A DNA stretch of 64,000 nucleotides, from contig NZ_WUAX01000014.1 of the NCBI RefSeq assembly GCF_009806985.1, positions 124,001 to 188,000 of the forward strand. The letters are read 5' to 3'. The notes beneath the pieces are model-generated. The model was not told the DNA's origin. It saw only the letters and a list, made by a program, of their open reading frames with translations, and did not search any database. A program made the translations under genes and the position numbers. The stretch comes from Halorubrum sp. JWXQ-INN 858. GTDB taxonomy: Archaea > Halobacteriota > Halobacteria > Halobacteriales > Haloferacaceae. Shown piece after piece: positions 1 through 64,000 of this stretch (position 1 is the first letter of the stretch; the number at the start of each line of letters is the position of its first letter).

Positions 1-1
1 C

Positions 2-523
2 CGACATCGGGAGTTCGACAACATGCGTGGGATCCGCTTGACGGATTACGAACCCCAACCCGACTCGGAGCCCGCGGTCGTCCGGAACTGCTACGTCGAC
101 ATGCTCGACGCCACGTACAGTGACGGTGCCATCGAGCTTTCCTCCCAGCTCGCGAGGGGGATCGTTCGATCGACGACGGTCCGGGTCGACGCGGACGACG
201 TGATCGCGGTCCGTGCGAAGTCGCCGTCGAGCGCTTTCCTCAAGGCGGGCGTCGACACGTCGCTGCAGGTCTCGGATCTCGTCGTCCGTGGCGACGCGAC
301 CGGGCTCGAAGCGATCCGCGTCGTCGAACGCGACGGCAGCCACCTCGACCGGATCGACGTTCGCCAGCCTGCTCGGGGCCGCGACGGCGTTGAGTTCCGC
401 CGGTGTGTCGACGGGTCCCTCACGGACGCCCGCGTCGAGGTCGGCGGCCGCCCGCTCGTGCTCACGGAAAGCGACGTCGTGCGACGGAACGTCGATCTGT
501 CGTTCCCGACCGACATGGTGTGA
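2..523 (+). CDS. C-terminal part of a right-handed beta-helix-like protein (partial)
   Basis: The reading frame is open to the left edge, so only the last 173 residues are visible and the true start lies outside the window. The sequence is a run of short beta-strand-like stretches (for example TTVRVDADDVIAV, LQVSDLVVRGDAT, LDRIDVRQPA) spaced about 20-25 residues apart, which suggests parallel beta-helix coils of the pectate-lyase or periplasmic-copper-binding type. Such proteins in haloarchaea are often surface or polysaccharide-processing proteins, which fits the glycan locus that follows. No catalytic motif is visible in the fragment. The fold is inferred from pattern only, so the function is open. 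Confidence 0.6.
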   Translation, partial: RHREFDNMRGIRLTDYEPQPDSEPAVVRNCYVDMLDATYSDGAIELSSQLARGIVRSTTVRVDADDVIAVRAKSPSSAFLKAGVDTSLQVSDLVVRGDATGLEAIRVVERDGSHLDRIDVRQPARGRDGVEFRRCVDGSLTDARVEVGGRPLVLTESDVVRRNVDLSFPTDMV

Positions 524-612
524 GGGTGGGCGCCGTGATGTGCCGGTGTGTGCCGGTGTGCCGATGGAAAATTGATGTACCGGTGTGCGACGACGTGTCG
601 ATGGACAACTGA

Positions 613-642
613 CGCGCCGATGTGCGCCGGCGCGTCGGCGCG
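613..642. terminator. GC-rich stem-loop after the beta-helix gene
   Basis: CGCGCCGA at 613-620 pairs with TCGGCGCG at 635-642 around a 14-nt loop. It lies in the gap between the partial gene and the methyltransferase-kinase gene. There is no T-run after it, so a terminator role is only a guess. Confidence 0.3.
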
Positions 643-668
643 GGCCCGTCAGGCTCGGTAGGGGACGG

Positions 669-678
669 CTAACTAACG
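669..678 (+). promoter_or_regulatory. Glycan-locus promoter element, leaderless type
   Basis: CTAACTAACG starts 33 nt before the ATG at 702. It matches the element shared by many transcription units in the first 41 kb and supports 702 as the start codon. Confidence 0.55.
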
Positions 679-701
679 CGCCGGCAGCCGGGAACCCGAC
701 A

Positions 702-2639
702 ATGAGCCGGCCTGTCGATGCCGATCCCGTGAGCGGACCCGATACGCGCCGCTTCGTCGACGAGCCCTCCGCGGTCCGCGACGGGGTCCCGAGCTGGACG
801 TCCGTTGAGCGCGAGCCCCGCGGAATCGATGCCGAAACCCTCGACGCGCTCGCGGACGAGCTGGCGACGCGACCGATGCGTGCGGTGCTCGCCGACGCGT
901 TCCCGGACGGCGGACGGGACGAACGGAACGCGCTGTTCGTCGACCCGGCCGGCGCGTGGCGGATCCCCGTCAGCTCGCACCTCCGCGGGCGGTGTCTCGA
1001 CGTCAACACGGGCGTCGGCACGCGGGCGCTGCTGCTCGCCGAGGTGGTCGACTCCGTCGACGCCGCCGGGACGAGCCCCGAGGCGCTTCGGTTCCTCGCG
1101 GCCCGTGACGACTACGCGTGTCACGACCGCGTCACGCCCATCCACGCCGACCTCCGGACCCTGCCGGAGCCGACGGAACCGTACGACGTCGTCGTCGCCG
1201 ACCTCCGTGGACGACACCGACCGGACTCGCTCGGAGACGCCGTCGACGCCCTCGCCGAACCGCTGGCGGCCGACGGCTCGTTGCTGCTCCTGATCGACGG
1301 CCCGACACGGTCCGCCGGCGTCACGACCGCCGCGGGACTGGGGACGCCCTTGGACGACTCGCCCTCGCCGGTCGATGCGACGCGGCAACTGCTGTCCGGG
1401 GTCATCGACCCCATCGACCGGGACCGGTTCCCGTCGGTCGATCGATACGCGATGGTTCCGGACGCCGTCGACCCCTCGTTCGTCCTCCGGGTCGGCGACA
1501 CGGCGGCAACCGACCGACTGATCGCGGCCGGTGAGGGCGGCTCGCTCGGCGATCGGCTCGCGACGCGGACAGCGTCGCTCGCCGGACGACTCGGGGTGTT
1601 GGACCGGCTCTGGCCGGGGTTCCTCCTGGCCTGTTCACGCGACGGGACGCCAGGAGGTTCGGAGGCCACGGGCCGTGCTCGCCAGAATCCGGACCAGGAC
1701 CGACACCCCGTCAGCGAGGGGTTGCTCACCCGCGGTGGCGGTCGATCGACCGTCCTCGTCGACGACGGCGCGGGCGGGCTCGACTCGGTCGTGAAGGTCC
1801 CCCACCGGCGCGCGCACGCGGAGTTCGCGTTCGACGAGTTTCGAACGACTCAGGCGCTTAGCGGGGATGACCCCGGATCCACGGGCGTTTCGGGTACGAT
1901 CCCGTCCGGGACGCTGAGCATGACGTGGTTCGGGCCCACGTACGCCGAACGCCCCGCGCCGGGGACGCCGCTCTCGTCGTTCGTCAGCGCCGATCCGGAC
2001 CGGTTCCGCTCCGTCCTCGAGCTCGGGATCGATTGGCTGATCCGTCTCCAACGCCCCCGCGCCACCTCCGTCGCGCCGCGCTCGCCAGACGCGGTGCGAG
2101 ACGAGCTGTCGCTCCCCGAGATCGGTCTCGGCCCGCCGCCGGTCGAGAGCCCGATACGGCTGTTTCGCGCCCCGTGCCACGGCGACTTCCACCCGAAGAA
2201 CGTGTTCGTCGATCCCGCCGGCGGGGCCGACGGCCCGGTCACCGCGGTCATCGACTGGGAGCTGGGCGGGCTCGACGACGACCCGATCGCGGACCCGGCG
2301 TTCTTCTGTCTCCAGACCGCCCGGCTCGCGTTCGGCGGGCTCGAAGCCGGCCTCGAGGCCGCGTTCACGTCGCCCGGCCCGCACGCGGACGCCGTCAGCG
2401 ACTCGATATCGCGATACTGTGCCGCGATGGGGATCGACCGATCGACGTTCCTCCTCTACCTGCCGAGCGTGTGGATCCGCCGGCTCCGTCGGTGTTTAGA
2501 GCGCGGCGCGACGGCGAGCTACAGCGGCCGCGGCGTACGCCGTGCGGCGGACGTTCGGCTGCTGTGGGACCGCCACGATGAGATCGTCGCCACGCTCGGC
2601 GAGCCCGACGCAGGTGGGGCGTCGTCGTCGCAGTCGTAA
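702..2639 (+). CDS. Methyltransferase-like domain fused to an aminoglycoside-phosphotransferase-type kinase
   Basis: This 645-residue protein has two parts. The N-terminal half carries a class I SAM-methyltransferase signature, LDVNTGVGTRA near residues 99-109, followed by strand-helix segments. The C-terminal third is an APH/choline-kinase fold with the catalytic loop HGDFHPKNV near residue 492 and the metal-binding VIDWELGG near 516. Such kinases phosphorylate small hydroxylated substrates or lipid carriers; the substrate here is unknown. I chose the ATG at 702 rather than upstream starts because the locus promoter element lies exactly 33 nt before it. Position at the edge of the glycan cluster suggests modification of a surface glycan or its precursor. 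The fusion itself is unusual. Confidence 0.85.
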   Translation: MSRPVDADPVSGPDTRRFVDEPSAVRDGVPSWTSVEREPRGIDAETLDALADELATRPMRAVLADAFPDGGRDERNALFVDPAGAWRIPVSSHLRGRCLDVNTGVGTRALLLAEVVDSVDAAGTSPEALRFLAARDDYACHDRVTPIHADLRTLPEPTEPYDVVVADLRGRHRPDSLGDAVDALAEPLAADGSLLLLIDGPTRSAGVTTAAGLGTPLDDSPSPVDATRQLLSGVIDPIDRDRFPSVDRYAMVPDAVDPSFVLRVGDTAATDRLIAAGEGGSLGDRLATRTASLAGRLGVLDRLWPGFLLACSRDGTPGGSEATGRARQNPDQDRHPVSEGLLTRGGGRSTVLVDDGAGGLDSVVKVPHRRAHAEFAFDEFRTTQALSGDDPGSTGVSGTIPSGTLSMTWFGPTYAERPAPGTPLSSFVSADPDRFRSVLELGIDWLIRLQRPRATSVAPRSPDAVRDELSLPEIGLGPPPVESPIRLFRAPCHGDFHPKNVFVDPAGGADGPVTAVIDWELGGLDDDPIADPAFFCLQTARLAFGGLEAGLEAAFTSPGPHADAVSDSISRYCAAMGIDRSTFLLYLPSVWIRRLRRCLERGATASYSGRGVRRAADVRLLWDRHDEIVATLGEPDAGGASSSQS

Positions 2640-2749
2640 GGCCCGATGCGATCGGGGCGTCGTCGACGCAGCCGTAAGGACCCGTCACGGCCTCTCCTCC
2701 GACCCGGTAGGAGGGGTATACCTTAGTGTCGACCGATGGTGTCGCCTCC

Positions 2750-3259
2750 ATGAGCACGAACGGCTCCGAGTTACCGCGAGCGATCCGGGAGACTGATGTC
2801 GGCGAGGGGACGACGATCGCCCCGTTCAGCGTGATCGACGACTGCGAGTTCGGCCGCGACTGTCAGGTGTGGCGGTTCGTCAACTGTTACGGCGCGACCG
2901 TCGGCGACGAGGTGATGATCGGGTCGTTCGTCGAGATCCAGTCGGACGTCGTCGTCGGCGACCGGACCCGGATCCAGTCGCACGCGTTCGTCCCGTCCCT
3001 CTCGGAGATCGGCGACGACGTCTTCGTCAGTCACGGCGCGAAGTTCGTCAACGACGTCTACCCGCCGAGCGGCGACCCCGACCGCTGGGAGCCCACGGTC
3101 GTACACGACGGGGCGGCGATCGGGACGAACGCGACGCTCCTCCCGGTCGAGATCGGTGAAAACGCCCTCGTCGGTGCCGGCGCGGTCGTTACCGACGACG
3201 TCCCGCCGGACGCCATCGTCGCGGGCAATCCGGCGGAGATCGTCGGCTACCGCGACTGA
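2750..3259 (+). CDS. Left-handed beta-helix N-acetyltransferase, WbpD/WlbB-like
   Basis: The 169-residue protein is built almost entirely of hexapeptide-repeat coils ([39 protein letters not shown]), the signature of trimeric acyl-CoA sugar acetyltransferases. [11 protein letters not shown] near residues 95-105 resembles the catalytic His and loop of the WbpD/WlbB family, which acetylates the 3-amino group of UDP-2-acetamido-3-amino-uronic acid. The convergent neighbours are the matching aminotransferase and dehydrogenase, so the three likely act in sequence. An upstream in-frame ATG at 2726 is possible, but 2750 fits the family length and lies 32 nt after an ATACCTTAGT element. Its 3' end overlaps the convergent gene by 13 nt. 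Confidence 0.9.
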
Positions 3260-4266
3260 ATCGCGTCGTCGACGACGGGCGGATCGAGGTCGACGGTGTT
3301 ACCGGTGGCGTCCGACCGCTGTGCGGACTCGAGCACTTCGACGGCCCGCGCGCCGACGGAACCGGGCGCGTGCAGCGTCGCCTCCCCGCGGGAGGCGGCG
3401 AGGAACTCCTCGACCTCGGCCCTGAGCGGCTCCCGCGACGGAGCCTCGTGGACCTGCTTCCCCTCCTCGAGCGATCGGAGCGTCCCCTCGCGCTCGACGA
3501 CCCGACTGTCGTACACCTCGAGCACGTTGTCCTGCAGGTAGTCGATGTACGCCGACTTCTCGGATCCCACGACCACGAGGTCACGACGCTTCCCGAACAC
3601 CGGGACCTGCCAGGACTCCCTGATGACGCTCGTCGCCCCGTCGTACTCCAACACGATCGTCGCGGTCTCGTCGACGTCCTCGCGGACGACGGCGTCCAGC
3701 GAGCAGTAGACGCGGTTCGGTTCCTCGCCCATGAGATACGAGGAGACGTCGACGTCGTGGACCGCGAGCGAGTACAGCGCGCCGGTCGTCGACCGGGGGA
3801 CGCGGAACGAGAACCGGCTCGTCGTCAGGTACTTTATCCGGCCGAGTTCGCCCCTGTCGATCCGCCGTTTCAGCTCGCGCAGCGCCGGATGGTGCCGGAA
3901 GATGTGGCCGACCGCGAGCGTCCCGTCGTGTTCGTCGGCGACCGAGACGATGTCCCACGCGGCGTCGCTCTCGAGCGCCAGCGGCTTCTCCACCAACACG
4001 TCGACCCCCGAGCGCAGGAGGTACGTCGCGATCTCGTGATGCGTCGGCGACGGCGTCGAGATGGTCGCGGCGTCGACGCCCAAGTCGGGGAGCTGCTCGT
4101 AGCTCGTCGTCCCCTGGGCTCCGTACCGGTCGGCGAGCTCGGTGAGCCGCGCCTCGTCGACGTCACACAGCGTGAGCTCGTCGATGACCCCGTCCTCGGC
4201 CAGCTCCGCGGCGACGCGGGCGTGGTTGCTCCCCCAGTAGCCGGTGCCGATCACGGCGTAGTTCAT
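3247..4266 (-). CDS. Gfo/Idh/MocA-family dehydrogenase (WbpB/WlbA-like)
   Basis: This 339-residue protein opens with the Rossmann motif [11 protein letters not shown] and has the family's catalytic EKP motif with Lys94. The family oxidises sugar hydroxyls with NAD; in the WlbA/WbpB branch it makes the 3-keto form of UDP-2-acetamido-uronic acid. Its ATG overlaps the stop of the upstream aminotransferase (ATGA), so the two are translationally coupled and likely work as the oxidation and transamination pair. The 3' end overlaps the convergent acetyltransferase gene by 13 nt. A second dehydrogenase of this family is at 10394. The exact substrate is inferred from context. Confidence 0.92.
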
Positions 4267-5360
4267 TCGAGATACCCCGCGATCGCCTCACACACCGTGT
4301 CCACCTCGTCGTCCTCGATCCGTGGGTGCATCGGCAGCGACACGATGCGGTCGACGAGCCGCTCGGTCACCGGCAGCGTGTCGGGGTCCGTGCGGTCCTC
4401 GACGGCCGGGTGTCGGTGTGCGGGCGTCTCGTAGTGGATCCCGGTTCCGATGCCCCGGTCGTCCAGGTGTTCCCGGAGGCCGTCGCGGTCGTCCGTTTGG
4501 ACCACGTAGAGGTGGTACACGTGGAACGCGTCGTCCGGCTCCGTCGGCGTTTCCACGCCGTCGACGTCGGCGAGACGCTCCGTGTAGCGCTGTGCCGCGG
4601 CGTTTCGCCGCTCGTTCCAGTCTCGGACCCGTTCGAGCTGGTCGATCCCGACGGCGGCGTTCGTCTCGTCCAGCCGGTAGTTCAGCCCGAGGTGCAGGTG
4701 GGTCCCGGCGTCGTCGCGACCGTGGTTACGGAGCTCGCGCATCTCGCGGGCGAGGTCCGGGTCGTCGGTCGTCACCATCCCGCCGTCGCCGGCGACGGTC
4801 ATGTTCTTCGAAGGGTAGAAGCTGAACGCTCCGGCGTCGCCGGCGGCCCCCGCCACGTCCTCGCCCCGATCCCCGAAGTGCGCCTGGCAGGCGTCCTCGA
4901 GGACGAACAGGTCGTGCTCGTCCGCGATCGACCGGATCGCCCCCATCTCCGCGAGGCAGCCGTAGATGTGGACCGGGATCACGGCCGCCGGGTTCTCCGC
5001 GTCCGCGGCGGCGTCCGCGAGGGAATCGGGGTCCATCGTGTACGTTTCGGAGTCGACGTCGACGAACACGGGGTTCGCGCCGAGCGACAGGACGGGGCTC
5101 ACCGTCGCGAAGAAGGTATGGCCCGGCACGAACACGTCGTCGCCCGGGCCGACGTCGGCCGCCTGTAACGCGAGTCGGAGCGCCGCGGTCCCGCTCGACA
5201 CGCCGACGGCGTGATCGACGCCACACTCCTCCGCGAAGGCCGACTCGAACCGTTCGACGACCGGCCCCTTCACGTATCGGCCGCCCCGGAGCACGTCCTC
5301 AACGGCTTCGATCGCGTCCTCGCTGACGCGGATGTCGGTAAAATCGACGGTATCTGGCAT
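4263..5360 (-). CDS. DegT/DnrJ/EryC1/StrS aminotransferase (WbpE/WlbC-like)
   Basis: This 365-residue PLP enzyme is the usual length for sugar aminotransferases. The PLP lysine is Lys185 in FYPSKNMTVAGDGG, and EDACQAHF supplies the aspartate that contacts the pyridine ring. It should transfer an amino group from glutamate to a nucleotide-linked keto-sugar, most likely the 3-keto product of the dehydrogenase encoded immediately downstream (ATGA overlap). A locus promoter element, ATTACAAACA, starts 33 nt before the ATG, so a leaderless transcript is expected. Paralogues are at 9321 and, more divergent, at 27317. Confidence 0.93.
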   Translation of the reverse strand: MPDTVDFTDIRVSEDAIEAVEDVLRGGRYVKGPVVERFESAFAEECGVDHAVGVSSGTAALRLALQAADVGPGDDVFVPGHTFFATVSPVLSLGANPVFVDVDSETYTMDPDSLADAAADAENPAAVIPVHIYGCLAEMGAIRSIADEHDLFVLEDACQAHFGDRGEDVAGAAGDAGAFSFYPSKNMTVAGDGGMVTTDDPDLAREMRELRNHGRDDAGTHLHLGLNYRLDETNAAVGIDQLERVRDWNERRNAAAQRYTERLADVDGVETPTEPDDAFHVYHLYVVQTDDRDGLREHLDDRGIGTGIHYETPAHRHPAVEDRTDPDTLPVTERLVDRIVSLPMHPRIEDDEVDTVCEAIAGYLE

Positions 5361-5383
5361 CGTTCGAGCCTCCCGCCTCGAAC

Positions 5384-5393
5384 TGTTTGTAAT
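5384..5393 (-). promoter_or_regulatory. Glycan-locus promoter element, leaderless type
   Basis: ATTACAAACA, read on the minus strand, begins 33 nt upstream of the aminotransferase ATG at 5360. Confidence 0.6.
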
Positions 5394-5537
5394 GCGTCGG
5401 GTACCGGCCCCCGAGCGCCGCGAAGCGGTCTCCGAGTCGGGGTAGCCGGCTGTTACCGTCCCGAACCGACCGCTATCGGCTCGTTCGGCGACTCACGATC
5501 GGCTTCCCGGGCCGTCGGATCGTCCCCATGATCGGGG

Positions 5538-5573
5538 TCGTGTTCGGGTCGTGGGTCGTGTTCGGGTCGTGGG
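5538..5573 (+). repeat. Two tandem copies of an 18-bp repeat
   Basis: TCGTGTTCGGGTCGTGGG occurs twice without a gap, and a partial third copy precedes it. It is one of several short tandem repeats in gaps of this locus. Confidence 0.8.
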
Positions 5574-5675
5574 TCATGCCCGCGTCGTGTCTTCGTCGCG
5601 TACGTTCCCGACGATAGCCGTTTGCTACCCCCGAACGATCCCGTGACGCCCGCCCACGGGCGGCGAAGCCGGGGC

Positions 5676-5685
5676 ATAACAAAGC
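5676..5685 (+). promoter_or_regulatory. Glycan-locus promoter element, leaderless type
   Basis: ATAACAAAGC, the most frequent form of the element, starts 34 nt before the nucleotidyltransferase ATG at 5710. Confidence 0.65.
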
Positions 5686-5709
5686 GTCGCGAGGCGGCCC
5701 GTTACAGCC

Positions 5710-6468
5710 ATGCAGGCAGTCGTACTCGCCGCCGGCAAGGGAACGCGGCTCCGTCCGCTGACCGAGGAGAAACCGAAAGGCCTCGTCGAGGTGGACGGGA
5801 AGCCGATCCTCACGCACTGTTTCGAGCAGCTCGTCGACCTCGAGGCGTCCGAGCTGCTCGTCGTCATCGGCTACCGCGGGGAGGACGTCGTCGATCGGTA
5901 CGGCGAGGAGTTCCGCGGCGTGCCGATCACGTACGCCACCCAGGAGGAGCAGCTCGGGCTGGCCCACGCGCTCAACACGGTCGAGGAACACGTCGACGAC
6001 GACTTCATGTTGATGCTCGGGGACAACGTCTTCAGGGCGAACGTCGAGGACGTAGCCCAACGGCAGCGCGAGAGCCGCGTCGACGCGGCGTTCCTCGTCG
6101 AGGAGGTGCCGTGGGAGGAGGCGTCGCGATACGGCGTCTGCGCCACGAACGCGTACGGCGAGATCACCGAGGTGATCGAGAAGCCGGACGACCCGCCGTC
6201 GAACCTCGTGATGACGGGCTTTTACACGTTCTCGCCGGCGATCTTCCACGCGACGAACCTCGTCCAGCCCTCCGACCGCGGGGAGTACGAGCTCTCCGAC
6301 GCCATCGACCTCCTCATCCAATCGGGACGCACCATCGACGCGGTCGAACTCGACGGCTGGCGGATCGACGTCGGCTACCCCGAGGACCGCGAGGAGGCCG
6401 AACGACGCCTCCAGGAGGCGTCGCCGGCGTCGCCGAGTCCCAGCGTCGGGAACGTCTCCAGCGAGTGA
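5710..6468 (+). CDS. Sugar-1-phosphate nucleotidyltransferase
   Basis: The 252-residue protein starts with the nucleotidyltransferase signature LAAGKGTRLRPLT and KPKGLVEVDGKPI at residues 6-33, and has the metal-binding LGDNVF near residue 103. It lacks the C-terminal beta-helix of bifunctional GlmU-type enzymes, so it should only activate a sugar-1-phosphate (glucose or N-acetylglucosamine type) with UTP or dTTP. It resembles haloarchaeal AglF, but I cannot decide the sugar or nucleotide from sequence. The promoter element 34 nt upstream suggests a monocistronic leaderless transcript. It probably supplies activated sugar to this locus. Confidence 0.9.
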   Translation: MQAVVLAAGKGTRLRPLTEEKPKGLVEVDGKPILTHCFEQLVDLEASELLVVIGYRGEDVVDRYGEEFRGVPITYATQEEQLGLAHALNTVEEHVDDDFMLMLGDNVFRANVEDVAQRQRESRVDAAFLVEEVPWEEASRYGVCATNAYGEITEVIEKPDDPPSNLVMTGFYTFSPAIFHATNLVQPSDRGEYELSDAIDLLIQSGRTIDAVELDGWRIDVGYPEDREEAERRLQEASPASPSPSVGNVSSE

Positions 6469-6577
6469 CCCGATTCCGGGCCGACCCGTTGACGTGACGG
6501 TGACGCTCGATCCGTCGCGGTCCTCGTCGAGATGTAACTTTTCAGCGGGTTGTCTCCTTCACAACGACTTGTGAATG

Positions 6578-6586
6578 TTTATATAA
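6578..6586 (+). promoter_or_regulatory. Canonical TATA box
   Basis: TTTATATAA lies 37 nt before the ATG at 6615. It contrasts with the non-canonical elements of neighbouring glycan genes. Confidence 0.6.
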
Positions 6587-6614
6587 TACGTCGCCCTGTA
6601 TCCCGACAGACGTG

Positions 6615-6914
6615 ATGAACGCGACACAGCCGGATCACTATATATCGACCGAACCGTCTCCCGACGAAACGAGTTCTCAGTTCACGTTCGACCCAACGAA
6701 CGGGGACTTCCTCGTCGACGTGGTCACGGCGGTTTCGACGGTCGCGGGCGTCGAACCGACCGAGCTCTCGCCGCCCCTCGCGGAAGTCGTCGACCCGGAC
6801 GCACTGGCGGCAGTCGTTCAATCGGGCGGCTACGGCACCCAAGTGACGTTCCGCCTCGACGAGTACGTGGTGTCCGTCACCGGTGACGGCCTCATCGACG
6901 TATACACTGTGTAA
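6615..6914 (+). CDS. HalOD1-domain protein
   Basis: This 99-residue acidic protein matches the halobacterial output domain 1 pattern: VVTAVSTVAGVEPTEL, then PPLAEVVDPDAL, then a final beta hairpin with VSVTGDGLIDVY. HalOD1 domains occur alone or at the end of signal-transduction proteins in haloarchaea; their biochemical role is not established. A GTG at 6612 is an alternative start one codon earlier. The gene stands alone behind a canonical TATA box. A second HalOD1 gene lies at 33981. Confidence 0.85.
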   Translation: MNATQPDHYISTEPSPDETSSQFTFDPTNGDFLVDVVTAVSTVAGVEPTELSPPLAEVVDPDALAAVVQSGGYGTQVTFRLDEYVVSVTGDGLIDVYTV

Positions 6915-6991
6915 CACGATCTCATCCGATAAGCATCTCACTACTGTGGTGATCGACAGGTTTAACATGCTGTTCTTTGCATAGATAGCTG

Positions 6992-7114
6992 ATGTCAGAG
7001 TGGTTCTCCGAGGAGGAACTGGACCGTATCGCTCGCTTCGCGCAGTCTCCCGGCTACTCCAGGGACCCGGCGATGTTGCTGCCGGAGGAGACGGAGGACG
7101 ACGACGCGGCGTGA
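6992..7114 (+). CDS. Small acidic protein, 40 residues, unknown function
   Basis: An ATG-started frame encodes MSEWFSEEELDRIARFAQSPG and continues with an acidic tail ending in ETEDDDAA. It has one amphipathic helix and an acidic C-terminus, a layout common among haloarchaeal small proteins. A TTTAACAT box starts about 32 nt before the ATG, which supports a leaderless gene. I do not recognise a family. The 40-residue length makes a chance frame possible, but the start context and composition look real. Confidence 0.6.
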   Translation: MSEWFSEEELDRIARFAQSPGYSRDPAMLLPEETEDDDAA

Positions 7115-7188
7115 CGTCCGGTCGATCGGCTGTCGTTCAATGACCCAGCATCGTCGCGGATAGCGGTCGCTTTACTGATAAATCCTAG

Positions 7189-7331
7189 TACGAACGTCAG
7201 TTAGTCCCGCACGAACGTCAGTTAACCCCGGACGAACTCCAGTTAACTCCGCTACAAAGGTCAGTTAACTCCGCTACGAAGGCCGGTTTATCCGTACGAA
7301 CACTATTTAAATACGCTGCGAACGTCGCTCG
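7189..7331 (+). repeat. Degenerate tandem array, seven units of 20-22 bp
   Basis: Units beginning TACGAACGTCAGTTAACTC recur at 7189, 7210, 7231, 7253, 7275, 7295 and 7317. The spacing is close to two helical turns. The array sits between the 3' ends of convergent genes (7114 and 7430), and units carry GTTAAC or TTTAAA cores. No gene is visible in the 7115-7429 gap. Confidence 0.85.
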
Positions 7332-7429
7332 TCGATGCGAGAGCCATAGGGTGCGCCAGCCAAGCGGTTCGTCGACCGATCGTGGCGTATCCCCTCGATC
7401 GATTCGGTGTTCGGGTCCGCCGCCCCTTG

Positions 7430-7711
7430 CTAATCCTCGAGCAGGCCCTCGTTCTCGATCGTCAGCCAGATCGCCTCGCCGTCGTCGGTGATCCCGTATA
7501 CGCGGCCTTTCCGGCGGTCCTCGGGAACGAGCAGCTCGACGAACCCCCGGTCACGGAGGCTCGTCAGGGCGTGTGAGACCGCAGCGATGTCGATCCCCTC
7601 GTCGTCGGCGATCTGTGAGGGCGTCGACGGCCCCATCGCGAGCCGGCTGAGCACCGTTACGCGGTACTGTGAGCTGATAACGAAGCCGATGTCGTCCCAG
7701 TTTTCGGACAC
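7430..7711 (-). CDS. Winged-helix DNA-binding protein, MarR/ArsR-like
   Basis: The 93-residue protein is a compact winged helix: ISSQYRVTVLSRLAMGPSTPSQIA forms helices 1-2, IDIAAVSHALTSLRDRGFVELL is the recognition helix, and the wing carries RRKGRVYGITDDGE. The family senses dimeric-repressor cues, but no ligand residues are evident. It starts with GTG, 9 nt after the stop of the upstream DUF7344-type gene, so the two are likely one operon. Both are DNA-binding-type proteins, which suggests a small regulatory unit beside the glycan locus. Confidence 0.85.
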   Translation of the reverse strand: MSENWDDIGFVISSQYRVTVLSRLAMGPSTPSQIADDEGIDIAAVSHALTSLRDRGFVELLVPEDRRKGRVYGITDDGEAIWLTIENEGLLED

Positions 7712-7720
7712 GTCAACCCC

Positions 7721-8266
7721 TCATTCGTCGTGTGCCGGGATGTTCGTTCGCTTTGCGCCCAAGCCGCCGTCCGTGTAGAGGTAGTGTACGACGCTCGTCA
7801 CCGCCACCAGGAGGAGCCCACCGATCGCGACGTAGATCGGGTCCACGATCGGGACGCTGAGGAATACCGTGATCGCGTACAACAGGAGCCCGGCAACCGA
7901 GAGAGAGAAGTAAACGATCGTCCATCGACTGGAGGGTTCTTCGGATTCGAAGTATCGCGCGAGGTGATCGACCCGGTCGGTTGAGCTTACGACCCCGGTG
8001 TCGGCGTCATAGTCGACGACTCCCGCCTCCGCGAGCTTCGGGATGTGGGTCTGATATAGCGAGACGTACGTCCGTTTGCGTTGCTGGGAGCTCAACGCGT
8101 CCGGCTCGACGCCGTTTTCCCGGGCGGCGAGTTCGTTCGCCAGCTCCTTGAGCTCGATGCCTTCAGGCACCCCCTGAAGCCGCCGCAGGACGAACCGGCG
8201 TCGAGTGTTGCTTAGCAGATCGAACGCCGTGTCCTGTGGTAGTGGGTGGGTGTCCTGGTCTGACAT
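7721..8266 (-). CDS. DUF7344-type winged-helix protein with two membrane helices
   Basis: The first 110 of 181 residues form a haloarchaeal winged helix with the family's hallmark TRRRFVLRRL and RKRTYVSLYQTHIPKLAEAG. The C-terminal part has two hydrophobic helices (about residues 117-165), so the DNA-binding domain is probably membrane-tethered. Similar proteins are at 30968 (also with membrane helices) and 37165 (soluble). Their targets are unknown, but three copies within this locus suggest regulation of surface genes. The ATG is 60 nt downstream of a CTAACAAAGC element at 8326. Confidence 0.88.
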   Translation of the reverse strand: MSDQDTHPLPQDTAFDLLSNTRRRFVLRRLQGVPEGIELKELANELAARENGVEPDALSSQQRKRTYVSLYQTHIPKLAEAGVVDYDADTGVVSSTDRVDHLARYFESEEPSSRWTIVYFSLSVAGLLLYAITVFLSVPIVDPIYVAIGGLLLVAVTSVVHYLYTDGGLGAKRTNIPAHDE

Positions 8267-8316
8267 TCGAAATCCTGTGTCATCACGACAACGTGTAGGG
8301 CATTCTGCAACTATCG

Positions 8317-8326
8317 GCTTTGTTAG
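8317..8326 (-). promoter_or_regulatory. Glycan-locus promoter element, leadered type
   Basis: CTAACAAAGC on the minus strand begins 60 nt before the ATG at 8266, further than in leaderless cases. A 5' UTR of about 27 nt is predicted. Confidence 0.45.
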
Positions 8327-8480
8327 CGATGTGTTTCGCCCCGAGAACGATAGGGTTTATGCCCGCGGTTTCGGTAGTAGCACCATTACAAACGCCCCGT
8401 ATCGGTGATCGACTGCCGATGCACCCCGCCGCACAGCCCGATCGATACGCTTTCGCTCCGGCCCCTCCGTTTGCTTAAAC

Positions 8481-9077
8481 ATGTGGCCATGGGAACATGC
8501 GGTTATCGGGTATCTCGCGTTCTCCGTTGGGGTTCACCTCCTCGCCCGTCGCTCGCCGACGGGTCCCGAGGCCATCGTCGTCGTGTTCGCGTCGGTCCTG
8601 CCGGACCTCATCGACAAGCCGCTCGCGTGGGAGTTCGGCGTCTTCGCCTCGGGCTACGGGGTCGCCCACTCGGTGTTCTTCGCCGTCCCCCTCGCCGCCC
8701 TGGCCGTGGCCATCGGAACCGCTCGGGAACGCTTCGGTGAGGCCGCGGCGTTCGCCGTGGGCTACCTGCTCCACCTCCCGGCGGACCTCGCTCCGGCGTA
8801 CGTCAGCCGGGGCCACGTCCCGTTCGAGCGCGTCCTGTGGCCGCTGCAGTCGGGTGAGACGGATTATCCCGGTGGCTTCTCGGGAACCTTCGCGGAGTAC
8901 TTCGCCGGCTACGTCGCCGAGCTCACGTCGAGCGATCCGAGCGGATTCGTCGTCCTGACGTGGGTGCTCATCGCGGGGTGTGCCGCGCTATGGGTGTACG
9001 ACGGGCTTCCGGGGCTTCGGGAGCCCGCGGCGTACCTGTACGCCGTCGTTCGACGGCCGTCCTCCGACGGTCGGTAA
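8481..9077 (+). CDS. YdjM/PF04307-like membrane protein (putative metal-dependent hydrolase)
   Basis: This 198-residue protein has four or five membrane helices and the conserved polar motifs of the LexA-regulated YdjM group: HAVIGYL at the N-terminus, VVFASVLPDLIDKPL around residue 35, AHSVFFAV near 61 and YLLHLPADL near 95. The His and Asp residues in these motifs are thought to bind metal, but no reaction has been shown for the family. It sits alone in the glycan locus, so a role in processing a membrane-linked glycan is possible but unproven. Confidence 0.8.
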   Translation: MWPWEHAVIGYLAFSVGVHLLARRSPTGPEAIVVVFASVLPDLIDKPLAWEFGVFASGYGVAHSVFFAVPLAALAVAIGTARERFGEAAAFAVGYLLHLPADLAPAYVSRGHVPFERVLWPLQSGETDYPGGFSGTFAEYFAGYVAELTSSDPSGFVVLTWVLIAGCAALWVYDGLPGLREPAAYLYAVVRRPSSDGR

Positions 9078-9121
9078 CGACGCTTCCTCCCCAACGGTCG
9101 TCCTCTGCGTCCTCCGCGTTT

Positions 9122-9157
9122 CCTGCGACCTCTGCGTTCCCTGCGACCTCTGCGTCC
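9122..9157 (+). repeat. Two tandem copies of an 18-bp repeat
   Basis: TCCTGCGACCTCTGCGTT at 9122 is followed by CCCTGCGACCTCTGCGTC at 9140, and related CTCTGCGTC pieces precede them. It lies in the 9078-9320 gap. Confidence 0.75.
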
Positions 9158-9199
9158 CCGTCCGACGGTAGGTACGTGGTTACACTCGACAACCGATCC

Positions 9200-9209
9200 A
9201 TAACAAAGC
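9200..9209 (+). promoter_or_regulatory. Glycan-locus promoter element, leadered type
   Basis: ATAACAAAGC lies 121 nt before the aminotransferase ATG at 9321. If transcription starts about 33 nt downstream, a UTR of roughly 88 nt results. GGGAGGG 9 nt before the ATG is a good Shine-Dalgarno site, as expected for a leadered message. Confidence 0.5.
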
Positions 9210-9249
9210 CCGGATCGCGCTACGCCGGAGACGAGCCTCGGATATCACG

Positions 9250-9322
9250 ATGCATCCACTACACGTACCCAAACGGGCGGTTGTCGGCGGACGATCGCGA
9301 TCCGCCGGGAGGGCACGACCAT
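9250..9322 (+). other. Candidate 24-codon upstream mini-ORF
   Basis: ATG at 9250 opens a 24-codon frame whose TGA overlaps the ATG of the aminotransferase gene at 9321 (ATGA). It would lie inside the predicted 5' UTR. The peptide is basic and of low complexity, so it may be chance in GC-rich DNA. Confidence 0.3.
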
Positions 9323-10397
9323 GATCCCGATCGCGGACCCCCAGATCGGCGTGCCGGAGTTGAGCGCCCTTCTCGACGTCGCGGAGCGAGGACAGCTCGC
9401 TGACGGGCCGCCGGTCCGGACCTTCGAACGCGAGTTCGCGTCGGCGTGCGGCGCTGCTCACGGCGTCGCAACGTCGAACGGGACGACCGCGCTCCACGCG
9501 GCGCTGCGAGCGCTCGAGATCGGTCCGGGGGACACGGTCCTGACGACGCCGTTCTCGTTCGTCGCGACCGCGAACGCGATCCGTCTCTGCGGTGCCACCC
9601 CGACGTTCGCCGACATCGACCCGGCGACGATGAACCTCGACCCCGACGCCGTTCGGACGACGCTTCGGGACCGCGAGGTGGACGCGATCCTCGCCGTGCA
9701 CCTGTACGGCCGGCCGGCCCCGATGGACCGGTTGTGTCGGATCGCGGCGGAACACGACGTCCCCGTGATCGAGGACGCCGCACAGGCACACGGGGCACGG
9801 TTCCGCGGCGATTCGGTCGGGTCGCTGGGTGACGTCGCCTGCTTCTCGTTTTACCCGACGAAGAACATGACGACCGGCGAGGGCGGGATCGTGCTCACCG
9901 ACGACGAGCGAGTCGCCGAACGGGCCGAGCGCTTCGTCAACCACGGCCGAACCGACACGTACCTCCACGACACCGTCGGGCACAACTTCCGGCTCACGAG
10001 CCTCGGCGCGGCGATCGGGCTCGCACAGCTCGACAGGCTCCACGACTTCGTGGCGGTCCGCCGACGAAACGCCGCCCGCTACGACGACGCCTTGGCCGAC
10101 CAGCCGGCGATCGACGCGCCCGGCGACCCCGACCACCTGACCCACTCGTACCACCAGTACACCGTTCGTTGTGACCGCCGAGCGGCGCTCCGCGAGCACT
10201 TGGAGGCGGAAGGGATCGGGGCGGGGATCTACTACCCGCGACCGATCCACAAACAGCCGGCGTACGCCGACGTCGACGCGGACGCTCCCGCCGCCGAGAC
10301 GGCGGCCGAGGAGGTGCTCTCCGTGCCCGTTCACCCCGCGCTCGACCGCGCCGAGGTGGGGCGTGTCGCGGACGCCTTGGAGGGGTTCAGTCCATGA
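9321..10397 (+). CDS. DegT/DnrJ/EryC1/StrS aminotransferase
   Basis: The 358-residue PLP-dependent sugar aminotransferase has Lys181 in FYPTKNMTTGEGG as the PLP anchor and EDAAQAHGARF for the cofactor-stacking and Asp contacts. It should aminate a keto-sugar nucleotide. Its last codons overlap the start of the Gfo/Idh/MocA gene (ATGA), the reverse gene order of the pair at 3247-5360, so it forms a second oxidation-transamination module. It is a paralogue rather than a recent copy of the enzyme at 4263. A Shine-Dalgarno GGGAGGG supports the ATG chosen. Confidence 0.93.
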   Translation: MIPIADPQIGVPELSALLDVAERGQLADGPPVRTFEREFASACGAAHGVATSNGTTALHAALRALEIGPGDTVLTTPFSFVATANAIRLCGATPTFADIDPATMNLDPDAVRTTLRDREVDAILAVHLYGRPAPMDRLCRIAAEHDVPVIEDAAQAHGARFRGDSVGSLGDVACFSFYPTKNMTTGEGGIVLTDDERVAERAERFVNHGRTDTYLHDTVGHNFRLTSLGAAIGLAQLDRLHDFVAVRRRNAARYDDALADQPAIDAPGDPDHLTHSYHQYTVRCDRRAALREHLEAEGIGAGIYYPRPIHKQPAYADVDADAPAAETAAEEVLSVPVHPALDRAEVGRVADALEGFSP

Positions 10398-11344
10398 CGG
10401 TCCCGGTCGGCGTGATCGGTGTCGGGAGCATGGGGCGCCATCACGCGCGCGTGTATCGGGAGCTGCCCGACGCCCGTCTCGTCGGCGTCGCGGACGTGAA
10501 CGCGGAGGCCGCCGAATCGGTCGCGAACGACTACGACACGGTCGTGCTTCCGCGCGAGGAGCTCCTGGAGGCGGCGGAGGCGGTTTCCGTCGTGGTGCCG
10601 AGTCGGTTCCACGAGTCGGTGGGGGTCGCGGCCATCGAGGCGGGCGTCCATACGTTGATCGAGAAGCCGATCGCGACGACGCTCGATGAGGCGGCGGCCA
10701 TCGTTCGCGCAGCCGAAGAGGCGGGGGTCACCTTGCAGGTCGGTCACGTCGAACGGTTCAACCCGGCCGTGCGGACCGTCGCGGACTTCGTTGACGACCT
10801 CGATCTCGTCGCGGTCGAGGCGCGGCGGCTCGGTCCGCCGCTGGACGATACCCGAGCGGTCGGCGACGGCGTCGTCCTCGATCTCATGATCCACGACCTC
10901 GATATCGTTCGTGCGCTCGTCGACGCCGACGTGACGTCGGTCGGGGCCAGCGCGAGCCCCGAACGGGATTACGTCACCGCGTCGCTCTCGTTCGACAACG
11001 ACGTCGTCGGGGGGCTCACCGCCAGCCGAGCGACCCAGCGGAAGGTCAGAGAGCTCACTCTGACGGCGCGAGATTGCTTCGTGACCGTCGACTACTTGGA
11101 CAGCTCCGTGACCATCCATCGGCGGAACCGGCCGTCGTATCTCGTCGACGACGGCGACGTCCGCTATCGGAGCGAACGCGTCGTCGAGCGCCCGATCGTC
11201 GAGAACGGGGAACCACTTAAGAAGGAACTCGAGGCGTTCCTCGACGCGATCGCGGAGGGGACGGACCCGATCGTCGACGGGACGGACGGCTACGAGGCGC
11301 TCTCGCTGGCGACGCGGGTTAGCGACTCGATCCGGCCGAAATAG
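10394..11344 (+). CDS. Gfo/Idh/MocA-family dehydrogenase
   Basis: This 316-residue NAD-dependent oxidoreductase has the Rossmann motif GVIGVGSMGRHHARV at residues 6-20 and the catalytic EKP with Lys91. GHVERFNPAV around residue 117 is typical of the UDP-N-acetylglucosaminuronate 3-dehydrogenase branch. Its start overlaps the aminotransferase stop, so the two are made together and probably act consecutively on the same UDP-sugar. Which of the two dehydrogenases of this locus acts in the diacetamido-uronic acid route cannot be decided from sequence. Confidence 0.92.
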   Translation: MTVPVGVIGVGSMGRHHARVYRELPDARLVGVADVNAEAAESVANDYDTVVLPREELLEAAEAVSVVVPSRFHESVGVAAIEAGVHTLIEKPIATTLDEAAAIVRAAEEAGVTLQVGHVERFNPAVRTVADFVDDLDLVAVEARRLGPPLDDTRAVGDGVVLDLMIHDLDIVRALVDADVTSVGASASPERDYVTASLSFDNDVVGGLTASRATQRKVRELTLTARDCFVTVDYLDSSVTIHRRNRPSYLVDDGDVRYRSERVVERPIVENGEPLKKELEAFLDAIAEGTDPIVDGTDGYEALSLATRVSDSIRPK

Positions 11345-11469
11345 CGTGGACACGACTTCACTCCCGGGCGTCGGTCGTGGACTGCCGTTCGAACCGCCCG
11401 TTCTCTTTTAAACAATCGGTAGAACGCCGACCCGTGATCTCCGCTGCACGCTTTCTGACCGGCCGGTTC

Positions 11470-11517
11470 GAGGAGGGGAAGGAGGAGAAGGCGGAGAAGG
11501 CGGGGAAGGAGGAGAAC
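11470..11517 (+). repeat. Polypurine tract
   Basis: An almost pure run of A and G (units such as GGAGAAGGCGGAGAAGG) lies in the gap between the 3' ends of convergent genes at 11344 and 11530. It could adopt an unusual structure or simply be slippage-prone sequence. Confidence 0.6.
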
Positions 11518-11529
11518 GGCCCGGTCGTT

Positions 11530-14500
11530 CTACCGGCGCCTCCTCGCGACGACGGCCATCGCGACGACGCAGACGAGCGCGACGAGCGCGGCGACCACGC
11601 CCAGCCCGTGTACCTCGTCGCTCCCGGTCTCCGTGGCCGGAGTCCCGGTATCCGTCTCCGCGTCCGCTCCCGCGTCGCTCGCGACGGTCACGTCGAGCGT
11701 GTAGTCGTTCGCCGCCACCTGGAACGTGCCGTCGGTGTCGAACCGCTGTTCGAACGCGAGGTCGACCTGCTCGCCGGGCTCCACGGTCACCGTTTCGGTG
11801 GCCACCACGTCACCCTCGACGGCGAACGCGATCTCTCGGTCGCCGGTGGCGGTCCCGTCGTTCGCGACGGTCGCCTCGATCACGGCGGTGTCGCCGGTGG
11901 CGAGGTCGCCGTTCGCGACGCCGAGGTCGACGACCTCGACGTTCGCGGACGGCTCCTCGACGTGCATCGTCCGTTCGCCGACTGCGTCCCCGATATCGGT
12001 CCCGTCGATACCGATCGTCAGGTCGCCACGCTCGGTCGGGACCACCTCGATCGACTCGGTGACCGTCTCCCCCGCGGGGGCGGTCACGTCGACCGATCCC
12101 TGTTCGTCGCCGTCGACGAGCACGGGGACCGTCGCGGTTCCCTCGTCCGCCCCGTGGTTCCGCACGGTCACGTCCACGGTGACGGGGTGGTCGACGGCCG
12201 CGGAGCCGACGTCGATCCCCACGACCGACAGCGCCGCCTCACGCGTACCGACGACGACCGGCGAGAGGTCGTCGGTCTCCGCGGTCACCCGGTGAGCGTC
12301 GTCGTCGTCGACGGTCGTCTCGATCGCTTCCCAGCCGTCGGCGGACGTGTCGAGCAGCTCCCAGTCGTCGCCGTAGCGGTACAGCGTGAACTCGCCGATG
12401 CCCATGCGCTCCGCGTACTCCCGGTCGACGTCGAATCCGTACGTAACCGACTCGACGTCGGTGTCGGTCCGCAGTTCGACCGCGGACCCGTTTGCGGGAA
12501 GCGCCCCGATCGGCGTGTCGATGTCCGGGTATCGGACCGTGGCGGTGAACTCGTCCGCGTCGTCGTCGACTTCGACGGCGACCGTCGACAGCCGAACGTC
12601 CTCGTCGGCGTCGATCTCCGCCTCGACGACGTCCCCGGAACCGACGCCGGTCGCCGTGATCCGCGCGATCCCGTCGTCGGCGGACTCGACCGTCGCGTCA
12701 ACCGTCGATGTCGTCGAGACCCCGCTCGATCCGCCGCTGGACCCGCCGCCGGAGCTACTGCTCGACCCGCCGGAGCCACCACTGGATCCCCCGGCGCTCC
12801 CGCTCGACCCTGAGCTCGACCCGCCGGACCCGCTGCTCGACTCCTGGTCGCTTTCGGATTCGTCGGTGTCGTCAGCGTCGTCGGCGTCATCGGGGCCTTC
12901 GGATCCCTCTTCGTCTGCATCGTCTGCATCATCAGCATCGTCAGCATCGTCGGCGTCATCGGCGTCATCAGTGTCATCAGACTCCTCGGAGCCCTCCGAG
13001 TCGTCGGAGTCGTCGGCATCACCGTTGTCGGTGTCGTCCGCGTCGTCGGACCCGTCCGTATCATCGGCGTTCTCGGACTCATCGGAGTCATCAGCGTCGT
13101 CGGAACCGTCCGCGTCATCAGCATCATCAGCATCGTCTGCGTCGTCTGCGTCATCAGCATCGCCTGCGTCATCGGAGTCGTCAGCGTCGTCGGACTCGTC
13201 TGTGTCTTCGGCGTCATCGGAGTCCTCGGACTCATCAGAATCACCCGAATCGTCTGCGTCATCGTCGCTTGCGTCCTCGGATTCATCTGCGTCGTCTGCG
13301 TCGTCAGCGTCGTCTGTATCGTCGGCATCATCAGCGTCGTCTGTATCGTCGGCATCGTCAGCGCCATCAGACTCATCGGCGTCGTCTGAGCTGTCGGAGT
13401 CGTCGGACTCATCGGCGTCGTCGGATCCATCCGTATCATCGGCGTCCTCGGATTCATCCGCATCGTCTGCGTCGTCAGTGTCGTCTGTATCGTCGGCATC
13501 GTCTGCGTCATCAGCGTCGTCGGCGTCATCGGATCCCTCCGAATCGTCGGAATCGTCGGCATCACCGCCGTCGTCGTCAGCATCGTCGGACCCACCCGTG
13601 TCATCGGCGTCCTCGGAATCATCGGAGTCATCGGAATCATCGGCGTCGTCTGCATCGTCGGCATCGTCAGCGTCGTCGGACTCGTCTGCGTCATCGGAAT
13701 CATCGGCGTCGTCTGCATCGTCAGCGTCGTCGGACTCGTCTGCGTCATCGGAGTCGTCTGCGTCATCGGAGTCGTCAGCGTCGTCGGACTCGTCTGTGTC
13801 TTCGGCGTCCTCGGAGTCCTCGGACTCATCAGCATCGTCAGCGTCGTCGGGCTCCTCGTCGTCTGAGCCGTCGGAGTCATCGGGCTCCTCGGCGTCGTCT
13901 GGCGCGCAGTCGCCGCGCCGGATCGTCAGCGGATCGCTCAGGTTGGGCAGCGAGACACGGTCGAAGCTCCCGTCCTCGTTGGCGTCGATCACCTGCCAGT
14001 CCGTCACGACGCCGTCCTCGCGCGGGTCGTCGCTCTCGAACCGGGCGTCGTCGTTGAACCGCGGATCGATCGTGATCTCGGCGTCGTCCGTGATCCCGCT
14101 GAACACCGCGCCGTCGGTCCGCCCGGTCGACCACACCCAGTGCATCTCGCTCTCCGATCCGTCGTGGATGAACTCGTCCGTCTGGCCGTCGTAGTCGTCG
14201 TCCTCGACGACCCACTCGCCGTCCTCGGGCAGCCCGCTCACGTCGAACGAGGCGAACCCGCCGGGCGTCCCGTCCATCCGAGCGTCCTCGTACAGCTCGT
14301 CGTGGACGATGACGAGGCTCGTCCCGTCGGGCCCTTCGTGCAGGATCAGGACGCTCGCGTCGTCCTGCTGGTACTCCACGGTCCCGTGTGAACTGTACGT
14401 GTACGCGTGCGGCTCGGTTTCGGGCGCACGGTAGTCGTAGAACTCCGCCCCGGTTCTGTCCTCGCTGACCACCGCCTCGATCACGTAGCACTCGCCGTCC

Positions 14501-14616
14501 TGCTCGACGACGTACTCGTCGTGGTCGTCGCCGACGACGCCACCGGACAGCAGCGCCGCGACGACGAGCGCCCCGAGGAACGCCCCGACCCCCACCTGGA
14601 TCCACCGACGGTTCAT
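11530..14616 (-). CDS. Large secreted or anchored surface protein with Asp/Ser/Ala repeat stalk
   Basis: From the ATG at 14616 the protein has 1028 residues. Residues 5-25 form a signal or anchor helix. Residues 27-235 are a globular acidic domain. Residues about 235-590 are a low-complexity stalk of DDAD, DDSD, DESD and EDAD units. Residues 590-640 are Gly/Ser-rich. Then comes a PGF-pre-PGF-like domain (about 645-790, with RYPDIDTPIGALPANGS), two CARDB-like adhesion domains (about 793-876 and 890-975) and a C-terminal hydrophobic helix ending in RRRR. The C-terminus resembles archaeosortase substrates but lacks PGF. GAGGTGGGG before the ATG is a strong Shine-Dalgarno site. It is probably the cell-surface protein decorated or held by the locus glycan. 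Confidence 0.88.
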   Translation of the reverse strand: MNRRWIQVGVGAFLGALVVAALLSGGVVGDDHDEYVVEQDGECYVIEAVVSEDRTGAEFYDYRAPETEPHAYTYSSHGTVEYQQDDASVLILHEGPDGTSLVIVHDELYEDARMDGTPGGFASFDVSGLPEDGEWVVEDDDYDGQTDEFIHDGSESEMHWVWSTGRTDGAVFSGITDDAEITIDPRFNDDARFESDDPREDGVVTDWQVIDANEDGSFDRVSLPNLSDPLTIRRGDCAPDDAEEPDDSDGSDDEEPDDADDADESEDSEDAEDTDESDDADDSDDADDSDDADESDDADDADDADDSDDADESDDADDADDADDADDSDDSDDSEDADDTGGSDDADDDGGDADDSDDSEGSDDADDADDADDADDTDDTDDADDADESEDADDTDGSDDADESDDSDSSDDADESDGADDADDTDDADDADDTDDADDADDADESEDASDDDADDSGDSDESEDSDDAEDTDESDDADDSDDAGDADDADDADDADDADDADGSDDADDSDESENADDTDGSDDADDTDNGDADDSDDSEGSEESDDTDDADDADDADDADDADDADEEGSEGPDDADDADDTDESESDQESSSGSGGSSSGSSGSAGGSSGGSGGSSSSSGGGSSGGSSGVSTTSTVDATVESADDGIARITATGVGSGDVVEAEIDADEDVRLSTVAVEVDDDADEFTATVRYPDIDTPIGALPANGSAVELRTDTDVESVTYGFDVDREYAERMGIGEFTLYRYGDDWELLDTSADGWEAIETTVDDDDAHRVTAETDDLSPVVVGTREAALSVVGIDVGSAAVDHPVTVDVTVRNHGADEGTATVPVLVDGDEQGSVDVTAPAGETVTESIEVVPTERGDLTIGIDGTDIGDAVGERTMHVEEPSANVEVVDLGVANGDLATGDTAVIEATVANDGTATGDREIAFAVEGDVVATETVTVEPGEQVDLAFEQRFDTDGTFQVAANDYTLDVTVASDAGADAETDTGTPATETGSDEVHGLGVVAALVALVCVVAMAVVARRRR
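12845..13910 (-). repeat. Coding minisatellite for the Asp/Ser/Ala stalk
   Basis: More than 1 kb of short, shuffled trinucleotide-based repeats (GAC, GAT, TCC/TCT/TCA, GCC/GCA and GAG codons) encodes the stalk of the surface protein. All frames on both strands are nearly stop-free here, which produces several large spurious ORFs. The array is likely to vary in length between strains. Confidence 0.85.
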
Positions 14617-15061
14617 CTGCCACCCCACCTCTCGGGGCTCTCGACGGTTTCCGGAGCTACGACGCCGGTCCGTCGGTGCGTCCTGCCCCGCCGATGCGGG
14701 AGGCGTTCCGTGCTCGAACCGCTGTCCGTCCGTGGGGTACGCAAGCGTTGTGTGTTGGCGTCTGTCATGTCTGTGGCCGCGATGTCGGGCGGGTCCGTGC
14801 CGATCGCTAACGTCTCGTCTCTCCGTCCGTTCACGCTTTGTTATGGTCGGAAAAAACGACGGCACCGTCCGTAAGGTCCTCCTACAGTCCGTCCCGTTGT
14901 CGATCGACGCCGCCGCTCCGCGATCCACTACGGGCCGTGGCACCGATCGGGCGTGTCGATGATACGGCCCCGTTATCGCCCCGAAAGCTGCCCGTATCCG
15001 TCGACGGCCCATCCGGGGCCGATGGACCTCTCGACGATCGGATCGATCTCACCGCCCGACT
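14617..15061. other. Upstream region of the surface-protein gene
   Basis: This 445-bp gap contains the promoter element at 14835-14844 and a possible leader frame whose stop overlaps the surface-protein ATG. The part from 14850 to 15061 holds nothing I can identify. Confidence 0.5.
14835..14844 (-). promoter_or_regulatory. Glycan-locus promoter element, leadered type
   Basis: ATAACAAAGC on the minus strand begins 228 nt before the surface-protein ATG at 14616. A long 5' UTR of about 195 nt is implied, ending in a strong Shine-Dalgarno site. Confidence 0.45.
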
Positions 15062-16072
15062 TCAGCCCGAGACGACGTCCCGAACCCGTGAGTAGACGCT
15101 CGTCAACGCCCCCATCGCCGGCCCGCTCCGTTCGAGCCCGTAGTACGTCTCCACCTCGGGCGCGAACTTGGACTTGTACTTACACAGGCGACGGTTGTTG
15201 GCCCCGACGAGGTCGTACTGGGAGAGCCCTCGATCGATCCCTTCCGTGATGACGTGCCAGTCGACGAGGTCCTGTGCGGGGACCGGCGCGTCGAAGTCCG
15301 CGACGCTCTGCCAGCGGTAGACCGTGTCCTCGTCGAACAGGACGACGCCGCCGCCCGCGAACTCCCCGTTCGCGGTACAGACGTACGACTCCATCCGGTC
15401 CGGGATCGCTCGCGAGAGGTCGCGGACGAACCCCGGCGTGACGTCGTACGGGACGCCCTGTTCCTCGTGTCGACGCTTCGCCCTTCGCACGACTCGCTCC
15501 ATCCCCGGACGGCCCTCCGATCGTATCTCGAACGCCTCCTCGTCCGTGTTGCGGACGTTCGACCGGAGATCGCTGCTCGCGGCGGCGAGGATCGTGTCCG
15601 GATCCCGGTCGAGGTCGACGTGGTACGTGTACCGCGGCGTGGCCGTGAACCCGTTCCAGAGGAACGGACGCGGGTCGCCGTACCCCGGAGCCGTGCGGAC
15701 GTTGACGTAGCGTGCGCCGATCTCCTCGTCGACGTGCGACACCGCCTCGCCAACGAACCGACGGTGTCTCCGCTCCCGCGTGCGGCGTTTCATGTTCGGA
15801 TCGGAGAGCAGCACGGGCCCCAGGTAGGTGATCTTCCGGTTCGGCGGCGGCGAGAAGGCGAGCGTCACGGGCCCCTTCGTCATCGAGAACACCGGGAGCA
15901 GTCCGACCGGCTCCTGCCCTTTATACCCGACCAACGGGTGGAGCTCCGTCCCGGTGTGGTCGGCGAACACCGACAACGCGCCGTGCCGGTGGAACGGTGT
16001 CGCGTCGGTCGCTCGGTCGACGAGTCCGTCCCACGACGACGGGTCGGTCTCGACGGCGATATCGATGCTCAT
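15062..16072 (-). CDS. FemAB-like (GNAT-fold) aminoacyl/acyl transferase
   Basis: The 336-residue protein has the double-GNAT architecture of FemAB/MprF-type transferases: a first domain with YKGQEPVGLLPVFSMTKGPV near residues 46-65, then AKRRHEEQGVPYDVTP near 210 and the second-domain core FAGGGVVLFDEDTVYRWQSV. The closing LVGANNRRLCKYKSKFAPEVETYYGLE motif is shared with the paralogue at 24219. FemAB proteins add amino acids or acyl groups to cell-wall precursors; archaea lack murein, so a glycan or lipid-linked sugar is the likelier acceptor. The ATG overlaps the stop of the phosphodiesterase gene (ATGA), indicating joint translation. Confidence 0.88.
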   Translation of the reverse strand: MSIDIAVETDPSSWDGLVDRATDATPFHRHGALSVFADHTGTELHPLVGYKGQEPVGLLPVFSMTKGPVTLAFSPPPNRKITYLGPVLLSDPNMKRRTRERRHRRFVGEAVSHVDEEIGARYVNVRTAPGYGDPRPFLWNGFTATPRYTYHVDLDRDPDTILAAASSDLRSNVRNTDEEAFEIRSEGRPGMERVVRRAKRRHEEQGVPYDVTPGFVRDLSRAIPDRMESYVCTANGEFAGGGVVLFDEDTVYRWQSVADFDAPVPAQDLVDWHVITEGIDRGLSQYDLVGANNRRLCKYKSKFAPEVETYYGLERSGPAMGALTSVYSRVRDVVSG

Positions 16073-17709
16073 TCGAGGTACCCCAGGTCCGCCAGCCGGT
16101 CCTCTATCGCGGCGTCGTCCGTCGACGTCGTCGCCCCTTGATACTCCGGATACGCGTCCGGTGGTCCGGCGTCGAAGGGAGCGAGTACCTCCCCGTCCAT
16201 CCGGTCCGACGGGGGGAGGCCGAACGAGGCGAGGACCGTCGGCGCGACGTCGAGCAAGTGCGCGTCGTCGAACTCGCCCGCGTCGATCCCGTCGCCGGCG
16301 ATCGCGAGCGTCCCGTGGAGCTTGTGGTTCCACGGCTCCCGCGGCGATCCGAACGTCTCCTCCCGCACCGACGCCGTGAGGTACTGGTCGAACGTCGTCG
16401 GCACGACCACGATGTCCGGCGCTTCGTCGACGTACGGTCCCTCGAAGACCTCCTCGCGTCGAACGACGTTCTCGAACGCGGGCGTCCCATCGGGGGTTCG
16501 AAGCGACGTCAAGAGGTCGATCAGCTCCGACCGGACGGCCTCGTACTCGTCCGGATCGACGATCCCGTCCGGCTCGCGACCGGCGAGGTTGATACGCACC
16601 CCCAATTCGATCCGATCGCGCATGTACGCGGTCGACCCCGCGAAGTCGACGTGTTCGCTCGCCGCCTTCACCATCCCGCTCGGCACGACCTTGAGGACGA
16701 CGCCGTCCAGGCGGAGCCGCCGAAGCGCCGTCCCGATCCGCTGGCTCGTGAGCCCCACGGCCGCCATCGACGAGAGGACCCGTTCCGCCGCCGACGGACC
16801 GCCACCCCCGCTAGCGTCGGCGTCACCGTCCGAGGGGTCCGCTCGGATCTCCCGTTTCGAGAGCTCCGACCACGAGGGGAGCTCCGTCTCGGTCGACGTC
16901 TCGACGTAGCCGCGGTCCCGCAGGAGGCTGTTCGGCCGGACCTCGTACCCGTCGTACGGACCGATCCCGTGGTCGCTGACGAGCACGACCGTCTCGGGGT
17001 CGACCGCCTCGATCGTCTCCTCGATCTCGGCGTCGATGGCGGCGTACACCCGCTCGGTCGCGTCCGCGTCCTCCGGGAACTCGTGAAAGACGGTGTCGGA
17101 CTGTTGGAACTGAATGAACCCGAAGTCGGGGTCCTCACGCTCGATCAGGAAGCGGAACGCGTCGCCACGCTGGGCGGTCACGGTCTCGTAGCCGTTCACG
17201 CGCTCGTCCCGCGTGGCCCCCTCGCTCAGCTGTCGGTTGTACAGGCGGTACTCGCCGATCTCCTCTCGAACCGTATCGAGAAGTCCCTCCGGGTGACAGT
17301 CGGGATCGGACGGGGCCGTGTATCCGGGTATCAACGCCCCGTCGAACGTCGCTGGCGGGTGTGTCACCGGCACGTTCACCACGACGCTGCGGAGCCCCTG
17401 CTCGGAGAGCAGCTCCCAGAGGGCGTGTTCCCTGACGTCGGTGGCGTTGACGACGTCCCAGTCGTACCCCGTGAACCGGAGGAACCCGTACACGCCGTGC
17501 TTTCCGGGGTTCACGCCGGTGTATATCGACGGCCACGCGCTCGGTGTCCACGGCGGGAGCTGTGACTCCAGCGGCCCGCTCGTTCCCTCCGCGATCAGCG
17601 ACCGCATGGTCGGCGCGGTCCCGGGCGGGAGCCGCGAGAGTACCCCCTCACACAGCGCGTCGACGCCGAACACGAGGGTCCGACCGTCGGGACGGTTGGA
17701 TTCGGTCAT
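16069..17709 (-). CDS. Alkaline-phosphatase-superfamily phosphodiesterase/phosphotransferase
   Basis: This 546-residue protein has the type I phosphodiesterase/NPP signature. Asp17 lies in VFGVDALCEGVL. Thr55 in WTPSAWPSIYTG, followed by NPGKHGVYGF, is the expected nucleophile. SDHGIGPYDG near residue 243 and a late histidine complete the two-metal site. It lacks an obvious signal peptide. Such enzymes cleave or transfer phospho-groups; here it may trim or add a phosphodiester on the surface glycan, but the substrate is unknown. The gene is co-transcribed with the downstream FemAB-like gene and is preceded by the locus promoter element 34 nt from the ATG. Confidence 0.88.
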   Translation of the reverse strand: MTESNRPDGRTLVFGVDALCEGVLSRLPPGTAPTMRSLIAEGTSGPLESQLPPWTPSAWPSIYTGVNPGKHGVYGFLRFTGYDWDVVNATDVREHALWELLSEQGLRSVVVNVPVTHPPATFDGALIPGYTAPSDPDCHPEGLLDTVREEIGEYRLYNRQLSEGATRDERVNGYETVTAQRGDAFRFLIEREDPDFGFIQFQQSDTVFHEFPEDADATERVYAAIDAEIEETIEAVDPETVVLVSDHGIGPYDGYEVRPNSLLRDRGYVETSTETELPSWSELSKREIRADPSDGDADASGGGGPSAAERVLSSMAAVGLTSQRIGTALRRLRLDGVVLKVVPSGMVKAASEHVDFAGSTAYMRDRIELGVRINLAGREPDGIVDPDEYEAVRSELIDLLTSLRTPDGTPAFENVVRREEVFEGPYVDEAPDIVVVPTTFDQYLTASVREETFGSPREPWNHKLHGTLAIAGDGIDAGEFDDAHLLDVAPTVLASFGLPPSDRMDGEVLAPFDAGPPDAYPEYQGATTSTDDAAIEDRLADLGYLE

Positions 17710-17733
17710 ACAGCGAAGCCACCGACGATCCGA

Positions 17734-17743
17734 CCTTAGTTAT
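17734..17743 (-). promoter_or_regulatory. Glycan-locus promoter element, leaderless type
   Basis: ATAACTAAGG on the minus strand begins 34 nt before the ATG at 17709. It is divergent from the element at 17837, so a 160-bp gap carries two back-to-back promoters of the same class. Confidence 0.65.
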
Positions 17744-17836
17744 GCTCCGGATAGCTCCCCCCTCGCCCCGATCCGGGCGTCGACGACGCTCCCGCCGTCA
17801 TCGGAACCAACGGCGTCGTCCGGCGGTACCCGACCC

Positions 17837-17846
17837 ATAACAAAGC
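17837..17846 (+). promoter_or_regulatory. Glycan-locus promoter element, leaderless type
   Basis: ATAACAAAGC starts 33 nt before the ATG at 17870 and fixes the start of the GNAT gene, whose frame is open far upstream. Confidence 0.65.
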
Positions 17847-17869
17847 CGGCCCGCTCGGCGCGAAACGGT

Positions 17870-18967
17870 ATGAGCGACGACGAGACGGAGTACACGATCC
17901 GGATGTACGAGCCGGGGGACCGTGAGGAGTTCTTGGACCTGTTCGAGACCGTGTTCGGCGGCGGCAGCGAGGAGTGGTTCCGGTGGAAGTACCCCGGGAA
18001 CCCGTACGTCTCACACGTCCCGATGTTCGTCGCGGAGCACGACGGGGAGCTCGTCGGCGCGCGCCCCTACATGGCGTTCCGGCTCCGGATCGGCGGGGAG
18101 ACGCCCCTCGGGCTCCAGACCGGGGACACGATGGTCCACCCCGACCATCAGCGCCGGGGCCTGTTCACGCGGATGACTCAACGGTCGTTCGACTACTACG
18201 GCGACCTCGACGACCGCGTGCTCACGTTCAGCGTCCCGAACGCGCTGTCGCGCCCAGGGTACCGAAAGCTCGGCTGCCACGAGGTCGGCCCGCTCCCGGC
18301 GCACTACCGCCCGGCGAACCCCGGGGCGCTCGCCGGCGGCAAGATCGGTTTGGTCGGCCGCGCGGCCGCCCCAGTCGTCCGACGCCTGCTGGACCGCCGG
18401 AGCGCCCGGGCACCGACGCCCGCGGACGTCGACGTGACTCGCCACGACTCGGTGCCCGAACGGGCGCTCGTCGACCTCTACGAGCGCACGATCCCGCGGG
18501 AGATCCACGCGCTTCGCGACGAGCGGTTCTACGGGTGGCGGTTCGACCGACCCGACTGGGAGTATCGGACGTACGTCGCCCACCAGGGGGAGGAGCCGGT
18601 CGCGGGGGCCGTCGTCGGACGCCAGCAGCGGGGCGGGGCGGACACCGTCGCGATCGCCGACGTCGTTCCGATGGTCGCCGACGACGCGCGGGACCGGGGA
18701 CTCCGGGGGATCCTCGCCCGCGTCGTCGAGGATCACGCCGACGCGGACGCGATCGTGGCGAGCCGCTCCGTGATCCCCGCCGAACTGCTCTCCGAACACG
18801 GGTTCTTCGCCGACGACGCGCCGCCGCTGTCCGCGACGGCGACCCCGACGGTTCTCATCTCCCGCGTCTTCGACGGGACGGACGACCCGCCGTGGACGAT
18901 CGCCGGACGCGACCTCCGGTCGCTCGAGGACTGGCGGCTGGCGCTCGCCGAACAGAACACGTTCTGA
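17870..18967 (+). CDS. GNAT-family N-acetyltransferase
   Basis: The frame is open from 17318, but the ATG at 17870 is chosen because the promoter element is 33 nt upstream and the GNAT fold begins right after it. The 365-residue protein has YTIRMYEPGDREEFLDLF at residues 7-24 and the acetyl-CoA loop MVHPDHQRRGLFTRM near residues 88-102. A second GNAT-like half follows with EIHALRDERFYGWRFDRP. This PF13527-like two-domain layout is common in haloarchaeal glycan clusters. It likely acylates a sugar or lipid precursor; the acceptor is unknown. Confidence 0.88.
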   Translation: MSDDETEYTIRMYEPGDREEFLDLFETVFGGGSEEWFRWKYPGNPYVSHVPMFVAEHDGELVGARPYMAFRLRIGGETPLGLQTGDTMVHPDHQRRGLFTRMTQRSFDYYGDLDDRVLTFSVPNALSRPGYRKLGCHEVGPLPAHYRPANPGALAGGKIGLVGRAAAPVVRRLLDRRSARAPTPADVDVTRHDSVPERALVDLYERTIPREIHALRDERFYGWRFDRPDWEYRTYVAHQGEEPVAGAVVGRQQRGGADTVAIADVVPMVADDARDRGLRGILARVVEDHADADAIVASRSVIPAELLSEHGFFADDAPPLSATATPTVLISRVFDGTDDPPWTIAGRDLRSLEDWRLALAEQNTF

Positions 18968-19013
18968 AGCCGGTCGTTCTCGTTGTCCGTCCGCCCGGTC
19001 CACGTGTCCGGCG

Positions 19014-19946
19014 TCACTGCGGGTCCGACGCCGGTACGGTCGGCGTCGTGAGTCGCTTTGCGACGTCCTGCATGGTCTCGATCCGGACGTCGCCGTCGTC
19101 CCGTCGCCGGGCGACCGCCTCGAGCACGCGCCGGAGCCGGACGATCTCGGCGTCCCCGACGAGGTTGTTCGGATGTAACCAGAGGTGGAACACGCCGTCC
19201 ACGTCCGCGAGGGCGTCGAGGCCCCGCTCGACCGCACGGACGATCGGGTCGTCCCAGACGCGCTCGGCGAGGCGACGGGCGGGGCCCTCGAAGCCGTACA
19301 GGTACAGCGACGCCGGGACGTCGACCAAGCCGTACTCGTCGACTGACGGCGTCACGATCGGGGGCGTGTCAACGGTCGCACGGGTGATCTTGTGCAGACG
19401 GCCGCCGAGTGCGCCGTCGACCGTCGGGGCGGTCCCGCGGTAGCAGTCGAAACCCCACTCCGCGAGCACGTCTCGGTGTCCCACGCTGTTGCGCGGGAAC
19501 ACCACGGACCGCATCGGCGTGTCGACGTCGAGCGCCGCCGCCGCCCGGAGCGACGCCACGAGCTCCGCGCGGGCGACCTGATCGCTCGCGTGTCCGAACT
19601 CGACGTGTGAGAACGTGTGGCAGCCGATCTCGTGGTCGACGTCGGCGTTCGCGACCGCCTCGATCAACGACGGTCCGAATCGGAGATCCGGCCGCCCACG
19701 CCAGCGGTTCCGCTCGTGTTCGAACCAATCGCCGGCGAGCGGGTGGTCCGCGTGGTGGCCGTCGCAGTCGGCGAGGAACAGGTGTCCGACGACGGCCCAC
19801 GTGGCGGGGATCTCGTACTCGTCGAGCGCGTCGACGAGCAGCCGCCAGCCGTCACGCCCCGCCTCGACCCGATCGGGGGGCGGGTCGTCGAGGTCGTGGT
19901 GCCCCCATCCGAGCTCGGCGTCGATGGAGAGTACGACCGATCCCAC
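19014..19946 (-). CDS. Polysaccharide deacetylase (carbohydrate esterase 4-like)
   Basis: The 310-residue protein carries NodB-type motifs: LSIDAELGWG near residues 6-15 (catalytic Asp), IGCHTFSHVEFG (HxxxH metal site) and a late FHLWLHPNNL. It should remove acetyl groups from N-acetylated sugars of a polymer or lipid-linked precursor. The start is GTG at 19946. An in-frame ATG lies 15 codons upstream at 19991, but a TGA separates the two (see the mini-ORF). The promoter element at 20024 is spaced for that ATG rather than for the GTG. Two further deacetylases are at 22399 and 23207. Confidence 0.9.
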   Translation of the reverse strand: MGSVVLSIDAELGWGHHDLDDPPPDRVEAGRDGWRLLVDALDEYEIPATWAVVGHLFLADCDGHHADHPLAGDWFEHERNRWRGRPDLRFGPSLIEAVANADVDHEIGCHTFSHVEFGHASDQVARAELVASLRAAAALDVDTPMRSVVFPRNSVGHRDVLAEWGFDCYRGTAPTVDGALGGRLHKITRATVDTPPIVTPSVDEYGLVDVPASLYLYGFEGPARRLAERVWDDPIVRAVERGLDALADVDGVFHLWLHPNNLVGDAEIVRLRRVLEAVARRRDDGDVRIETMQDVAKRLTTPTVPASDPQ

Positions 19947-19949
19947 CGC

Positions 19950-19991
19950 TCACCGCCCCCGGTGGTGTCGTTCGTGCGTCGACAGTGTCAT
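19950..19991 (-). other. 13-codon mini-ORF placed at the promoter's leaderless position
   Basis: ATG at 19991 is exactly 33 nt from the promoter element at 20024. It encodes MTLSTHERHHRGR and then TGA, in the same frame as the deacetylase, whose GTG follows 3 nt after the stop. The frame is either a leader peptide with reinitiation or an N-terminal extension broken by a nonsense codon. Confidence 0.45.
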
Positions 19992-20014
19992 ACCGGTCGA
20001 CAGCCGTGTTTCGC

Positions 20015-20024
20015 CCTTAGTTAT
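20015..20024 (-). promoter_or_regulatory. Glycan-locus promoter element
   Basis: ATAACTAAGG on the minus strand is 33 nt before the mini-ORF ATG at 19991 and 78 nt before the deacetylase GTG at 19946. Confidence 0.6.
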
Positions 20025-20119
20025 ACGGTCGTAACCGTCGACGTAGCCGACCGTACCCGGCTGTAACTGCGGGCTGACCGCGCCCGACGGCCTCCCGAGC
20101 CGTGCCGCCGACTCGGCTG

Positions 20120-20207
20120 TCCACGTCGCTTCGGCGTCCTGTCCACGTCGCTTCGGCGTCCTGTCCACGTCGCTTCGGCGTCCTGTCCACGTCGCTTCCG
20201 CGTCACC
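20120..20207 (+). repeat. Four tandem copies of a 22-bp repeat
   Basis: TCCACGTCGCTTCGGCGTCC recurs with an exact 22-bp period at 20120, 20142, 20164 and 20186; the last copy has one change. It lies in the 493-bp divergent gap between two glycan transcription units (19947-20439). There are no spacers between units, so it is not a CRISPR array. Confidence 0.9.
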
Positions 20208-20297
20208 TCCGTGGTGCATCCACGCTCGCCGTCGAGTCCTCGACCCGCTTTACCCGCCAGTCGCACCGCCCGTCCGGTTCACCCGAGAATGGGTCGC

Positions 20298-20307
20298 ATA
20301 ACAAAGC
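20298..20307 (+). promoter_or_regulatory. Glycan-locus promoter element, leadered type
   Basis: ATAACAAAGC lies 142 nt before the acetyltransferase ATG at 20440. A UTR of about 109 nt is predicted if transcription starts 33 nt downstream. Confidence 0.5.
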
Positions 20308-20362
20308 GGTCCGGACGGTGCTTCTCCGATCGAACCCGCCCGCACGGGACGGGACCTACACC

Positions 20363-20442
20363 ATGTTACCGACGACCTCCGCGACCGCAGATCACGCTCC
20401 GGCGAACCGGACCGAACCGACGCGCCCGACGAGGCGTCCATG
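20363..20442 (+). other. Candidate 26-codon upstream mini-ORF
   Basis: ATG at 20363 opens a Thr/Pro/Arg-rich frame of 26 codons. Its TGA overlaps the ATG of the acetyltransferase gene at 20440 (ATGA). It lies within the predicted 5' UTR and parallels the mini-ORF at 9250. Low complexity makes chance possible. Confidence 0.3.
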
Positions 20443-21033
20443 AGCGAGACGACGACGCTCGACCGATCCGTCCGGATCGGGGAGAACTCCCGGATCGACG
20501 ACGACGTGACGTTCGAACCCGGGGACGAAGGCATACGGATCGGGTCCGACGCGCGGATCCGCTCCGGCTCGATCCTGTATTCCGACGTCGTCGTCGGCGA
20601 CGGCCTGACCACCGGTCACGACGCGGTCCTCCGCGAGGGGACCCGGATCGGCGACGAGACGCTCGTCGGGACGAAAAGCGTCATCGACGGACACACCACG
20701 ATCGGGAACCGCGTCAGCCTCCAGACCGGCGTCTACGTCCCGAGCGAGACGACGATCGGCGACGGGGCGTTCCTCGGCCCGAACGTCGTGTTGACGAACG
20801 ACCCCTACCCGGTCAGGACCGCCGTCGAGCTGGAGGGGCCGACGATCGAGGCCGACGCCTCGATCGGCGCGAACGCCACGGTGCTCCCGGGCGTCACCGT
20901 CGGCGAGGGGGCGTTCGTCGCCGCCGGCGCGGTCGTCACCGAGGACGTCCCCGCGCGGACGCTCGCGCTCGGCGCGCCCGCCAGACACCGACCGCTTCCC
21001 GACAGGCTCACCGGGGGGAACGACCTGCCATGA
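20440..21033 (+). CDS. Left-handed beta-helix acyltransferase
   Basis: The 197-residue protein consists of hexapeptide repeats (IGENSRIDDDVTF, IGSDARIRSGSIL, IGNRVSLQTGVYV, IGANATVLPGVTV) with the loop FLGPNVVLTNDPYPVRT typical of sugar N-acetyltransferases. It probably acetylates an amino-sugar nucleotide made by the aminotransferases of this locus. It is a paralogue of the enzyme at 2750 but longer. Its stop overlaps the ATG of the UDP-sugar dehydrogenase gene (ATGA), so both steps are co-expressed. Confidence 0.9.
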   Translation: MSETTTLDRSVRIGENSRIDDDVTFEPGDEGIRIGSDARIRSGSILYSDVVVGDGLTTGHDAVLREGTRIGDETLVGTKSVIDGHTTIGNRVSLQTGVYVPSETTIGDGAFLGPNVVLTNDPYPVRTAVELEGPTIEADASIGANATVLPGVTVGEGAFVAAGAVVTEDVPARTLALGAPARHRPLPDRLTGGNDLP

Positions 21034-22409
21034 CCGGACCCTACGGTGCCGAAACGGACCGCGAGTCGCTTCGGGCCGCGATCCGGAACGGCGAGGTCCC
21101 CGTGGCCGTCTACGGGCTCGGGAAGATGGGGCTCCCGCTGGCGGCCGTGTTCGCGGACGTGACCGGCAACGTGATCGGCGCGGACATCGACGAGTCCGTC
21201 GTCGAGTCGATCGGCCGCGGGGAGTGTCACGTCGGCGGCGAGCCCGGCCTCCCGGAGCTCGTCGCCCAGACGGTCGCGGACGGGTCGCTGGAGACGGTCG
21301 CCGACCCGACGGTCGCCGCCGACCGGGCCGCCGTCCACGTCGTCATCGTCCCGACCCTTCTGACGGCCGGCCGGCGGCCGGACCTGAGCGCGGTCGAGGC
21401 CGTGATCGACGACGTGGCGACCGGGCTCGACCCGGGCGACCTGGTCTGTATCGAGTCGACGGTGCCGCCCCGGACGTGCGTCGACGAGGTCGTTCCGCGG
21501 CTCGCCGAGCGAAGCGCGGTCGACGAGGGCTCCTTCGGCGTCGCGTTCTGTCCGGAGCGGACCGCGAGCGGGCGCGCGCTCAGGGACATCCGTGAGGCGT
21601 ACCCGAAGGTCGTGGGCGGGGTGGACGCCGACAGCACCCGGGCCGCCGCCGCGCTGTACGACGAGGTGACGCGAAACGAGGTGATCGAGGTGTCGGACGC
21701 GACGACCGCGGAGGCGATGAAGGTGTTCAGCGGCGTCTACCGCGACGTCAACATCGCCCTGGCGAACGAGTTCGCGCGATACGCCGACGACCTCGGGATC
21801 GACGTTCGCGAGGCGATCGACGCCGCCAACAGCCAACCGCTCGCGAACGTCCTCTCGCCCGGCCCGGGGGTGGGCGGCCACTGTATCCCGGTGTACCCGC
21901 ACTTCCTGATCGACCACTTCGAGACCTCCAGCCCGCTGATACGGATCGCGCGCGCGGTCAACGACGGGATGCCGTCGTTCACCGTCGAACGGGTCCGCGA
22001 CGCGCTGTACGACGCCGGCGTTCCGGTCGAAGAAGCGACGGTACTCGTTCTCGGGGCGACGTACCGGCCGGGGGTCAAGGAGCTGCGGAACAGCCCGTCC
22101 GACCGGATCGCCGAGCTGTTCTCGCGGTACGGGGCGTCGGTGTACTGGTCCGATCCGCTGATCGACGACCCCGACGCGATCCCGGGCGAGCGCCTGCCGC
22201 TCGCCGACGTCGCCGACGCGGATCCGGACGCCATCGTCGTCGCCACGCCACACGAGCCGTTCGTCGAGCTGGACTGGTCGGCGATCCCGCCGACGATCGT
22301 CGTCGACTGTCACGACGCGTTGGACCTCGCGGACACCCATCACGTCGAGTACACGATCGGGAGCCCGATCGGTGGCCCAGCCGGAAGGAGACGGATCGAT
22401 GCCGCGTGA
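21030..22409 (+). CDS. Nucleotide-sugar dehydrogenase, UDP-ManNAc/UDP-GlcNAc 6-dehydrogenase family
   Basis: The frame is open to 20211, but the ATG at 21030 starts the fold and overlaps the previous stop. The 459-residue enzyme has a Rossmann motif VYGLGKMGLPLA at residues 21-32, a FCPERTASGRAL motif near 175, and catalytic Cys285 in GPGVGGHCIPVYP. The GHCIPVYPHF form is characteristic of the WecC/WbpA group, which oxidises the C6 of UDP-HexNAc in two steps. It would provide the uronic-acid backbone on which the 3-dehydrogenase, aminotransferase and acetyltransferase act. It overlaps slightly with the GTG alternative of the next gene. Confidence 0.93.
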   Translation: MTGPYGAETDRESLRAAIRNGEVPVAVYGLGKMGLPLAAVFADVTGNVIGADIDESVVESIGRGECHVGGEPGLPELVAQTVADGSLETVADPTVAADRAAVHVVIVPTLLTAGRRPDLSAVEAVIDDVATGLDPGDLVCIESTVPPRTCVDEVVPRLAERSAVDEGSFGVAFCPERTASGRALRDIREAYPKVVGGVDADSTRAAAALYDEVTRNEVIEVSDATTAEAMKVFSGVYRDVNIALANEFARYADDLGIDVREAIDAANSQPLANVLSPGPGVGGHCIPVYPHFLIDHFETSSPLIRIARAVNDGMPSFTVERVRDALYDAGVPVEEATVLVLGATYRPGVKELRNSPSDRIAELFSRYGASVYWSDPLIDDPDAIPGERLPLADVADADPDAIVVATPHEPFVELDWSAIPPTIVVDCHDALDLADTHHVEYTIGSPIGGPAGRRRIDAA

Positions 22410-23169
22410 CTTCACTCAGGGCGCGTACGCGGCCCTGCTCGACGCGGCGCTCGACGAGGGGTACGAGTTCCTCACCGTCAGGGACTACCTCCGGCGGACC
22501 GACCTCCCCGATCGGTTCCTCATCGTCCGGCACGACGTCGACCGGAAGCCGGGGAACGCGCTCTCGCTGGCCCGGATCGAGACGCTCCGGGGCGTCGAGA
22601 CGACCTACTACGTTCGGACGGTCGACAGCGCGTGGGACCCGGCGATCGTCCGCCGGCTCGCCGAGCTGGGCCACGAGGTCGGCTACCACTACGAGGACCT
22701 CGATCGCGCGGACGGGGACCCGCGCGGCGCGCGCGAGTCGTTCGCTTCGAACCTCGCTCGCGTCCGGCGGCTCGTCGACGTCGACACCGTCTGTATGCAC
22801 GGGAATCCCCTGACGTCACACGACAACCGCGACCTGTGGAACACCGCCGACCTCGACGCGTTCGGGCTGCTCGGCGAGGCGTACCTCTCGATGGACTTCA
22901 CCGACGTGACGTACTTCTCGGACACCGGGCGTACGTGGGAGGACGGCGTCCTGAAGGTGAAAGACCACACGATGGGTGAGGGGGAAAAGCGGGTCTCGGC
23001 GACGTCGACGTGGGACCTGATCGGGCTGCTCCGCGGCGGCGAGGTCGATCGAGCGTGCCTCCTCGTCCACCCGGAACGCTGGACGGGGTCGTACCCCGAG
23101 TACCTCTCTCAGCGGACGAAGGACCTGGCGGTGAACGTCGCCAAGCACGGGATCCAGGCCGTCAGATGA
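22399..23169 (+). CDS. Polysaccharide deacetylase-like protein
   Basis: The 256-residue protein shows LIVRHDVDRKPGNALSLARIE near residues 35-55, with the catalytic Asp and metal Asp of CE4 enzymes, GHEVGYHYEDLDRA (HxxxxH-like site) and CLLVHPERW near the end. I start it at ATG 22399, which has GGAAGGAGA 10 nt upstream, rather than at the in-frame GTG at 22372 inside the preceding gene. Family members of this branch are common in haloarchaeal surface-glycan loci, although activity has rarely been shown. The stop overlaps the ATG of a 14-codon mini-ORF. Confidence 0.88.
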   Translation: MPRDFTQGAYAALLDAALDEGYEFLTVRDYLRRTDLPDRFLIVRHDVDRKPGNALSLARIETLRGVETTYYVRTVDSAWDPAIVRRLAELGHEVGYHYEDLDRADGDPRGARESFASNLARVRRLVDVDTVCMHGNPLTSHDNRDLWNTADLDAFGLLGEAYLSMDFTDVTYFSDTGRTWEDGVLKVKDHTMGEGEKRVSATSTWDLIGLLRGGEVDRACLLVHPERWTGSYPEYLSQRTKDLAVNVAKHGIQAVR

Positions 23170-23210
23170 CCCGCCCTCTCACCGACGCCGAGCGGGGTGA
23201 TCCCCGATGA
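23166..23210 (+). other. 14-codon linker mini-ORF overlapping both neighbouring genes
   Basis: ATG at 23166 overlaps the TGA of the upstream deacetylase (AGATGA). The frame encodes MTRPLTDAERGDPR, and its own TGA overlaps the ATG of the downstream deacetylase at 23207 (CGATGA). The double overlap would let one ribosome pass from gene to gene by termination-reinitiation. Whether the peptide has any function is unknown. Confidence 0.5.
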
Positions 23211-24178
23211 GCGACCCGTTCGGGCCGGAGGTCGCGGACGCGGAGACCCGCCGTCGCGAGCAGATCCCGGGCGACGGCTCGTTCGCGCTCTGTCTCACGC
23301 ACGACGTCGATCGGCCGTACAAGACGTATCAGTCCCTGTACTACGCCGTGACGGAGCGGGACCCGTCACACCTCAAGTCGCTCGCCCCCGGCCACAACCC
23401 GTACTGGTCGTTCGACCGGATCATGCGGCTGGAGGCGGATCTCGGGGTCCGGTCGGCGTTCTACTTCCTCGACGAACAGCACCTGTTCACGGACCGCCCG
23501 CGCCGCGAGATCGCGAGCCCGAGGGCGTGGTCGCTGTACACGGGGCGGTACGACGTCACCGACCCGCGTATCATCCGGGTGATCCGCGAGTTGGACGCCG
23601 GCGGGTGGGAGGTCGGCCTGCACGGCTCGTACCGGTCGTACCGGAGCCGTGACCGGCTCCGCGAGGAGAAGCGGACGCTCGAGTCGGTGCTCGGGCACGA
23701 CGTCGCCGGGGTTCGGCAGCACCACCTCAACCTCTCGGTCCCGGAGACGTGGCGACACCACGCCGCGTTGGGGCTCTCGTACGACGCGAGCCCGGGCTCG
23801 TCCAGCCGCGTCGGGTTCGATCACGGCTACGGCGTTCGCCGCCCGTTCGACGACGCGTTCGCCGTCTTCCCGCTGACGGCGATGGAGCTCGCGCTCCCGA
23901 TCGAGTCCGACCCGGACCGGGCGTGGGAGGTCTGCGATCGGCTGCTCAGGGAGGCCCGCGAGGAGGCGGCGGTGATGACCGTGCTCTGGCACCCGCGGTT
24001 CTTCTGTGCCGACACCCCCAACCACGAACCGATCTATCGACGGCTGATCGAGCGGGCCCAAGCGCTCGGTGCGTGGGTCGGCCCGCCGGGCGAGCTGTAC
24101 GCCTCGCTCGATCACCCCGGCTCGCCGAACGAGGTCGCCGCCGACGGCGGGACGACACCCGGCGACCCCGGACGGTAA
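23207..24178 (+). CDS. Polysaccharide deacetylase family protein
   Basis: The 323-residue protein has the CE4 motif CLTHDVDRPYKTYQ at residues 28-41 with two aspartates, EVGLHGSYRSYRS (HxxxY/H metal region) near 140 and TVLWHPRFFC with the late catalytic histidine near 260. It resembles the polysaccharide-deacetylase branch that accompanies exosortase-type EPS loci in bacteria. It is the third deacetylase of this locus and is coupled to the previous one through the mini-ORF. The acceptor polymer is unknown. Confidence 0.88.
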   Translation: MSDPFGPEVADAETRRREQIPGDGSFALCLTHDVDRPYKTYQSLYYAVTERDPSHLKSLAPGHNPYWSFDRIMRLEADLGVRSAFYFLDEQHLFTDRPRREIASPRAWSLYTGRYDVTDPRIIRVIRELDAGGWEVGLHGSYRSYRSRDRLREEKRTLESVLGHDVAGVRQHHLNLSVPETWRHHAALGLSYDASPGSSSRVGFDHGYGVRRPFDDAFAVFPLTAMELALPIESDPDRAWEVCDRLLREAREEAAVMTVLWHPRFFCADTPNHEPIYRRLIERAQALGAWVGPPGELYASLDHPGSPNEVAADGGTTPGDPGR

Positions 24179-24185
24179 GCTCGGG

Positions 24186-24195
24186 TTTACAAAGC
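24186..24195 (+). promoter_or_regulatory. Glycan-locus promoter element, leaderless type
   Basis: TTTACAAAGC starts 33 nt before the ATG at 24219, and sets the start of a gene whose frame is open further upstream. Confidence 0.6.
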
Positions 24196-24218
24196 CGGTG
24201 TGTGCATACGTCCGACCG

Positions 24219-25223
24219 ATGAGATTGGAACGGCTGTCGCTCGCGGAGTGGGAGAACGCCCTTCCGGAGACGGGGATCGAGGTGTTTCACGATCCGGACG
24301 CGCTGTCCGTCCTCGACGACCACGCGTCGGGGGACCTCGTCCTCCTCGGTGGGTTCAAAGGTGACCGCGCGACCGCGTTGCTCCCGCTTTTCGTCCGTGA
24401 CATGGCGCTCGGCCGGGTAGTCACGTCCCCGCCGCCCGGCTTCGGCGTTCCGGGGCTCGGTCCGGTGTTGATGCCCGCGAGCCCGAAACGACGCAAACAG
24501 GAACAGGTCAACCGAACGTTCACCGAGAAGGTCGTCGACGAGCTCGACCTGGACGGGGCGCGTACCCTGTTCAAGATGACGTGCCAGCCCGGGTTCACCG
24601 ACCCGCGCCCGTTCGTCTGGGACGGGTTCGACCTCGGGACCCGGTTCACCTATCGGATCGACCTGTCGACGACCACCCCGGACGAACAGCTGTCGGCCGC
24701 GAGCAAGAGCCTCCGCCGAGAGATCGGCGACGCCGAGGAGCTCGACGTCGACGTGACCCGCGGGGGGCTTCCGGCCGCGAAGCTCGTCTTCGAGGAGGCG
24801 CGGGCCCGATACGAACAACAGGGCGAGTCGTTCCCGATGACGTGGGCGTACGTCAGGGACCTCTTCACTGCGCTCGGCGACGACGCCCGAACGTACGCCG
24901 TCCGCTCGCCGGAGGGGGAGTTCCTCACCGGGGTGACCGCGCTGTACTCGCCGGACGCCGCGTACTTCTGGCAGGGGGGCGCGCGCACCGTCCACGAGGG
25001 GGTCGCGGTCAACAGCAACCTTCACTGGGAGATCCTCCGGGACGTCGTCACGGACCCGCCGACGGAAACCGTCACGGCCTACGACCTGTACGGTGCCAAC
25101 ACCGAGCGGCTCTGTCGCTACAAGAGCAAGTTCGGCGCGGAACTCGTCCCCTATCACGTGATCGATACGGGCGGGCTCCGAATGCGCCTCGCCGAACGGG
25201 CCTACAACGCGATGAGGGGATGA
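24219..25223 (+). CDS. FemAB-like (GNAT-fold) aminoacyl/acyl transferase
   Basis: The 334-residue protein is a paralogue of the FemAB-like protein at 15062, with matching blocks: VLLGGFKGDRATALLPLF near residue 40, VTSPPPGFGVPGLGP near 70, ARYEQQGESFPMTWAYVRDL near 192 and LYGANTERLCRYKSKFGAELVPYHV near the end. The closing YGANxxxLCxYKSKF block appears to define this archaeal subgroup. The start at 24219 is supported by the promoter element. The downstream glycosyltransferase begins 4 nt after its stop, so they share a transcript. A role in adding an amino acid or acyl group to a lipid-linked sugar is inferred. Confidence 0.88.
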   Translation: MRLERLSLAEWENALPETGIEVFHDPDALSVLDDHASGDLVLLGGFKGDRATALLPLFVRDMALGRVVTSPPPGFGVPGLGPVLMPASPKRRKQEQVNRTFTEKVVDELDLDGARTLFKMTCQPGFTDPRPFVWDGFDLGTRFTYRIDLSTTTPDEQLSAASKSLRREIGDAEELDVDVTRGGLPAAKLVFEEARARYEQQGESFPMTWAYVRDLFTALGDDARTYAVRSPEGEFLTGVTALYSPDAAYFWQGGARTVHEGVAVNSNLHWEILRDVVTDPPTETVTAYDLYGANTERLCRYKSKFGAELVPYHVIDTGGLRMRLAERAYNAMRG

Positions 25224-25226
25224 CGC

Positions 25227-26168
25227 GTGCGGGTACTCAGCCTCGTCACCAACGACCGGGCCCGGTTCTATCGGCAACAGACCGCCGGCCTCCGGGACCG
25301 TGGCCACGTCGTCGACACCCTCGCCGTCCCGGGGTCCCGGGACGAGTCGGGCGACTCGGTCGACCACCGTCCGATGTCGGCGTACCTCAAGTACTACCCG
25401 CGGGCGGTCCGGGAGGCGTTCCGCGGGTACGACCTCGTCCACGCCAACTACGGGCTCACCGCCCCGCCGGCCGTCGTCCAACCCTCGTGTCCGGTCGTGC
25501 TCTCGCTGTGGGGCAGCGACCTCATGGGCGAGTACGGCTGGCTCTCGCGGGCGTGTTCCCGAGCCGCCGAGGAGGTGGTCGTCATGTCCGAGGAGATGGC
25601 CGGCTACCTCGACGGCGACTGTCACGTCGTTCCCCACGGGATCGACCTCCGTCGGTTCCGTCCGCTCCCCGCGGACGCGGCCCGCCGCGAGCTCGGCTGG
25701 CGCGACGACGCCGCCCACGTCCTGTTCCCGTATCCGTCATCCCGTGGCGTGAAGGACTTCCCACGCGCTCGGGGGATCGTCGACGACGTCGCCGCGGCCG
25801 ACGAACTCGACCGGCCGGTGGAGATCCACACGGTGTCGGGCGTTCCCCACGACCGGATGCCCTGGTACATGAACGCGGCCGACGCGCTGTTGTTGACCTC
25901 GAAGCGGGAGGGATCGCCGAACTCGGTGAAGGAGGCGTTGGCCTGTGACCTCCCGGTGGTGTCGACCGACGTCGGCGACGTCCGGTCGCGGCTCCGCGGC
26001 GTGACGCCCTCGGCCGTCAGCGACGACGACGCCGAGCTGGTCGCGGCGTTGACTCGGATCCTGCACGCCGGCGAGCGGTCCGACGGGCGCGAATCGATCG
26101 CTCACCTCGGCCTCGAACACCAACTCACGCGGATCGAGCGGATCTATCGGTCGGCGCTCGACGCCTGA
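25227..26168 (+). CDS. Family 4 glycosyltransferase
   Basis: The 313-residue GT-B protein starts with MRVLSLVTNDRARFYRQQ, has the donor-side HGIDLRRFRPLP near residue 137 and the GT4 signature SKREGSPNSVKEALACDLPVV near 225, with the E-x7-E pair that binds the nucleotide-sugar phosphate. It should add one sugar to a lipid-linked glycan at the inner face of the membrane. It starts with GTG right after the FemAB-like gene. A clear paralogue lies at 38724. The C-terminus is followed by partial duplications of its own last codons. Confidence 0.9.
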   Translation: MRVLSLVTNDRARFYRQQTAGLRDRGHVVDTLAVPGSRDESGDSVDHRPMSAYLKYYPRAVREAFRGYDLVHANYGLTAPPAVVQPSCPVVLSLWGSDLMGEYGWLSRACSRAAEEVVVMSEEMAGYLDGDCHVVPHGIDLRRFRPLPADAARRELGWRDDAAHVLFPYPSSRGVKDFPRARGIVDDVAAADELDRPVEIHTVSGVPHDRMPWYMNAADALLLTSKREGSPNSVKEALACDLPVVSTDVGDVRSRLRGVTPSAVSDDDAELVAALTRILHAGERSDGRESIAHLGLEHQLTRIERIYRSALDA

Positions 26169-26224
26169 GGATCCCGGTCGACGATCGATGCCTGAGGATT
26201 CGGTCGGCGATCGATGCCTGATGG
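26163..26224 (+). repeat. Triplicated 26-27-bp segment at the end of the glycosyltransferase gene
   Basis: GCCTGA with following GATC-rich sequence recurs at 26163, 26190 and 26216. The first copy contains the last Ala codon and stop of the gene, so the array looks like tandem duplication of the gene's 3' end. Confidence 0.7.
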
Positions 26225-26246
26225 TACGGGCCATCGATCGAGGCGT

Positions 26247-26281
26247 GAAGCGTTCCCACCGTCTCGGAACGCTTCTTTTTC
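26247..26281 (+). terminator. Hairpin followed by a T-run
   Basis: GAAGCGTTCC pairs with GGAACGCTTC at 26247-26256 and 26266-26275, followed by six T residues. It ends the 24219-26168 operon just before the next promoter at 26316. Confidence 0.75.
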
Positions 26282-26315
26282 GCCCAACGACGCCCGCTGC
26301 TTCCGTAATCCGTCC

Positions 26316-26325
26316 ATTACAAAAC
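26316..26325 (+). promoter_or_regulatory. Glycan-locus promoter element, leaderless type
   Basis: ATTACAAAAC starts 32 nt before the ATG of the epimerase gene at 26348. Confidence 0.6.
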
Positions 26326-26347
26326 CCGCCTAGTCTCTCCGGACGGT

Positions 26348-27304
26348 ATGGACGAGGTTACACCGCCGGCCGCGCCGTTCTCCGATCGTCGTGTCCTGGT
26401 AACGGGCGGGGCCGGGTTCATCGGTCACCACCTCGTCTCCGCGCTCGTGCCGGACAACGACGTTCGGGTCCTCGATAACTGCTCGACCGGGGACCCGGAC
26501 ACGGTCCCGCCGGAGGCGACGCTCGTTCGCGGGGACGTCACCGACGCCGAGGCCGTTCGCCGCGCGATGGACGGCGTCGACGTGGTGTTCCACCAGGCCG
26601 CCGTCGTCAGCGTGCAACGCGCGGCCGAGCAGCCCCACCACGCCCATCGAGTCAACGTCGACGGTACGCTGACGGTGCTCGAGGCCGCTCGCGACGAGGA
26701 CGCACGCGCGGTCGTCGCGTCGAGCGCGGCCGTCTACGGCTCGCCGGACACGGTCCCCGTCGCCGAGGACGACCGGCTCATGCCCCGATCGACGTACGGC
26801 GTCGACAAGCTCGCGGCCGATTCGTACGCCCGCGTGTACAGCTCCACTTACGACGTGCCGACCGTCGCGTTGCGCTACTTCAACGTGTACGGACCGGGAC
26901 AGCGAGGGCCGTACAGCGGCGTCGTCGACGCCTTCCTCGGGCGCGCGGCCGCCGGCGAGCCGCTCGTGATCCATGGGGACGGCGAACAGACGCGGGATTT
27001 CGTTCACGTGTACGACGTCGTCCGCGCCAACCTCGCGGCCGCGACCACGGACCACACCGGCCGCGCGTTCAACGTCGGCACCGGCGAGAGCGTCACGATA
27101 CGCGAGCTGGCCGACGTGATCCGATCGGTCCTCGACGCCCCCGTCGACCTCCGATACGAGGAGCCGCGAACGGGCGACGTCAGACACAGCCGGGCGGCGA
27201 CGGCCCGGCTGTTGGGCCTGCTCGACGTCCGTCCCCGCGTCGGGCTCGAGGCGGGCCTCGAACAGCTCGCGGCACATCGACGCCACGTGTCCCTTCAGGG
27301 GTGA
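26348..27304 (+). CDS. NAD-dependent epimerase/dehydratase (extended SDR)
   Basis: The 318-residue protein has VTGGAGFIGHHL at residues 18-29, the catalytic Ser in VASSAAVYGSP, and the YxxxK pair in STYGVDKLAAD near 148-158. LRYFNVYGPGQ and RDFVHVYDVV are typical of UDP-glucose/GlcNAc 4-epimerases. It most likely interconverts UDP-gluco and UDP-galacto sugars for this locus. The gene begins a two-gene unit with the aminotransferase-like gene 12 nt downstream. Confidence 0.9.
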   Translation: MDEVTPPAAPFSDRRVLVTGGAGFIGHHLVSALVPDNDVRVLDNCSTGDPDTVPPEATLVRGDVTDAEAVRRAMDGVDVVFHQAAVVSVQRAAEQPHHAHRVNVDGTLTVLEAARDEDARAVVASSAAVYGSPDTVPVAEDDRLMPRSTYGVDKLAADSYARVYSSTYDVPTVALRYFNVYGPGQRGPYSGVVDAFLGRAAAGEPLVIHGDGEQTRDFVHVYDVVRANLAAATTDHTGRAFNVGTGESVTIRELADVIRSVLDAPVDLRYEEPRTGDVRHSRAATARLLGLLDVRPRVGLEAGLEQLAAHRRHVSLQG

Positions 27305-27316
27305 ATCACGTCCGAC

Positions 27317-28429
27317 ATGGACACGACACCGGTCGCGGGAACGCCACAGGTCCGTCTCCGATGGCTTCTCGACCCGTCGCCGTCGCGCCCCGCCTGGCTC
27401 GACGACGACGAGTGGATCCCGCGCGGGGAACGGCGGCTGTACAGCCGGGTAAAACACGGGCTGTACACCGTCCTCGAGTCGATGGAGCGGACCGGGACGG
27501 TGCTGCTTCCGGCGTACGTCCCCGGCGGGGTCACCTGGGCGGCGCTCGCGGCCGGCCACGACGTCCGGTACTATCCGGTTCGTGAGGACCTGTCACTCCC
27601 GGCGGACGCGGTCGCCGACCGCATCGCCGAGACGGACGCGGTCGCCGTCGTGTTCGTCCACTACTTCGGCTTCGTCGACGACGCGTTCACCGACCTCGTC
27701 GGCGCGGCGCGGGACCACGACGCGCTCGTGATCGAGGACTGCGCCCGGGGGCTCTTCGCGCGGGACCCGGACCACGGGCTGCTCGGGTCGACGGGGGACG
27801 TCGCGCTCTTCTGTCTGCACAAGACGCTGCCGACCCCGAACGGTGGGTTGACGGTCTCACGTGCCGGTACTCCGCCGGCCCCACACTACGACTTAGCGGA
27901 GTGGGACACGGTCCCGCGCGCGGCCGCCAAGGCGACCGCACACGGGCTCGGGCTCCGGATGTCGTCGTCGCCGGTGGTGAAGCGGCCGAACGACCGGCAG
28001 CCGAACGCGGTGTCGCCCGAGGGGTCACGCCCCGGGATCGGATCGGTCTCGCGCCGCGCGCTCTCGCGGTGTGACCCACGGGAGATCCGCACCGCCAGGC
28101 AGAGTCGGTATCGGGTGCTTCGAAACCTGCTTTCGGACAACGAGGCCGTCGACGTCGTCTCGCCGCCGGCGAGTGACGTGTCGGTCCCGTTCGGCGTGGC
28201 CGCGTTGGCCGAGTCGGACGAGGCCCGCCGGGCGTATCTCCACCGACTGTATCAGTGTGGACTCCCCTGTGAAGTGCTCACGTGGCCGCCGGTGTACCGG
28301 CACGAGGCCGCGATGGCCGATAAGGGGGCCGAAACCCTCCGCTCGCGGCTGTTCGTTCTGCCGACGCATCAACAGCTCGACCCGGGCGACGTCGGACGGA
28401 TGGCGGCGTGCCTCCGCGATTCTCGGTGA
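27317..28429 (+). CDS. Divergent DegT-like PLP aminotransferase-fold protein
   Basis: The 370-residue protein is recognisable as a DegT/fold-I PLP protein by VLLPAYVPGGVTWAAL near residue 59, VIEDCARGLFA near 138 and the PLP lysine Lys169 in FCLHKTLPTPNGG. It differs from the sugar aminotransferases at 4263 and 9321: the GDGG loop is replaced and the middle of the chain is loop-rich (TPPAPHYD to SRPGIGSV). It may act on a different substrate. It follows the epimerase gene by 12 nt and is followed by convergent transcription. Confidence 0.8.
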   Translation: MDTTPVAGTPQVRLRWLLDPSPSRPAWLDDDEWIPRGERRLYSRVKHGLYTVLESMERTGTVLLPAYVPGGVTWAALAAGHDVRYYPVREDLSLPADAVADRIAETDAVAVVFVHYFGFVDDAFTDLVGAARDHDALVIEDCARGLFARDPDHGLLGSTGDVALFCLHKTLPTPNGGLTVSRAGTPPAPHYDLAEWDTVPRAAAKATAHGLGLRMSSSPVVKRPNDRQPNAVSPEGSRPGIGSVSRRALSRCDPREIRTARQSRYRVLRNLLSDNEAVDVVSPPASDVSVPFGVAALAESDEARRAYLHRLYQCGLPCEVLTWPPVYRHEAAMADKGAETLRSRLFVLPTHQQLDPGDVGRMAACLRDSR

Positions 28430-28525
28430 CCGTCATCCACACGGCTGATCGTCGTTTACACGTCCGGAGCGTCGCCACGTCCGGGCCATGCGCGCGGTTC
28501 CGGACCGTCGCTCCGCCCGGAACGT

Positions 28526-29449
28526 TTACTCCGCAGACGAGTCGTCGACGAACGCCAGGTCCGGATGTCCGGCGTACGGCTCGGGAACGCTCGCACCGCC
28601 CTCGACGTAGGCGGCGATCGCCTCCCGGGCGTCGACCCACTGGACGTGTCTCCGGAGGATCACGACCGGGAGGGTGTCGACGTCGAGGACCTTCGCCAAC
28701 GCGAGCCGGTTCCGTCCGTCCGCGTAGAGGAGCTCGCCGTCGCGACCGACGTCTACGGCGACTTCGTCGTTGAGTATCCGGGCGGGAAGCGTCCCGCGGG
28801 CGCGCTCGAGCGGGTCGTCGACGTTCGACGCGGCCAGCTCGCGCTGTGTGAGGAACCCGTTGTCCCGAACCGACATCGCGAGACGGTCCAGCCGGGAGCA
28901 TCGACGCTCGAACGCCGCGCGGGAGCGACAGCCCCACGGCTCCTCGCCGTCCTCGATCTCGGAGACCACGCGGTCGAAGAACGCCGTGTCCTCCCACGGT
29001 CGACCCTCCTGGAACCGCGCCTCGAACGCTCGGTAGACGTCGGCGTCCACGAAGGCGATCCGGCTACGGTCCCAGTCGCCGTCCATCACGCTTCCCGCCC
29101 GCCGGAAGCGCGGCAGGCCGGTCGGCTTCGAGACGTGCGTGATCGCGTCCGGGTCGACGCGATACACCTCGAAAGGGTCGATCGGGGCACGGTGAGCGCG
29201 GTTGTGTCGCCATCGGACCGCCCGCACGTACCGCTCCGCGTACATCCCCCGACAGGCTTGTAGCGGCCGTTCGAGGACGGGGATCGCGTTCAGGAGGGCA
29301 CGACCCGCGCCGCGGACGATCGAATCGATCCGGTCGCCGACTCCGGATGCGCGTTCGGGTTCGTCGGCGTCGCGTGGGGCTCCCCGCGGAAGCACCACCG
29401 GACCGTCCGTCGACTCGTGGGGTCGATGCTCCCCGCTCGACCGGGACAT
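28526..29449 (-). CDS. ParB/Srx-fold-like protein of unknown function
   Basis: The 307-residue protein has a basic N-terminal region (FEVYRVDPDAITHVSK near residue 94) and a C-terminal segment, LYADGRNRLALAKVLDVDTLPVVILRRH near 240-267, that matches the DGxxRxxA core of the ParB/sulfiredoxin fold. In this fold the motif binds a nucleotide. No DNA-binding HTH is evident, so a partition role is unlikely; a nucleotide-dependent modification in the glycan locus is more plausible but unproven. It starts 4 nt after the BKACE gene and shares its transcript. Confidence 0.7.
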   Translation of the reverse strand: MSRSSGEHRPHESTDGPVVLPRGAPRDADEPERASGVGDRIDSIVRGAGRALLNAIPVLERPLQACRGMYAERYVRAVRWRHNRAHRAPIDPFEVYRVDPDAITHVSKPTGLPRFRRAGSVMDGDWDRSRIAFVDADVYRAFEARFQEGRPWEDTAFFDRVVSEIEDGEEPWGCRSRAAFERRCSRLDRLAMSVRDNGFLTQRELAASNVDDPLERARGTLPARILNDEVAVDVGRDGELLYADGRNRLALAKVLDVDTLPVVILRRHVQWVDAREAIAAYVEGGASVPEPYAGHPDLAFVDDSSAE

Positions 29450-29452
29450 CGG

Positions 29453-30289
29453 CTACCGCATACCCAACATCTCGCGTGCGTCGTCGGGCGTCGCGAGATC
29501 CGCGTCGAGCCGATCGATGATGGCGGCCGACCGCTCGACGAGCTGTGCGTTGCTTCGAACCGGCTCCCCGCGGCGGTAGTAGAGGTTGTCCTCCATGCCG
29601 ACGCGAACGTGGCCGCCGAGGATCGGCGACAGCGTCGTCAGGGGGAGCTGGTGGCGTCCCGTCGCGAGCAGGTTGAACTCGCTGTTCTCAGGCAGGTTCC
29701 GAACCATGTTCATCACGTTCTCCGGCGACGGGATCGAGAAGGTCCCGCTCCCGAAGATGATGTTGATGTAGTACGGCTCCTCCAACAGGCCGGTCTCGAT
29801 GAGTCGATACACCTCGTTTAAGTGTCCGTTATTGAACACCTCGAGCTCGGGTTTGATCCCTTGCTCTTTCATCTCCCGGGCGAGCAGTTCGATATTGTGC
29901 CGGTTGTGTTCGGTAATAATGTGTTGCCCGCGGTTGAACGGTCCCATGTCGAGCGAGGCCATCTCCGGCGTCGGGTCGGTTCTGATCCCCTCGATCCGTT
30001 CCTCCATGGTGCTTTGCCCGCCGGTCGTGTTCTGGATGATGATGTCGTCACAGCGGTCGCGGATCGCGTCGTTGACCTCCTGTAGCCGGCGGGCGTTGTT
30101 CTCGCCGTGTTCGTCCCGTCCGTGGACGTGGACGATCGCGGCACCGAGTTCCTCACATTCACGCACCTGTTCGGCGATCTCGTCCGGCTGTTCCGGGAGG
30201 TTCGGGTTCGCGTCCTTCCCGTGGACCCCCCCGGTCGTCGCAACCGTCAGTATGACCTTTTTGCCGTCGACGTACTCCTGATAGCTCAT
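29453..30289 (-). CDS. BKACE (DUF849) beta-keto acid cleavage enzyme
   Basis: The 278-residue TIM-barrel protein fits the 3-keto-5-aminohexanoate cleavage enzyme family. VILTVATTGGVHGKD opens the barrel, AAIVHVHGRDEHGE supplies the His-x-His zinc ligands near residues 53-57, and LDMGPFNRG and LGGHVRVGMEDNLYYRRGE close the active site. The family condenses a beta-keto acid with acetyl-CoA to give acetoacetate and a new CoA ester. It is richer in Ile and Asn than its neighbours, so it may have a separate origin. Its place in a glycan locus is unexpected. It is co-transcribed with the ParB-fold gene. Confidence 0.88.
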   Translation of the reverse strand: MSYQEYVDGKKVILTVATTGGVHGKDANPNLPEQPDEIAEQVRECEELGAAIVHVHGRDEHGENNARRLQEVNDAIRDRCDDIIIQNTTGGQSTMEERIEGIRTDPTPEMASLDMGPFNRGQHIITEHNRHNIELLAREMKEQGIKPELEVFNNGHLNEVYRLIETGLLEEPYYINIIFGSGTFSIPSPENVMNMVRNLPENSEFNLLATGRHQLPLTTLSPILGGHVRVGMEDNLYYRRGEPVRSNAQLVERSAAIIDRLDADLATPDDAREMLGMR

Positions 30290-30339
30290 GTTCGGTCCCC
30301 GGTTCTACCCGGAGTCTCCGGATACGAACGGGCATGATT

Positions 30340-30349
30340 GCTTTGTATT
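30340..30349 (-). promoter_or_regulatory. Glycan-locus promoter element, leadered type
   Basis: AATACAAAGC on the minus strand begins 60 nt before the BKACE ATG at 30289, the same spacing as at 8326. Confidence 0.4.
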
Positions 30350-30385
30350 ACTCCGACTACTCCGTGTATCCGGCTCATACCGCGG

Positions 30386-30595
30386 TCAGTCATCGTCCGC
30401 CTCGATGGCCGTCGAGCTCTCGACCATCGACCGGTACACCTCACAGTCGGCGTCGTGACTGAACTCGAACCGGTCGTTACAGACGTCCGCACGCATCGGT
30501 GAGACGAACTCGTTCATCACCGTGCAGTACGGGCGTTCGTGATCGAAAGTGTGTTCTTCGTCGCTGGACCGGTACTCGAGACGTGGACACGTCAT
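30386..30595 (-). CDS. Small Cys-containing haloarchaeal protein
   Basis: The 69-residue protein, starting MTCPRLEYRSSDEEHTFDHE, has four cysteines (C3, C24, C39 and C51) and several histidines, which suggests a small metal-binding fold. Proteins of this layout are widespread hypothetical proteins in haloarchaea. I do not know a function. A GTTACAAAGT element lies 37 nt before the ATG. The gene stands alone between the BKACE unit and the DUF7344-type gene. Confidence 0.7.
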   Translation of the reverse strand: MTCPRLEYRSSDEEHTFDHERPYCTVMNEFVSPMRADVCNDRFEFSHDADCEVYRSMVESSTAIEADDD

Positions 30596-30622
30596 AGGAT
30601 GATCCGACCCCTGCAGGACACT

Positions 30623-30632
30623 TTGTAACCCG
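30623..30632 (-). promoter_or_regulatory. Glycan-locus-like promoter element
   Basis: GTTACAAAGT on the minus strand begins 37 nt before the small-protein ATG at 30595, slightly further than the usual 32-35 nt. Confidence 0.4.
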
Positions 30633-30791
30633 ACCGCTACGGCGGTCCCGATCGTCGGTCGAAACCCCGAAACCGGTACAGTTCCACACGCTACGTCCCG
30701 GTTCGAGCCGACGTCGTCGGTAGTCGACGCGTTCTACACGGCGGTAGAAATACCCTACCGATAATAGCACGTTAACTAACCTGTACCTTTA

Positions 30792-30808
30792 TCTACCGTC
30801 ACGGTAGA
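30792..30808. promoter_or_regulatory. Perfect 17-bp palindrome, candidate operator
   Basis: TCTACCGT-C-ACGGTAGA overlaps a TTTATC box at 30788-30793. A related half-site, GCGGTAGAAA, lies 60 bp upstream at 30741. The site is well placed to control the DUF7344-type gene at 30968. The rest of the 372-bp gap (30596-30967) shows no other convincing feature. Confidence 0.55.
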
Positions 30809-30967
30809 AAGAGACTAGTTAGGGAGACGAAATGATTCGAAACACATGGGGACGGACGACGACACACGGGACCGACGCTGATACCGCAACCAAGACCTCC
30901 GTTTGTCCCGGGGTGGGGGCTGTCTCGTCCCGACGGCCGACGGCGGCTCACGACACTTCCCCGAGCG

Positions 30968-31552
30968 ATGAGTAGCGCCGAGACGGAGTCCCGAGCGCGG
31001 ACGGACGTCGAGGACGACGGGCCCGAGCAAGGACCGAGCGTGCCGTCGGCGCCGTCGACGGAACTCACCCAGCCGAGCCTCTCGCTCGACGTCGTCTTCG
31101 ACGTTCTGAAGAACCAGCGTCGGCGACACGTCATGTCGGTTCTCGAGGAGGGTGACGGATCGACGACGCTGAGCGACCTCGCGGAGCACATCGCCGGGAT
31201 CGAGAACGACAAGCCGCCACACTCGCTGAACGCCCAGGAACGCAAACGGGTGTATGTCGGTCTCTACCAGTGTCACCTCCCCAAGATGGACGACGCGGAG
31301 GCGATCGTCTTCGACCAGAACCGCGGCACCGTCGAGCGCGGCCCGAAGGCCGACGTCTTCCACACCTACCTCGAACGCGACATCGAACCGGAGCGCTGCT
31401 GGTACCGGTACTACGGTGCGATCGCGGGGGCGAGCTGTCTCGCGCTCGCGGCCGCTCTCGTCTCCGGCGTCCCGTCGCCGGCCGTCGTCTTCGTCGGGTC
31501 GATGATCGCGATCGGTGGGCTCGCGGTCCACCACGCACGCTGTCAGCCGTAG
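30968..31552 (+). CDS. DUF7344-type winged-helix protein with membrane segments
   Basis: The 194-residue protein has an acidic disordered N-terminus. A winged helix follows, with LDVVFDVLKNQRRRHVMSVLEE near residues 40-60 and the family hallmark RKRVYVGLYQCHLPKMDDA near 94-112. Two hydrophobic segments (about 148-190) would anchor it to the membrane. It parallels the protein at 7721. A 47-codon frame from 30832 to 30975 precedes and overlaps its start and may be a leader. The palindrome at 30792 suggests control by a dimeric repressor, possibly itself. Confidence 0.85.
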   Translation: MSSAETESRARTDVEDDGPEQGPSVPSAPSTELTQPSLSLDVVFDVLKNQRRRHVMSVLEEGDGSTTLSDLAEHIAGIENDKPPHSLNAQERKRVYVGLYQCHLPKMDDAEAIVFDQNRGTVERGPKADVFHTYLERDIEPERCWYRYYGAIAGASCLALAAALVSGVPSPAVVFVGSMIAIGGLAVHHARCQP

Positions 31553-31612
31553 CCGTCGGCTCACGGCACGTCAGCGAGTCCTTACTATACGTGTCACACG
31601 GTAGTCAGCCGC

Positions 31613-31622
31613 ATAACAAAGC
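31613..31622 (+). promoter_or_regulatory. Glycan-locus promoter element, leadered type
   Basis: ATAACAAAGC lies 145 nt before the glmS ATG at 31758. GGAGG at 31743-31747 acts as Shine-Dalgarno, so a UTR of about 112 nt is predicted. Confidence 0.5.
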
Positions 31623-31757
31623 CGCCAACCGGGATGTGATCGGAGTAGTCTACCCCCGGCGTTTCCCCGGGGCGACGGTGAACACGTATGTACATGGATC
31701 GAACCCCCGTGAGCCCATACCGGTGCTCGCGGATCACTCCGACGGAGGCCCGCTGAG

Positions 31758-33590
31758 ATGTGCGGGATCATTGCACGTATCGGCGAGAACGGCGCAGTCG
31801 ACGAGCTGATGACCGGCCTCAGGAACCTGGAGTATCGCGGCTACGACTCCGCCGGCATCGCCGTCGCGAACGAACACGGGATCGAGGTCCGCAAGCGTGA
31901 GGGGGAGACCGACGCGCTCCACGCGCTCCTGTCCGAGAGCCCGATCGACGGCCCGATCGGGATCGGTCACACGCGATGGAGCACCCACGGACGGCCGTCG
32001 GACGCGAACGCCCATCCCCACACCGACGACGACGGCCGGGTCGCAGTCGTGCACAACGGTATCATCCGGAACCACGACCGCCTGCGGAACGAGCTGGTCG
32101 CGCGCGGCCACGAGTTCGAGAGCGAGACCGACACCGAGGTCGTCCCCCACCTCGTCGCCGCCTCCCTCGACGAGGGGTTGGACCCCGAGGACGCGTTCCG
32201 TGCCGCGATCGAGCGGCTGGAGGGGAGCTACGCGATCGCGATGATCGCCGAGGGTTACGACGCCGTCTACGCGGCGCGAAGCGGGTCCCCATTGGTGATC
32301 GGCCTCGACGACGACGCCACGTACCTCGCGAGCGACGTGCCGGCGTTCCTGGAGTTCACGGAACAGGTCGTCTACCTCGAGGACGACGACGTCGTGGTCA
32401 TCACCGACGACGGCTACCGCGTGACCGACCTCGACGGGGCCGCGCTCGACCGATCCAGCGAGGTGGTCGACTGGGCCGCCGGCGACGCACAGAAGGGTGC
32501 GTACAACCACTTCATGCGGAAGGAGATCGACGAACAGCCCGTGGCGCTCAGGCAGGCGATCGAGGGCCGCATCGACGACGACGACCGCGTCGACCTCTCT
32601 GTGTTCCCGAACGGGGAGCTCGCCGAGATCGACGACGTGGTGTTCGTCGCGTGCGGCACCTCTTATCACGCCGCGATGTACGGGAGCCGACTGCTCCGGC
32701 GTCGGGGGATCCGCTCGACGGTGGCGCGGGCCAACGAGTTCGCTTACGACCCCCTGCCGGTCGACGAGGGGACGCTCATCGTCGCCGTCACCCAGAGCGG
32801 GGAGACGGCCGACACCCTCGCGTCGCTCCGGGCGGCCGTCGGCACCGACGCGCGGACGCTCGCGGTGACGAACGTCGTCGGATCGACCGCCGCCCGCGAG
32901 GCCGACGAGACGCTGTTCATCCGGGCGGGGCCGGAGATCGGGGTGGCCGCGACCAAGACGTTCTCCTCGCAGGTGGCGGCGCTCGCGCTGCTCGCGGAGC
33001 GGATCGCCGACGAGCAGGAAGCCGTGCCGTTGCCCGTCGCCGACGGCGGTCTCGATCGGTCTCAGCTCCTCGCGGACCTCCGTCGGCTTCCCGACGCGAT
33101 CGAGTCGGTCGTCGCCTCGGACGATGCGCTGCGGCTGGCCGAGCGGTACCGCGACGCCGACTCGTACTTCTTCATCGGTCGCGGCGTCGGCTATCCCGTG
33201 GCGTTGGAGGGCGCGCTGAAGTTCAAGGAGATCACGTACGACCACGCCGAAGGGTTCGCCGCCGGGCAGCTCAAACACGGCCCGCTCGCGCTCGTGACGA
33301 GTAACACGGTCGTCATCGCGACGTTCACGGGCCGGAACGACGAGCAGACGATCCACAACGTCCAGGAGGCGAAGAGCCGCGGTGCGCCGGTTATCGGGAT
33401 CGGCCCGGAGTCGTCCACGGCCGCCCGCGAGGCGGTCGACGAGTACCTCTCCGTTCCGGACGTCGTGCCGGAGCTCGCCGGCGTCCTCGCGAACGCACAC
33501 CTCCAACTGCTCGCGTACCACGCCGCGGAGCTCCGCGACCGGGCGATCGACAAGCCTCGGAACCTGGCGAAGAGCGTCACCGTCGAATAG
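31758..33590 (+). CDS. glmS: Glutamine-fructose-6-phosphate aminotransferase (isomerizing)
   Basis: The 610-residue enzyme has the full two-domain GlmS architecture: an N-terminal glutamine amidotransferase with Cys2 nucleophile (MCGIIARIG), RGYDSAGIA and HTRWSTHG; then two SIS isomerase domains with ACGTSYHAA, TQSGETADTL and GRGVGYPVALEGALKFKE; and the usual C-terminal RNLAKSVTVE. It makes glucosamine-6-phosphate, the entry to UDP-GlcNAc and the acetamido sugars of this locus. The promoter element upstream places it in the same regulatory class as the glycan genes. There is no sign of a glmS ribozyme in the 5' region. Confidence 0.96.
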   Translation: MCGIIARIGENGAVDELMTGLRNLEYRGYDSAGIAVANEHGIEVRKREGETDALHALLSESPIDGPIGIGHTRWSTHGRPSDANAHPHTDDDGRVAVVHNGIIRNHDRLRNELVARGHEFESETDTEVVPHLVAASLDEGLDPEDAFRAAIERLEGSYAIAMIAEGYDAVYAARSGSPLVIGLDDDATYLASDVPAFLEFTEQVVYLEDDDVVVITDDGYRVTDLDGAALDRSSEVVDWAAGDAQKGAYNHFMRKEIDEQPVALRQAIEGRIDDDDRVDLSVFPNGELAEIDDVVFVACGTSYHAAMYGSRLLRRRGIRSTVARANEFAYDPLPVDEGTLIVAVTQSGETADTLASLRAAVGTDARTLAVTNVVGSTAAREADETLFIRAGPEIGVAATKTFSSQVAALALLAERIADEQEAVPLPVADGGLDRSQLLADLRRLPDAIESVVASDDALRLAERYRDADSYFFIGRGVGYPVALEGALKFKEITYDHAEGFAAGQLKHGPLALVTSNTVVIATFTGRNDEQTIHNVQEAKSRGAPVIGIGPESSTAAREAVDEYLSVPDVVPELAGVLANAHLQLLAYHAAELRDRAIDKPRNLAKSVTVE

Positions 33591-33626
33591 CGTCCCGAGG
33601 CGACCGGATCGTCCCCGTAGTCCCGG

Positions 33627-33751
33627 CTCCGTTCTTCTCGTCGTTTCGAGCTCCGTTCTTCCCGTCGTTTCGAGTTCCGTTTCCCGGTAATCCGACCTCC
33701 ATTTCCCGGCGATCCGGGCTCCGTTTCCCAGTACCCCGGTCTCCAGTACGT
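33627..33751 (+). repeat. Degenerate tandem array, six units of 22-24 bp
   Basis: Units starting CTCCGTTTCCC or CTCCGTTCTTC recur at 33627, 33651, 33675, 33697, 33719 and 33741. It lies between the 3' ends of glmS and the convergent HalOD1 gene. The rest of the 33591-33980 gap contains an orphan ATAACGAAGT at 33844 with no start codon at the expected distance. Confidence 0.85.
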
Positions 33752-33980
33752 CGGACCGACGGCCCGATCCGAACGCTTCGTTGCTCCCGTAGTCGATCCC
33801 TGTATTCCCACTCTCACGCACTGCAGCGGCGGGTAACGGACGTATAACGAAGTCCGAACCGGTCATCGAAACGGATACCCATCGATCCGACACGTCGTCG
33901 GTTTACCATCCCCCCCCTTACCCGACGCGACGGTCGATCGATGGGGCGTTTATCATCCGCCGAGCCTCGCCGATACGGCG

Positions 33981-34268
33981 CTACGCCCGAGCTTCGTCGA
34001 CGGTGACCGTTCCCGATCCCGTGACCACGACCTCGTAGCGGGCGTATCGGAAGGAGACGACGATCCGGTCGATCGCCGTCGTCGGTGCGGTCGTCGTCGC
34101 ACCGCTCCGGACCAGCTCGTCGAGCGCGTCGGGGTCGACGGATCGGGAAAGCGGCGGGAGCGCCGTAACGGAGCGCTCGTCGATCGATGCGACCGTTTCG
34201 ATGACCGCGACGCTCGGGGACACCTCGTCCCAGTCGTATCGTTCCGAGGCGTCCGGGGACCCCGTCAT
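33981..34268 (-). CDS. HalOD1-domain protein
   Basis: The 95-residue protein has the HalOD1 layout: VSPSVAVIETVASIDERSV, then LPPLSRSVDPDALDELV, then IVVSFRYARYEVVVTGSGTVTVDEA. It is a stand-alone output-domain protein like the one at 6615. A TATATATA run at 34432-34440 may be its promoter, though it is about 165 nt away. No partner gene is adjacent. Function is unknown. Confidence 0.85.
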   Translation of the reverse strand: MTGSPDASERYDWDEVSPSVAVIETVASIDERSVTALPPLSRSVDPDALDELVRSGATTTAPTTAIDRIVVSFRYARYEVVVTGSGTVTVDEARA

Positions 34269-34637
34269 TCCACCGCCGCCCCGGAGCCCCTCAGCCGCCC
34301 GACCGCCGTCCGAGCCACCGCTCGGGTCGTCGTCATGTCAGTTCGACTGCCCGTTCGGCCCGGCCGTCGCGTCGGCGAGTGTCGGTACGCGGTTGCGGGA
34401 TTCATTATAGTCAGATCGAACGGCTCCATCCGTATATATACGTCGAGATACAGTCACGAAACGCGTCGACATCGATGGAGTAGGCCCCGCTGTGAGCCTC
34501 CTCGTCGCCCCTCATCGTCCGTTACCGCCGACCCGGTCCTCTTCCCGTTCACCACCGTCCGTCCTCTGTCGGCGTCCGTCGTCCTCTGTCAGCATCTGTC
34601 ATTCTCTACCTGCGCCCGTTTCCGTTCGTCCCCACGC
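34269..34637. other. Intergenic region with pyrimidine-rich repeats
   Basis: This 369-bp gap has an AT-rich TATATATA run near 34436 and a pyrimidine-rich half with a 20-bp tandem repeat (GTCCTCTGTCGGCGTCCGTC at 34561, with a variant at 34581). I see no gene. Confidence 0.5.
34561..34600 (+). repeat. Two tandem copies of a 20-bp repeat
   Basis: GTCCTCTGTCGGCGTCCGTC is followed directly by a copy with three changes. It lies just downstream of the phnM-like stop. Confidence 0.75.
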
Positions 34638-35819
34638 TCACGCGGCGGTCCGCCGACGAGGTCGTTCGACGGCCGACTTCCCACCATCGGTACGGACGAC
34701 CTCCCGTCCGCCGACGTACACCCGATCCACCGTCGGCACCGGATCGGGGTCGACGACGAGCACGTCCGCCCTCGCACCCCGTTCGAGCCGGCCACGGTCG
34801 GGGAGGTTGACGGCGGCCGCCGGATTGGCGGTCACCCGCGCCACGCGGTCAGCCAGCGGCTCGCCCGTGTTCACGAACGGGGCCGCGAGCAGCGACGGGG
34901 GGTGGTAGTCGGCGCTGAGGACGCCGACGACTTCGGCGTCGATGGCCTCCCGCGCGCTCAGGTTGTCCCAGAGGCTCCCGCCACGAACGAGGTTCGGGGC
35001 CCCCATCACCGTCGTGAGCCCGCGCTCTGTCGCCCGCTCGGCCGCCGCCAGCGAGAGGGGGAACTCGCTGATCGTCGTCCCCAACTCGGCCATCCGATCG
35101 ACCGTTCGCGGGTCCTCGTCGTCGTGCGACGCCAGCGGGATCCCCGACGCCGACACGAGCCGGGCGACCCGTTCGGCGGTCGTGTCCAACGTCTCCCCGG
35201 CCGTGTCGCATCGGTCGTTCGCAAGCTCGTCGACGTCTTCCCTCGAGAGATCGCGCTCGCCCATGTAGTGGTCACGGAACGACTCGTCGTCGAACTGGCC
35301 GTCGCCCGGTTGGTGGTGCATCATCGACAGGAGGTCGATCGACAGCTCCGCGTCGATCGCCTCGACGGCGTCGACGCTCTCCGGGGAGAGCTCACACCGG
35401 GCGTGGAGGCGGTTGTCGATCAGCGTCGATTCCGCCCGTTCGATCGCCCGGCTCAGTTCGATCGCCTCCGACAGGGTTCGGTTCTCCGCCGGCGTCTCCT
35501 CGAACGCCACGGCGTGGAACTTGGTCGTCACGCCGTTGAAGGCGTTGACCCGATCCGCCGTCGTCACCGCCAGGTCCGCGTCGACCCGTGCGCCCGACCG
35601 CGGGTACCGGTGGCGCTCGATGTCGTCCCCGTGGAGGTCGATCAACCCGGGCATCACGACCCGCCCGTCGGCGTCGACCGTCGCCGAACGGGAGAGCGTC
35701 CGGTCCGGGGTTCGGCCGATCTCCGCGATCCGCTCGCCGGTGATCACGACCCGCCCGTCCTCGATGACGCCGTCGGGGGTGACGACGCGTCCGTTCCGGA
35801 TCTCGACGATCCCCGTCAT
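34638..35819 (-). CDS. phnM: PhnM-like ribose methylphosphonate triphosphate diphosphatase
   Basis: The 393-residue amidohydrolase-superfamily protein has the PhnM signature: GRVVMPGLIDLHGDDIERHRYPRSG near residues 53-75, TKFHAVAFEE, LDMMHHQPG-like LLSMMHHQPGDGQF near 162 and ASHDDEDPRTVD near 232. Family members remove pyrophosphate from alpha-D-ribose 1-methylphosphonate 5-triphosphate in the C-P lyase pathway. No other phn gene is visible in this window, so it is either a solitary copy or has another substrate. A GTG two codons upstream (35825) is an alternative start. It is divergent from the PAPS-reductase-like gene. Confidence 0.85.
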   Translation of the reverse strand: MTGIVEIRNGRVVTPDGVIEDGRVVITGERIAEIGRTPDRTLSRSATVDADGRVVMPGLIDLHGDDIERHRYPRSGARVDADLAVTTADRVNAFNGVTTKFHAVAFEETPAENRTLSEAIELSRAIERAESTLIDNRLHARCELSPESVDAVEAIDAELSIDLLSMMHHQPGDGQFDDESFRDHYMGERDLSREDVDELANDRCDTAGETLDTTAERVARLVSASGIPLASHDDEDPRTVDRMAELGTTISEFPLSLAAAERATERGLTTVMGAPNLVRGGSLWDNLSAREAIDAEVVGVLSADYHPPSLLAAPFVNTGEPLADRVARVTANPAAAVNLPDRGRLERGARADVLVVDPDPVPTVDRVYVGGREVVRTDGGKSAVERPRRRTAA

Positions 35820-36010
35820 CGCCACACCGAGCCGCTCGTGGTCGGGTGGGTCGCGTCGCTGTCCGCGGCGGCTCCCCGGTCGACGGCGAGTGGGTCATGG
35901 AGACGGACCGGTTCGTGTCGGAACATAGACCGTACCGTTTCGATCCGTTTTACTTAGTTACGGACCGACTCCGGTCCTCCCGGTCGCTTCGCACACGGAG
36001 TAAGCGGCTG

Positions 36011-36020
36011 CTACTAAAGA
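36011..36020 (+). promoter_or_regulatory. Glycan-locus-like promoter element
   Basis: CTACTAAAGA begins exactly 33 nt before the GTG at 36044. It is a weaker match to the consensus but supports GTG as the start. Confidence 0.45.
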
Positions 36021-36043
36021 TCCCGAAGCGGGAACGACGACCC

Positions 36044-37012
36044 GTGTCAGACCCTTTCCCCGATTACGTCGACGTAGATTACGAGGACGGTTCCGGTGCG
36101 GCGCCCGACGACTACGGGACGCTCGAAGAGAAGACGATGCGTGCGACCGACTGCGTCGGAGACGCCCTCGAACAGTACCGCGCCCCGGCGCTGATGTGGA
36201 CCGGCGGGAAGGACTCCACGCTCGCGCTGTACGTCGCCATGCAGGTGGCGGAGGAGCGCGGGCTCGAGGTCCCTCCGGTCCTGTTCATCGACCACCTCCA
36301 GCACTTCCCCGAGGTCCGTCAGTTCGTCGAGCGTTGGACCGACCGCTGGGACCTCGACCTCCGCGTGGTCAGTAACGAGGACTTCGCGTCCGTCGTCGAG
36401 GCGCGCGGGGCCGAGCCCGGCGACGCGATCCCGGTCGACGCGTTGAACGAGCGGAACCGCAGGCACGTTCGCGACGTCTTGGAGTACGAGGAGGAGACGT
36501 TCCCGTTCCTGCTCGACACGTACGTCGGGAACCACCTCCTCAAAACCGTCGCGCTCAACGACGCGCTGGAGGCCGGCGGCTTCGACGCCGTGATCTCCGG
36601 CGTGCGGTGGGACGAACAGGCCGCCCGAGCCGACGAGACGTTCTTCTCGCCGCGCCACGACCCCGACCTGTACCCGCCACACGATCGGGTCCATCCGATC
36701 CTCCAGTTCACGGAACGCGACGTGTGGAACGCGTTCTTCCGTTACGTGCTCCCGGACACGGTTCCCGGGTATCCGGTCGATCACGTCCCGCGGTCGACGG
36801 CGGACCTTCCGGAGGGGATCGCCGCGGACGAGCTGCCGATCTCGCCGAAGTACTTCGAGGGGTTCCGGTCGCTCGGGAGCGAGGTCTCGACCGAGAGCTC
36901 GGGGGACACGCCGGCGTGGCTCCAGGACCTCGAGGGAACGACCGAGCGGGCGGGTCGCGCGCAGGACAAGGAGGACCTGATGGGGCGGCTCCGGGATCTC
37001 GGCTACATGTGA
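36044..37012 (+). CDS. PAPS-reductase-like (N-type PP-loop) protein
   Basis: The frame is open from 35846; I start it at the GTG at 36044, whose product (SDPFPDYVDVDYEDG...) matches the usual N-terminus of the haloarchaeal family and has a promoter element at -33. The 322-residue protein carries the PP-loop TGGKDST at residues 53-59, LFIDHLQHFPEV near 80 and GVRWDEQAARADETFFSPR near 183. PP-loop enzymes adenylate or reduce sulfate and related substrates. The cysteine of true PAPS reductases is not evident, so an adenylyl-transfer or hydrolase role is possible. Confidence 0.85.
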   Translation: MSDPFPDYVDVDYEDGSGAAPDDYGTLEEKTMRATDCVGDALEQYRAPALMWTGGKDSTLALYVAMQVAEERGLEVPPVLFIDHLQHFPEVRQFVERWTDRWDLDLRVVSNEDFASVVEARGAEPGDAIPVDALNERNRRHVRDVLEYEEETFPFLLDTYVGNHLLKTVALNDALEAGGFDAVISGVRWDEQAARADETFFSPRHDPDLYPPHDRVHPILQFTERDVWNAFFRYVLPDTVPGYPVDHVPRSTADLPEGIAADELPISPKYFEGFRSLGSEVSTESSGDTPAWLQDLEGTTERAGRAQDKEDLMGRLRDLGYM

Positions 37013-37095
37013 CGCGCCGCCGTCGTCGATTCGAACCGCCGTCTTAGGAACTCGATACCCTGCGGTACCGGCTCCATACTTTTGCCCCTCCTGTC

Positions 37096-37167
37096 GATGT
37101 GTCGCTACATGTACGGATCGACCGGCCGATCGCCGGAGAGCGTGTTCGCACCGACGGTGGTCCAGTG
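37096..37167 (+). other. Candidate 23-codon upstream mini-ORF
   Basis: ATG at 37096 encodes MCRYMYGSTGRSPESVFAPT and three more residues, and its TGA overlaps the GTG start at 37165 (GTGA). It is the same arrangement as at 9250 and 20363. Confidence 0.3.
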
Positions 37168-37503
37168 ACCGATCGCAACGAACCGCTCGCCGTCGACGAC
37201 GCACTCGCGTTGCTCGCGGCGTCGCGACGCCGGGCACTGATCGGCTCGCTGATGGACGCCGACGACCCGCGGATCCACGTCGACGACCTGATCGACGACC
37301 TGATCGACGACCTGTCCGCTGACCCGAGGATCTCCGTCGACGATCGGGACCGGTTCTGCACGGAGCTGTATCACCGACACCTGCCGAAGCTCTGCTCGGA
37401 GGGAGTCATCGACTTCGACCGCGACGCCGGTGTCGTTCGGTACCGGTCCGATCCGACCGTCGAGGACCTCGCCGAGTTCCTCGCCGAGGAGCTGGAACGG
37501 TGA
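37165..37503 (+). CDS. Soluble DUF7344-type winged-helix protein
   Basis: The 112-residue protein has VDDALALLAASRRRALIGSLMD and the hallmark RDRFCTELYHRHLPKLCSEG, followed by FDRDAGVVRYRSDPTVEDLA. It lacks the membrane helices of its relatives at 7721 and 30968. A GTG at 37099 would add 22 residues; I prefer 37165 because the fold starts there and an upstream mini-ORF ends on it. An imperfect internal duplication (DDLIDDLIDDL) is visible. It probably binds DNA; its targets are unknown. Confidence 0.8.
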   Translation: MTDRNEPLAVDDALALLAASRRRALIGSLMDADDPRIHVDDLIDDLIDDLSADPRISVDDRDRFCTELYHRHLPKLCSEGVIDFDRDAGVVRYRSDPTVEDLAEFLAEELER

Positions 37504-37530
37504 CAGCCCCTACCGGGCGGCCACGCCCGC

Positions 37531-37610
37531 CGAACGATTCAATGGAGCGGCCGCCGAACGATTCAATGGGTTGGCTGCCGAACGATTCAATGGACTGGCC
37601 GCCGAACGGG
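37531..37610 (+). repeat. Tandem array of a 24-bp repeat, 3.3 copies
   Basis: CGAACGATTCAATGG units occur at 37531, 37555, 37579 and 37603 with an exact 24-bp period, in the gap between the DUF7344-type gene and the phosphoribosyltransferase gene. Confidence 0.85.
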
Positions 37611-37657
37611 TGGGTCGACGGTGTCAACTGACCCGGCCCGAACGGAGCTCAGACGTC

Positions 37658-38290
37658 ATGTTTACCGATCGAACCGACGCCGGTCACCGGCTCGCCGACG
37701 TGCTCGACGGCCACGACATCGACGCCGATATCGTCCTCGCGATCCCCCGCGGCGGGCTGCCGGTCGGCCGCGCCGTCGCGGATCGGTTACGGATCCCGCT
37801 CGACGTCGTCGCGGCACGGAAGATCGGGGCACCGTGGAACCCCGAGCTCGCCGTCGGCGCCGTCGCCAGCGACGGCGCCGTCTGGCTCAACGACTCGCTG
37901 ATCGACTCGTTCGGCGTCTCGGACGCCGACGTCGAGGCGGGGATCGCGCGGGAGCGCGAGGCCGCCCGCGAGAAGGTCGACCGATATCGTGCGGGACGGC
38001 CGCCGCTTGACCTCCGCGGGAAGACGGTGATCGTCGTCGACGACGGCGTCGCGACCGGTGCGACGATGATCGCGTGTCTCAGACAGGTCCGATCCGGTGG
38101 TGCAGCGCGTGTCGTCGCCGCCGTGCCGGTCGCGCCGCCGGACACGATCGAACGGCTCCGGCCCGAGGCCGACGACGTGATCTCCGCGGAGACGCCGCCA
38201 CACTTCCGGGCGGTGGGACAGTTCTACCGCTCCTTCGAACAGATCCCCGACGAGCGGGCGGCCGCGTACCTCTCCGTCGACGAGGAGTGA
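37658..38290 (+). CDS. Phosphoribosyltransferase-domain protein
   Basis: The ATG at 37658 gives a 210-residue type I phosphoribosyltransferase. VLAIPRGGLPVGRAVAD near residues 28-44 and the PRPP loop VIVVDDGVATGATM near 124-137 are clear, as is ARKIGAPWNPELAVGA. This subfamily occurs in many prokaryotes without a proven substrate; some are fused to hydrolases. The frame is open far upstream through the 24-bp repeats, but that part is low complexity. No partner gene is evident. Confidence 0.9.
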   Translation: MFTDRTDAGHRLADVLDGHDIDADIVLAIPRGGLPVGRAVADRLRIPLDVVAARKIGAPWNPELAVGAVASDGAVWLNDSLIDSFGVSDADVEAGIAREREAAREKVDRYRAGRPPLDLRGKTVIVVDDGVATGATMIACLRQVRSGGAARVVAAVPVAPPDTIERLRPEADDVISAETPPHFRAVGQFYRSFEQIPDERAAAYLSVDEE

Positions 38291-38723
38291 CGTCGCGATG
38301 CGACACGCCCGTCCGCTCAACATTTATAAGCGACGCCGTCCGTCTCGCCGAGGCCTCCGTTCCGTTTATAAGCTCATGGCGGCTCGGTGGCCCGTCGCCC
38401 AGAGCGTTTCCCCCTGCTGTGACGGACCGGTTCGTGGTCGGTGCCCGGGGCCAACGCTCCCCTGCCCATCGCAACCGGCCCATAACAATGCCGTCTCGAC
38501 GGACACCCTCTCCGTACGCGACGTGCCGCCACGCGCCGGCCGATCGCACATCCATGGTCACCCATCTCCCACGAACGTTACTGAGTCGCGCCGGACGCTC
38601 CCCGATCGAACGGCGAGATCGCCCGGTGGGCGCCGTTCCGGTGCCCGATCGGTTCCCCGATCGACACGGGCGGGTATCGAACGAACGCCGCCGAACGCCT
38701 GTCCGAGCTAGTGGGGTAGCGGA
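38291..38723. other. Long upstream region of the second glycosyltransferase
   Basis: The 433-bp gap contains two canonical TTTATAAGC boxes at 38323 and 38365 and a glycan-locus element ATAACAATGC at 38482, all pointing toward the glycosyltransferase. It has no convincing gene, although GC-rich frames run through it. Several promoters with a long 5' UTR are the simplest reading. Confidence 0.5.
38482..38491 (+). promoter_or_regulatory. Glycan-locus promoter element, leadered type
   Basis: ATAACAATGC lies 242 nt before the glycosyltransferase GTG at 38724, the longest spacing seen here. Confidence 0.4.
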
Positions 38724-39644
38724 GTGCGAATTCTGACGCTCGTAACGAACGACCACGCCGGATTCTTCCGCCAACAGGTCACGGGCATTCGAGCGCGTGG
38801 ACACACGGTCGACGTGCTCGCCGTCCCCGGCTACTCGAAGGAGGTCGACCGGACGGTACTGACGCACGCCCGATACTGCCTTCGGTCGATCGGTGCTGCC
38901 CTCGGGCCGTACGACCTCGTCCACGCGAACTACGGGCTCACCGCGCCGCCGGCCGTGATCCAACCACGCCACCCCGTCGTCCTCACGTTGTGGGGATCGG
39001 ACCTGATGGGGAAGTACGGGTCGGTGAGCCGACTCTGTTCGCGCTTCGTCGACGAGGTGGTCGTGATGTCCGCGGAGATGGCCGTTCAGTGTGACCGGGA
39101 CTGTCACGTCATCCCGCACGGCATCGACGTCGACCTGTTCCGCCCGCTTCCACGGGAGACGGCGAGGCGGGAGCTCGAGTGGGACGACGAGCGACACCAC
39201 GTGCTCTTTCCGTACGACCAGTCACGCGAGGTGAAGGACTTCCCCCGGGCCTCACGGATCGTCGATCGGCTCGGAACGGAGCTAGACGATCCGGTCGATC
39301 TACACAGCGTGTCGGGCATCGCTCACCGACGAATGCCGCTGTACATGAACGCGGCGGACGTCCTGCTGTTGACATCCAAGCGCGAAGGGATGCCGAACTC
39401 GGTGAAGGAGGCGCTGGCGTGTAATCTCCCCGTCGTCGCGACGGCGGTCTCCGATCTCCCGGCGTTGCTCGCCGACGTGTCCCACTCGACCACCGCCGAG
39501 ACGGACGACGCGCTCGCGGATGCAGTTCAGGAAGTCCTGCTGTCGGGCGAGCGCTCGAACGGACGCTCGGCGATCGACAGTCTCGCCATCGACACGCAGA
39601 TAGACAAACTCGAGCGCGTGTACCGGTCGGCTATCGACGAGTAG
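38724..39644 (+). CDS. Family 4 glycosyltransferase (paralogue of the one at 25227)
   Basis: The 306-residue GT-B protein begins MRILTLVTNDHAGFFRQQ, contains LVHANYGLTAPPAVIQP, the HGIDVDLFRPLP block near residue 131 and the GT4 motif SKREGMPNSVKEALACNLPVV near 217. It is co-linear with the protein at 25227 throughout, so the two arose by duplication, and probably add different or successive sugars. It starts with GTG, as does its paralogue. The next gene is convergent. Confidence 0.9.
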   Translation: MRILTLVTNDHAGFFRQQVTGIRARGHTVDVLAVPGYSKEVDRTVLTHARYCLRSIGAALGPYDLVHANYGLTAPPAVIQPRHPVVLTLWGSDLMGKYGSVSRLCSRFVDEVVVMSAEMAVQCDRDCHVIPHGIDVDLFRPLPRETARRELEWDDERHHVLFPYDQSREVKDFPRASRIVDRLGTELDDPVDLHSVSGIAHRRMPLYMNAADVLLLTSKREGMPNSVKEALACNLPVVATAVSDLPALLADVSHSTTAETDDALADAVQEVLLSGERSNGRSAIDSLAIDTQIDKLERVYRSAIDE

Positions 39645-39719
39645 TCCGTTTCCGGAGGCGAATGACGCCGCCGTCCTCACGGATGTCTCTCCAACCGACG
39701 TCCTCCGAGATGCCCCCGT

Positions 39720-40829
39720 TCACTCGTCGACGAAGGGTGAAAGGATGGCCTTCGCGAGCTCGAGGGCGTGCGGAATCGGATCGGTGGGCTCCAGGTTCGA
39801 TCGCGTGTTCGGGGAGATCAGATCCGACAGAACTGCGGGGGTTGCCGCGGGACGCCCTATCGCGTGCTGGAGGTCACCGGACAGCGGCCAGTGGTACCGA
39901 CTCGGAGTGAAGGTGTATCTCGGGAGCTTCCCCGTGTGCATGTACTGAAGGAGCCCTTCCGGGAAGTTCAGTCCGGATTCGATGCCGAGGTCGAGCGAGC
40001 CCCATAGCTTGGGGTTGAGTTCGATGAGGTGTGGCGTCCCGCGGTCGTCGCGCTTGAACTCGACCATCGCCGGCCCGTTCCATTCGAGCGAGTCGAGAAC
40101 CGTCGTTCCGATCGCCGCGAGTCGGCTGTCCCGATCCGACACCGCACACGCACTGATCCCTCCGGAGGCGGGGTACTCCCTGATCCGTGTATGTGAGTAT
40201 CCTCCCGCACATCGCCCGTCCAGATACAGCGCGAAGAACCCACACCCCTCGCCACGGAGATATTCCTGTACGAGGGGATCGTCCCCGTAACGGTCCCGAT
40301 ATCGGCGGACAGTGCGCCGAAGCTCGCCGGTCGAGTCCGGATACTCGACGAACCGAGGTGCCGATTCGGTCGGCGCCTTCACCACGACGGGGAACTCGGA
40401 GCCCGGAAGCCTGTCAAGGTCCGCGTCCGCCGTCGCGCGGATCGTCTCCGGTACAGGCACGTCGAGGCGTTTGGCCAGGGAGTACGTCTCCCACTTCTCC
40501 TGTGCCGTCCGCATCGCCTCCCGTCCCGGTAAGACGACGTCCACAGCCGGCGTGAGCTCGGACCGATGGTTCGCGAGCGTGTTCGTCGTCCAGCCACCGA
40601 CTGGGAGCAGGTAGTCGTAGTCGTGTCCGTCGATCACCGTAGTGAGGTCCGCGACGTACGCTGCAGGGTCGCTCCTGTCGATGTGGTGTTCCTGGTCCAC
40701 GTAGCGCGAGACGCCGGCCATCGACGTACGGTACGATGATATGACGCCCGTACTCGTCGTAAGCGGGGCGATAGACCGTACGACTGCGAGCGATTTTTTC
40801 ATAATACCGTCGGTTACCAGGACATCCAT
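39720..40829 (-). CDS. ATP-grasp ligase-like protein
   Basis: From the ATG at 40829 the protein has 369 residues. It shows ATP-grasp features: FPVVVKAPTESAPRFVEY near residue 143, PLVQEYLRGEGCGFFALY near 183 and the metal-binding MVEFKRDDRGTPHLIELNPKLWGSLDL near 245-271. Such enzymes join a carboxylate to an amine through an acyl phosphate; in EPS loci they may add amino acids to sugars. Its GC content looks lower than that of its neighbours, which hints at separate acquisition. A further in-frame ATG upstream is less likely because the promoter-like ATTACTTTAG is 35 nt before 40829. Confidence 0.85.
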   Translation of the reverse strand: MDVLVTDGIMKKSLAVVRSIAPLTTSTGVISSYRTSMAGVSRYVDQEHHIDRSDPAAYVADLTTVIDGHDYDYLLPVGGWTTNTLANHRSELTPAVDVVLPGREAMRTAQEKWETYSLAKRLDVPVPETIRATADADLDRLPGSEFPVVVKAPTESAPRFVEYPDSTGELRRTVRRYRDRYGDDPLVQEYLRGEGCGFFALYLDGRCAGGYSHTRIREYPASGGISACAVSDRDSRLAAIGTTVLDSLEWNGPAMVEFKRDDRGTPHLIELNPKLWGSLDLGIESGLNFPEGLLQYMHTGKLPRYTFTPSRYHWPLSGDLQHAIGRPAATPAVLSDLISPNTRSNLEPTDPIPHALELAKAILSPFVDE

Positions 40830-40854
40830 TACACAGCGTCTGGCGCCCGAGCCA

Positions 40855-40864
40855 CTAAAGTAAT
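40855..40864 (-). promoter_or_regulatory. Glycan-locus-like promoter element
   Basis: ATTACTTTAG on the minus strand begins 35 nt before the ATP-grasp ATG at 40829. Confidence 0.45.
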
Positions 40865-41193
40865 CTTTACGTTGCCAACTCGCCCGCCGAGTAGGCTTCA
40901 TCATTCCTCATACACGCCCGGTTGGGGCTCTGCTCCCGATCGAGGGGGAACGGGAACGCGCCGAACCAAGTCTCCGTAGGCGAACGGATCGCATCCGGTC
41001 GGAGCTGTACGCCGACCGTACCGCCACAACACACCGGCGTTCAGTCGAGCGATCGAAACCTGGTGGCTGGTCACCCGAACCGAGGCGATAAGCCACCCTC
41101 CTCAACGAGCGACCGAAGGGTGCGAGTAAGATGAGGATATCGCGCCCTCAGAACGCTTTGTACACCCTCTGCCGTCGATCCGTCGGCGACCTC

Positions 41194-41293
41194 GTCGCCG
41201 ATCCGAGTGTCGCCGACCTGAATGTCGCCGACCTGACTGTCGCCGACCTGACTGTCGCCGACCTGACTGTCGCCGATCCGAGCGTCGCCACGC
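41194..41293 (+). repeat. Seven tandem copies of a 15-bp repeat
   Basis: GTCGCCGACCTGACT-type units start at 41194, 41209, 41224, 41239, 41254, 41269 and 41284, an exact 15-bp period. They lie just past the 3' end of the SLC13 gene. Read on the plus strand they encode VADLT pentapeptides, but I do not regard that frame as a gene. The remainder of the 40830-41309 gap holds nothing I can identify. Confidence 0.9.
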
Positions 41294-41309
41294 AGGCCGC
41301 GGCGTTCGG

Positions 41310-42929
41310 TCACCAGAACACGATCGGGAGCCAGAGGTAGGTCGCCGCGGTGGCCAGCAGGACCCCGAGGACGTTGAGCCGGACGCCGACCCGCGCCATC
41401 TGTGGCACGGTCATGTAGCCGCTCCCGAAGACGATCGCGTTCGGGGGCGTCGCGACGGGAAGCATGAACGCGTACGACGCCGTGAGGGCCGTGACCGCCA
41501 TCAACGACAGCGGCGACACCCCGAGCGCGTATCCGACCCCGACCATGATCGGCAGGAACACCGAGGCCGTGGCTGTGTTCGAGTTCACCTCGGTTAGGAA
41601 GACGACCACGGTCCCCACCAACAGGAGCACGCCGAGGAGCCCGACCCCGCCCACCGCGAGGACGCGTTCGGCGATCCACCGGTCTAACCCACTTGCCTGG
41701 AAGGCGGCGGCGATCGAGAACCCCGCACCGAGCAGGATCAACACGCCCCACGGGAGCCGCGACGTCGTCTCCCAGTCGAGGAGGACCGTCCCCTCCTCGC
41801 GGTCGACGGGGACGACGAAAAGCAGGACCGCGCCGACGATCGCGATGACGGTGTCGGTCACGGCCGGGACGACCGGCTCCAGCAGGAACGGCCGGGTGAC
41901 CCAGCCGACGACGACGAGCCCGAACACGGCCAACGTCCGGCGTTCCCCCCTGCTCATCGCCCCCAGCGCGTCGAGCCGTGCACGGATCAGGTCCCGACCG
42001 CCCTCGATCGTCTTCGCTTCCGGGGGGACGGTGGTCACCAACAACGCCCACGCCACGAGGAGGAACACCGTCGAGACGGGCAGCGCGAACAGCATCCAGT
42101 CGAGGAACCCGATCCGGACGTCGAGCGCCGAGGCCGCGACGCCGGCGAGGATCGCGTTCGGCGGGCTCCCGATCAGCGTCGCCGCGCCGCCGATGGACGC
42201 GCCGTACGCGATCCCGAGCATCACCGCGATCCCGAAGTTCGTCGACGGCAACGTCGAGGGGTCGACGTCGACGGCACGGACGAGGTCCGCGTTCGAATCC
42301 GGGACCGCCTCGCCGCCGTCGCTTCGTGCCCTGCCGTCACCGCTCCGTCCCTCGCCGTCATCGCTCCGTCCCTCGCCGTCATCGCTCCATACCTCGCCGT
42401 CGCTGTCCGCTTTCTCTCCCGTCAGCGCCGAGAGCTGGGCGATCACGGCGGTGCCGATCGGGACCATCATCATCGCGGTCGCGGTGTTCGAGATCCACAT
42501 CGAGAGGAAGCCGGTCGCGACCATGAACCCGAGCACCAGCCGCCTCGAACCGAACCCGACGACGTCGATGACCACGAGCGCGAGCCGCTCGTGGAGGTTC
42601 CATCGCTCGACCGACAGCGCGAGCAGGAACCCGCCGAGCAGTAGGAACACGATCGGGTCGGCGTACGGGGTGGTCGCCCCGGCGACGGTCAACACGCCAG
42701 CGAGCGGGAACAAGACGATCGGCAACAGCGCGGTGACGGGTATCGGGACGGCCTCGGTCATCCACCAGATAGCGATCCACAGCGTCCCCGCCAAGACGGC
42801 CGCGGCCTCGGGCGGCATCGCGATCGGCGTGAACAGGTACTGGACGGCGAACACCGCTGGTCCGAGGACCAACCCACTCCGTTCGCGCGTGATCGTCGCG
42901 GGCACGGTCGATGCACTCACCTCGGACAC
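41310..42929 (-). CDS. SLC13/DASS-family sodium-coupled anion transporter
   Basis: I start it at the GTG at 42929, giving 539 residues with about 12 membrane helices. The two DASS signatures are present: MWISNTATAMMMVPIGTAVI and YGASIGGAATLIGSPPNAIL in the first half, and LTEVNSNTATASVFLPIM with MLPVATPPNAIVFGSGYM in the second. The family imports dicarboxylates, sulfate or other divalent anions with sodium. Between the two halves is a hydrophilic loop of 7-residue repeats (SDDGEGR) encoded by a 21-bp tandem repeat. It is alone and divergent from the P-type ATPase. Confidence 0.9.
   Translation of the reverse strand: MSEVSASTVPATITRERSGLVLGPAVFAVQYLFTPIAMPPEAAAVLAGTLWIAIWWMTEAVPIPVTALLPIVLFPLAGVLTVAGATTPYADPIVFLLLGGFLLALSVERWNLHERLALVVIDVVGFGSRRLVLGFMVATGFLSMWISNTATAMMMVPIGTAVIAQLSALTGEKADSDGEVWSDDGEGRSDDGEGRSGDGRARSDGGEAVPDSNADLVRAVDVDPSTLPSTNFGIAVMLGIAYGASIGGAATLIGSPPNAILAGVAASALDVRIGFLDWMLFALPVSTVFLLVAWALLVTTVPPEAKTIEGGRDLIRARLDALGAMSRGERRTLAVFGLVVVGWVTRPFLLEPVVPAVTDTVIAIVGAVLLFVVPVDREEGTVLLDWETTSRLPWGVLILLGAGFSIAAAFQASGLDRWIAERVLAVGGVGLLGVLLLVGTVVVFLTEVNSNTATASVFLPIMVGVGYALGVSPLSLMAVTALTASYAFMLPVATPPNAIVFGSGYMTVPQMARVGVRLNVLGVLLATAATYLWLPIVFW
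42321..42404 (-). repeat. Four tandem 21-bp repeats within the SLC13 gene
   Basis: GCTCCGTCCCTCGCCGTCATC-type units start at 42321, 42342, 42363 and 42384 and encode an acidic 7-residue repeat in the central loop of the transporter. Because 21 is divisible by 3, copy-number change would keep the frame. Confidence 0.85.
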
Positions 42930-43043
42930 TACTCGCCCCGATGCCAAATATGTTGTTCCACCGACATTCGTTGTCGTGTACGACGGTTGCTCCGCCTCGT
43001 CCCCTCGTTTTTTGGTGACACGTGCCGATGGATCGAACGGCCA

Positions 43044-45737
43044 ATGGCGGAACGGACGTGGCACGACGTCCCGATCGAGGACGTGTTCGACGGACTCGAC
43101 ACGGACCGCGACGGGCTCGCGTCCGCGGCGGTCGACGAACGGCTCGCGATACATGGCCCGAACGCGATCGCGAAAGGCGAGACGACGAGCCCCCTCCGGA
43201 TCCTGATCCACCAGTTCACCAGCCCGCTCATCTACGTTCTGCTCGTCGCCCTCGTCGTCACGGTCGCGATCGACCACCTCACGGACGCGATCGTGATCGC
43301 CGCGGTCCTCGTGATCAACGCCACGATCGGCTTCGTTCAGGAGTACCGCGCCGAGAACGCGATGGCGGCGCTGGCGAGCCTCGTCGCGCCGAAAGCGCGG
43401 GTCCGTCGCGACGGGACGGTTCGGGAGGTCGACGGGTCGTCGCTGGTCCCCGGCGACGTCGTCCTCCTCGAGTCCGGGGACCTCGTCCCAGCGGACGTCC
43501 GGCTCGTCGAGACGAACGCGCTCCGGATCGACAACGCGATCCTGACGGGGGAGTCGGTTCCCGTCTCGCTCGACGCCGCTCCGATCGGGACCGACGCCCC
43601 GGTCGGCGACCGGCGGAACACGGCCTACATGGGGACCTCCGTCGTCTCCGGGCGCGCGGTCGGCGTCGTCGTTGCGACCGGCGGGGACACCCAGATCGGG
43701 GCGATCGCCGGCGAGATGCGACGTACGGAACGGGCGGCGACCCCGCTGCAAACCCGTATGCACCGGTTCGGGAACGCGATCAGCGTCGGGATCCTCGGTG
43801 CCGGCCTCCTCGTTTTCCTGATCGGGCTCTCACAGGGGCTTGCCGTCGGCGACGTCTTCCTGTTGGCCGTGGCGCTCGCCGTCTCAGCCATTCCCGAGGG
43901 GCTCCCGGTCGTGATGACGGTCGCGCTGGCGGTCAGCGTGCGACGGATGGCCGGGCGGAACGCGATCATCCGGCGGCTGCCGGCGGTCGAGACCCTCGGG
44001 TCGTGTAGCGTCATCGTGTCGGACAAGACCGGGACGATCACCGAGAACCGCATGGCGGTCACGCGTGTGTGGACCGTAGACGGCCTCACGGAGGTGACCG
44101 GAACCGCCCCGTCGTCGGCCGGCGAGTTCCGGCGTGACGGCGAGTCAGTGTCGGTCGAGGCCGGCACCCCGCTGTACGAGGCCGTCCTCGCGGGCACCCT
44201 CGCCAACGAGGCGTCGCTCGGCACCGGTCCCGACGGCGACGTCGAGAGCGTCGGCGACCCGACGGAGACGGCGCTCCTGATCGCGGGACGAAAAGCAGGG
44301 ATCGACCGTGAGGCCCTCCTCGAACTCCATCCGCAGGTCGGGAGCGTCCCGTTCGAGTCGGACCGCCGGTACGCCGCGTCGGCCCACCGGTTCGACGGGG
44401 CCGTCACGACGTACTTCAAGGGGGCTCCCGAGCGCATCGTCGAGCTGTGCGACGCCGTCGAGACCGGCGACGGTCGCGCCCCTATCGACGAGGCGGCCGT
44501 GCTCGAGCGGGCACGGGAGCTGGCCAACGAGGGGCTTCGCGTCCTCGGGACGGCGCGGACCGACGGCGACGTCACCGACCGTGAGGAGCCGTCGGGGCTC
44601 ACGTTCCTCGGGTTCGTCGGGATGATCGACCCCCCTCGTGAGGGCGTTCGTGAGGCGGTCGCGTCCTGTAAGCGGGCGGGGATCCGCGTCCTGATGGTCA
44701 CCGGCGACCACGCCGATACCGCACGCGCCATCGCCGCCGACGTCGGGATCGACGCCGACTCGGTGCTCACCGGGACGGAGGTCGGGACGCTCTCCGACGA
44801 CCAGCTCTCCGAGCGGCTCGCCTCGACGTCGGTGCTCGCCCGGATCAGCCCGACACAGAAGCTTCGGATCGTCACTCGCCTCCAAGCGGACGGCGAGACC
44901 GTCGCGGTCACCGGCGACGGGGTGAACGACGCGCCCGCTCTCAAGGCGGCTCACATCGGCGCGGCGATGGGGATCACCGGCACCGACGTCGCCAAGGAAG
45001 CCAGCGAGATGGTCCTCACCGACGACGACTTCTCGACGATCTACGCCGCCGTCGAGGAGGGGCGGACGGTGTTTTCGAACATCCGGAAGGCGACGGCGTT
45101 CCTCCTCGCGACCGGCGTCGGGCTCGTGCTCGCGATCCTGGCCGCGTTCGGGCTCGCGATCCTCGGCGTCCTTCCCCGGGACGCCGTCGGGACGTTCCCG
45201 CTTCTCGTGTTGCCCGCACAGGCGCTGTGGCTCAACGTGGTGAATAACGGCATTCAGGACGTCGCGCTCGCGTTCGAGCCCGGAGAATCCGAGCAGTTCG
45301 AGCGCCCCCCCTACGACCCGGATGCGGGGCTGCTCTCCGCAGTCCTCCTCGAACGGACGGTTCTCGTCGGCGTGTTGCTCGCCGTCCTCGCCGTCGGGAC
45401 GTTCTGGTGGGAGATCACCACGGACGCGACGCTGCCGTACGCACAGACGGCCGCGCTCACGATGATGGTGGTCTCGATGGCGATGTTCGTCGGGACGTGT
45501 CGGTCCGAGACGCGCTCGGTCCTCGCGAAGAACCCGCTGTCGAACCCCCTGCTGCTCGTCGGTACGGCAGTCGCGATCTCGATCCACGTCGGGGCGATGC
45601 ATTTCGGGCCCACGCAGTTCCTGCTCGGGTTGGAACCGATCGCCGCCGACACGTGGGTCCGGATCGTCCTCGTCGCGCCGTCGGTGATCGTCCTCGTCGA
45701 ACTCCACAAGCTGTTCCGGCGGCGTCGGGGCCGATAG
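43044..45737 (+). CDS. P-type cation-transporting ATPase (P2-type, calcium or monovalent-cation pump-like)
   Basis: The 897-residue pump has a cation-ATPase N-domain (WHDVPIEDVFDGLDTDRDGL), TGES at 168-171, the phosphorylated Asp327 in DKTGT, KGAPERIVELC near 456 and TGDGVNDAPAL near 629. Ten membrane helices with PEGLPVVMTVAL in helix M4 are consistent with the P2 group (calcium, or proton/sodium-type pumps). The ion cannot be fixed without the M5/M6 alignment. A UspA gene follows after 68 nt, a pairing often seen in haloarchaeal stress loci. Confidence 0.94.
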   Translation: MAERTWHDVPIEDVFDGLDTDRDGLASAAVDERLAIHGPNAIAKGETTSPLRILIHQFTSPLIYVLLVALVVTVAIDHLTDAIVIAAVLVINATIGFVQEYRAENAMAALASLVAPKARVRRDGTVREVDGSSLVPGDVVLLESGDLVPADVRLVETNALRIDNAILTGESVPVSLDAAPIGTDAPVGDRRNTAYMGTSVVSGRAVGVVVATGGDTQIGAIAGEMRRTERAATPLQTRMHRFGNAISVGILGAGLLVFLIGLSQGLAVGDVFLLAVALAVSAIPEGLPVVMTVALAVSVRRMAGRNAIIRRLPAVETLGSCSVIVSDKTGTITENRMAVTRVWTVDGLTEVTGTAPSSAGEFRRDGESVSVEAGTPLYEAVLAGTLANEASLGTGPDGDVESVGDPTETALLIAGRKAGIDREALLELHPQVGSVPFESDRRYAASAHRFDGAVTTYFKGAPERIVELCDAVETGDGRAPIDEAAVLERARELANEGLRVLGTARTDGDVTDREEPSGLTFLGFVGMIDPPREGVREAVASCKRAGIRVLMVTGDHADTARAIAADVGIDADSVLTGTEVGTLSDDQLSERLASTSVLARISPTQKLRIVTRLQADGETVAVTGDGVNDAPALKAAHIGAAMGITGTDVAKEASEMVLTDDDFSTIYAAVEEGRTVFSNIRKATAFLLATGVGLVLAILAAFGLAILGVLPRDAVGTFPLLVLPAQALWLNVVNNGIQDVALAFEPGESEQFERPPYDPDAGLLSAVLLERTVLVGVLLAVLAVGTFWWEITTDATLPYAQTAALTMMVVSMAMFVGTCRSETRSVLAKNPLSNPLLLVGTAVAISIHVGAMHFGPTQFLLGLEPIAADTWVRIVLVAPSVIVLVELHKLFRRRRGR

Positions 45738-45805
45738 TGGTGGGTCCCGTCGCCGGGGAACGACCGACCGGACTCAAGGGGATCGCCCCCGAACCTCGAA
45801 CGGAG

Positions 45806-46240
45806 ATGTACGACGACGTCCTGGTTCCGGTCGACGGGAGCGAGGTAGCCGAGCGCGCGGTCGATCACGCGCTCGATATCGCGGCGACGTACGGGTCGAC
45901 GGTCCACGGGCTGTTCGTGGTCGAACCGGTCTACGCCCTCGATCCGGGCACCGATGAGGTCGTCGAAGCGATGCGGTCGGAGGCCCGCCGGGCTCTCGCG
46001 GACATCGCCGCCCGGGCCGAACCACGCGGGATCCGCGTGGTCACGACGGTCCGGGAGGGGACACCCCACCGAGAGATCCTCGCGTACGCTCGGGAGCACG
46101 GGATCGACCTCGTCGTGATGAGCACCCACGGTCGGACCGGAGTCCGGCGAGCCGCCCTCGGAAGCGTCGCTGAACGGGTCGTTCGGCTGTCCGACGCCCC
46201 CGTCCTCACGGTTCGCCGACCTCGGGAACGGACGGGGTGA
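45806..46240 (+). CDS. Universal stress protein, UspA family
   Basis: The 144-residue protein has the complete Usp fold: MYDDVLVPVDGSEVAERAVDHAL at the N-terminus and the ATP-binding loop MSTHGRTGVRRAALGSVAERVVR near 110-132 (G-2x-G-9x-G-S/T), ending with PVLTVR. It probably binds ATP and acts in stress physiology. The frame is open through the preceding gene's end, but the ATG at 45806 matches the family start. It follows the P-type ATPase in the same direction. Confidence 0.93.
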   Translation: MYDDVLVPVDGSEVAERAVDHALDIAATYGSTVHGLFVVEPVYALDPGTDEVVEAMRSEARRALADIAARAEPRGIRVVTTVREGTPHREILAYAREHGIDLVVMSTHGRTGVRRAALGSVAERVVRLSDAPVLTVRRPRERTG

Positions 46241-46243
46241 CCG

Positions 46244-46693
46244 CTACGTCGATCCGTCGGTCGACGCGTCGCCCTCGGGGTCGGCCCACCCGCCGGCGTC
46301 GACGACCTCGAACAGGTTCACCCACGCCTCGTCGTCCTCGCTCTCCGGGAGCTGGTTGCGGAGGTCCCGGAGGTCCGACGGCGGGACGAGCGTGCTCGCC
46401 AAATCGACGATGACGCGGGCGTGGTAGGCGGCCTCCGCCGGATCGACGCCCGAGATATCGCTGACCCGAGCGACGAACTCCCGCCAATCGAACCGTTGTC
46501 CGTGTTCGTGAACCGCTCCGGTCATGTACCAGTCGATCTCCATCGGAAGCGACGCCGCGAAGTCCTCGGCGGCCCCCTCGGGTATCCGCTCCCCGAGCGT
46601 CATGAGCGTGGCGCGGATCGACCGGACCGCCCTCCCCGTGTCGGACAGTCGTAGCCGGTGTTGTACCTGCCCCGTGAACTCGTCGAAATTCAT
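46244..46693 (-). CDS. DUF2267-family protein
   Basis: The 149-residue protein starts MNFDEFTGQVQHRLRLSDTG and shows the DUF2267 core: AVRSIRATLMTLGERIPEGAAEDFAASLPMEI and FVARVSDISGVDPAEAAYHARVIVDL. The family is helical and often found with stress or low-oxygen genes; the function is unknown. A TTTATG box lies about 31 nt before the ATG, consistent with leaderless transcription. It converges with the UspA gene. Confidence 0.88.
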   Translation of the reverse strand: MNFDEFTGQVQHRLRLSDTGRAVRSIRATLMTLGERIPEGAAEDFAASLPMEIDWYMTGAVHEHGQRFDWREFVARVSDISGVDPAEAAYHARVIVDLASTLVPPSDLRDLRNQLPESEDDEAWVNLFEVVDAGGWADPEGDASTDGST

Positions 46694-46946
46694 ACGTCAT
46701 CCATCGGTTGAGAACCTCATAAACGTGCATGGTGTCACCGATACTGAACTTCAATGCCGGCCGGTGTGACCCGGGATCGACGCGGCACAGGCGACCGGTG
46801 CTGCGTCCACCACACGGATCGGTGTGGATATTTATATGTGAGACGCGTGTACTCCCTCCCGACCGGAAGCGAGGCACCGTCGCACGCCGTCGTCGCATCG
46901 AGCCGGCGTTCCGATCGACGTCCTCCTCCGCCCCACCGACTCACCG

Positions 46947-47354
46947 ATGGTTGACCGTCACTCCCCGTCCGATTCGCCTGAAGAAGTGTTGAGCGCTCTC
47001 GCCGACGCGGACGCCCGCCGGATCCTCACCGTCGTCGGGACGGAGCCACGTTCCGTCGCGGAGATCACCGACGGCTGTGAGATCCCGTCGGCGACGGCGT
47101 ACCGGAAGGTCGGACGGCTCGTCGACGCGGGCCTACTCGAGGAGCGCGTTCGGCTCTCGAACGGGGGACAGAACATCAGCGAGTACCTTCTCAGCGAGAC
47201 GGACGTGACGTACACGATCGAGGGCCCGACGGGGATCGAAGTGACGTGCTCGGTCGCGGCGGGCATCCCCGATTCGGGACCTCAAAGGGACCGGAGCCGT
47301 TCCGACGGCGATCGCTCCGACGACATCGGAGATCCCAACGACCTGAGGGACTGA
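46947..47354 (+). CDS. ArsR-like winged-helix regulator
   Basis: The 135-residue protein has a winged helix: EEVLSALADADARRILTVVG, EPRSVAEITDGCEIPSATAYRKVGRLVDAGLLEERV and a wing, LSNGGQNISEYLLSETDVTY. The acidic tail after residue 110 is probably disordered. It lies between two universal-stress-type genes, so it may control them. A TTTATATG at 46829-46836 is too far for a leaderless start. The single Cys in the second helix may be a redox or metal site. Confidence 0.85.
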   Translation: MVDRHSPSDSPEEVLSALADADARRILTVVGTEPRSVAEITDGCEIPSATAYRKVGRLVDAGLLEERVRLSNGGQNISEYLLSETDVTYTIEGPTGIEVTCSVAAGIPDSGPQRDRSRSDGDRSDDIGDPNDLRD

Positions 47355-47384
47355 ACGAGCGGTCGCTCCTCCCGTGGTCGACGA

Positions 47385-47804
47385 TCATGCGATCAGCACC
47401 GACCGCCCCGCGTTCCGGACGACGCGATCGGCGACGCTGCCGATGTGGTCGGTGTCCGCGTGCGCGTACCCCTGGTAGCCGATCACGACGAGATCGGCAT
47501 CGATGGCGTCCGCGTAGTTAATGATCTCTTTGGACGGCTTTCCGTGGCAACACCGGGTCACGACTTCCACCCCGAGCGATCGTCCCTGCTCTGTCACCTC
47601 CTCGAGGCGCTCGCTTCCCCACGCCTCTACCTCCCGCTTCGCCACGTCCGCGTCGCTCAGTAGGGGTTCGACGTACCGATCGATGTCTACCACGTACACG
47701 GCGTGGAGCGTCGCCCCGAACCGCTCGGCGTGCTCGAGCGCGGCCGTGATCGCCCGGTTGGCGGGATCGCTTCCATCGGTGGCCACCAGGATGACGTCGT
47801 ACAT
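47385..47804 (-). CDS. Universal stress protein, UspA family
   Basis: I use the internal ATG at 47804, giving 139 residues that begin MYDVILVATDGSDPANRAI; an ATG at 47852 would add 16 low-complexity residues. The fold is Usp, but the ATP loop is altered: YQGYAHADTDHIGSVADRVVR in place of G-2x-G-9x-G-S, so ATP binding is uncertain. VTRCCHGKP near residue 83 is unusual, with adjacent cysteines. It converges with the HTH gene. Confidence 0.88.
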   Translation of the reverse strand: MYDVILVATDGSDPANRAITAALEHAERFGATLHAVYVVDIDRYVEPLLSDADVAKREVEAWGSERLEEVTEQGRSLGVEVVTRCCHGKPSKEIINYADAIDADLVVIGYQGYAHADTDHIGSVADRVVRNAGRSVLIA

Positions 47805-48150
47805 GCCGGATCCGTCGTCGCTCCCCGACGTTAACACGTCGCCGGTTCCCACGGATCGATAATTCTCGGGCGGCTTCGGTGGGTTGCCGACTCGATAGCG
47901 GGCCGTAGGGGGCTTTTACTCGGAGCTGTCGTGTCGTATCGTCCGTGAGAGGTGCGCTCTACGCACGGTTATGAGGCTCCTACCGGATCGGTTATGGATC
48001 GATTACTGGCCAGTGTCTGAATTACGTATCTATGCGTGTAACGTTCCGTACGTCCCGGAGAGCGATCACCCCGTTTGCTTGACACCGACCGATCCCGATG
48101 GATTCCGGCCGTCGAACTTCGATGGCTTCCACGGGCTCCCGCCGATCGGA

Positions 48151-48294
48151 TCAGATCCCCTCTTGGAGGAATCGCCCCTCCTGTTCGTATATCGACAACA
48201 GTTCCTCGATGAACTCTTCGGGCGTCTCCCCGTCCTCGAGGTGGCCGTCGATGCGTTCCGCGACGTCGTCACTGAGTTCGATCGTTTGTCCCAT
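48151..48294 (-). CDS. Small antitoxin-like protein, 47 residues
   Basis: The frame begins MGQTIELSDDVAERIDGHLE, continues DGETPEEFIEELLSIYEQEG and ends RFLQEGI. The pattern (short beta strand, then two helices) is the ribbon-helix-helix-like haloarchaeal family I know as DUF7557 or VapB-type antitoxins. No toxin gene is adjacent. The 298-bp gap after it (47853-48150) is AT-richer than its surroundings and holds no gene I can support. It sits beside the ParA locus. Confidence 0.7.
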   Translation of the reverse strand: MGQTIELSDDVAERIDGHLEDGETPEEFIEELLSIYEQEGRFLQEGI

Positions 48295-48410
48295 CGGTGG
48301 TACTGTCGCGCCCTGTCGTGATAATTGTTTTCACCCGACAAGCGAATCCGGCTCCCTCGGGGCGTAACGGTGTCGACCGAAGCCGTTCGCGTGTTCCGTG
48401 CGTTTCCTCC

Positions 48411-48869
48411 TCAGAGCGCGCCGAACCCTTCGTCCCGCATCAGCTCGGCGACTCGCTCCGGATGGCGGAACGCGGCCAATAGCGCGAACTCACGGGCGTC
48501 CGTTTTCGAGACCTCGTTCGTTTCCAATCGCTCGGCCAGCTCGTTGCGGAACGCCGCCTCCCCCTCCGCGACCTCGTCCCGGACGTGGATCTCGAGGCGT
48601 GTGTCGCGCTCGTCGCCGACGTTGCTCCGCCGAACGAAGTACGGATACTCGTGTCTCTCCGTTTCGGAGCCGGTCGCGTCGTCGGTCGCGGTGTCCGACG
48701 CCGTCCGCTCCGCGGTCGGCTCCGTGGTCGAATCCGCCGAGCCCTCTCTCGCGTCCTCGTTTACCCCGTCCGCGTCGTCCGCGTCGTCCGCCCCGTCCGC
48801 CTCGTCGTTCGATCGTTCCTTCTCCGCGCCGAAATCGAGGTTCCCCGACCCTGACTTGAAGTTGCTCAT
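48411..48869 (-). CDS. Acidic ParA-partner-like protein
   Basis: The 152-residue protein has a long acidic linker (residues 15-75), then a compact domain beginning YPYFVRRSNVGDERDTRLEIHVRDEV and ending in helices EFALLAAFRHPERVAELMRDEG. It overlaps the stop of the ParA gene (ATGA), a placement typical of a small ParB- or CopG-like partition partner in haloarchaeal replicons. No ParB nuclease motif is visible. It probably binds the 13-bp iterons or ParA itself, but that is inference from position. Confidence 0.75.
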   Translation of the reverse strand: MSNFKSGSGNLDFGAEKERSNDEADGADDADDADGVNEDAREGSADSTTEPTAERTASDTATDDATGSETERHEYPYFVRRSNVGDERDTRLEIHVRDEVAEGEAAFRNELAERLETNEVSKTDAREFALLAAFRHPERVAELMRDEGFGAL

Positions 48870-49861
48870 GCCGAGGTTACCCCCGTCGTGTCGGCGTCAC
48901 GCGGATCGATGGTTCGCACGTTTTGGCCCTGGATATCGAGCCGCAACACCGGGTCGACCTCAGCGTCGAAGGTGTCGGTAGCGACGAACCGGGCGAGCTC
49001 GTAAAGGTCGACCAGCGTCTCGATCTCGCGGTCGCGTACCCGGCGTTGGCCGGGCTCGCTCACCATCTTGCCGTCGCGCTCGAAGGTTTTCCAGCGCTCC
49101 TCGACGACCTTGAACGCCGACCCTCGCGCTTCCCACATGGCGTCCATCAGGCTCTCCCGGTTCCCGATGGTGACGGGCGTCGCGAACGACGCCGTCTCCT
49201 CGAACCGACGCTGGTACTGTCGGTGTGCGTTCGTCTGGCCCACCCCAGACGGGACGACACAGGAGAGGCCGATCTCGATGTCGAGCTGTCGCTCCATGTT
49301 GCCGACGAGCTCCTCGAGGCCCTCCAGGCTCAAGTTCCCTTTTCCGGCCGGCTTCACGGGGGCGACGAGCGTCCGGAGGGCGAAGATAGCGTTGTAGAGG
49401 AGGTCTTCCGCGCGCGCGTTCGGATCGATGAGGACCGCGTCGTACTCTCGGTGCAGCTCCTGTCGGTCCCAGAGGAGGTCGTACAGGAGCTCGAAGCGCG
49501 GGTACTCCTCGCGGCTCATGTTCTTCATCCCGGTCTCGTAGGAGATCTTCTGTTCGAGGTTCGAGGTGAAGTCGCCGAGCATGTCGTGGCTCGGGACGAC
49601 GTCGACGCCCTCGTCGCTCGTTTCCACGAGCTCGTCGAACGGCCCGTCCGGCATGTCGAGGACGTGTTTGACCAGGTTGTCCGCGTCGGGATCGCTCCGG
49701 CGTTCCCCGACGTCGAAGAGGCTCGTGAGGTTCCCCTCCTGTGGATCGAGGTCCAGGACGAGGGTGTTCAGCCCCATCCGCTCCAATGCGACGGCGAGGT
49801 TCGCCGTCATCGTCGTCTTGTACGTCCCGCCCGATTCGGAGTAGACTACGGCCGTTATCAT
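48866..49861 (-). CDS. ParA/Soj-type partition ATPase
   Basis: The 331-residue protein has a deviant Walker A motif, YSESGGTYKTT at residues 7-17, followed by LVLDLDPQEGNLTSLF and DAVLIDPNARAEDLL. It belongs to the MinD/ParA group, but the signature lysine of KGG is replaced by Ser10, while the catalytic Lys15 remains. ParA ATPases move replicons by binding DNA nonspecifically. Its TATA box (TTTATG at 49886-49891) overlaps the iteron region, which suggests autoregulation. The downstream gene is its likely partner. Confidence 0.92.
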   Translation of the reverse strand: MITAVVYSESGGTYKTTMTANLAVALERMGLNTLVLDLDPQEGNLTSLFDVGERRSDPDADNLVKHVLDMPDGPFDELVETSDEGVDVVPSHDMLGDFTSNLEQKISYETGMKNMSREEYPRFELLYDLLWDRQELHREYDAVLIDPNARAEDLLYNAIFALRTLVAPVKPAGKGNLSLEGLEELVGNMERQLDIEIGLSCVVPSGVGQTNAHRQYQRRFEETASFATPVTIGNRESLMDAMWEARGSAFKVVEERWKTFERDGKMVSEPGQRRVRDREIETLVDLYELARFVATDTFDAEVDPVLRLDIQGQNVRTIDPRDADTTGVTSA

Positions 49862-49910
49862 ACACCGTCGTTCCAGTCACTGTAGCATAAATCTGTGTCA
49901 GACACTCTGT

Positions 49911-49949
49911 ACAGATTTCTATTACAGATGTCTGTTACAGATGTTTTAT
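49911..49949 (+). repeat. 13-bp iteron array A (three units), next to parA
   Basis: ACAGATTTCTATT, ACAGATGTCTGTT and ACAGATGTTTTAT start at 49911, 49924 and 49937, an exact 13-bp period. Further TCTGT half-sites lie at 49892 and 49906. The array lies 50 bp upstream of the parA ATG. Confidence 0.9.
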
Positions 49950-50103
49950 GCGTATGGTGAGTATCGCTTTCCGTCGGGAACGGTGTTCCGTCATCCCGTT
50001 TGCACCCTCGGTACGGCGTCGCTACTGGACGTCTGTCACCCGTCCTCGCCCTCTGTCTGTGGTTCACGTCCGCGACTTCTGTTCCTTTCATCTATTATAT
50101 CTA

Positions 50104-50194
50104 TCTGTGGTATATGTCTGTAATAGTTATCTGTAATGTCTGTCCGTTACGATTGTCTGTATATATTATCTATATTCAATGTCTGTACGTATCG
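50104..50194 (-). repeat. 13-bp iteron array C (seven units), inverted relative to A
   Basis: TCTGT, or variants TCCGT and TCTAT, occur at 50104, 50117, 50130, 50143, 50156, 50169 and 50182, again exactly 13 bp apart. It is the reverse complement of the core in arrays A and B. The region is strikingly AT-rich and the last two units overlap the 3' end of the oxidoreductase gene. Confidence 0.85.
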
Positions 50195-51468
50195 TTTGCA
50201 CCGTTCCCTGTCGCCACTCTCTGCACCTGCTCCCCGTGAGCGTCCCCCTTCGCCCGATCGAGGTCGTCTCGAATGGCCGCCGCGATGCGATCACCTGAGC
50301 GCCTGACCCCCGGTACGTTGGGCGCGTACGGACCGACGGATCCGAGCGCCAGCGCTCCGGAGGCGTACAGCGGCACGGATCGGCCGTCCTCGTCCTGCCA
50401 GGCGAGCGTATCGTCGTCGAGGATGGGCATCCCCCGATAGCCTCGAGCGAGGTCGAGTTCGCCGACGATACGCTCGACGAACGGGTGATCGAACACCGGC
50501 TCGAAGCCGGTCGTGAGGACGACACGGTCCGCACGGAGGTGCAAGCCGTGGTCCAACGAGAGCCGAATGGCTCCGTTCTCGACGATCGCCGAATCGACGT
50601 TCCCTTGTGTCAGCGTGACGGTCCCCTCGTCGATCCGGGCTTCGAACTCCGGATACAAGTACGGCGGGACGGTCGCGGTGTTTCGAGCCGCTGTGACCTC
50701 GTCGAACCGGTCCTTCGATCCCGGCGGGTGTCGGTGGAGGTTGCGTTTGATGTGCGACCAGTTGATCCACGGCGGGTCCGCCTCCGACACCTCCCACTCG
50801 AGCGGGTGACGCGAGAGGAGGACCACCGACTGGGTCGCGCTCAACTCACACGCGAGCTGTGCGGCGGTGATGCCTCCGCCGACGACGATCGTCCGATCGA
50901 CGGACGCCTCGGGATCGAACCCCTCCCACACGTGCTCGACCCGTTCGGTGTCGGTGGCCCAGTCGGGCCATCGATACCGCCCCCCGTGACCGATCGCCAA
51001 CACGCAGTAGTCGGTCTCGACGGGGCCGTCGGCCGTTTCCAAGCGAAAGCCCGTCGCATTGGGGAGGTCGTGGATCCCCTCGACTGAGGCCTGGTGATGT
51101 AGCGACTCGAGCCCTTTCCGTTCGATCACGTACTCCGCGAAATCCAAGAAGAGATCGAGGGAGGGACGTTGTGGGTAGTCGACGGTCGGAACGAGCTCGT
51201 CCTCCCGATCGTTCGCCTCCGCGAAGCTCTCGAGGGCGAACGGCTCGGTCCCGACGTGATGAACGAACGTCGATCGGAGCGTCTCCATCCCACAGGCCTT
51301 CGCCTTCTCGCGGAACGACGCCAGCAATCGGTCGTGTGGGTCGACGATGCGGACGTCCGACTCGTCGAAAGGGGTGTCTTCGAGGAGACGCTGTGCGAGA
51401 TACGTTCCCTGGATCCCTCCGCCCACGACGGTGCAGCCGAACTTCCGGGTTGAGTCGTGTGTCTTCAT
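50176..51468 (-). CDS. FAD/NAD(P)-binding oxidoreductase
   Basis: The 430-residue flavoprotein has the FAD motif CTVVGGGIQGTYLAQRL at residues 12-28 and a second Rossmann motif TIVVGGGITAAQLACEL near 192-208. YCVLAIGHGGRYRWPDW near 151 is typical of the N-hydroxylating monooxygenase-like group. It is divergent from the COG0523 GTPase across a 103-bp AT-rich gap, so both are probably controlled together; some members of this group act with metal-homeostasis genes. Its 3' end overlaps iteron array C, so the last few residues may derive from the array. Confidence 0.88.
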   Translation of the reverse strand: MKTHDSTRKFGCTVVGGGIQGTYLAQRLLEDTPFDESDVRIVDPHDRLLASFREKAKACGMETLRSTFVHHVGTEPFALESFAEANDREDELVPTVDYPQRPSLDLFLDFAEYVIERKGLESLHHQASVEGIHDLPNATGFRLETADGPVETDYCVLAIGHGGRYRWPDWATDTERVEHVWEGFDPEASVDRTIVVGGGITAAQLACELSATQSVVLLSRHPLEWEVSEADPPWINWSHIKRNLHRHPPGSKDRFDEVTAARNTATVPPYLYPEFEARIDEGTVTLTQGNVDSAIVENGAIRLSLDHGLHLRADRVVLTTGFEPVFDHPFVERIVGELDLARGYRGMPILDDDTLAWQDEDGRSVPLYASGALALGSVGPYAPNVPGVRRSGDRIAAAIRDDLDRAKGDAHGEQVQRVATGNGANDTYRH

Positions 51469-51571
51469 GCGAGAGACGTCGCGTCGTACTCGTAGACAGC
51501 CGCCACTTGTTAATAAGAATTTTGGATAAGATAATAAGATATATTAGTAAACGCCACTCTGTTGATAACAC
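51469..51571. promoter_or_regulatory. Shared divergent promoter with 17-bp direct repeats
   Basis: The gap is AT-rich and carries CGCCACTTGTTAATAA at 51501 and CGCCACTCTGTTGATAA at 51552, one near each start codon. TATATTAG at 51540 is the probable TATA box of the GTPase gene, about 32 nt before its ATG. The repeats are candidate operators for a metal-responsive repressor. Confidence 0.6.
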
Positions 51572-52843
51572 ATGGACGAGCAGACGATCCCTGTGACGGT
51601 CCTTTCCGGAATGCTCGGTGCTGGGAAGACGACGACGCTCAATCACCTGCTGCACGAGAGCGGCGACTTGGATCTCGCCGTGCTCGTCAACGACATGGGC
51701 GAAGTAAACGTCGACGCGGACCTCGTCGCCGAGTCCTCCGACATTTCGGCTGACGAAGAGGAGTTGATCGAGCTCTCGAACGGATGTATCTGCTGTGAAC
51801 TGCGCGGCGACCTGTTGGATGCGATCGGCGGACTCACGCGCGACCGGGATTTCGACGCGATCGTGGTCGAATCGACGGGCGTCGCCGAACCTCTTCCCGT
51901 CGCACAGACGCTGACGCTCGGTTTCGACCAGTCGAACCTCGATCCGACGGAGTTCTACGAGGAGACGGGCATCGAGCCGCTCGAGAACTGTCACCTCGAT
52001 ACGGCGGTGACGGTCGTCGACGCCCACCAGTTCAACGAGGCGATGCAGTCCGACGAAATCCTCGACGACGACGGGACGAAAAAGCATCTCGGCGATCTAC
52101 TCGTCGAACAGGTGGAGTTCTGTGACGTCTTGCTTTTGAACAAGTGTGACCTCGTCGACGAGGCGACGCTCGACGGGATCGAAGGGACGCTGGAGGTCCT
52201 CCAGCCACGCGCCGAGATCGTTCGGACGACGCATGGCCGGATCGATATCGACGAAGTGATCGACACCGGTCGGTTCGACTTCGAGGCGGCGAGCCGCTCG
52301 GCGGGCTGGATACGGGAGCTCCAGGAACCGCACGAATCGGCCGAGGAGGAACACGGCGTGACCTCGTTCGTCTTCGAGGCACGGCGGCCGTTCCACCCCG
52401 AACGCTTCGCCGACCTGCTCGACGCGTTCCCGGAGTCCGTCGTCAGATCGAAGGGTCACTTCTGGCTCGCCGGCCGCGAGGAACGGGCGCTCATGCTGAA
52501 CGTCGCCGGGAAGTCGATCCGGGTTGCTCCCGCCGGGGCCTGGGTCGCGAGCCTCCCGCCCGAAGAACGCATGGAGCAGTTCGAGGCGTACCCTGAACTC
52601 GAAGAGACGTGGGACGACGAGTGGGGCGATCGCGGCACGCGGCTGGTCGTTATCGGAACCGACATCGACCACGGACCGATCCGGAACCACCTCGAGGCAT
52701 CCCTCCTCACCAACGAGGAGATGGGGGCCGATTGGGGGGCGTTCGACGATCGGTTCCCGACGTTCGAGCCGTCCGAAGAAGCGGGCGGCGGGTCGGAAGA
52801 CGTCGAGCACGACGGACGAGAGGAGATCGGGATCGCGGATTGA
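51572..52843 (+). CDS. COG0523 (CobW-type) metallochaperone GTPase
   Basis: The 423-residue G3E GTPase has Walker A SGMLGAGKTTTL at residues 12-23, the metal-binding CxCC motif at C72, C74 and C75 (NGCICCELR), a Walker B-like VVESTGVAEP near 92 and NKCD near 187. The C-terminal domain, with VFEARRPFHPERFADLL and the FWLAGREE strand, is the CobW C-terminal fold. COG0523 proteins deliver zinc or other metals to client enzymes, often under metal limitation. Neighbours fit zinc starvation: the gene precedes an S14 paralogue lacking zinc ligands. Confidence 0.94.
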   Translation: MDEQTIPVTVLSGMLGAGKTTTLNHLLHESGDLDLAVLVNDMGEVNVDADLVAESSDISADEEELIELSNGCICCELRGDLLDAIGGLTRDRDFDAIVVESTGVAEPLPVAQTLTLGFDQSNLDPTEFYEETGIEPLENCHLDTAVTVVDAHQFNEAMQSDEILDDDGTKKHLGDLLVEQVEFCDVLLLNKCDLVDEATLDGIEGTLEVLQPRAEIVRTTHGRIDIDEVIDTGRFDFEAASRSAGWIRELQEPHESAEEEHGVTSFVFEARRPFHPERFADLLDAFPESVVRSKGHFWLAGREERALMLNVAGKSIRVAPAGAWVASLPPEERMEQFEAYPELEETWDDEWGDRGTRLVVIGTDIDHGPIRNHLEASLLTNEEMGADWGAFDDRFPTFEPSEEAGGGSEDVEHDGREEIGIAD

Positions 52844-52866
52844 CACACCAGCATCCGAACGACGAC

Positions 52867-53052
52867 GTGCCTGAACCAGGACCGCCATCGGCCACGGAGC
52901 CCCCGACGCTAGCGTGTCGTTCGGTCATCGAACCGATGGAATCGGGATCGGACCTGTGTACGATCTACTCGATCGTGCCCGTGGACGACCCGGTGACCAC
53001 CTGGATCTCCGCTCGGGAGGATTCGTACTGCTCGCTTGAGGATGCGCGATAA
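52867..53052 (+). CDS. DUF7511-like small haloarchaeal protein
   Basis: I start it at the GTG at 52867, giving 61 residues; TTG at 52840 or ATG at 52936 are alternatives. The conserved part is [34 protein letters not shown], with CTIY, TTWI and SLEDAR matching the haloarchaeal DUF7511 pattern as I remember it. Its function is unknown. It lies between the GTPase and the 85-residue gene, in the same direction, so it is part of the proposed metal cassette. Confidence 0.7.
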
Positions 53053-53091
53053 CACCGCGAAGACCAACGAAATCAACGGAACCAACGAACG

Positions 53092-53349
53092 ATGTCTACG
53101 ACATTCCAAACCGCAGTCAAGAAGGACGTATCATCAACACGACGCTTCGAGGCGATCGAGACGCTCGTCCGCACGAACGAGACGACGAACCTCGCGCTTC
53201 TCGTCCGCATGGACGGTCTCGGAGGCGAGTTCCGTCGGCGCGCACTCGACGGCTTGGCCGACTGTCACGCCACGGCGGCGCTCGAGGAACTCGCCGACGA
53301 CAAGACGATCGATCCGTCGCTGAGGCGGACCGCGGAGAGGCTGGCGTGA
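53092..53349 (+). CDS. Small helical protein, possibly HEAT-like
   Basis: The 85-residue protein, starting [20 protein letters not shown], is all-helical: [24 protein letters not shown], then [27 protein letters not shown], reminiscent of a pair of HEAT repeats. I do not recognise a family. Its stop overlaps the GTG start of the S14-like gene (GTGA), so the two are translationally coupled and probably needed at the same time. Confidence 0.75.
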
Positions 53350-53564
53350 CTCGCGAAACGCCGGCCTCGTCGTCGAACGGATCGAACGACGGGACCGACG
53401 CATCCGACGGGCAGGCCGAGACGAACGGGGAGCGCATCGACAACCGACACGTCTGTCGGGACACCGGTCGCGAACAGGGCCTGGTCGGCACGTACGACAT
53501 CTGGCTCTGCCGGCAATCGTTTCGGGAGCTGGCTCGCGAGATCGGGTTTCGTAAGTACGACTGA
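53346..53564 (+). CDS. Ribosomal protein S14 paralogue lacking two zinc ligands
   Basis: The 72-residue protein has a 30-residue acidic extension and then the archaeal S14 (uS14 type Z) core, [19 protein letters not shown] followed by [17 protein letters not shown]. In canonical archaeal S14 four cysteines form CxxC-x14-CxxC and bind zinc. Here the second and fourth are replaced: C37-T40 and C55-S58. That makes it a likely zinc-independent form. In bacteria such C-minus paralogues replace the zinc form when zinc is scarce. Coupling to the COG0523 cassette supports the same role here. A canonical copy elsewhere in the genome is expected but not visible. Confidence 0.85.
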
Positions 53565-53705
53565 CCGAGCCGTCCCGTTGCCGTCGAACCGCGATCGGGT
53601 ACTGCGTCGCCGACGAGTAGCCGATGGGCCTCTCGCGACCGTTGTGCCTCGGTGTCCGTCGTCGCCGTTCGACATCGCCGCTCGCCGGACGAACCGACTA
53701 CTGAT

Positions 53706-53757
53706 ACAGATCTCTATTACAGATATCTATTACAGATGTCTGCTATGGCTGTCCGTA
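53706..53757 (+). repeat. 13-bp iteron array B (three units plus degenerate copy)
   Basis: ACAGATCTCTATT, ACAGATATCTATT and ACAGATGTCTGCT start at 53706, 53719 and 53732, in the same orientation and period as array A near parA. It lies 3.8 kb away, past the S14-like gene, in the gap 53565-53872. Confidence 0.9.
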
Positions 53758-53822
53758 CGACGATACAGGGCATGCAAGCACGTTACGACGGTTTCGTTCT
53801 CACTCGATAACAAGATAGAACC

Positions 53823-53880
53823 CGAGAACCGTGAACAGATCGACGACGTCCTCACGGATCTCGAAGAAGCGCATGGTTGA
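53823..53880 (+). pseudogene. Possible remnant of a small ORF
   Basis: A frame ending at 53880 encodes NKIEPENREQIDDVLTDLEEAHG, which looks like a genuine protein end, but no good start codon lies in front; upstream is iteron DNA. It may be the tail of a gene broken by rearrangement at array B. The last bases overlap the next small gene. Confidence 0.35.
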
Positions 53881-54106
53881 TTTCATCGTCGAATATCCCG
53901 AGGGACACTCACCCGACGACTACGGGGTGATGGGACTGGTCGAAACCGCAGACGACGGCGGACGGACGCAGAAAACGTCCGTAGACCGACACTATCCGTT
54001 CAGCCAGCCCGACATCGACGACACGTCCGTCGAGGCGTACTGCGCGACGTCCATGATTTCACGCGGCAACACTTTCATTGAAGAAGGACGTACTCGAACG
54101 CGTTAG
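53873..54106 (+). CDS. Hypothetical protein, 77 residues
   Basis: From the ATG at 53873 the product starts MVDFIVEYPEGHSPDDYGVM, continues GLVETADDGG and has a polar tail (SRGNTFIEEGRTRTR). Composition is typical of a soluble halophilic protein. I do not recognise a family. An ATG at 53831 would extend it by 14 residues. It precedes the rhodanese-lactamase gene by 63 nt and may be its partner. Confidence 0.5.
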   Translation: MVDFIVEYPEGHSPDDYGVMGLVETADDGGRTQKTSVDRHYPFSQPDIDDTSVEAYCATSMISRGNTFIEEGRTRTR

Positions 54107-54169
54107 GCGGCGGCAGCGAACGCGACGGATCCGACGAACGGCAAACTCGACACGACACAGATGAGATAG

Positions 54170-55318
54170 ATGGTCAAGAACACCACTCCGGAACAACTCG
54201 CGGACGGGATCGACGCCGACGAACAGTTCACGCTCATCGACACGCGCCCCGAAGACAGCTACGACGCTTGGCACGTGCGCGACGCGGAGAACGTCCCCTA
54301 TGACCCGGACGAGGGACTGAGCGAGGACCAACTGAACGAAGTGAACGCGCTGGTCGACGACCGGCCGGTCGTCGTCATCTGTGGCAAGGGCCTGACGTCG
54401 ACGCCGTTTGCGTTCGCACTCGACGAGCACGGCTACGAGGACGTCTCGGTCGTTACTGGCGGCATGGAAGACTGGAGCAAACTCTACGAGGTCGTCCCCA
54501 TCGAGACAGCCAACGACGACCTCGTCGTCCGGCAGGTCCAGCGCCGAGCGAAGGGCTGTCTCGGCTACGTCGTCGGCTCCACGGAGGCAGAAGAGGCCGT
54601 CGTGGTCGATGCGACCCGACAAACCGACCAGTTCAAAATCGCCGCCCAGGACGCCGGGCTCTCCATTTCGCGCGTGCTCGATACGCACGTCCACGCCGAC
54701 CACATCTCGGGCGGTTCGGCGCTCGCCGACGAGATCGGCGTGCCTTATCACCTCGGCGACACAGCCCGCGAGCGCGGCGTCGAGTACGAATACGACCCGC
54801 TGTCGGATGGGGACGTCATCGACGTTGGCGGCGTCGAGATCGAAGCATTGCACACGCCCGGGCACACCTCGGAGATGATGAACTACCTCGTCGACGGCGA
54901 ACTCCTGTTGACGGGCGATACGCTGTTCGTCGACTCCGTCGGACGGACGGAACTCCAGTTCGGCGAAGACGACGCCTCGCGGGGAGCGGAACTGCTGTAC
55001 GACTCGCTCCACGAGACGATCCTCGACCTTCCCGACGACACGACGGTCCTGCCGGGTCATCTCACCGTCACGAGCGACGGCCGGTACGAGAACGGCTCGC
55101 CGGGTGAGCCCCTCGAGGCTCGGCTCGGGGACCTCCGTGATGACCTCGACTTCCTCGGGCTCGATCGTGAAGCGTTCGTCGAGCGATTGACCGAGGATGC
55201 CCCGGAGAAGCCCCCGAACTACGAGGCGGTTATCGCTATCAACACCGGCAGAGACACCGTCGACGACGAGAGCGAGGCGACGGAGCTCGAACTGGGGCCG
55301 AACAACTGCGCCGCCTAG
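54170..55318 (+). CDS. Rhodanese-metallo-beta-lactamase fusion (persulfide dioxygenase-like)
   Basis: The 382-residue protein joins an N-terminal rhodanese domain (about residues 1-105, with TLIDTRPEDSYDAWHV and active-site Cys70 in VVICGKGLTS) to a metallo-beta-lactamase domain with THVHADHISGG near 173-183, HTPGHTSEMM and LTGDTLFVDSVGR. The order differs from the usual lactamase-first fusions. ETHE1-type enzymes oxidise glutathione or coenzyme persulfides; haloarchaea lack glutathione, so another persulfide is likely. It probably handles sulfane sulfur. Confidence 0.9.
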   Translation: MVKNTTPEQLADGIDADEQFTLIDTRPEDSYDAWHVRDAENVPYDPDEGLSEDQLNEVNALVDDRPVVVICGKGLTSTPFAFALDEHGYEDVSVVTGGMEDWSKLYEVVPIETANDDLVVRQVQRRAKGCLGYVVGSTEAEEAVVVDATRQTDQFKIAAQDAGLSISRVLDTHVHADHISGGSALADEIGVPYHLGDTARERGVEYEYDPLSDGDVIDVGGVEIEALHTPGHTSEMMNYLVDGELLLTGDTLFVDSVGRTELQFGEDDASRGAELLYDSLHETILDLPDDTTVLPGHLTVTSDGRYENGSPGEPLEARLGDLRDDLDFLGLDREAFVERLTEDAPEKPPNYEAVIAINTGRDTVDDESEATELELGPNNCAA

Positions 55319-55655
55319 AGCACAGCCCCCGCTTCCCCGTTGCAGACTCCTCTGGCAGCCGCGTCGCGACCACCCTCGGTGCGCTCGCGGGTGTGTCAGT
55401 CCGCGACCGGGCACCGACGATGGTGGGGTCGTGAGGTGACGCTGCGCTCGACGATCACGTCTGACCGATCGAACTTGGTCGCATTTGCAGATGGTCCTGT
55501 ACGAGATACGTTCCCTGTAGTCGTTTCAGATGATAACGCGTAAGGTAATTCGTTCCGACGAGCGGCATCTAGCCGGGCCTGAGCAGCGATCAGCTCCAGA
55601 ATAGACTTCGAGATACTCGCTTCGGTCGGGCGAAACCAACTGGCGACACGCAGCG
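55319..55655. other. Intergenic region between convergent genes
   Basis: This 337-bp region lies between the 3' ends of the rhodanese-lactamase gene and the MscS gene. I see no gene, repeat or RNA structure that I can support. Confidence 0.5.
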
Positions 55656-56465
55656 TCAGCAGTGCTCGGAGACGTGGACGGGCGCCTCGGGTATTTCGAT
55701 CCCTTCGCTGGCGAAGGCGGCCATCGAGCGCTCTGTCACGTCCGAGGCGAACGCGAACTCGTCGCGCAGGTCGGCCACATACGCCTTGCCGCGAATCGTC
55801 CGATAGTAGGACTCGTCCTCGACCAGGACCGCGAACCGATGGTCGTCGTCGGCGTAGACGTACTTCGAGGTCACCATGGCTTCCTCGACGATCGCGCTCG
55901 CTCGCTCGACGTCGACAGAGGCGGTGACTGCGAGTTCGACGACGACCATCATCTCCGGCTGGCCGTCGTTGGCGTTCGAGACGTTCGCAGTGAACATCGT
56001 TGCGTTCGGGATACTTACGGCGCTGTCGTCGGGCGTCCTCAGCGTCGTCGCACGGAGGTCGATGTCGGTTACCTCGCCGTAGTCGCCGTCGATGGTGACC
56101 TTGTCGCCGACCTGGTAAGGTTGCTCGGTAACGAGCACCAGTCCACCGATTATCCCCGCGAAGAGGTCCTTCAGGCCGAACCCCAGAGCCGCCCCGAACA
56201 GCCCCGACACTGCGAGCAACTGTACGGCCGATAGTTGGAGCAACGGCCCTAGAACCAGATACGCCGCGGTTCCGTAGATGAGAACTCGCGCGATCGGAAT
56301 GAAAATCTTGATGCTGATCCGTCGGTGAGGAATCCGCTCGACGACCGCCGTGAGCACGTATCCGACGAACCAGGCGGCTAGGTACGCGGCCACGAGCACG
56401 CCCACCATTCTCGTGAGCGTCTCCTGGCCTATCCCCAGGTCTACTAGCGCCTGGAGGATGGTCAC
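55656..56465 (-). CDS. MscS-family mechanosensitive channel
   Basis: The 269-residue protein has three N-terminal membrane helices, the third (LQLSAVQLLAVSGLFGAALGFGLKDLFAGIIGGLVLVTE) being the glycine/alanine-rich pore helix, followed by the beta domain YQVGDKVTIDGDYGEVTDIDLRATTLRTPDD. It releases solutes on hypo-osmotic shock. Its start overlaps the stop of the ATPase-like gene upstream, an unusual pairing. Confidence 0.92.
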   Translation of the reverse strand: MTILQALVDLGIGQETLTRMVGVLVAAYLAAWFVGYVLTAVVERIPHRRISIKIFIPIARVLIYGTAAYLVLGPLLQLSAVQLLAVSGLFGAALGFGLKDLFAGIIGGLVLVTEQPYQVGDKVTIDGDYGEVTDIDLRATTLRTPDDSAVSIPNATMFTANVSNANDGQPEMMVVVELAVTASVDVERASAIVEEAMVTSKYVYADDDHRFAVLVEDESYYRTIRGKAYVADLRDEFAFASDVTERSMAAFASEGIEIPEAPVHVSEHC

Positions 56466-57457
56466 AGTATCCGCCCCCGTTCGGTCGCCGTCACGGCGGC
56501 CGGCACTGCCGCCGATACCAGTTCCACGGTATCGTCCTCGACCGTGACGAGGCCGTCGCGCGCGAGACGCCCGAGAACCCGATCGAGTCTGTCAACGATT
56601 CCCGTGAGCTGTGCCCGGTTGACCCGCTCTTTTGCGAGCACGATCCGCAGACAGAACGCTTCCTCGCGGTCTAGGTCCCGGTCGGATGCGGGGACGGCCA
56701 TGTCGCTCGGGCGTACCTCCGGCCCCTGTCGGGCCTCCCAGATAGCCGTGGCGACGCCGAGGTTCCCGTTCGAAACAGCAGCGAGCCGGCCGAACGTCAC
56801 GTCCTTTGGACCCAGATTTCTATCCGAAAGCAGGTCTCTGACTGCGACTGGGCTCAGCATAGGGACCGGCACCGATACGGACCAGTCCCGCCAGCCGACC
56901 TCGTGGCGCGTCGTGACGACCAAGCCGTCCCGCTCGGGGTCGTCTGCGACGAACGCCGGCATCTCGTCGTACCGATCTCGCACGAGTTCCGCGATCCGTT
57001 CTGCGGGAAGGGGCTGGACCTCAACGGTGATGGGAAACTCCTGACCGAGGGCCTGCACCGCCGCGAGGTACGTCCACGCGTACCGGTTCCAGCCCGTCAC
57101 CACCGTCGCATCGATGCTCGCCAGGTCGTCGAGAAACGCGGACAGCTCCTCGAAGCCGCCGATGCGACGCTCGTACAGGTGCTGGCAGTTCTCTATCACG
57201 ATTGGCCCCCCGTTGATCCTCGCCCGGATTTGGTCGACCCCGTCGCCCGGGCCAAGGCTAACCCGGGTTGCGTCCAGATCCCGCACAGCACGGTCTAGAA
57301 CGGATCCGCGTCCGGAGAACGGATCGCCGACGACGGCAACCGGCCCGGTCCCCTCGCCCGAGAGGACCGCCGTGAACGCCTCGTGGTCGTCTCCGAGGAG
57401 CGTGGAGACGTCGACGTCCGGCCCCCGGCGCCTCCTTTCGACGGCACTCTGCTTCAT
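56462..57457 (-). CDS. Degenerate AAA/STAND-like ATPase with winged-helix end, coupled to MscS
   Basis: The 331-residue protein resembles an AAA+ module. VAVVGDPFSGRGSVLDRA near residues 40-57 fits a P-loop in which the invariant lysine is replaced by Arg-Gly. PIVIENCQHLY near 88 sits where Walker B acidic residues belong. VVTGWNRYAWTYL follows a sensor-like strand. The C-terminus (LRIVLAKERVNRAQLTGIVDRLDRVLGRLARDGLVTVED) is winged-helix-like. It likely does not hydrolyse ATP. ATGA overlap with the MscS gene indicates a joint function, perhaps regulation of the channel. Confidence 0.75.
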   Translation of the reverse strand: MKQSAVERRRRGPDVDVSTLLGDDHEAFTAVLSGEGTGPVAVVGDPFSGRGSVLDRAVRDLDATRVSLGPGDGVDQIRARINGGPIVIENCQHLYERRIGGFEELSAFLDDLASIDATVVTGWNRYAWTYLAAVQALGQEFPITVEVQPLPAERIAELVRDRYDEMPAFVADDPERDGLVVTTRHEVGWRDWSVSVPVPMLSPVAVRDLLSDRNLGPKDVTFGRLAAVSNGNLGVATAIWEARQGPEVRPSDMAVPASDRDLDREEAFCLRIVLAKERVNRAQLTGIVDRLDRVLGRLARDGLVTVEDDTVELVSAAVPAAVTATERGRIL

Positions 57458-57728
57458 TATATCATTCTCTTTGTGTCCAGCCGGTTGATAATACCGGACA
57501 GGGGTCGACCCCGTCGGACGGTCTTCAGCGCCCTATCAATTCGTCTGGTTCGCGGCTTAACACGGCTGAGAGACGACCATTTGAGTCACTGATCGTTTAT
57601 CCTCCCCGGTCCAGCCGGGGACTTTAGCGATATCGCCGCTGAACAGCCGCCAACCTCGTGTGTTTTGATAGTCGAAGCCCTCACCTTGGGAGCAAGAACC
57701 AAGAGTATTCGAGCGCAACTCGTTGCTG

Positions 57729-57854
57729 ATGGCGGAGATACTGCTCGTGGTCGGCGTCGTCGCCCTCGGATTCATGATCACACGGTGGGTGACGTTCCCG
57801 GTGGGGGCCGTGAGAAGGATAGTGTACACCGCCGTCGTCGAGGAGTCCGTATGA
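57729..57854 (+). CDS. Small membrane protein, 41 residues
   Basis: ATG at 57729 encodes MAEILLVVGVVALGFMITRW, then VTFPVGAVRRIVYTAVVEESV: one membrane helix with a basic patch after it. It lies 10 nt before the following membrane-protein gene and in the same direction. Short membrane proteins of this type are often missed by gene callers. The function is unknown. Confidence 0.6.
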   Translation: MAEILLVVGVVALGFMITRWVTFPVGAVRRIVYTAVVEESV

Positions 57855-57864
57855 GACGATCACG

Positions 57865-58686
57865 ATGAGTACGCCCTCGCTTCGAACGCTTCTCGTCGCG
57901 ACGATCGGCGGGTTCGCCCACCTCGGTGTCGTCGAGTTCCTGTTCCGCTTGCTCGGCCACGTTCCCGACTCCCTGTGGCCGCTTGCCTCGGTTGAGAACG
58001 CGGCATTCGTCTTCGCGTTCGGGTTCCTCGTCGTCCTCCTCACTGTGCACACCCGATTGCTCTCGCCGGTCGTCGGGCTCCCCGCGCTGCTCGCGTGGGC
58101 GACGTATCGGGACGTCGCCTCGCCGACGCCGGTGTGGTCGGAACTCGGCGGACACCTCGTCGTCGACGGTCCCGTCTCCCTCGCGAGGTACGTGTGGACG
58201 TGGGAGGTGTGGCTCGCGACGTTCGTCGTCCTCGCCGCCGTCGAGTACGGGCTTCGCCACCACTACGGAGTGGGTGACGAGCGGCTCCGCAACCTCCCAC
58301 CGTTGCCGTCAAGTCGACGGGAGGTCGCCCTCGTGGCCGGTGCAGCCGGAGGCACGTTCGGCGTGGCCGTCGTGGCGTGGATGGCGGGAATCGGCGTGAA
58401 TCCGGCCGGGATCCTTCCCCTCCTCGCCGTGACGACCGGGCTCGCTGCGGCGGTCCCCGTCGGTGCCGCCGTCGCCCGCGGGCTGGTCGCACCGACCGCG
58501 TGTTTCCTCGCGCTCGTCGTGCCGGTCCTCCTGGGCCAGACGTTCGCCGGCAGCGAAGGCGGACCGGTATTCCTCCTCTTTCTCGGGCCGATCGCGGTCG
58601 GATTCGCGATCGTCGGGCTCCTCGAGAACGTCATCCGATCGCGCCTTTCGGGACGGTTCGGCGGTTTCAGTGAGGGACCCGGATGA
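57865..58686 (+). CDS. Haloarchaeal multi-pass membrane protein, unknown function
   Basis: The 273-residue protein has about seven hydrophobic helices (for example LLVATIGGFAHLGVVEFLF and VFLLFLGPIAVGFAIVGLL) joined by short polar loops. I do not recognise a family. It is the middle of a run of three co-directional membrane genes: its stop overlaps the start of the next one (ATGA). Nothing in the chain suggests a catalytic or ion-binding motif. Confidence 0.75.
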   Translation: MSTPSLRTLLVATIGGFAHLGVVEFLFRLLGHVPDSLWPLASVENAAFVFAFGFLVVLLTVHTRLLSPVVGLPALLAWATYRDVASPTPVWSELGGHLVVDGPVSLARYVWTWEVWLATFVVLAAVEYGLRHHYGVGDERLRNLPPLPSSRREVALVAGAAGGTFGVAVVAWMAGIGVNPAGILPLLAVTTGLAAAVPVGAAVARGLVAPTACFLALVVPVLLGQTFAGSEGGPVFLLFLGPIAVGFAIVGLLENVIRSRLSGRFGGFSEGPG

Positions 58687-59198
58687 CCCGAACGTCGCTC
58701 TCGCCGTCGGTTCGCCGACGAGCGGTGGAGCCGTCGCTCGCCGCGCTCACCGTGACACTCGCCGTCGTCTGGGTGACGGAGCCCGGATCCGTGTTCGACG
58801 GCGGGATCGTCGCGACGATCGTCGCCCCCGTGTTCGTCCCTGCAACGCTTCTCGCTCCGGGGCTCCTCGCGATGTCGGTACTGGATCGCGTGGTGCGACA
58901 CGGCGTGCGACTCGCCTCGGCGTACGTCGGATCCGATGACCGAACGCAACGCAGCGATACGAGCCGCCGACGGATCGGAGCGTCTCTCGTTCTCGGCGTG
59001 CTCGCCGGCTACACGCTCTGGTGGGTGATCGCGAGCGTGTACGTCCTCACCGTCGCTGACGCCGGCGGCGTGCTGCTCGCCCCGCTGGTCGCGCTCGTCG
59101 CCGGCAGCGTGCTCGGCGTGCTCCTTCTCTGCCGAACCGTACTGAGGTGGCTCGGTCTCGGAGCAGATCGCGTTCACGCACAGAGCGACGCGGGCTAA
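58683..59198 (+). CDS. Haloarchaeal membrane protein, unknown function
   Basis: The 171-residue protein has four hydrophobic segments, two on each side of a basic, hydrophilic middle (GSDDRTQRSDTSRRRIG). It starts within the stop of the preceding membrane-protein gene, so the two probably form a complex or share a pathway. I recognise no family. Confidence 0.7.
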   Translation: MTRTSLSPSVRRRAVEPSLAALTVTLAVVWVTEPGSVFDGGIVATIVAPVFVPATLLAPGLLAMSVLDRVVRHGVRLASAYVGSDDRTQRSDTSRRRIGASLVLGVLAGYTLWWVIASVYVLTVADAGGVLLAPLVALVAGSVLGVLLLCRTVLRWLGLGADRVHAQSDAG

Positions 59199-59379
59199 GC
59201 CAAACTCCGGCTCCGTTGACCTCCCCTTCTTCAGGCACGTTCTCGTCCGAAACGGTCGGTCATTGAAAAGTCCGAGCCGCTCAGATCCGTCTCAGAGGCT
59301 CTCACAGCCGCCGTCAGGGCGAGTCGACGCTCGGGTACAGTACGACACGGTTATGACTGTCCGGAGAGAAGATAAGGGA

Positions 59380-59610
59380 ATGACGCCCTCTACTTCCACT
59401 ACTGAGCGACGGCCGGCCGACAAGGCGACGCTCTACTGTCCCGAGTGCGGCCACGACAGCCACATTACTGGTGACTGGATCGTCCACGTACTCGCCGATT
59501 CGCTTACCTACGAGTGTCCGAACTGTGAAGCGTCGATCGATACCCGCCGGAATCAAACGGAGTCGTCCGCAGGGAGCGGTGGATCGCTTCTATCCGCGGC
59601 CGAGAACTGA
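59380..59610 (+). CDS. Small zinc-ribbon protein
   Basis: From the ATG at 59380 the 76-residue product has two CxxC pairs, LYCPECGHDS and YECPNCEAS, spaced 25 residues apart, which is a classic zinc ribbon. GDWIVHVLADSLTYECPNC is typical of small haloarchaeal zinc-finger proteins. An ATG at 59353 is an alternative start. The partners are unknown; such proteins may bind nucleic acid or protein. It is alone. Confidence 0.75.
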   Translation: MTPSTSTTERRPADKATLYCPECGHDSHITGDWIVHVLADSLTYECPNCEASIDTRRNQTESSAGSGGSLLSAAEN

Positions 59611-59701
59611 TCCGTACGCAGCCACGGCAGCACGCGTCCCCCTGCTGAGGACTTCAACGGCGCCTCGAGCCTCCATCTTTTCGGCTGGGAACATACCAAT
59701 G

Positions 59702-59710
59702 TTTTATAAA
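59702..59710 (+). promoter_or_regulatory. Canonical TATA box, leaderless spacing
   Basis: TTTTATAAA starts 32 nt before the ATG at 59734. It is a canonical counterpart to the divergent elements of the glycan locus and shows that the -33 spacing is normal for this genome. Confidence 0.7.
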
Positions 59711-59733
59711 TACTTCTCGAGATTACATCCGGT

Positions 59734-60606
59734 ATGGCCCTCCTGAAAGCCCTCCGCGAAGCCCCGCGGCTCCTCCGTGAGCAACCGATACTGTTCGTTC
59801 CGATGGCGATCTTCGCCGTCCTCCAGACCCCACAGCTGTTCTTGGAGACGCTCGACCCGATGGTCTCGATCGTGGGCTCGTTGCTCCTGACGGGGCTATT
59901 CGTCTTCGTAACGCCCGTCTTCTACGCCGGCGCGATCGGCATGGCGAACGACGCGGCCGCCGGAACTCCGACCTCGCTCGGACGGTTCTGGAGCCACGCC
60001 AAGGAGTTCTACGTCTCCGTGTTGATCGCGTATCTGTTCATCACGGCCGTGACGTTCGGGTTCGGGTTCGCCGTCTCGATCGGAATACTCGTCGCGTTCG
60101 TCACCGTCGGGGTGGGAGGCGGTGGACTCCCGCTGATGCTCGGCGTCGGTGGCGTCATCGCGCTGATCGTCCTCGCGTTCCTGATCGCGCTGTTCGCCGT
60201 GCATTTCTACGCGCACGCGATCGTCATCGAGGGGAAGGGAGCCGTCGACGGACTCTCTCGAAGCGTGCACGTCGTTCGGCACAACCTCAAATCGGTCGTC
60301 GGCTACGGGCTCCTGTCGCTCGTGTTCGGGGCCGTGTTCGGCGGCGTGTTCGTACTCGTCAGCGCGTTCGCGTTCCCGTCCGCGTCGGCTCCCGGTGAAC
60401 CCGCCCCGATGCCGGATCCCCTTCCAGCGTTGCTCGGATCCGGGGCATCCATCGTCGGAACGGCTCTGTTTGCAACGTTCTTCGTCGTCTTCTCCGTCGT
60501 CTTCTATCGAGCGCTCGTTGGCGTCGACGGGGAGCCGTCCCAAGCGGGTGCGGAGACGGTCGATCACGGATCTGATTCGTTCGACAGTCCGAACCCCACC
60601 GAGTGA
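59734..60606 (+). CDS. DUF7847-like polytopic membrane protein
   Basis: The 290-residue protein has about six membrane helices and the amphipathic start ALLKALREAPRLLREQPILF. The layout, with FYAGAIGMANDAAAGTP and HAIVIEGKGAVDGLSRSVHVVRHNLKSVVGYGL, resembles haloarchaeal DUF4013/DUF7847 proteins, whose function is unknown. The canonical TATA box 32 nt upstream and overlap with the next gene suggest it starts a four-gene operon ending with an ABC exporter. Confidence 0.8.
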   Translation: MALLKALREAPRLLREQPILFVPMAIFAVLQTPQLFLETLDPMVSIVGSLLLTGLFVFVTPVFYAGAIGMANDAAAGTPTSLGRFWSHAKEFYVSVLIAYLFITAVTFGFGFAVSIGILVAFVTVGVGGGGLPLMLGVGGVIALIVLAFLIALFAVHFYAHAIVIEGKGAVDGLSRSVHVVRHNLKSVVGYGLLSLVFGAVFGGVFVLVSAFAFPSASAPGEPAPMPDPLPALLGSGASIVGTALFATFFVVFSVVFYRALVGVDGEPSQAGAETVDHGSDSFDSPNPTE

Positions 60607-61325
60607 TGCTGCTCACGCTCGCCGGACTCGGCTTCGTCGCGCTCGGGGTCGCGATCGGCTGGTACGGACTTCGGCCGCTCGCGGTGGTTCCGAGCGTACT
60701 CCGTGCCAATATTCGAGACCCAAGCGAGGTGACGGACACCGGAGCATTCGTCGTCTGCGGTGGCGTCGGAACCGTTTCGAGCGAAACGGTGACGGCTCCG
60801 TTCACGGGCACACGCTGTCTCGGCTTCGAGTTCGAGGTCACCGAACGCCAGCCGCTCGGGATCGGCGTCCCGTGGTTCCAGGCGCATCTCGACGACGGCG
60901 TCGCGACGCGCCCGTTCACGCTCGACGGCCCGACCGGCACGCTCCACGTCGTCCCGGCCGCCAAGCGATTCGCGCTCGACACGGAGTCGACGGTCGTCAC
61001 GGTCGGAGCGACCGAGGCCCCTCCCGAGCGTATCCAGCGGTTCGTCGACGTTCGCGACGGACTCGGTCCGGTCGCGGGGTGGGTGAAGGCAGTTCCCGGA
61101 CTCGGATTGCGGCGCTACGTCGAACGCAGGATCGATCCCGGCGAGGAGTACCTCGTGGCGGGACGCACCGAACGGCGGCAGAACGAGACCGTTCTCGCGG
61201 GCGACCTCGTCATCACCGACCGCTCCCCGAGACGGTTCGCCATCGCCCGTCTCCGCATGGCGGCGTTCCCGACGCTGATCGCGGCGATATCCATCGTCGC
61301 TGGGGTCGGCGGTATCGTCCTCTGA
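60606..61325 (+). CDS. Membrane-anchored beta-domain protein (GIDE-like)
   Basis: The 239-residue protein has an N-terminal membrane helix, a large beta-rich domain (residues about 35-215, with EVTDTGAFVVCGGVGTVSSETVTAPFTGTRC) and a C-terminal helix. The arrangement, with two membrane anchors around a domain that begins by wrapping a modified-Cys-like region, recalls the archaeal and bacterial GIDE-domain family. No enzymatic motif is evident. It overlaps the preceding gene's stop and is followed by the ABC genes, so it may assist the exporter. Confidence 0.7.
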   Translation: MLLTLAGLGFVALGVAIGWYGLRPLAVVPSVLRANIRDPSEVTDTGAFVVCGGVGTVSSETVTAPFTGTRCLGFEFEVTERQPLGIGVPWFQAHLDDGVATRPFTLDGPTGTLHVVPAAKRFALDTESTVVTVGATEAPPERIQRFVDVRDGLGPVAGWVKAVPGLGLRRYVERRIDPGEEYLVAGRTERRQNETVLAGDLVITDRSPRRFAIARLRMAAFPTLIAAISIVAGVGGIVL

Positions 61326-61362
61326 CCGACTGCGGTCCGCGACTGAGAACGAACGCTCTCCC

Positions 61363-62232
61363 ATGACACGAAACACGCACGCGATCGAGGCACGCGACCT
61401 GACGAAGCGATTCGGGACCGAGACCGCCGTCGACGGCCTCGACCTACACGTCGAACGCGGGACGGTGTACGGCTTTCTCGGCCCGAACGGCGCCGGAAAG
61501 ACGACGGCGATGCGGATGTTGACGTCGCTGACGCGGCCGACCGACGGCGAGGCGTGGATCGACGGGAACCCCGTCTCGGACCGCGACGCGATCAGGGCGT
61601 CGATCGGCTACCTCCCCGAGGAACCGCCGGTCTTCGACGAGCTCACCGGCCGCGAACAGCTCGAGTACTTCGGCCGGCTCCGTGACCTCCCCGCCGCCGA
61701 GATGACGACCCGGATCGAAGGCTGGCTGGATCGGTTCGATCTCGAAGGAGACGCGGACAAGCGGATCGAGGACTACTCGAAGGGGATGCGCCAGAAGGTC
61801 GGATTGATCCAGGCGCTCCTCCACGAACCGGACGTCGTGTTCCTCGACGAGCCGACCAGCGGGCTGGACCCGCGGGCGGCACGGACCGTCCTCGACGTCA
61901 TCGCGGAGCTGACCGATGACGACCACACGGTGTTCCTCTCGACGCATATCCTCTCGGTCGTCGAGGAGCTCGCGGACGTCGTCGGCGTCCTCTACGAGGG
62001 CGATCTCGTCACCGAGGGCTCACCCGCGGCGCTGACGGCGCGGGTGGAGGCCGAGGAGGGAACGACCCTCGAGGACGTGTTCCTCTCCGTCACTGCCGAG
62101 CGCGGGCCGGTCGCCTCCGGGTCGGTCCCCGGACCGAATCTCGGATCGGACCCCGAGTCGGGTTCCGGATCGGATCCTCGGCACGCTGGAGATACCACCG
62201 ACCGTCAGGACGAGCGGGCCGACGACCGATGA
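61363..62232 (+). CDS. ABC transporter ATP-binding protein
   Basis: The 289-residue protein has Walker A GPNGAGKT at residues 40-47, the signature YSKGMRQKV near 136-144, and Walker B VVFLDEPTSGLDPRA near 157-171. It belongs to the ABC-2 exporter-type (CcmA/NatA-like) group. The 45-residue tail is Gly/Ser/Asp-rich and seems unstructured. It overlaps the start of the permease gene (ATGA). Its cargo cannot be read from sequence. Confidence 0.94.
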   Translation: MTRNTHAIEARDLTKRFGTETAVDGLDLHVERGTVYGFLGPNGAGKTTAMRMLTSLTRPTDGEAWIDGNPVSDRDAIRASIGYLPEEPPVFDELTGREQLEYFGRLRDLPAAEMTTRIEGWLDRFDLEGDADKRIEDYSKGMRQKVGLIQALLHEPDVVFLDEPTSGLDPRAARTVLDVIAELTDDDHTVFLSTHILSVVEELADVVGVLYEGDLVTEGSPAALTARVEAEEGTTLEDVFLSVTAERGPVASGSVPGPNLGSDPESGSGSDPRHAGDTTDRQDERADDR

Positions 62233-63842
62233 CGCGGGGGACACGTCCGCGGCTGGTCGCTCGAATCGAGCTCCGGCGTCGCTGGCGAACGATAAAGGGG
62301 AACACGACGCAGCTGTTGGCGATCGCGTTCGTGGCCGTCATGCTGCTTCCGTTCTCGCTCGCCGGCGTGCTCGGGGCGTACCTCGCCGGCGGGTTCGTCG
62401 CCGGAAGCGAGACCGAGCCGCTGATCGACTGGGCGCGAATGGCGTTCGTTTACGGCTGGATCTTCGTGGTCGGGTTCGGCGGCTATCGCGCGTACGCCGT
62501 CGCGCTCCGCCCCGACAACCTCGACGGCCTGCTGACGACGGTCTCACACAGGGACGTGATCGGGGGCCTGATCCTCACCGAGCTCGCGCTCTGGTCCGCG
62601 TTCTTCCTCACGATCGGAAGCGCCGCCGCGGTCGCGTTCGCGGCCGGTGCCGGCTCGGTGCTTACGATACCTGCCCTGTTGCTCGCGCTGTGTCTCGTGC
62701 TCGTGACCGGGCTCCCGGCCGGCTTCCTCCTCGCGCTGGGCGTGCGAAACGCCGGCGTCCGATCACGGCTGCTCAGCCGCCTCCGAACGCTGTTTCTCGT
62801 GTTTCTCGGTGTCGGCTACTTCGCGCTGATCTCCACGAACGCGTTCGCGTCGGTCTTAGAACCGATCTACCGGGTGCTCGCGCCGACGCCGATCGACTGG
62901 TTCGGCGATCTCGCAGCAGTCGGGCTCGGTATCGGGGCGTCACCGTTCCGCGCGATCGGCGCGGTGGGATTCTCGATCGCGTTCGTCGTCGCAGCGGTCG
63001 CGTCGCTGTACCGACTCGCGGAGTGGCTCTGGTACGCCGACGGCGTGCACGTCACCCACGAGGTCGAGCGGTCGGCCGACGGCGCTTCGCGGTTCGGCGG
63101 CCTCTCACGAGTCCTCTCCCGGCCGGTCTTCGGCGTCGTCGCTGTCGATTGGAAACGCGCCCGCCGGTCGCCGATCTCCCTGTCGTTCGCGCTGTATCCG
63201 CTGATCGTTCTCGCCGGACCGATCGTCACGGCCGTCCAGACCGGCGAGGTCGGAACGGGGCTTCCGCTGTGGATCCTGGTCTGTGGGACGTGGGTCGCCG
63301 GGTCGTTGTTCGCGCTCAACGTGCTCGGCCAGGAGGGCGCGGCGCTCCCCGTCACGCTGCTCTCGGAGGCTCCCGAGCGCTCGCTGGTCGTCGGACACGT
63401 CGTTTCCGGTGCGCTCCTCATCGCGCCGGTGACCGTCGCGGCGACCGTTGTCGCGGGCCTTCTGAGTCCGCATTCGGCACCGGCCGTCGCGAGCCTCGGC
63501 GTGTCGGCGCTCGTCTTATCGGTCGGGTCGGGTGCGATCGGGACCGGGATCGGTGTCGGGTTCCCGCGCCTCGAGGCGGTCAGCGTCTCTCGAAGCACGA
63601 AGGCGATCGTTCCGAGCGTCTTCGCGTTCGTCATCTATTCGGCCGCGGTGCTCGTCGTCGCGCTCCCGACCGTTGTCGCGCACTCCGGCGTTGCCAGCCA
63701 CGCCCTCGCGTCGATCGTCGGCGTCGACCGATTCGTGATCGGGCTGGTCGGGACCGTCGTTTCGGCCGTGATCGCGTGTTTCGTCGGCGTCGGGTCGATG
63801 TACGTCGCGCGGGATCGCGTTCGCGGTTACCGCCTCGGATGA
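62229..63842 (+). CDS. ABC transporter permease (ABC-2-like)
   Basis: The 537-residue membrane protein has about twelve helices, longer than the six of a typical ABC-2 subunit, and is probably a fused dimer: the helix-rich first half (LLAIAFVAVMLLPFSLAGVLG) and a second half beginning near residue 290 (SPISLSFALYPLIVLAG). The pair with the ATPase is probably an exporter. A Walker-type domain is absent. The terminator region after it contains the start of the next partial frame. Confidence 0.88.
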   Translation: MTRGTRPRLVARIELRRRWRTIKGNTTQLLAIAFVAVMLLPFSLAGVLGAYLAGGFVAGSETEPLIDWARMAFVYGWIFVVGFGGYRAYAVALRPDNLDGLLTTVSHRDVIGGLILTELALWSAFFLTIGSAAAVAFAAGAGSVLTIPALLLALCLVLVTGLPAGFLLALGVRNAGVRSRLLSRLRTLFLVFLGVGYFALISTNAFASVLEPIYRVLAPTPIDWFGDLAAVGLGIGASPFRAIGAVGFSIAFVVAAVASLYRLAEWLWYADGVHVTHEVERSADGASRFGGLSRVLSRPVFGVVAVDWKRARRSPISLSFALYPLIVLAGPIVTAVQTGEVGTGLPLWILVCGTWVAGSLFALNVLGQEGAALPVTLLSEAPERSLVVGHVVSGALLIAPVTVAATVVAGLLSPHSAPAVASLGVSALVLSVGSGAIGTGIGVGFPRLEAVSVSRSTKAIVPSVFAFVIYSAAVLVVALPTVVAHSGVASHALASIVGVDRFVIGLVGTVVSAVIACFVGVGSMYVARDRVRGYRLG

Positions 63843-63958
63843 GCGATCCCCACTCCCATCTCGGAACCGGATCGTGGAATCTCTGTCAGCGTCCCGGAAC
63901 GCGTTCCAAACCACCGATACCGTCCGAATACGCCATATATTCCTCACAAAAGTCACGT

Positions 63959-64000
63959 ATGTATAAAACATCCAGTGACATGGTTTATTCTCTCAGCTGC
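63959..64000 (+). CDS. Possible start of a gene running off the right edge
   Basis: ATG at 63959 opens the frame MYKTSSDMVYSLSC to the window end. A TATATT box lies about 24 nt before it, too close for the usual -32 spacing; a second ATG at 63980 is in frame. With 14 codons visible nothing else can be said. Confidence 0.25.
   Translation, partial: MYKTSSDMVYSLSC

Follow-up and report, generated by a model that had tools for sequence, protein, structure and literature searches.

A predicted stalked surface protein with a conserved head domain in a haloarchaeal surface-glycan locus

Described systems and the layout of the protein

Haloarchaeal PGF-CTERM proteins with PKD and CARDB domains are substrates of the archaeosortase ArtA. 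In Haloferax volcanii, the ArtA signature consists of PGF, a hydrophobic domain, and positive charges (PMC7157517, PMC5744192), and a lipid has been proposed as the acceptor (PMC7157517). The haloarchaeal S-layer glycoproteins, exported and membrane-anchored as well, carry threonine clusters as a spacer near the anchor (PMC5744192). The staphylococcal Sdr/Clf adhesins (MSCRAMM) combine an export signal, a beta-sandwich head, a long acidic, Ser-containing unstructured stalk, and a C-terminal membrane helix with a basic tail. In Porphyromonas gingivalis and Tannerella forsythia, WbpA, WbpB, WbpE, WbpD, VimE, and VimA make a diamino uronic sugar that bears an amino acid and becomes attached to the C-termini of cargo proteins; in P. 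gingivalis, this is the linking sugar of the sortase (PMC7468200). The authors of that study observed that VimA matches the PEP-CTERM FemAB model and occurs near exosortase loci (PMC7468200).

We compared with these systems a protein of 1028 aa encoded in the window, that is, the whole stretch of 64,000 nucleotides from Halorubrum sp. JWXQ-INN 858 that was analysed (Table 1). An export helix and a head are followed, toward the C-terminus, by an acidic stalk, a Gly/Ser linker, and three beta domains; a TM-RRRR tail ends the protein. Of the parts named in the original prediction, the signal helix and the globular head hold, as do the Gly/Ser linker, the two CARDB-like domains, and the C-terminal helix with RRRR. 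A second in-frame ATG at 15012 would give a longer protein, but the signal-like helix follows the ATG at 14616. Hydropathy analysis revealed peaks at residues 4-31 and 999-1027 and nowhere else in the 1028 aa. Pfam (at E 10) and NCBIfam scans of the whole protein yielded nothing usable. Judged from its sequence, it is probably an exported, membrane-anchored, stalked surface protein within a surface-glycan locus.

Table 1. Features of the surface protein gene and of the neighbouring glycan genes (window coordinates)
Feature	Coordinates	Strand	Basis or remark
CDS, modular surface protein (P0001), 1028 aa, ATG start	11530..14616	-	homologues with matching N- and C-terminal modules
Putative N-terminal signal helix, residues 1-29, MNRRWIQVGVGAFLGALVVAALLSGGVVG	14530..14616	-	hydropathy; signal- or Tat-like N-terminus in most relatives
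Conserved head, residues 30-237, Ig-like beta sandwich, probable Cys-Cys pair (C14/C208, domain numbering)	13906..14529	-	alignment of 49; AlphaFold2; 54 named loci
Acidic DDx stalk, residues 238-592, net charge -219, period 3	12841..13905	-	composition, periodicity; site of PKD domains in relatives
Gly/Ser hinge, residues 593-636	12709..12840	-	sequence; Gly-rich linkers at the equivalent place in relatives
PGF-pre-PGF-like beta domain, residues about 637-792	12241..12708	-	profile match to TIGR04213 protein; model
Two CARDB-like beta sandwiches, residues about 793-876 and 877-980	11677..12240	-	profile; Pfam CARDB in relatives; model
Degenerate PGF-CTERM tail, HGLG + TM helix + RRRR, residues 1003-1028	11533..11610	-	TIGR04126; tail alignment
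FemAB-like (VimA-like) transferase, linked partner	15062..16072	-	adjoins upstream, same strand as surface gene
Type I phosphodiesterase (AlkP-like), linked partner	16069..17709	-	overlaps FemAB-like gene by 4 bp
WbpE-like aminotransferase	9321-10397	+	
WbpB-like dehydrogenase	10394-11344	+	
WbpD-like hexapeptide acetyltransferase	20440-21033	+	
WbpA-like nucleotide-sugar dehydrogenase	21030-22409	+	
VimE-like CE4 deacetylase	23207-24178	+	
Second FemAB-like protein	24219-25223	+	
GT4-like glycosyltransferase	25227-26168		sole one nearby, without stalk-specific assignment

The PGF-CTERM proteins share with this protein the CARDB and PGF-pre-PGF-like modules and the tripartite tail, and many of them have a homologous head, including those at loci L071, L072, L077, and L082. 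They differ in that the protein described here has HGL for PGF, with a tail score below the model cut-off, and a DDx chain for the PKD array. It also resembles the S-layer glycoproteins in being probably exported and membrane-anchored with a spacer, but it is not the S-layer protein, has no threonine cluster, and shows an accessory distribution.

The C-terminal domains were assigned by profile comparison. The PGF-pre-PGF-like domain matched a protein of the same genome that belongs to TIGR04213 (prob 92.8, E 3.9e-7). TIGR04213 run directly did not match the surface protein, and the earlier assignment of this domain holds at the profile level only. Pfam CARDB (PF07705) was matched by the relatives, but not by the surface protein itself (Pfam, E 10). 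The profile of the C-terminal family (A5) matched PDB entries 2l0d (6.9e-6), 3idu, and 2kl6, which we take to be CARDB-type structures. The model of the C-terminal part shows three beta domains and the terminal TM helix (pLDDT 86.1), and a Foldseek comparison with the PDB returned multi-domain Ig-like proteins with low TM-scores, a generic likeness only.

The head family and its link to a glycan locus

The AlphaFold2 model of the head is all-beta and confident (pLDDT 93.9). No Pfam match at E 10 and no NCBIfam assignment was obtained for the head, and the fold comparison (Foldseek, VIA) gave a generic Ig-like likeness, with a best Z of 6.0 and a best Foldseek E of 3e-3, none below 0.001, and was judged uninformative. 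A single match to a PDB sequence, that of a cellulase (E 0.54), was rejected. The family occurs in 33 of 116 relative genomes, at 54 named loci in more than twenty genera, and on 28 haloarchaeal plasmid records; none was found in phages and viral contigs. The nearest homologues come from Halobellus (60% and 52% identity) and Halorubrum sp. Atlit-26R (50%). By these comparisons, the head is an unnamed haloarchaeal family, predicted to be exported and new to the curated libraries searched, and its definition ties a domain without a curated-library match to a specific set of glycan genes.

This tie is seen best in the phosphodiesterase and FemAB-like genes: at 22 of the 54 loci, the head gene has homologues of the two no more than 10 kb away. 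An expectation of about 1% per locus, a rough estimate that assumes 1-4 copies in a genome of 3.5 Mb, gives a binomial probability of 6e-30 if relatedness is ignored. At 17 of these 22 loci the phosphodiesterases share 50% identity or more, and the genera concerned include Halobellus, Natrinema, Halovivax, Salinarchaeum, Halalkalicoccus, Natronocalculus, Halobonum, Halobacterium, Halococcus, Haloarcula, and Halomicroarcula. The order phosphodiesterase-FemAB-head is identical in Halobellus and Salinarchaeum, and Halobellus has about sixteen further genes of the window within the same 20 kb. Furthermore, the phosphodiesterase is present in 24 of 25 genomes with a good head match versus 9 of 91 others (Fisher p 2e-16, again ignoring relatedness). 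About half of the head loci, including that of Halorubrum sp. Atlit-26R, have neither partner in the flanks fetched. Since the gene pair lies near the head gene in many genera and co-occurs with it across genomes, the link to the glycan locus is conserved. The placement of the protein in such a locus by the original prediction is borne out: its homologues adjoin the same glycan genes in many genera, and an absence from the glycan loci of relatives, which would speak against that prediction, was looked for and not found. The locus also contains an AglF orthologue (5710-6468; 433 bits over a cut-off of 400).

The glycan genes, in turn, do not need the surface protein. In a congener (L135), almost every gene of the locus is present in the same arrangement, most of the shared ones about 60-80% identical, but the surface protein gene is lacking: about 1.06 kb separate its WbpB-like and FemAB-like genes, and no gene remnant was found in this empty site. 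In addition, the whole 1028 aa contain only two N-glycosylation sequons, none of them in the stalk, while the median for the long relatives is 2.1 per 100 aa. The surface protein is accessory and not the main client of the glycan locus. Its description as the main glycosylated client is therefore disfavoured on both counts.

An acidic chain at the place of PKD domains

The full-length homologues share the head, the Gly-rich linker, and the C-terminal modules with the surface protein; the C-terminal part of the Halorubrum sp. Atlit-26R protein, for example, is 34% identical over 332 aa (E 4e-39), and that at locus L072 matches with E 4e-28. The long homologues have five or six PKD domains between the head and the C-terminal modules, while a Pfam scan detected none in the surface protein itself. 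Among the homologues examined, only the JWXQ-INN 858 protein has a DDx chain at this position. Thus, a PKD array has been replaced by a DDx chain within one protein family. Halorussus homologues with Tat-like signals lack the C-terminal membrane helix and have charged low-complexity tails of another kind.

The stalk comprises 355 aa, 62% of them acidic (D 52.1%, A 16.3%, S 12.1%, E 9.6%), and contains neither Lys nor Arg. Its lag-3 residue identity of 0.53 exceeds that of all 2000 shuffles of the same residues (0.324 +/- 0.019, maximum 0.395), so the period of 3 is not due to chance. The repeat consists mainly of DDA/DDx triplets, with 47 DDA, and SD-type runs are limited to one DSDS. The proposed stalk of about 350 residues is real, whereas the Asp/Ser repeat proposed with it gives way to a triplet. 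No comparable stalk was found in 115 other genomes (query of 99 stalk residues, E 1e-10), nor was a second strain of the same species with the gene.

Because folded PKD domains fill its place in the homologues, the stalk most likely serves as a substitute spacer, a hydrated, salt-tolerant, disordered tether. This role rests on one protein, since the stalk is a singleton among the 116 genomes. By a rough estimate from polymer scaling, a disordered chain of 355 residues would measure about 15-20 nm end to end, comparable to five PKD domains. The family shows that an all-acidic, probably disordered chain can take the place of a folded PKD stalk, a natural experiment on what a surface stalk requires.

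We consider it fairly likely that the modular, membrane-anchored surface protein is an accessory to the glycan of the linked genes and that a flexible acidic spacer presents its conserved head. The N-terminal signal would export the protein and the C-terminal helix would hold it at the membrane. From the membrane outward, the TM anchor would be followed by the two CARDB-like domains, the PGF-pre-PGF-like domain, the Gly/Ser hinge, the DDx chain, and the Ig-like head, which the chain would present away from the membrane. Since the head family is tied to one type of surface-glycan locus, and most closely to the phosphodiesterase and FemAB-like pair, the most likely role of the head is to bind or organise what the locus makes, as a structural or adhesive accessory and not as the main glycoprotein. 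In H. volcanii, the pores of the S-layer measure only about 13 A (PMC8640222). A layer of this kind could be threaded by an unfolded strand but would not let a folded head through; the head may lie on either side of it.

Alternatively, the stalk could work by its chemistry, through divalent cation binding or surface hydration, and not as a spacer. Its acidity, its charge, and the complete lack of basic residues would suit this role, and Ca or Mg ions hold the haloarchaeal S-layer (PMC8640222). However, the acidic chain is not conserved, since the relatives have PKD domains at the same place, and we regard a chemical role as unlikely.

The original prediction saw a Sdr-like adhesin and the main glycosylated client. 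In a reading of this kind, the stalk Ser (and Thr) would be densely O-glycosylated by the enzymes of the locus. In its favour are the common layout of a head, an anchor, and between them a stalk that is acidic and contains Ser; the position in a glycan locus; the 43 Ser and 12 Thr of the stalk; and the appearance of adhesins among the weak fold matches of the head. These adhesins, compared with regard to the Ig-type (DEv-IgG) ligand-binding A region of Sdr/Clf proteins, are SdrC, Cna, ACE, and Als, at Z of 4.4-6.0, noise level by the rating of the tool; Pfam gave no match. But two features that define Sdr proteins were looked for without success: the stalk has no SD-dipeptide array, with Ser at only 12%, and the C-terminus no LPXTG sorting motif. 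We therefore reject identity as a Sdr adhesin, and the proposed kinship is not supported. The head also belongs to another family, and the CARDB and PGF-pre-PGF-like modules are archaeal. The scarcity of sequons, the persistence of the locus without the protein in the congener, and the GT4-like glycosyltransferase nearby, which has no stalk-specific assignment, likewise make a densely glycosylated adhesin quite improbable.

The degenerate tail, the Wbp/Vim resemblance, and the stalk DNA

The C-terminus reads EVHGLG-TM-RRRR. It reached 11.6 bits with TIGR04126 (PGF-CTERM), below the cut-off of 24.5, but its HGLG aligns with the PGFG, SGFG, and DGFG tails of the relatives, and it has the TM helix followed by a basic cluster that is typical of PGF-CTERM proteins. 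A tail of this kind without PGF, perhaps leaving the protein membrane-anchored, had been anticipated, and this description holds, with HGL replacing PGF. The genome encodes ArtA (TIGR04125, 336.9 bits, at C6:148225), and no second exo- or archaeosortase was found in it.

WbpA-, WbpB-, WbpE-, WbpD-, VimE-, and FemAB (VimA)-like proteins are encoded near this sortase-type surface protein, as in P. gingivalis and T. forsythia. For the four Wbp-type activities (nucleotide-sugar dehydrogenase, 3-dehydrogenase, aminotransferase, and acetyltransferase), the locus enzymes scored above the cut-off of TIGR03026 (349.6, cut-off 189.8), stayed below that of NF040723 (248.8, cut-off 450), and gave DegT and Hexapep matches in Pfam. 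The VimE model NF053580 (51 bits against a cut-off of 440) and TIGR03019, the VimA-type PEP-CTERM FemAB model (28 bits against 260), were not reached. All 14 CE4 deacetylase homologues match NF053580 and nothing else in NCBIfam, 10 of 21 FemAB-like homologues match TIGR03019, and a profile of the FemAB-like family, compared with the PDB, extends to FemX and lipid II glycyltransferase. Because the scores are far below the equivalog cut-offs, we treat the Wbp/Vim likeness as a working resemblance and not as membership; the locus differs further in being archaeal, with no type IX secretion context seen. The PEP-CTERM/exosortase exopolysaccharide loci are similar in that a FemAB-like protein, polysaccharide deacetylases, and glycan genes lie beside a sorted surface protein, but here ArtA is encoded elsewhere (contig 6) and the TIGR03019 match is low.

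This resemblance makes C-terminal glycan anchoring a possible, unproven reading. A haloarchaeal pathway of the Wbp/Vim type would yield a 2,3-diamino uronic linking sugar in aminoacylated form, and ArtA would cleave proteins of the head family at their degenerate PGF-CTERM tails and join the C-termini to this sugar. The sugar and deacetylase genes, the FemAB-like proteins, the homology of the tail to PGF-CTERM, the presence of ArtA, and the P. gingivalis precedent, with VimA in the same FemAB family (PMC7468200), are in keeping with it. In contrast, the VimE and VimA-type cut-offs are missed by far, the tail lacks PGF, published ArtA work favours a lipid acceptor (PMC7157517), and the congener has the pathway without the gene. 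We therefore hold glycan anchoring to be improbable; if true, it would mean glycan-anchored sorting in archaea, as with PorU in Bacteroidota. The locus points to the question of the archaeosortase acceptor in strains with Wbp/Vim-like genes.

Finally, a neutral repeat expansion or assembly artefact without a function of its own, which the 9- and 54-bp arrays identified by TRF in the stalk DNA and the absence of the stalk from the other genomes might suggest, is the least probable explanation, as the reading frame is open across all 355 codons and the protein pattern is kept while synonymous sites are randomised. Between stalk units, the same codon is found among same residues at a rate of 0.51, about that given by codon usage alone; the array, therefore, is no recent product of slippage. 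On the plus strand, the repeat gives rise to a mirror frame (12386-14194) that is open but artefactual. The Asp codon GAT is used 65 of 185 times in the stalk, compared with 4 of 88 in the rest of the gene (p = 5e-9).

Empty site and repeats

In the congener locus L135, whose glycan genes are syntenic with those of the window, the site without the surface-protein gene contains what reads like a truncated TnpB remnant of the IS200/IS605 type (GHGDLKGEECDAAFNADVNGAENIR), together with a small ORF. A long Ser/Ala-repeat ORF on the plus strand of the window was rejected as a mirror artefact, because the opposite strand codes for the DDx repeat.

Coordinates of loci, ORFs and repeats
Feature	Location	Positions	Remark
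Second hexapeptide transferase, 3-dehydrogenase-like and DegT aminotransferase gene set	window	2726-5360	same glycan locus
Site without surface-protein gene in syntenic glycan locus	L135 (G045:C32)	6988-8051	congener
Ser/Ala-repeat ORF	window, plus strand	12386-14194	rejected
Short tandem array, 22 bp x4	window	20117-20204	repeat finder
Short tandem array, 24 bp x3.4	window	37527-37608	repeat finder
Short tandem array, 15 bp x5.5	window	41193-41289	repeat finder

Head homologues on two plasmids

The same head protein, accompanied by WbpA/B/E/D-like, FemAB-like and VimE-like genes, is encoded on two plasmids of nearly equal size from different genera, Halostella pelagica (L120; 100,265 bp) and Salinibaculum litoreum (L121; 100,260 bp). 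This match across genera may reflect either a recent transfer or a mix-up of the records.

Variant architectures and a phosphodiesterase cluster

Five head homologues from Halorussus and LT46 (L081, L090, L094, L099, L102) combine Tat-like signals and D/E-rich stretches with Gly/Lys- or Gly/Arg-rich tails and lack the C-terminal membrane helix. The divergent heads of L030 and L031, from the same genus, form fusions with a domain apparently of the lamin-tail type (EYVEFRNDGDEELDLSEHTVRDETGWEF), and the homologue of L105 carries an EPTEEPTE repeat N-terminal to the head and linkers rich in Asp, Ser and Lys. One region of L137 (G061:C1) clusters several phosphodiesterase/AlkP-like and sulfatase-like genes, many of whose products share an LGYLE/LGYID-type C-terminus.
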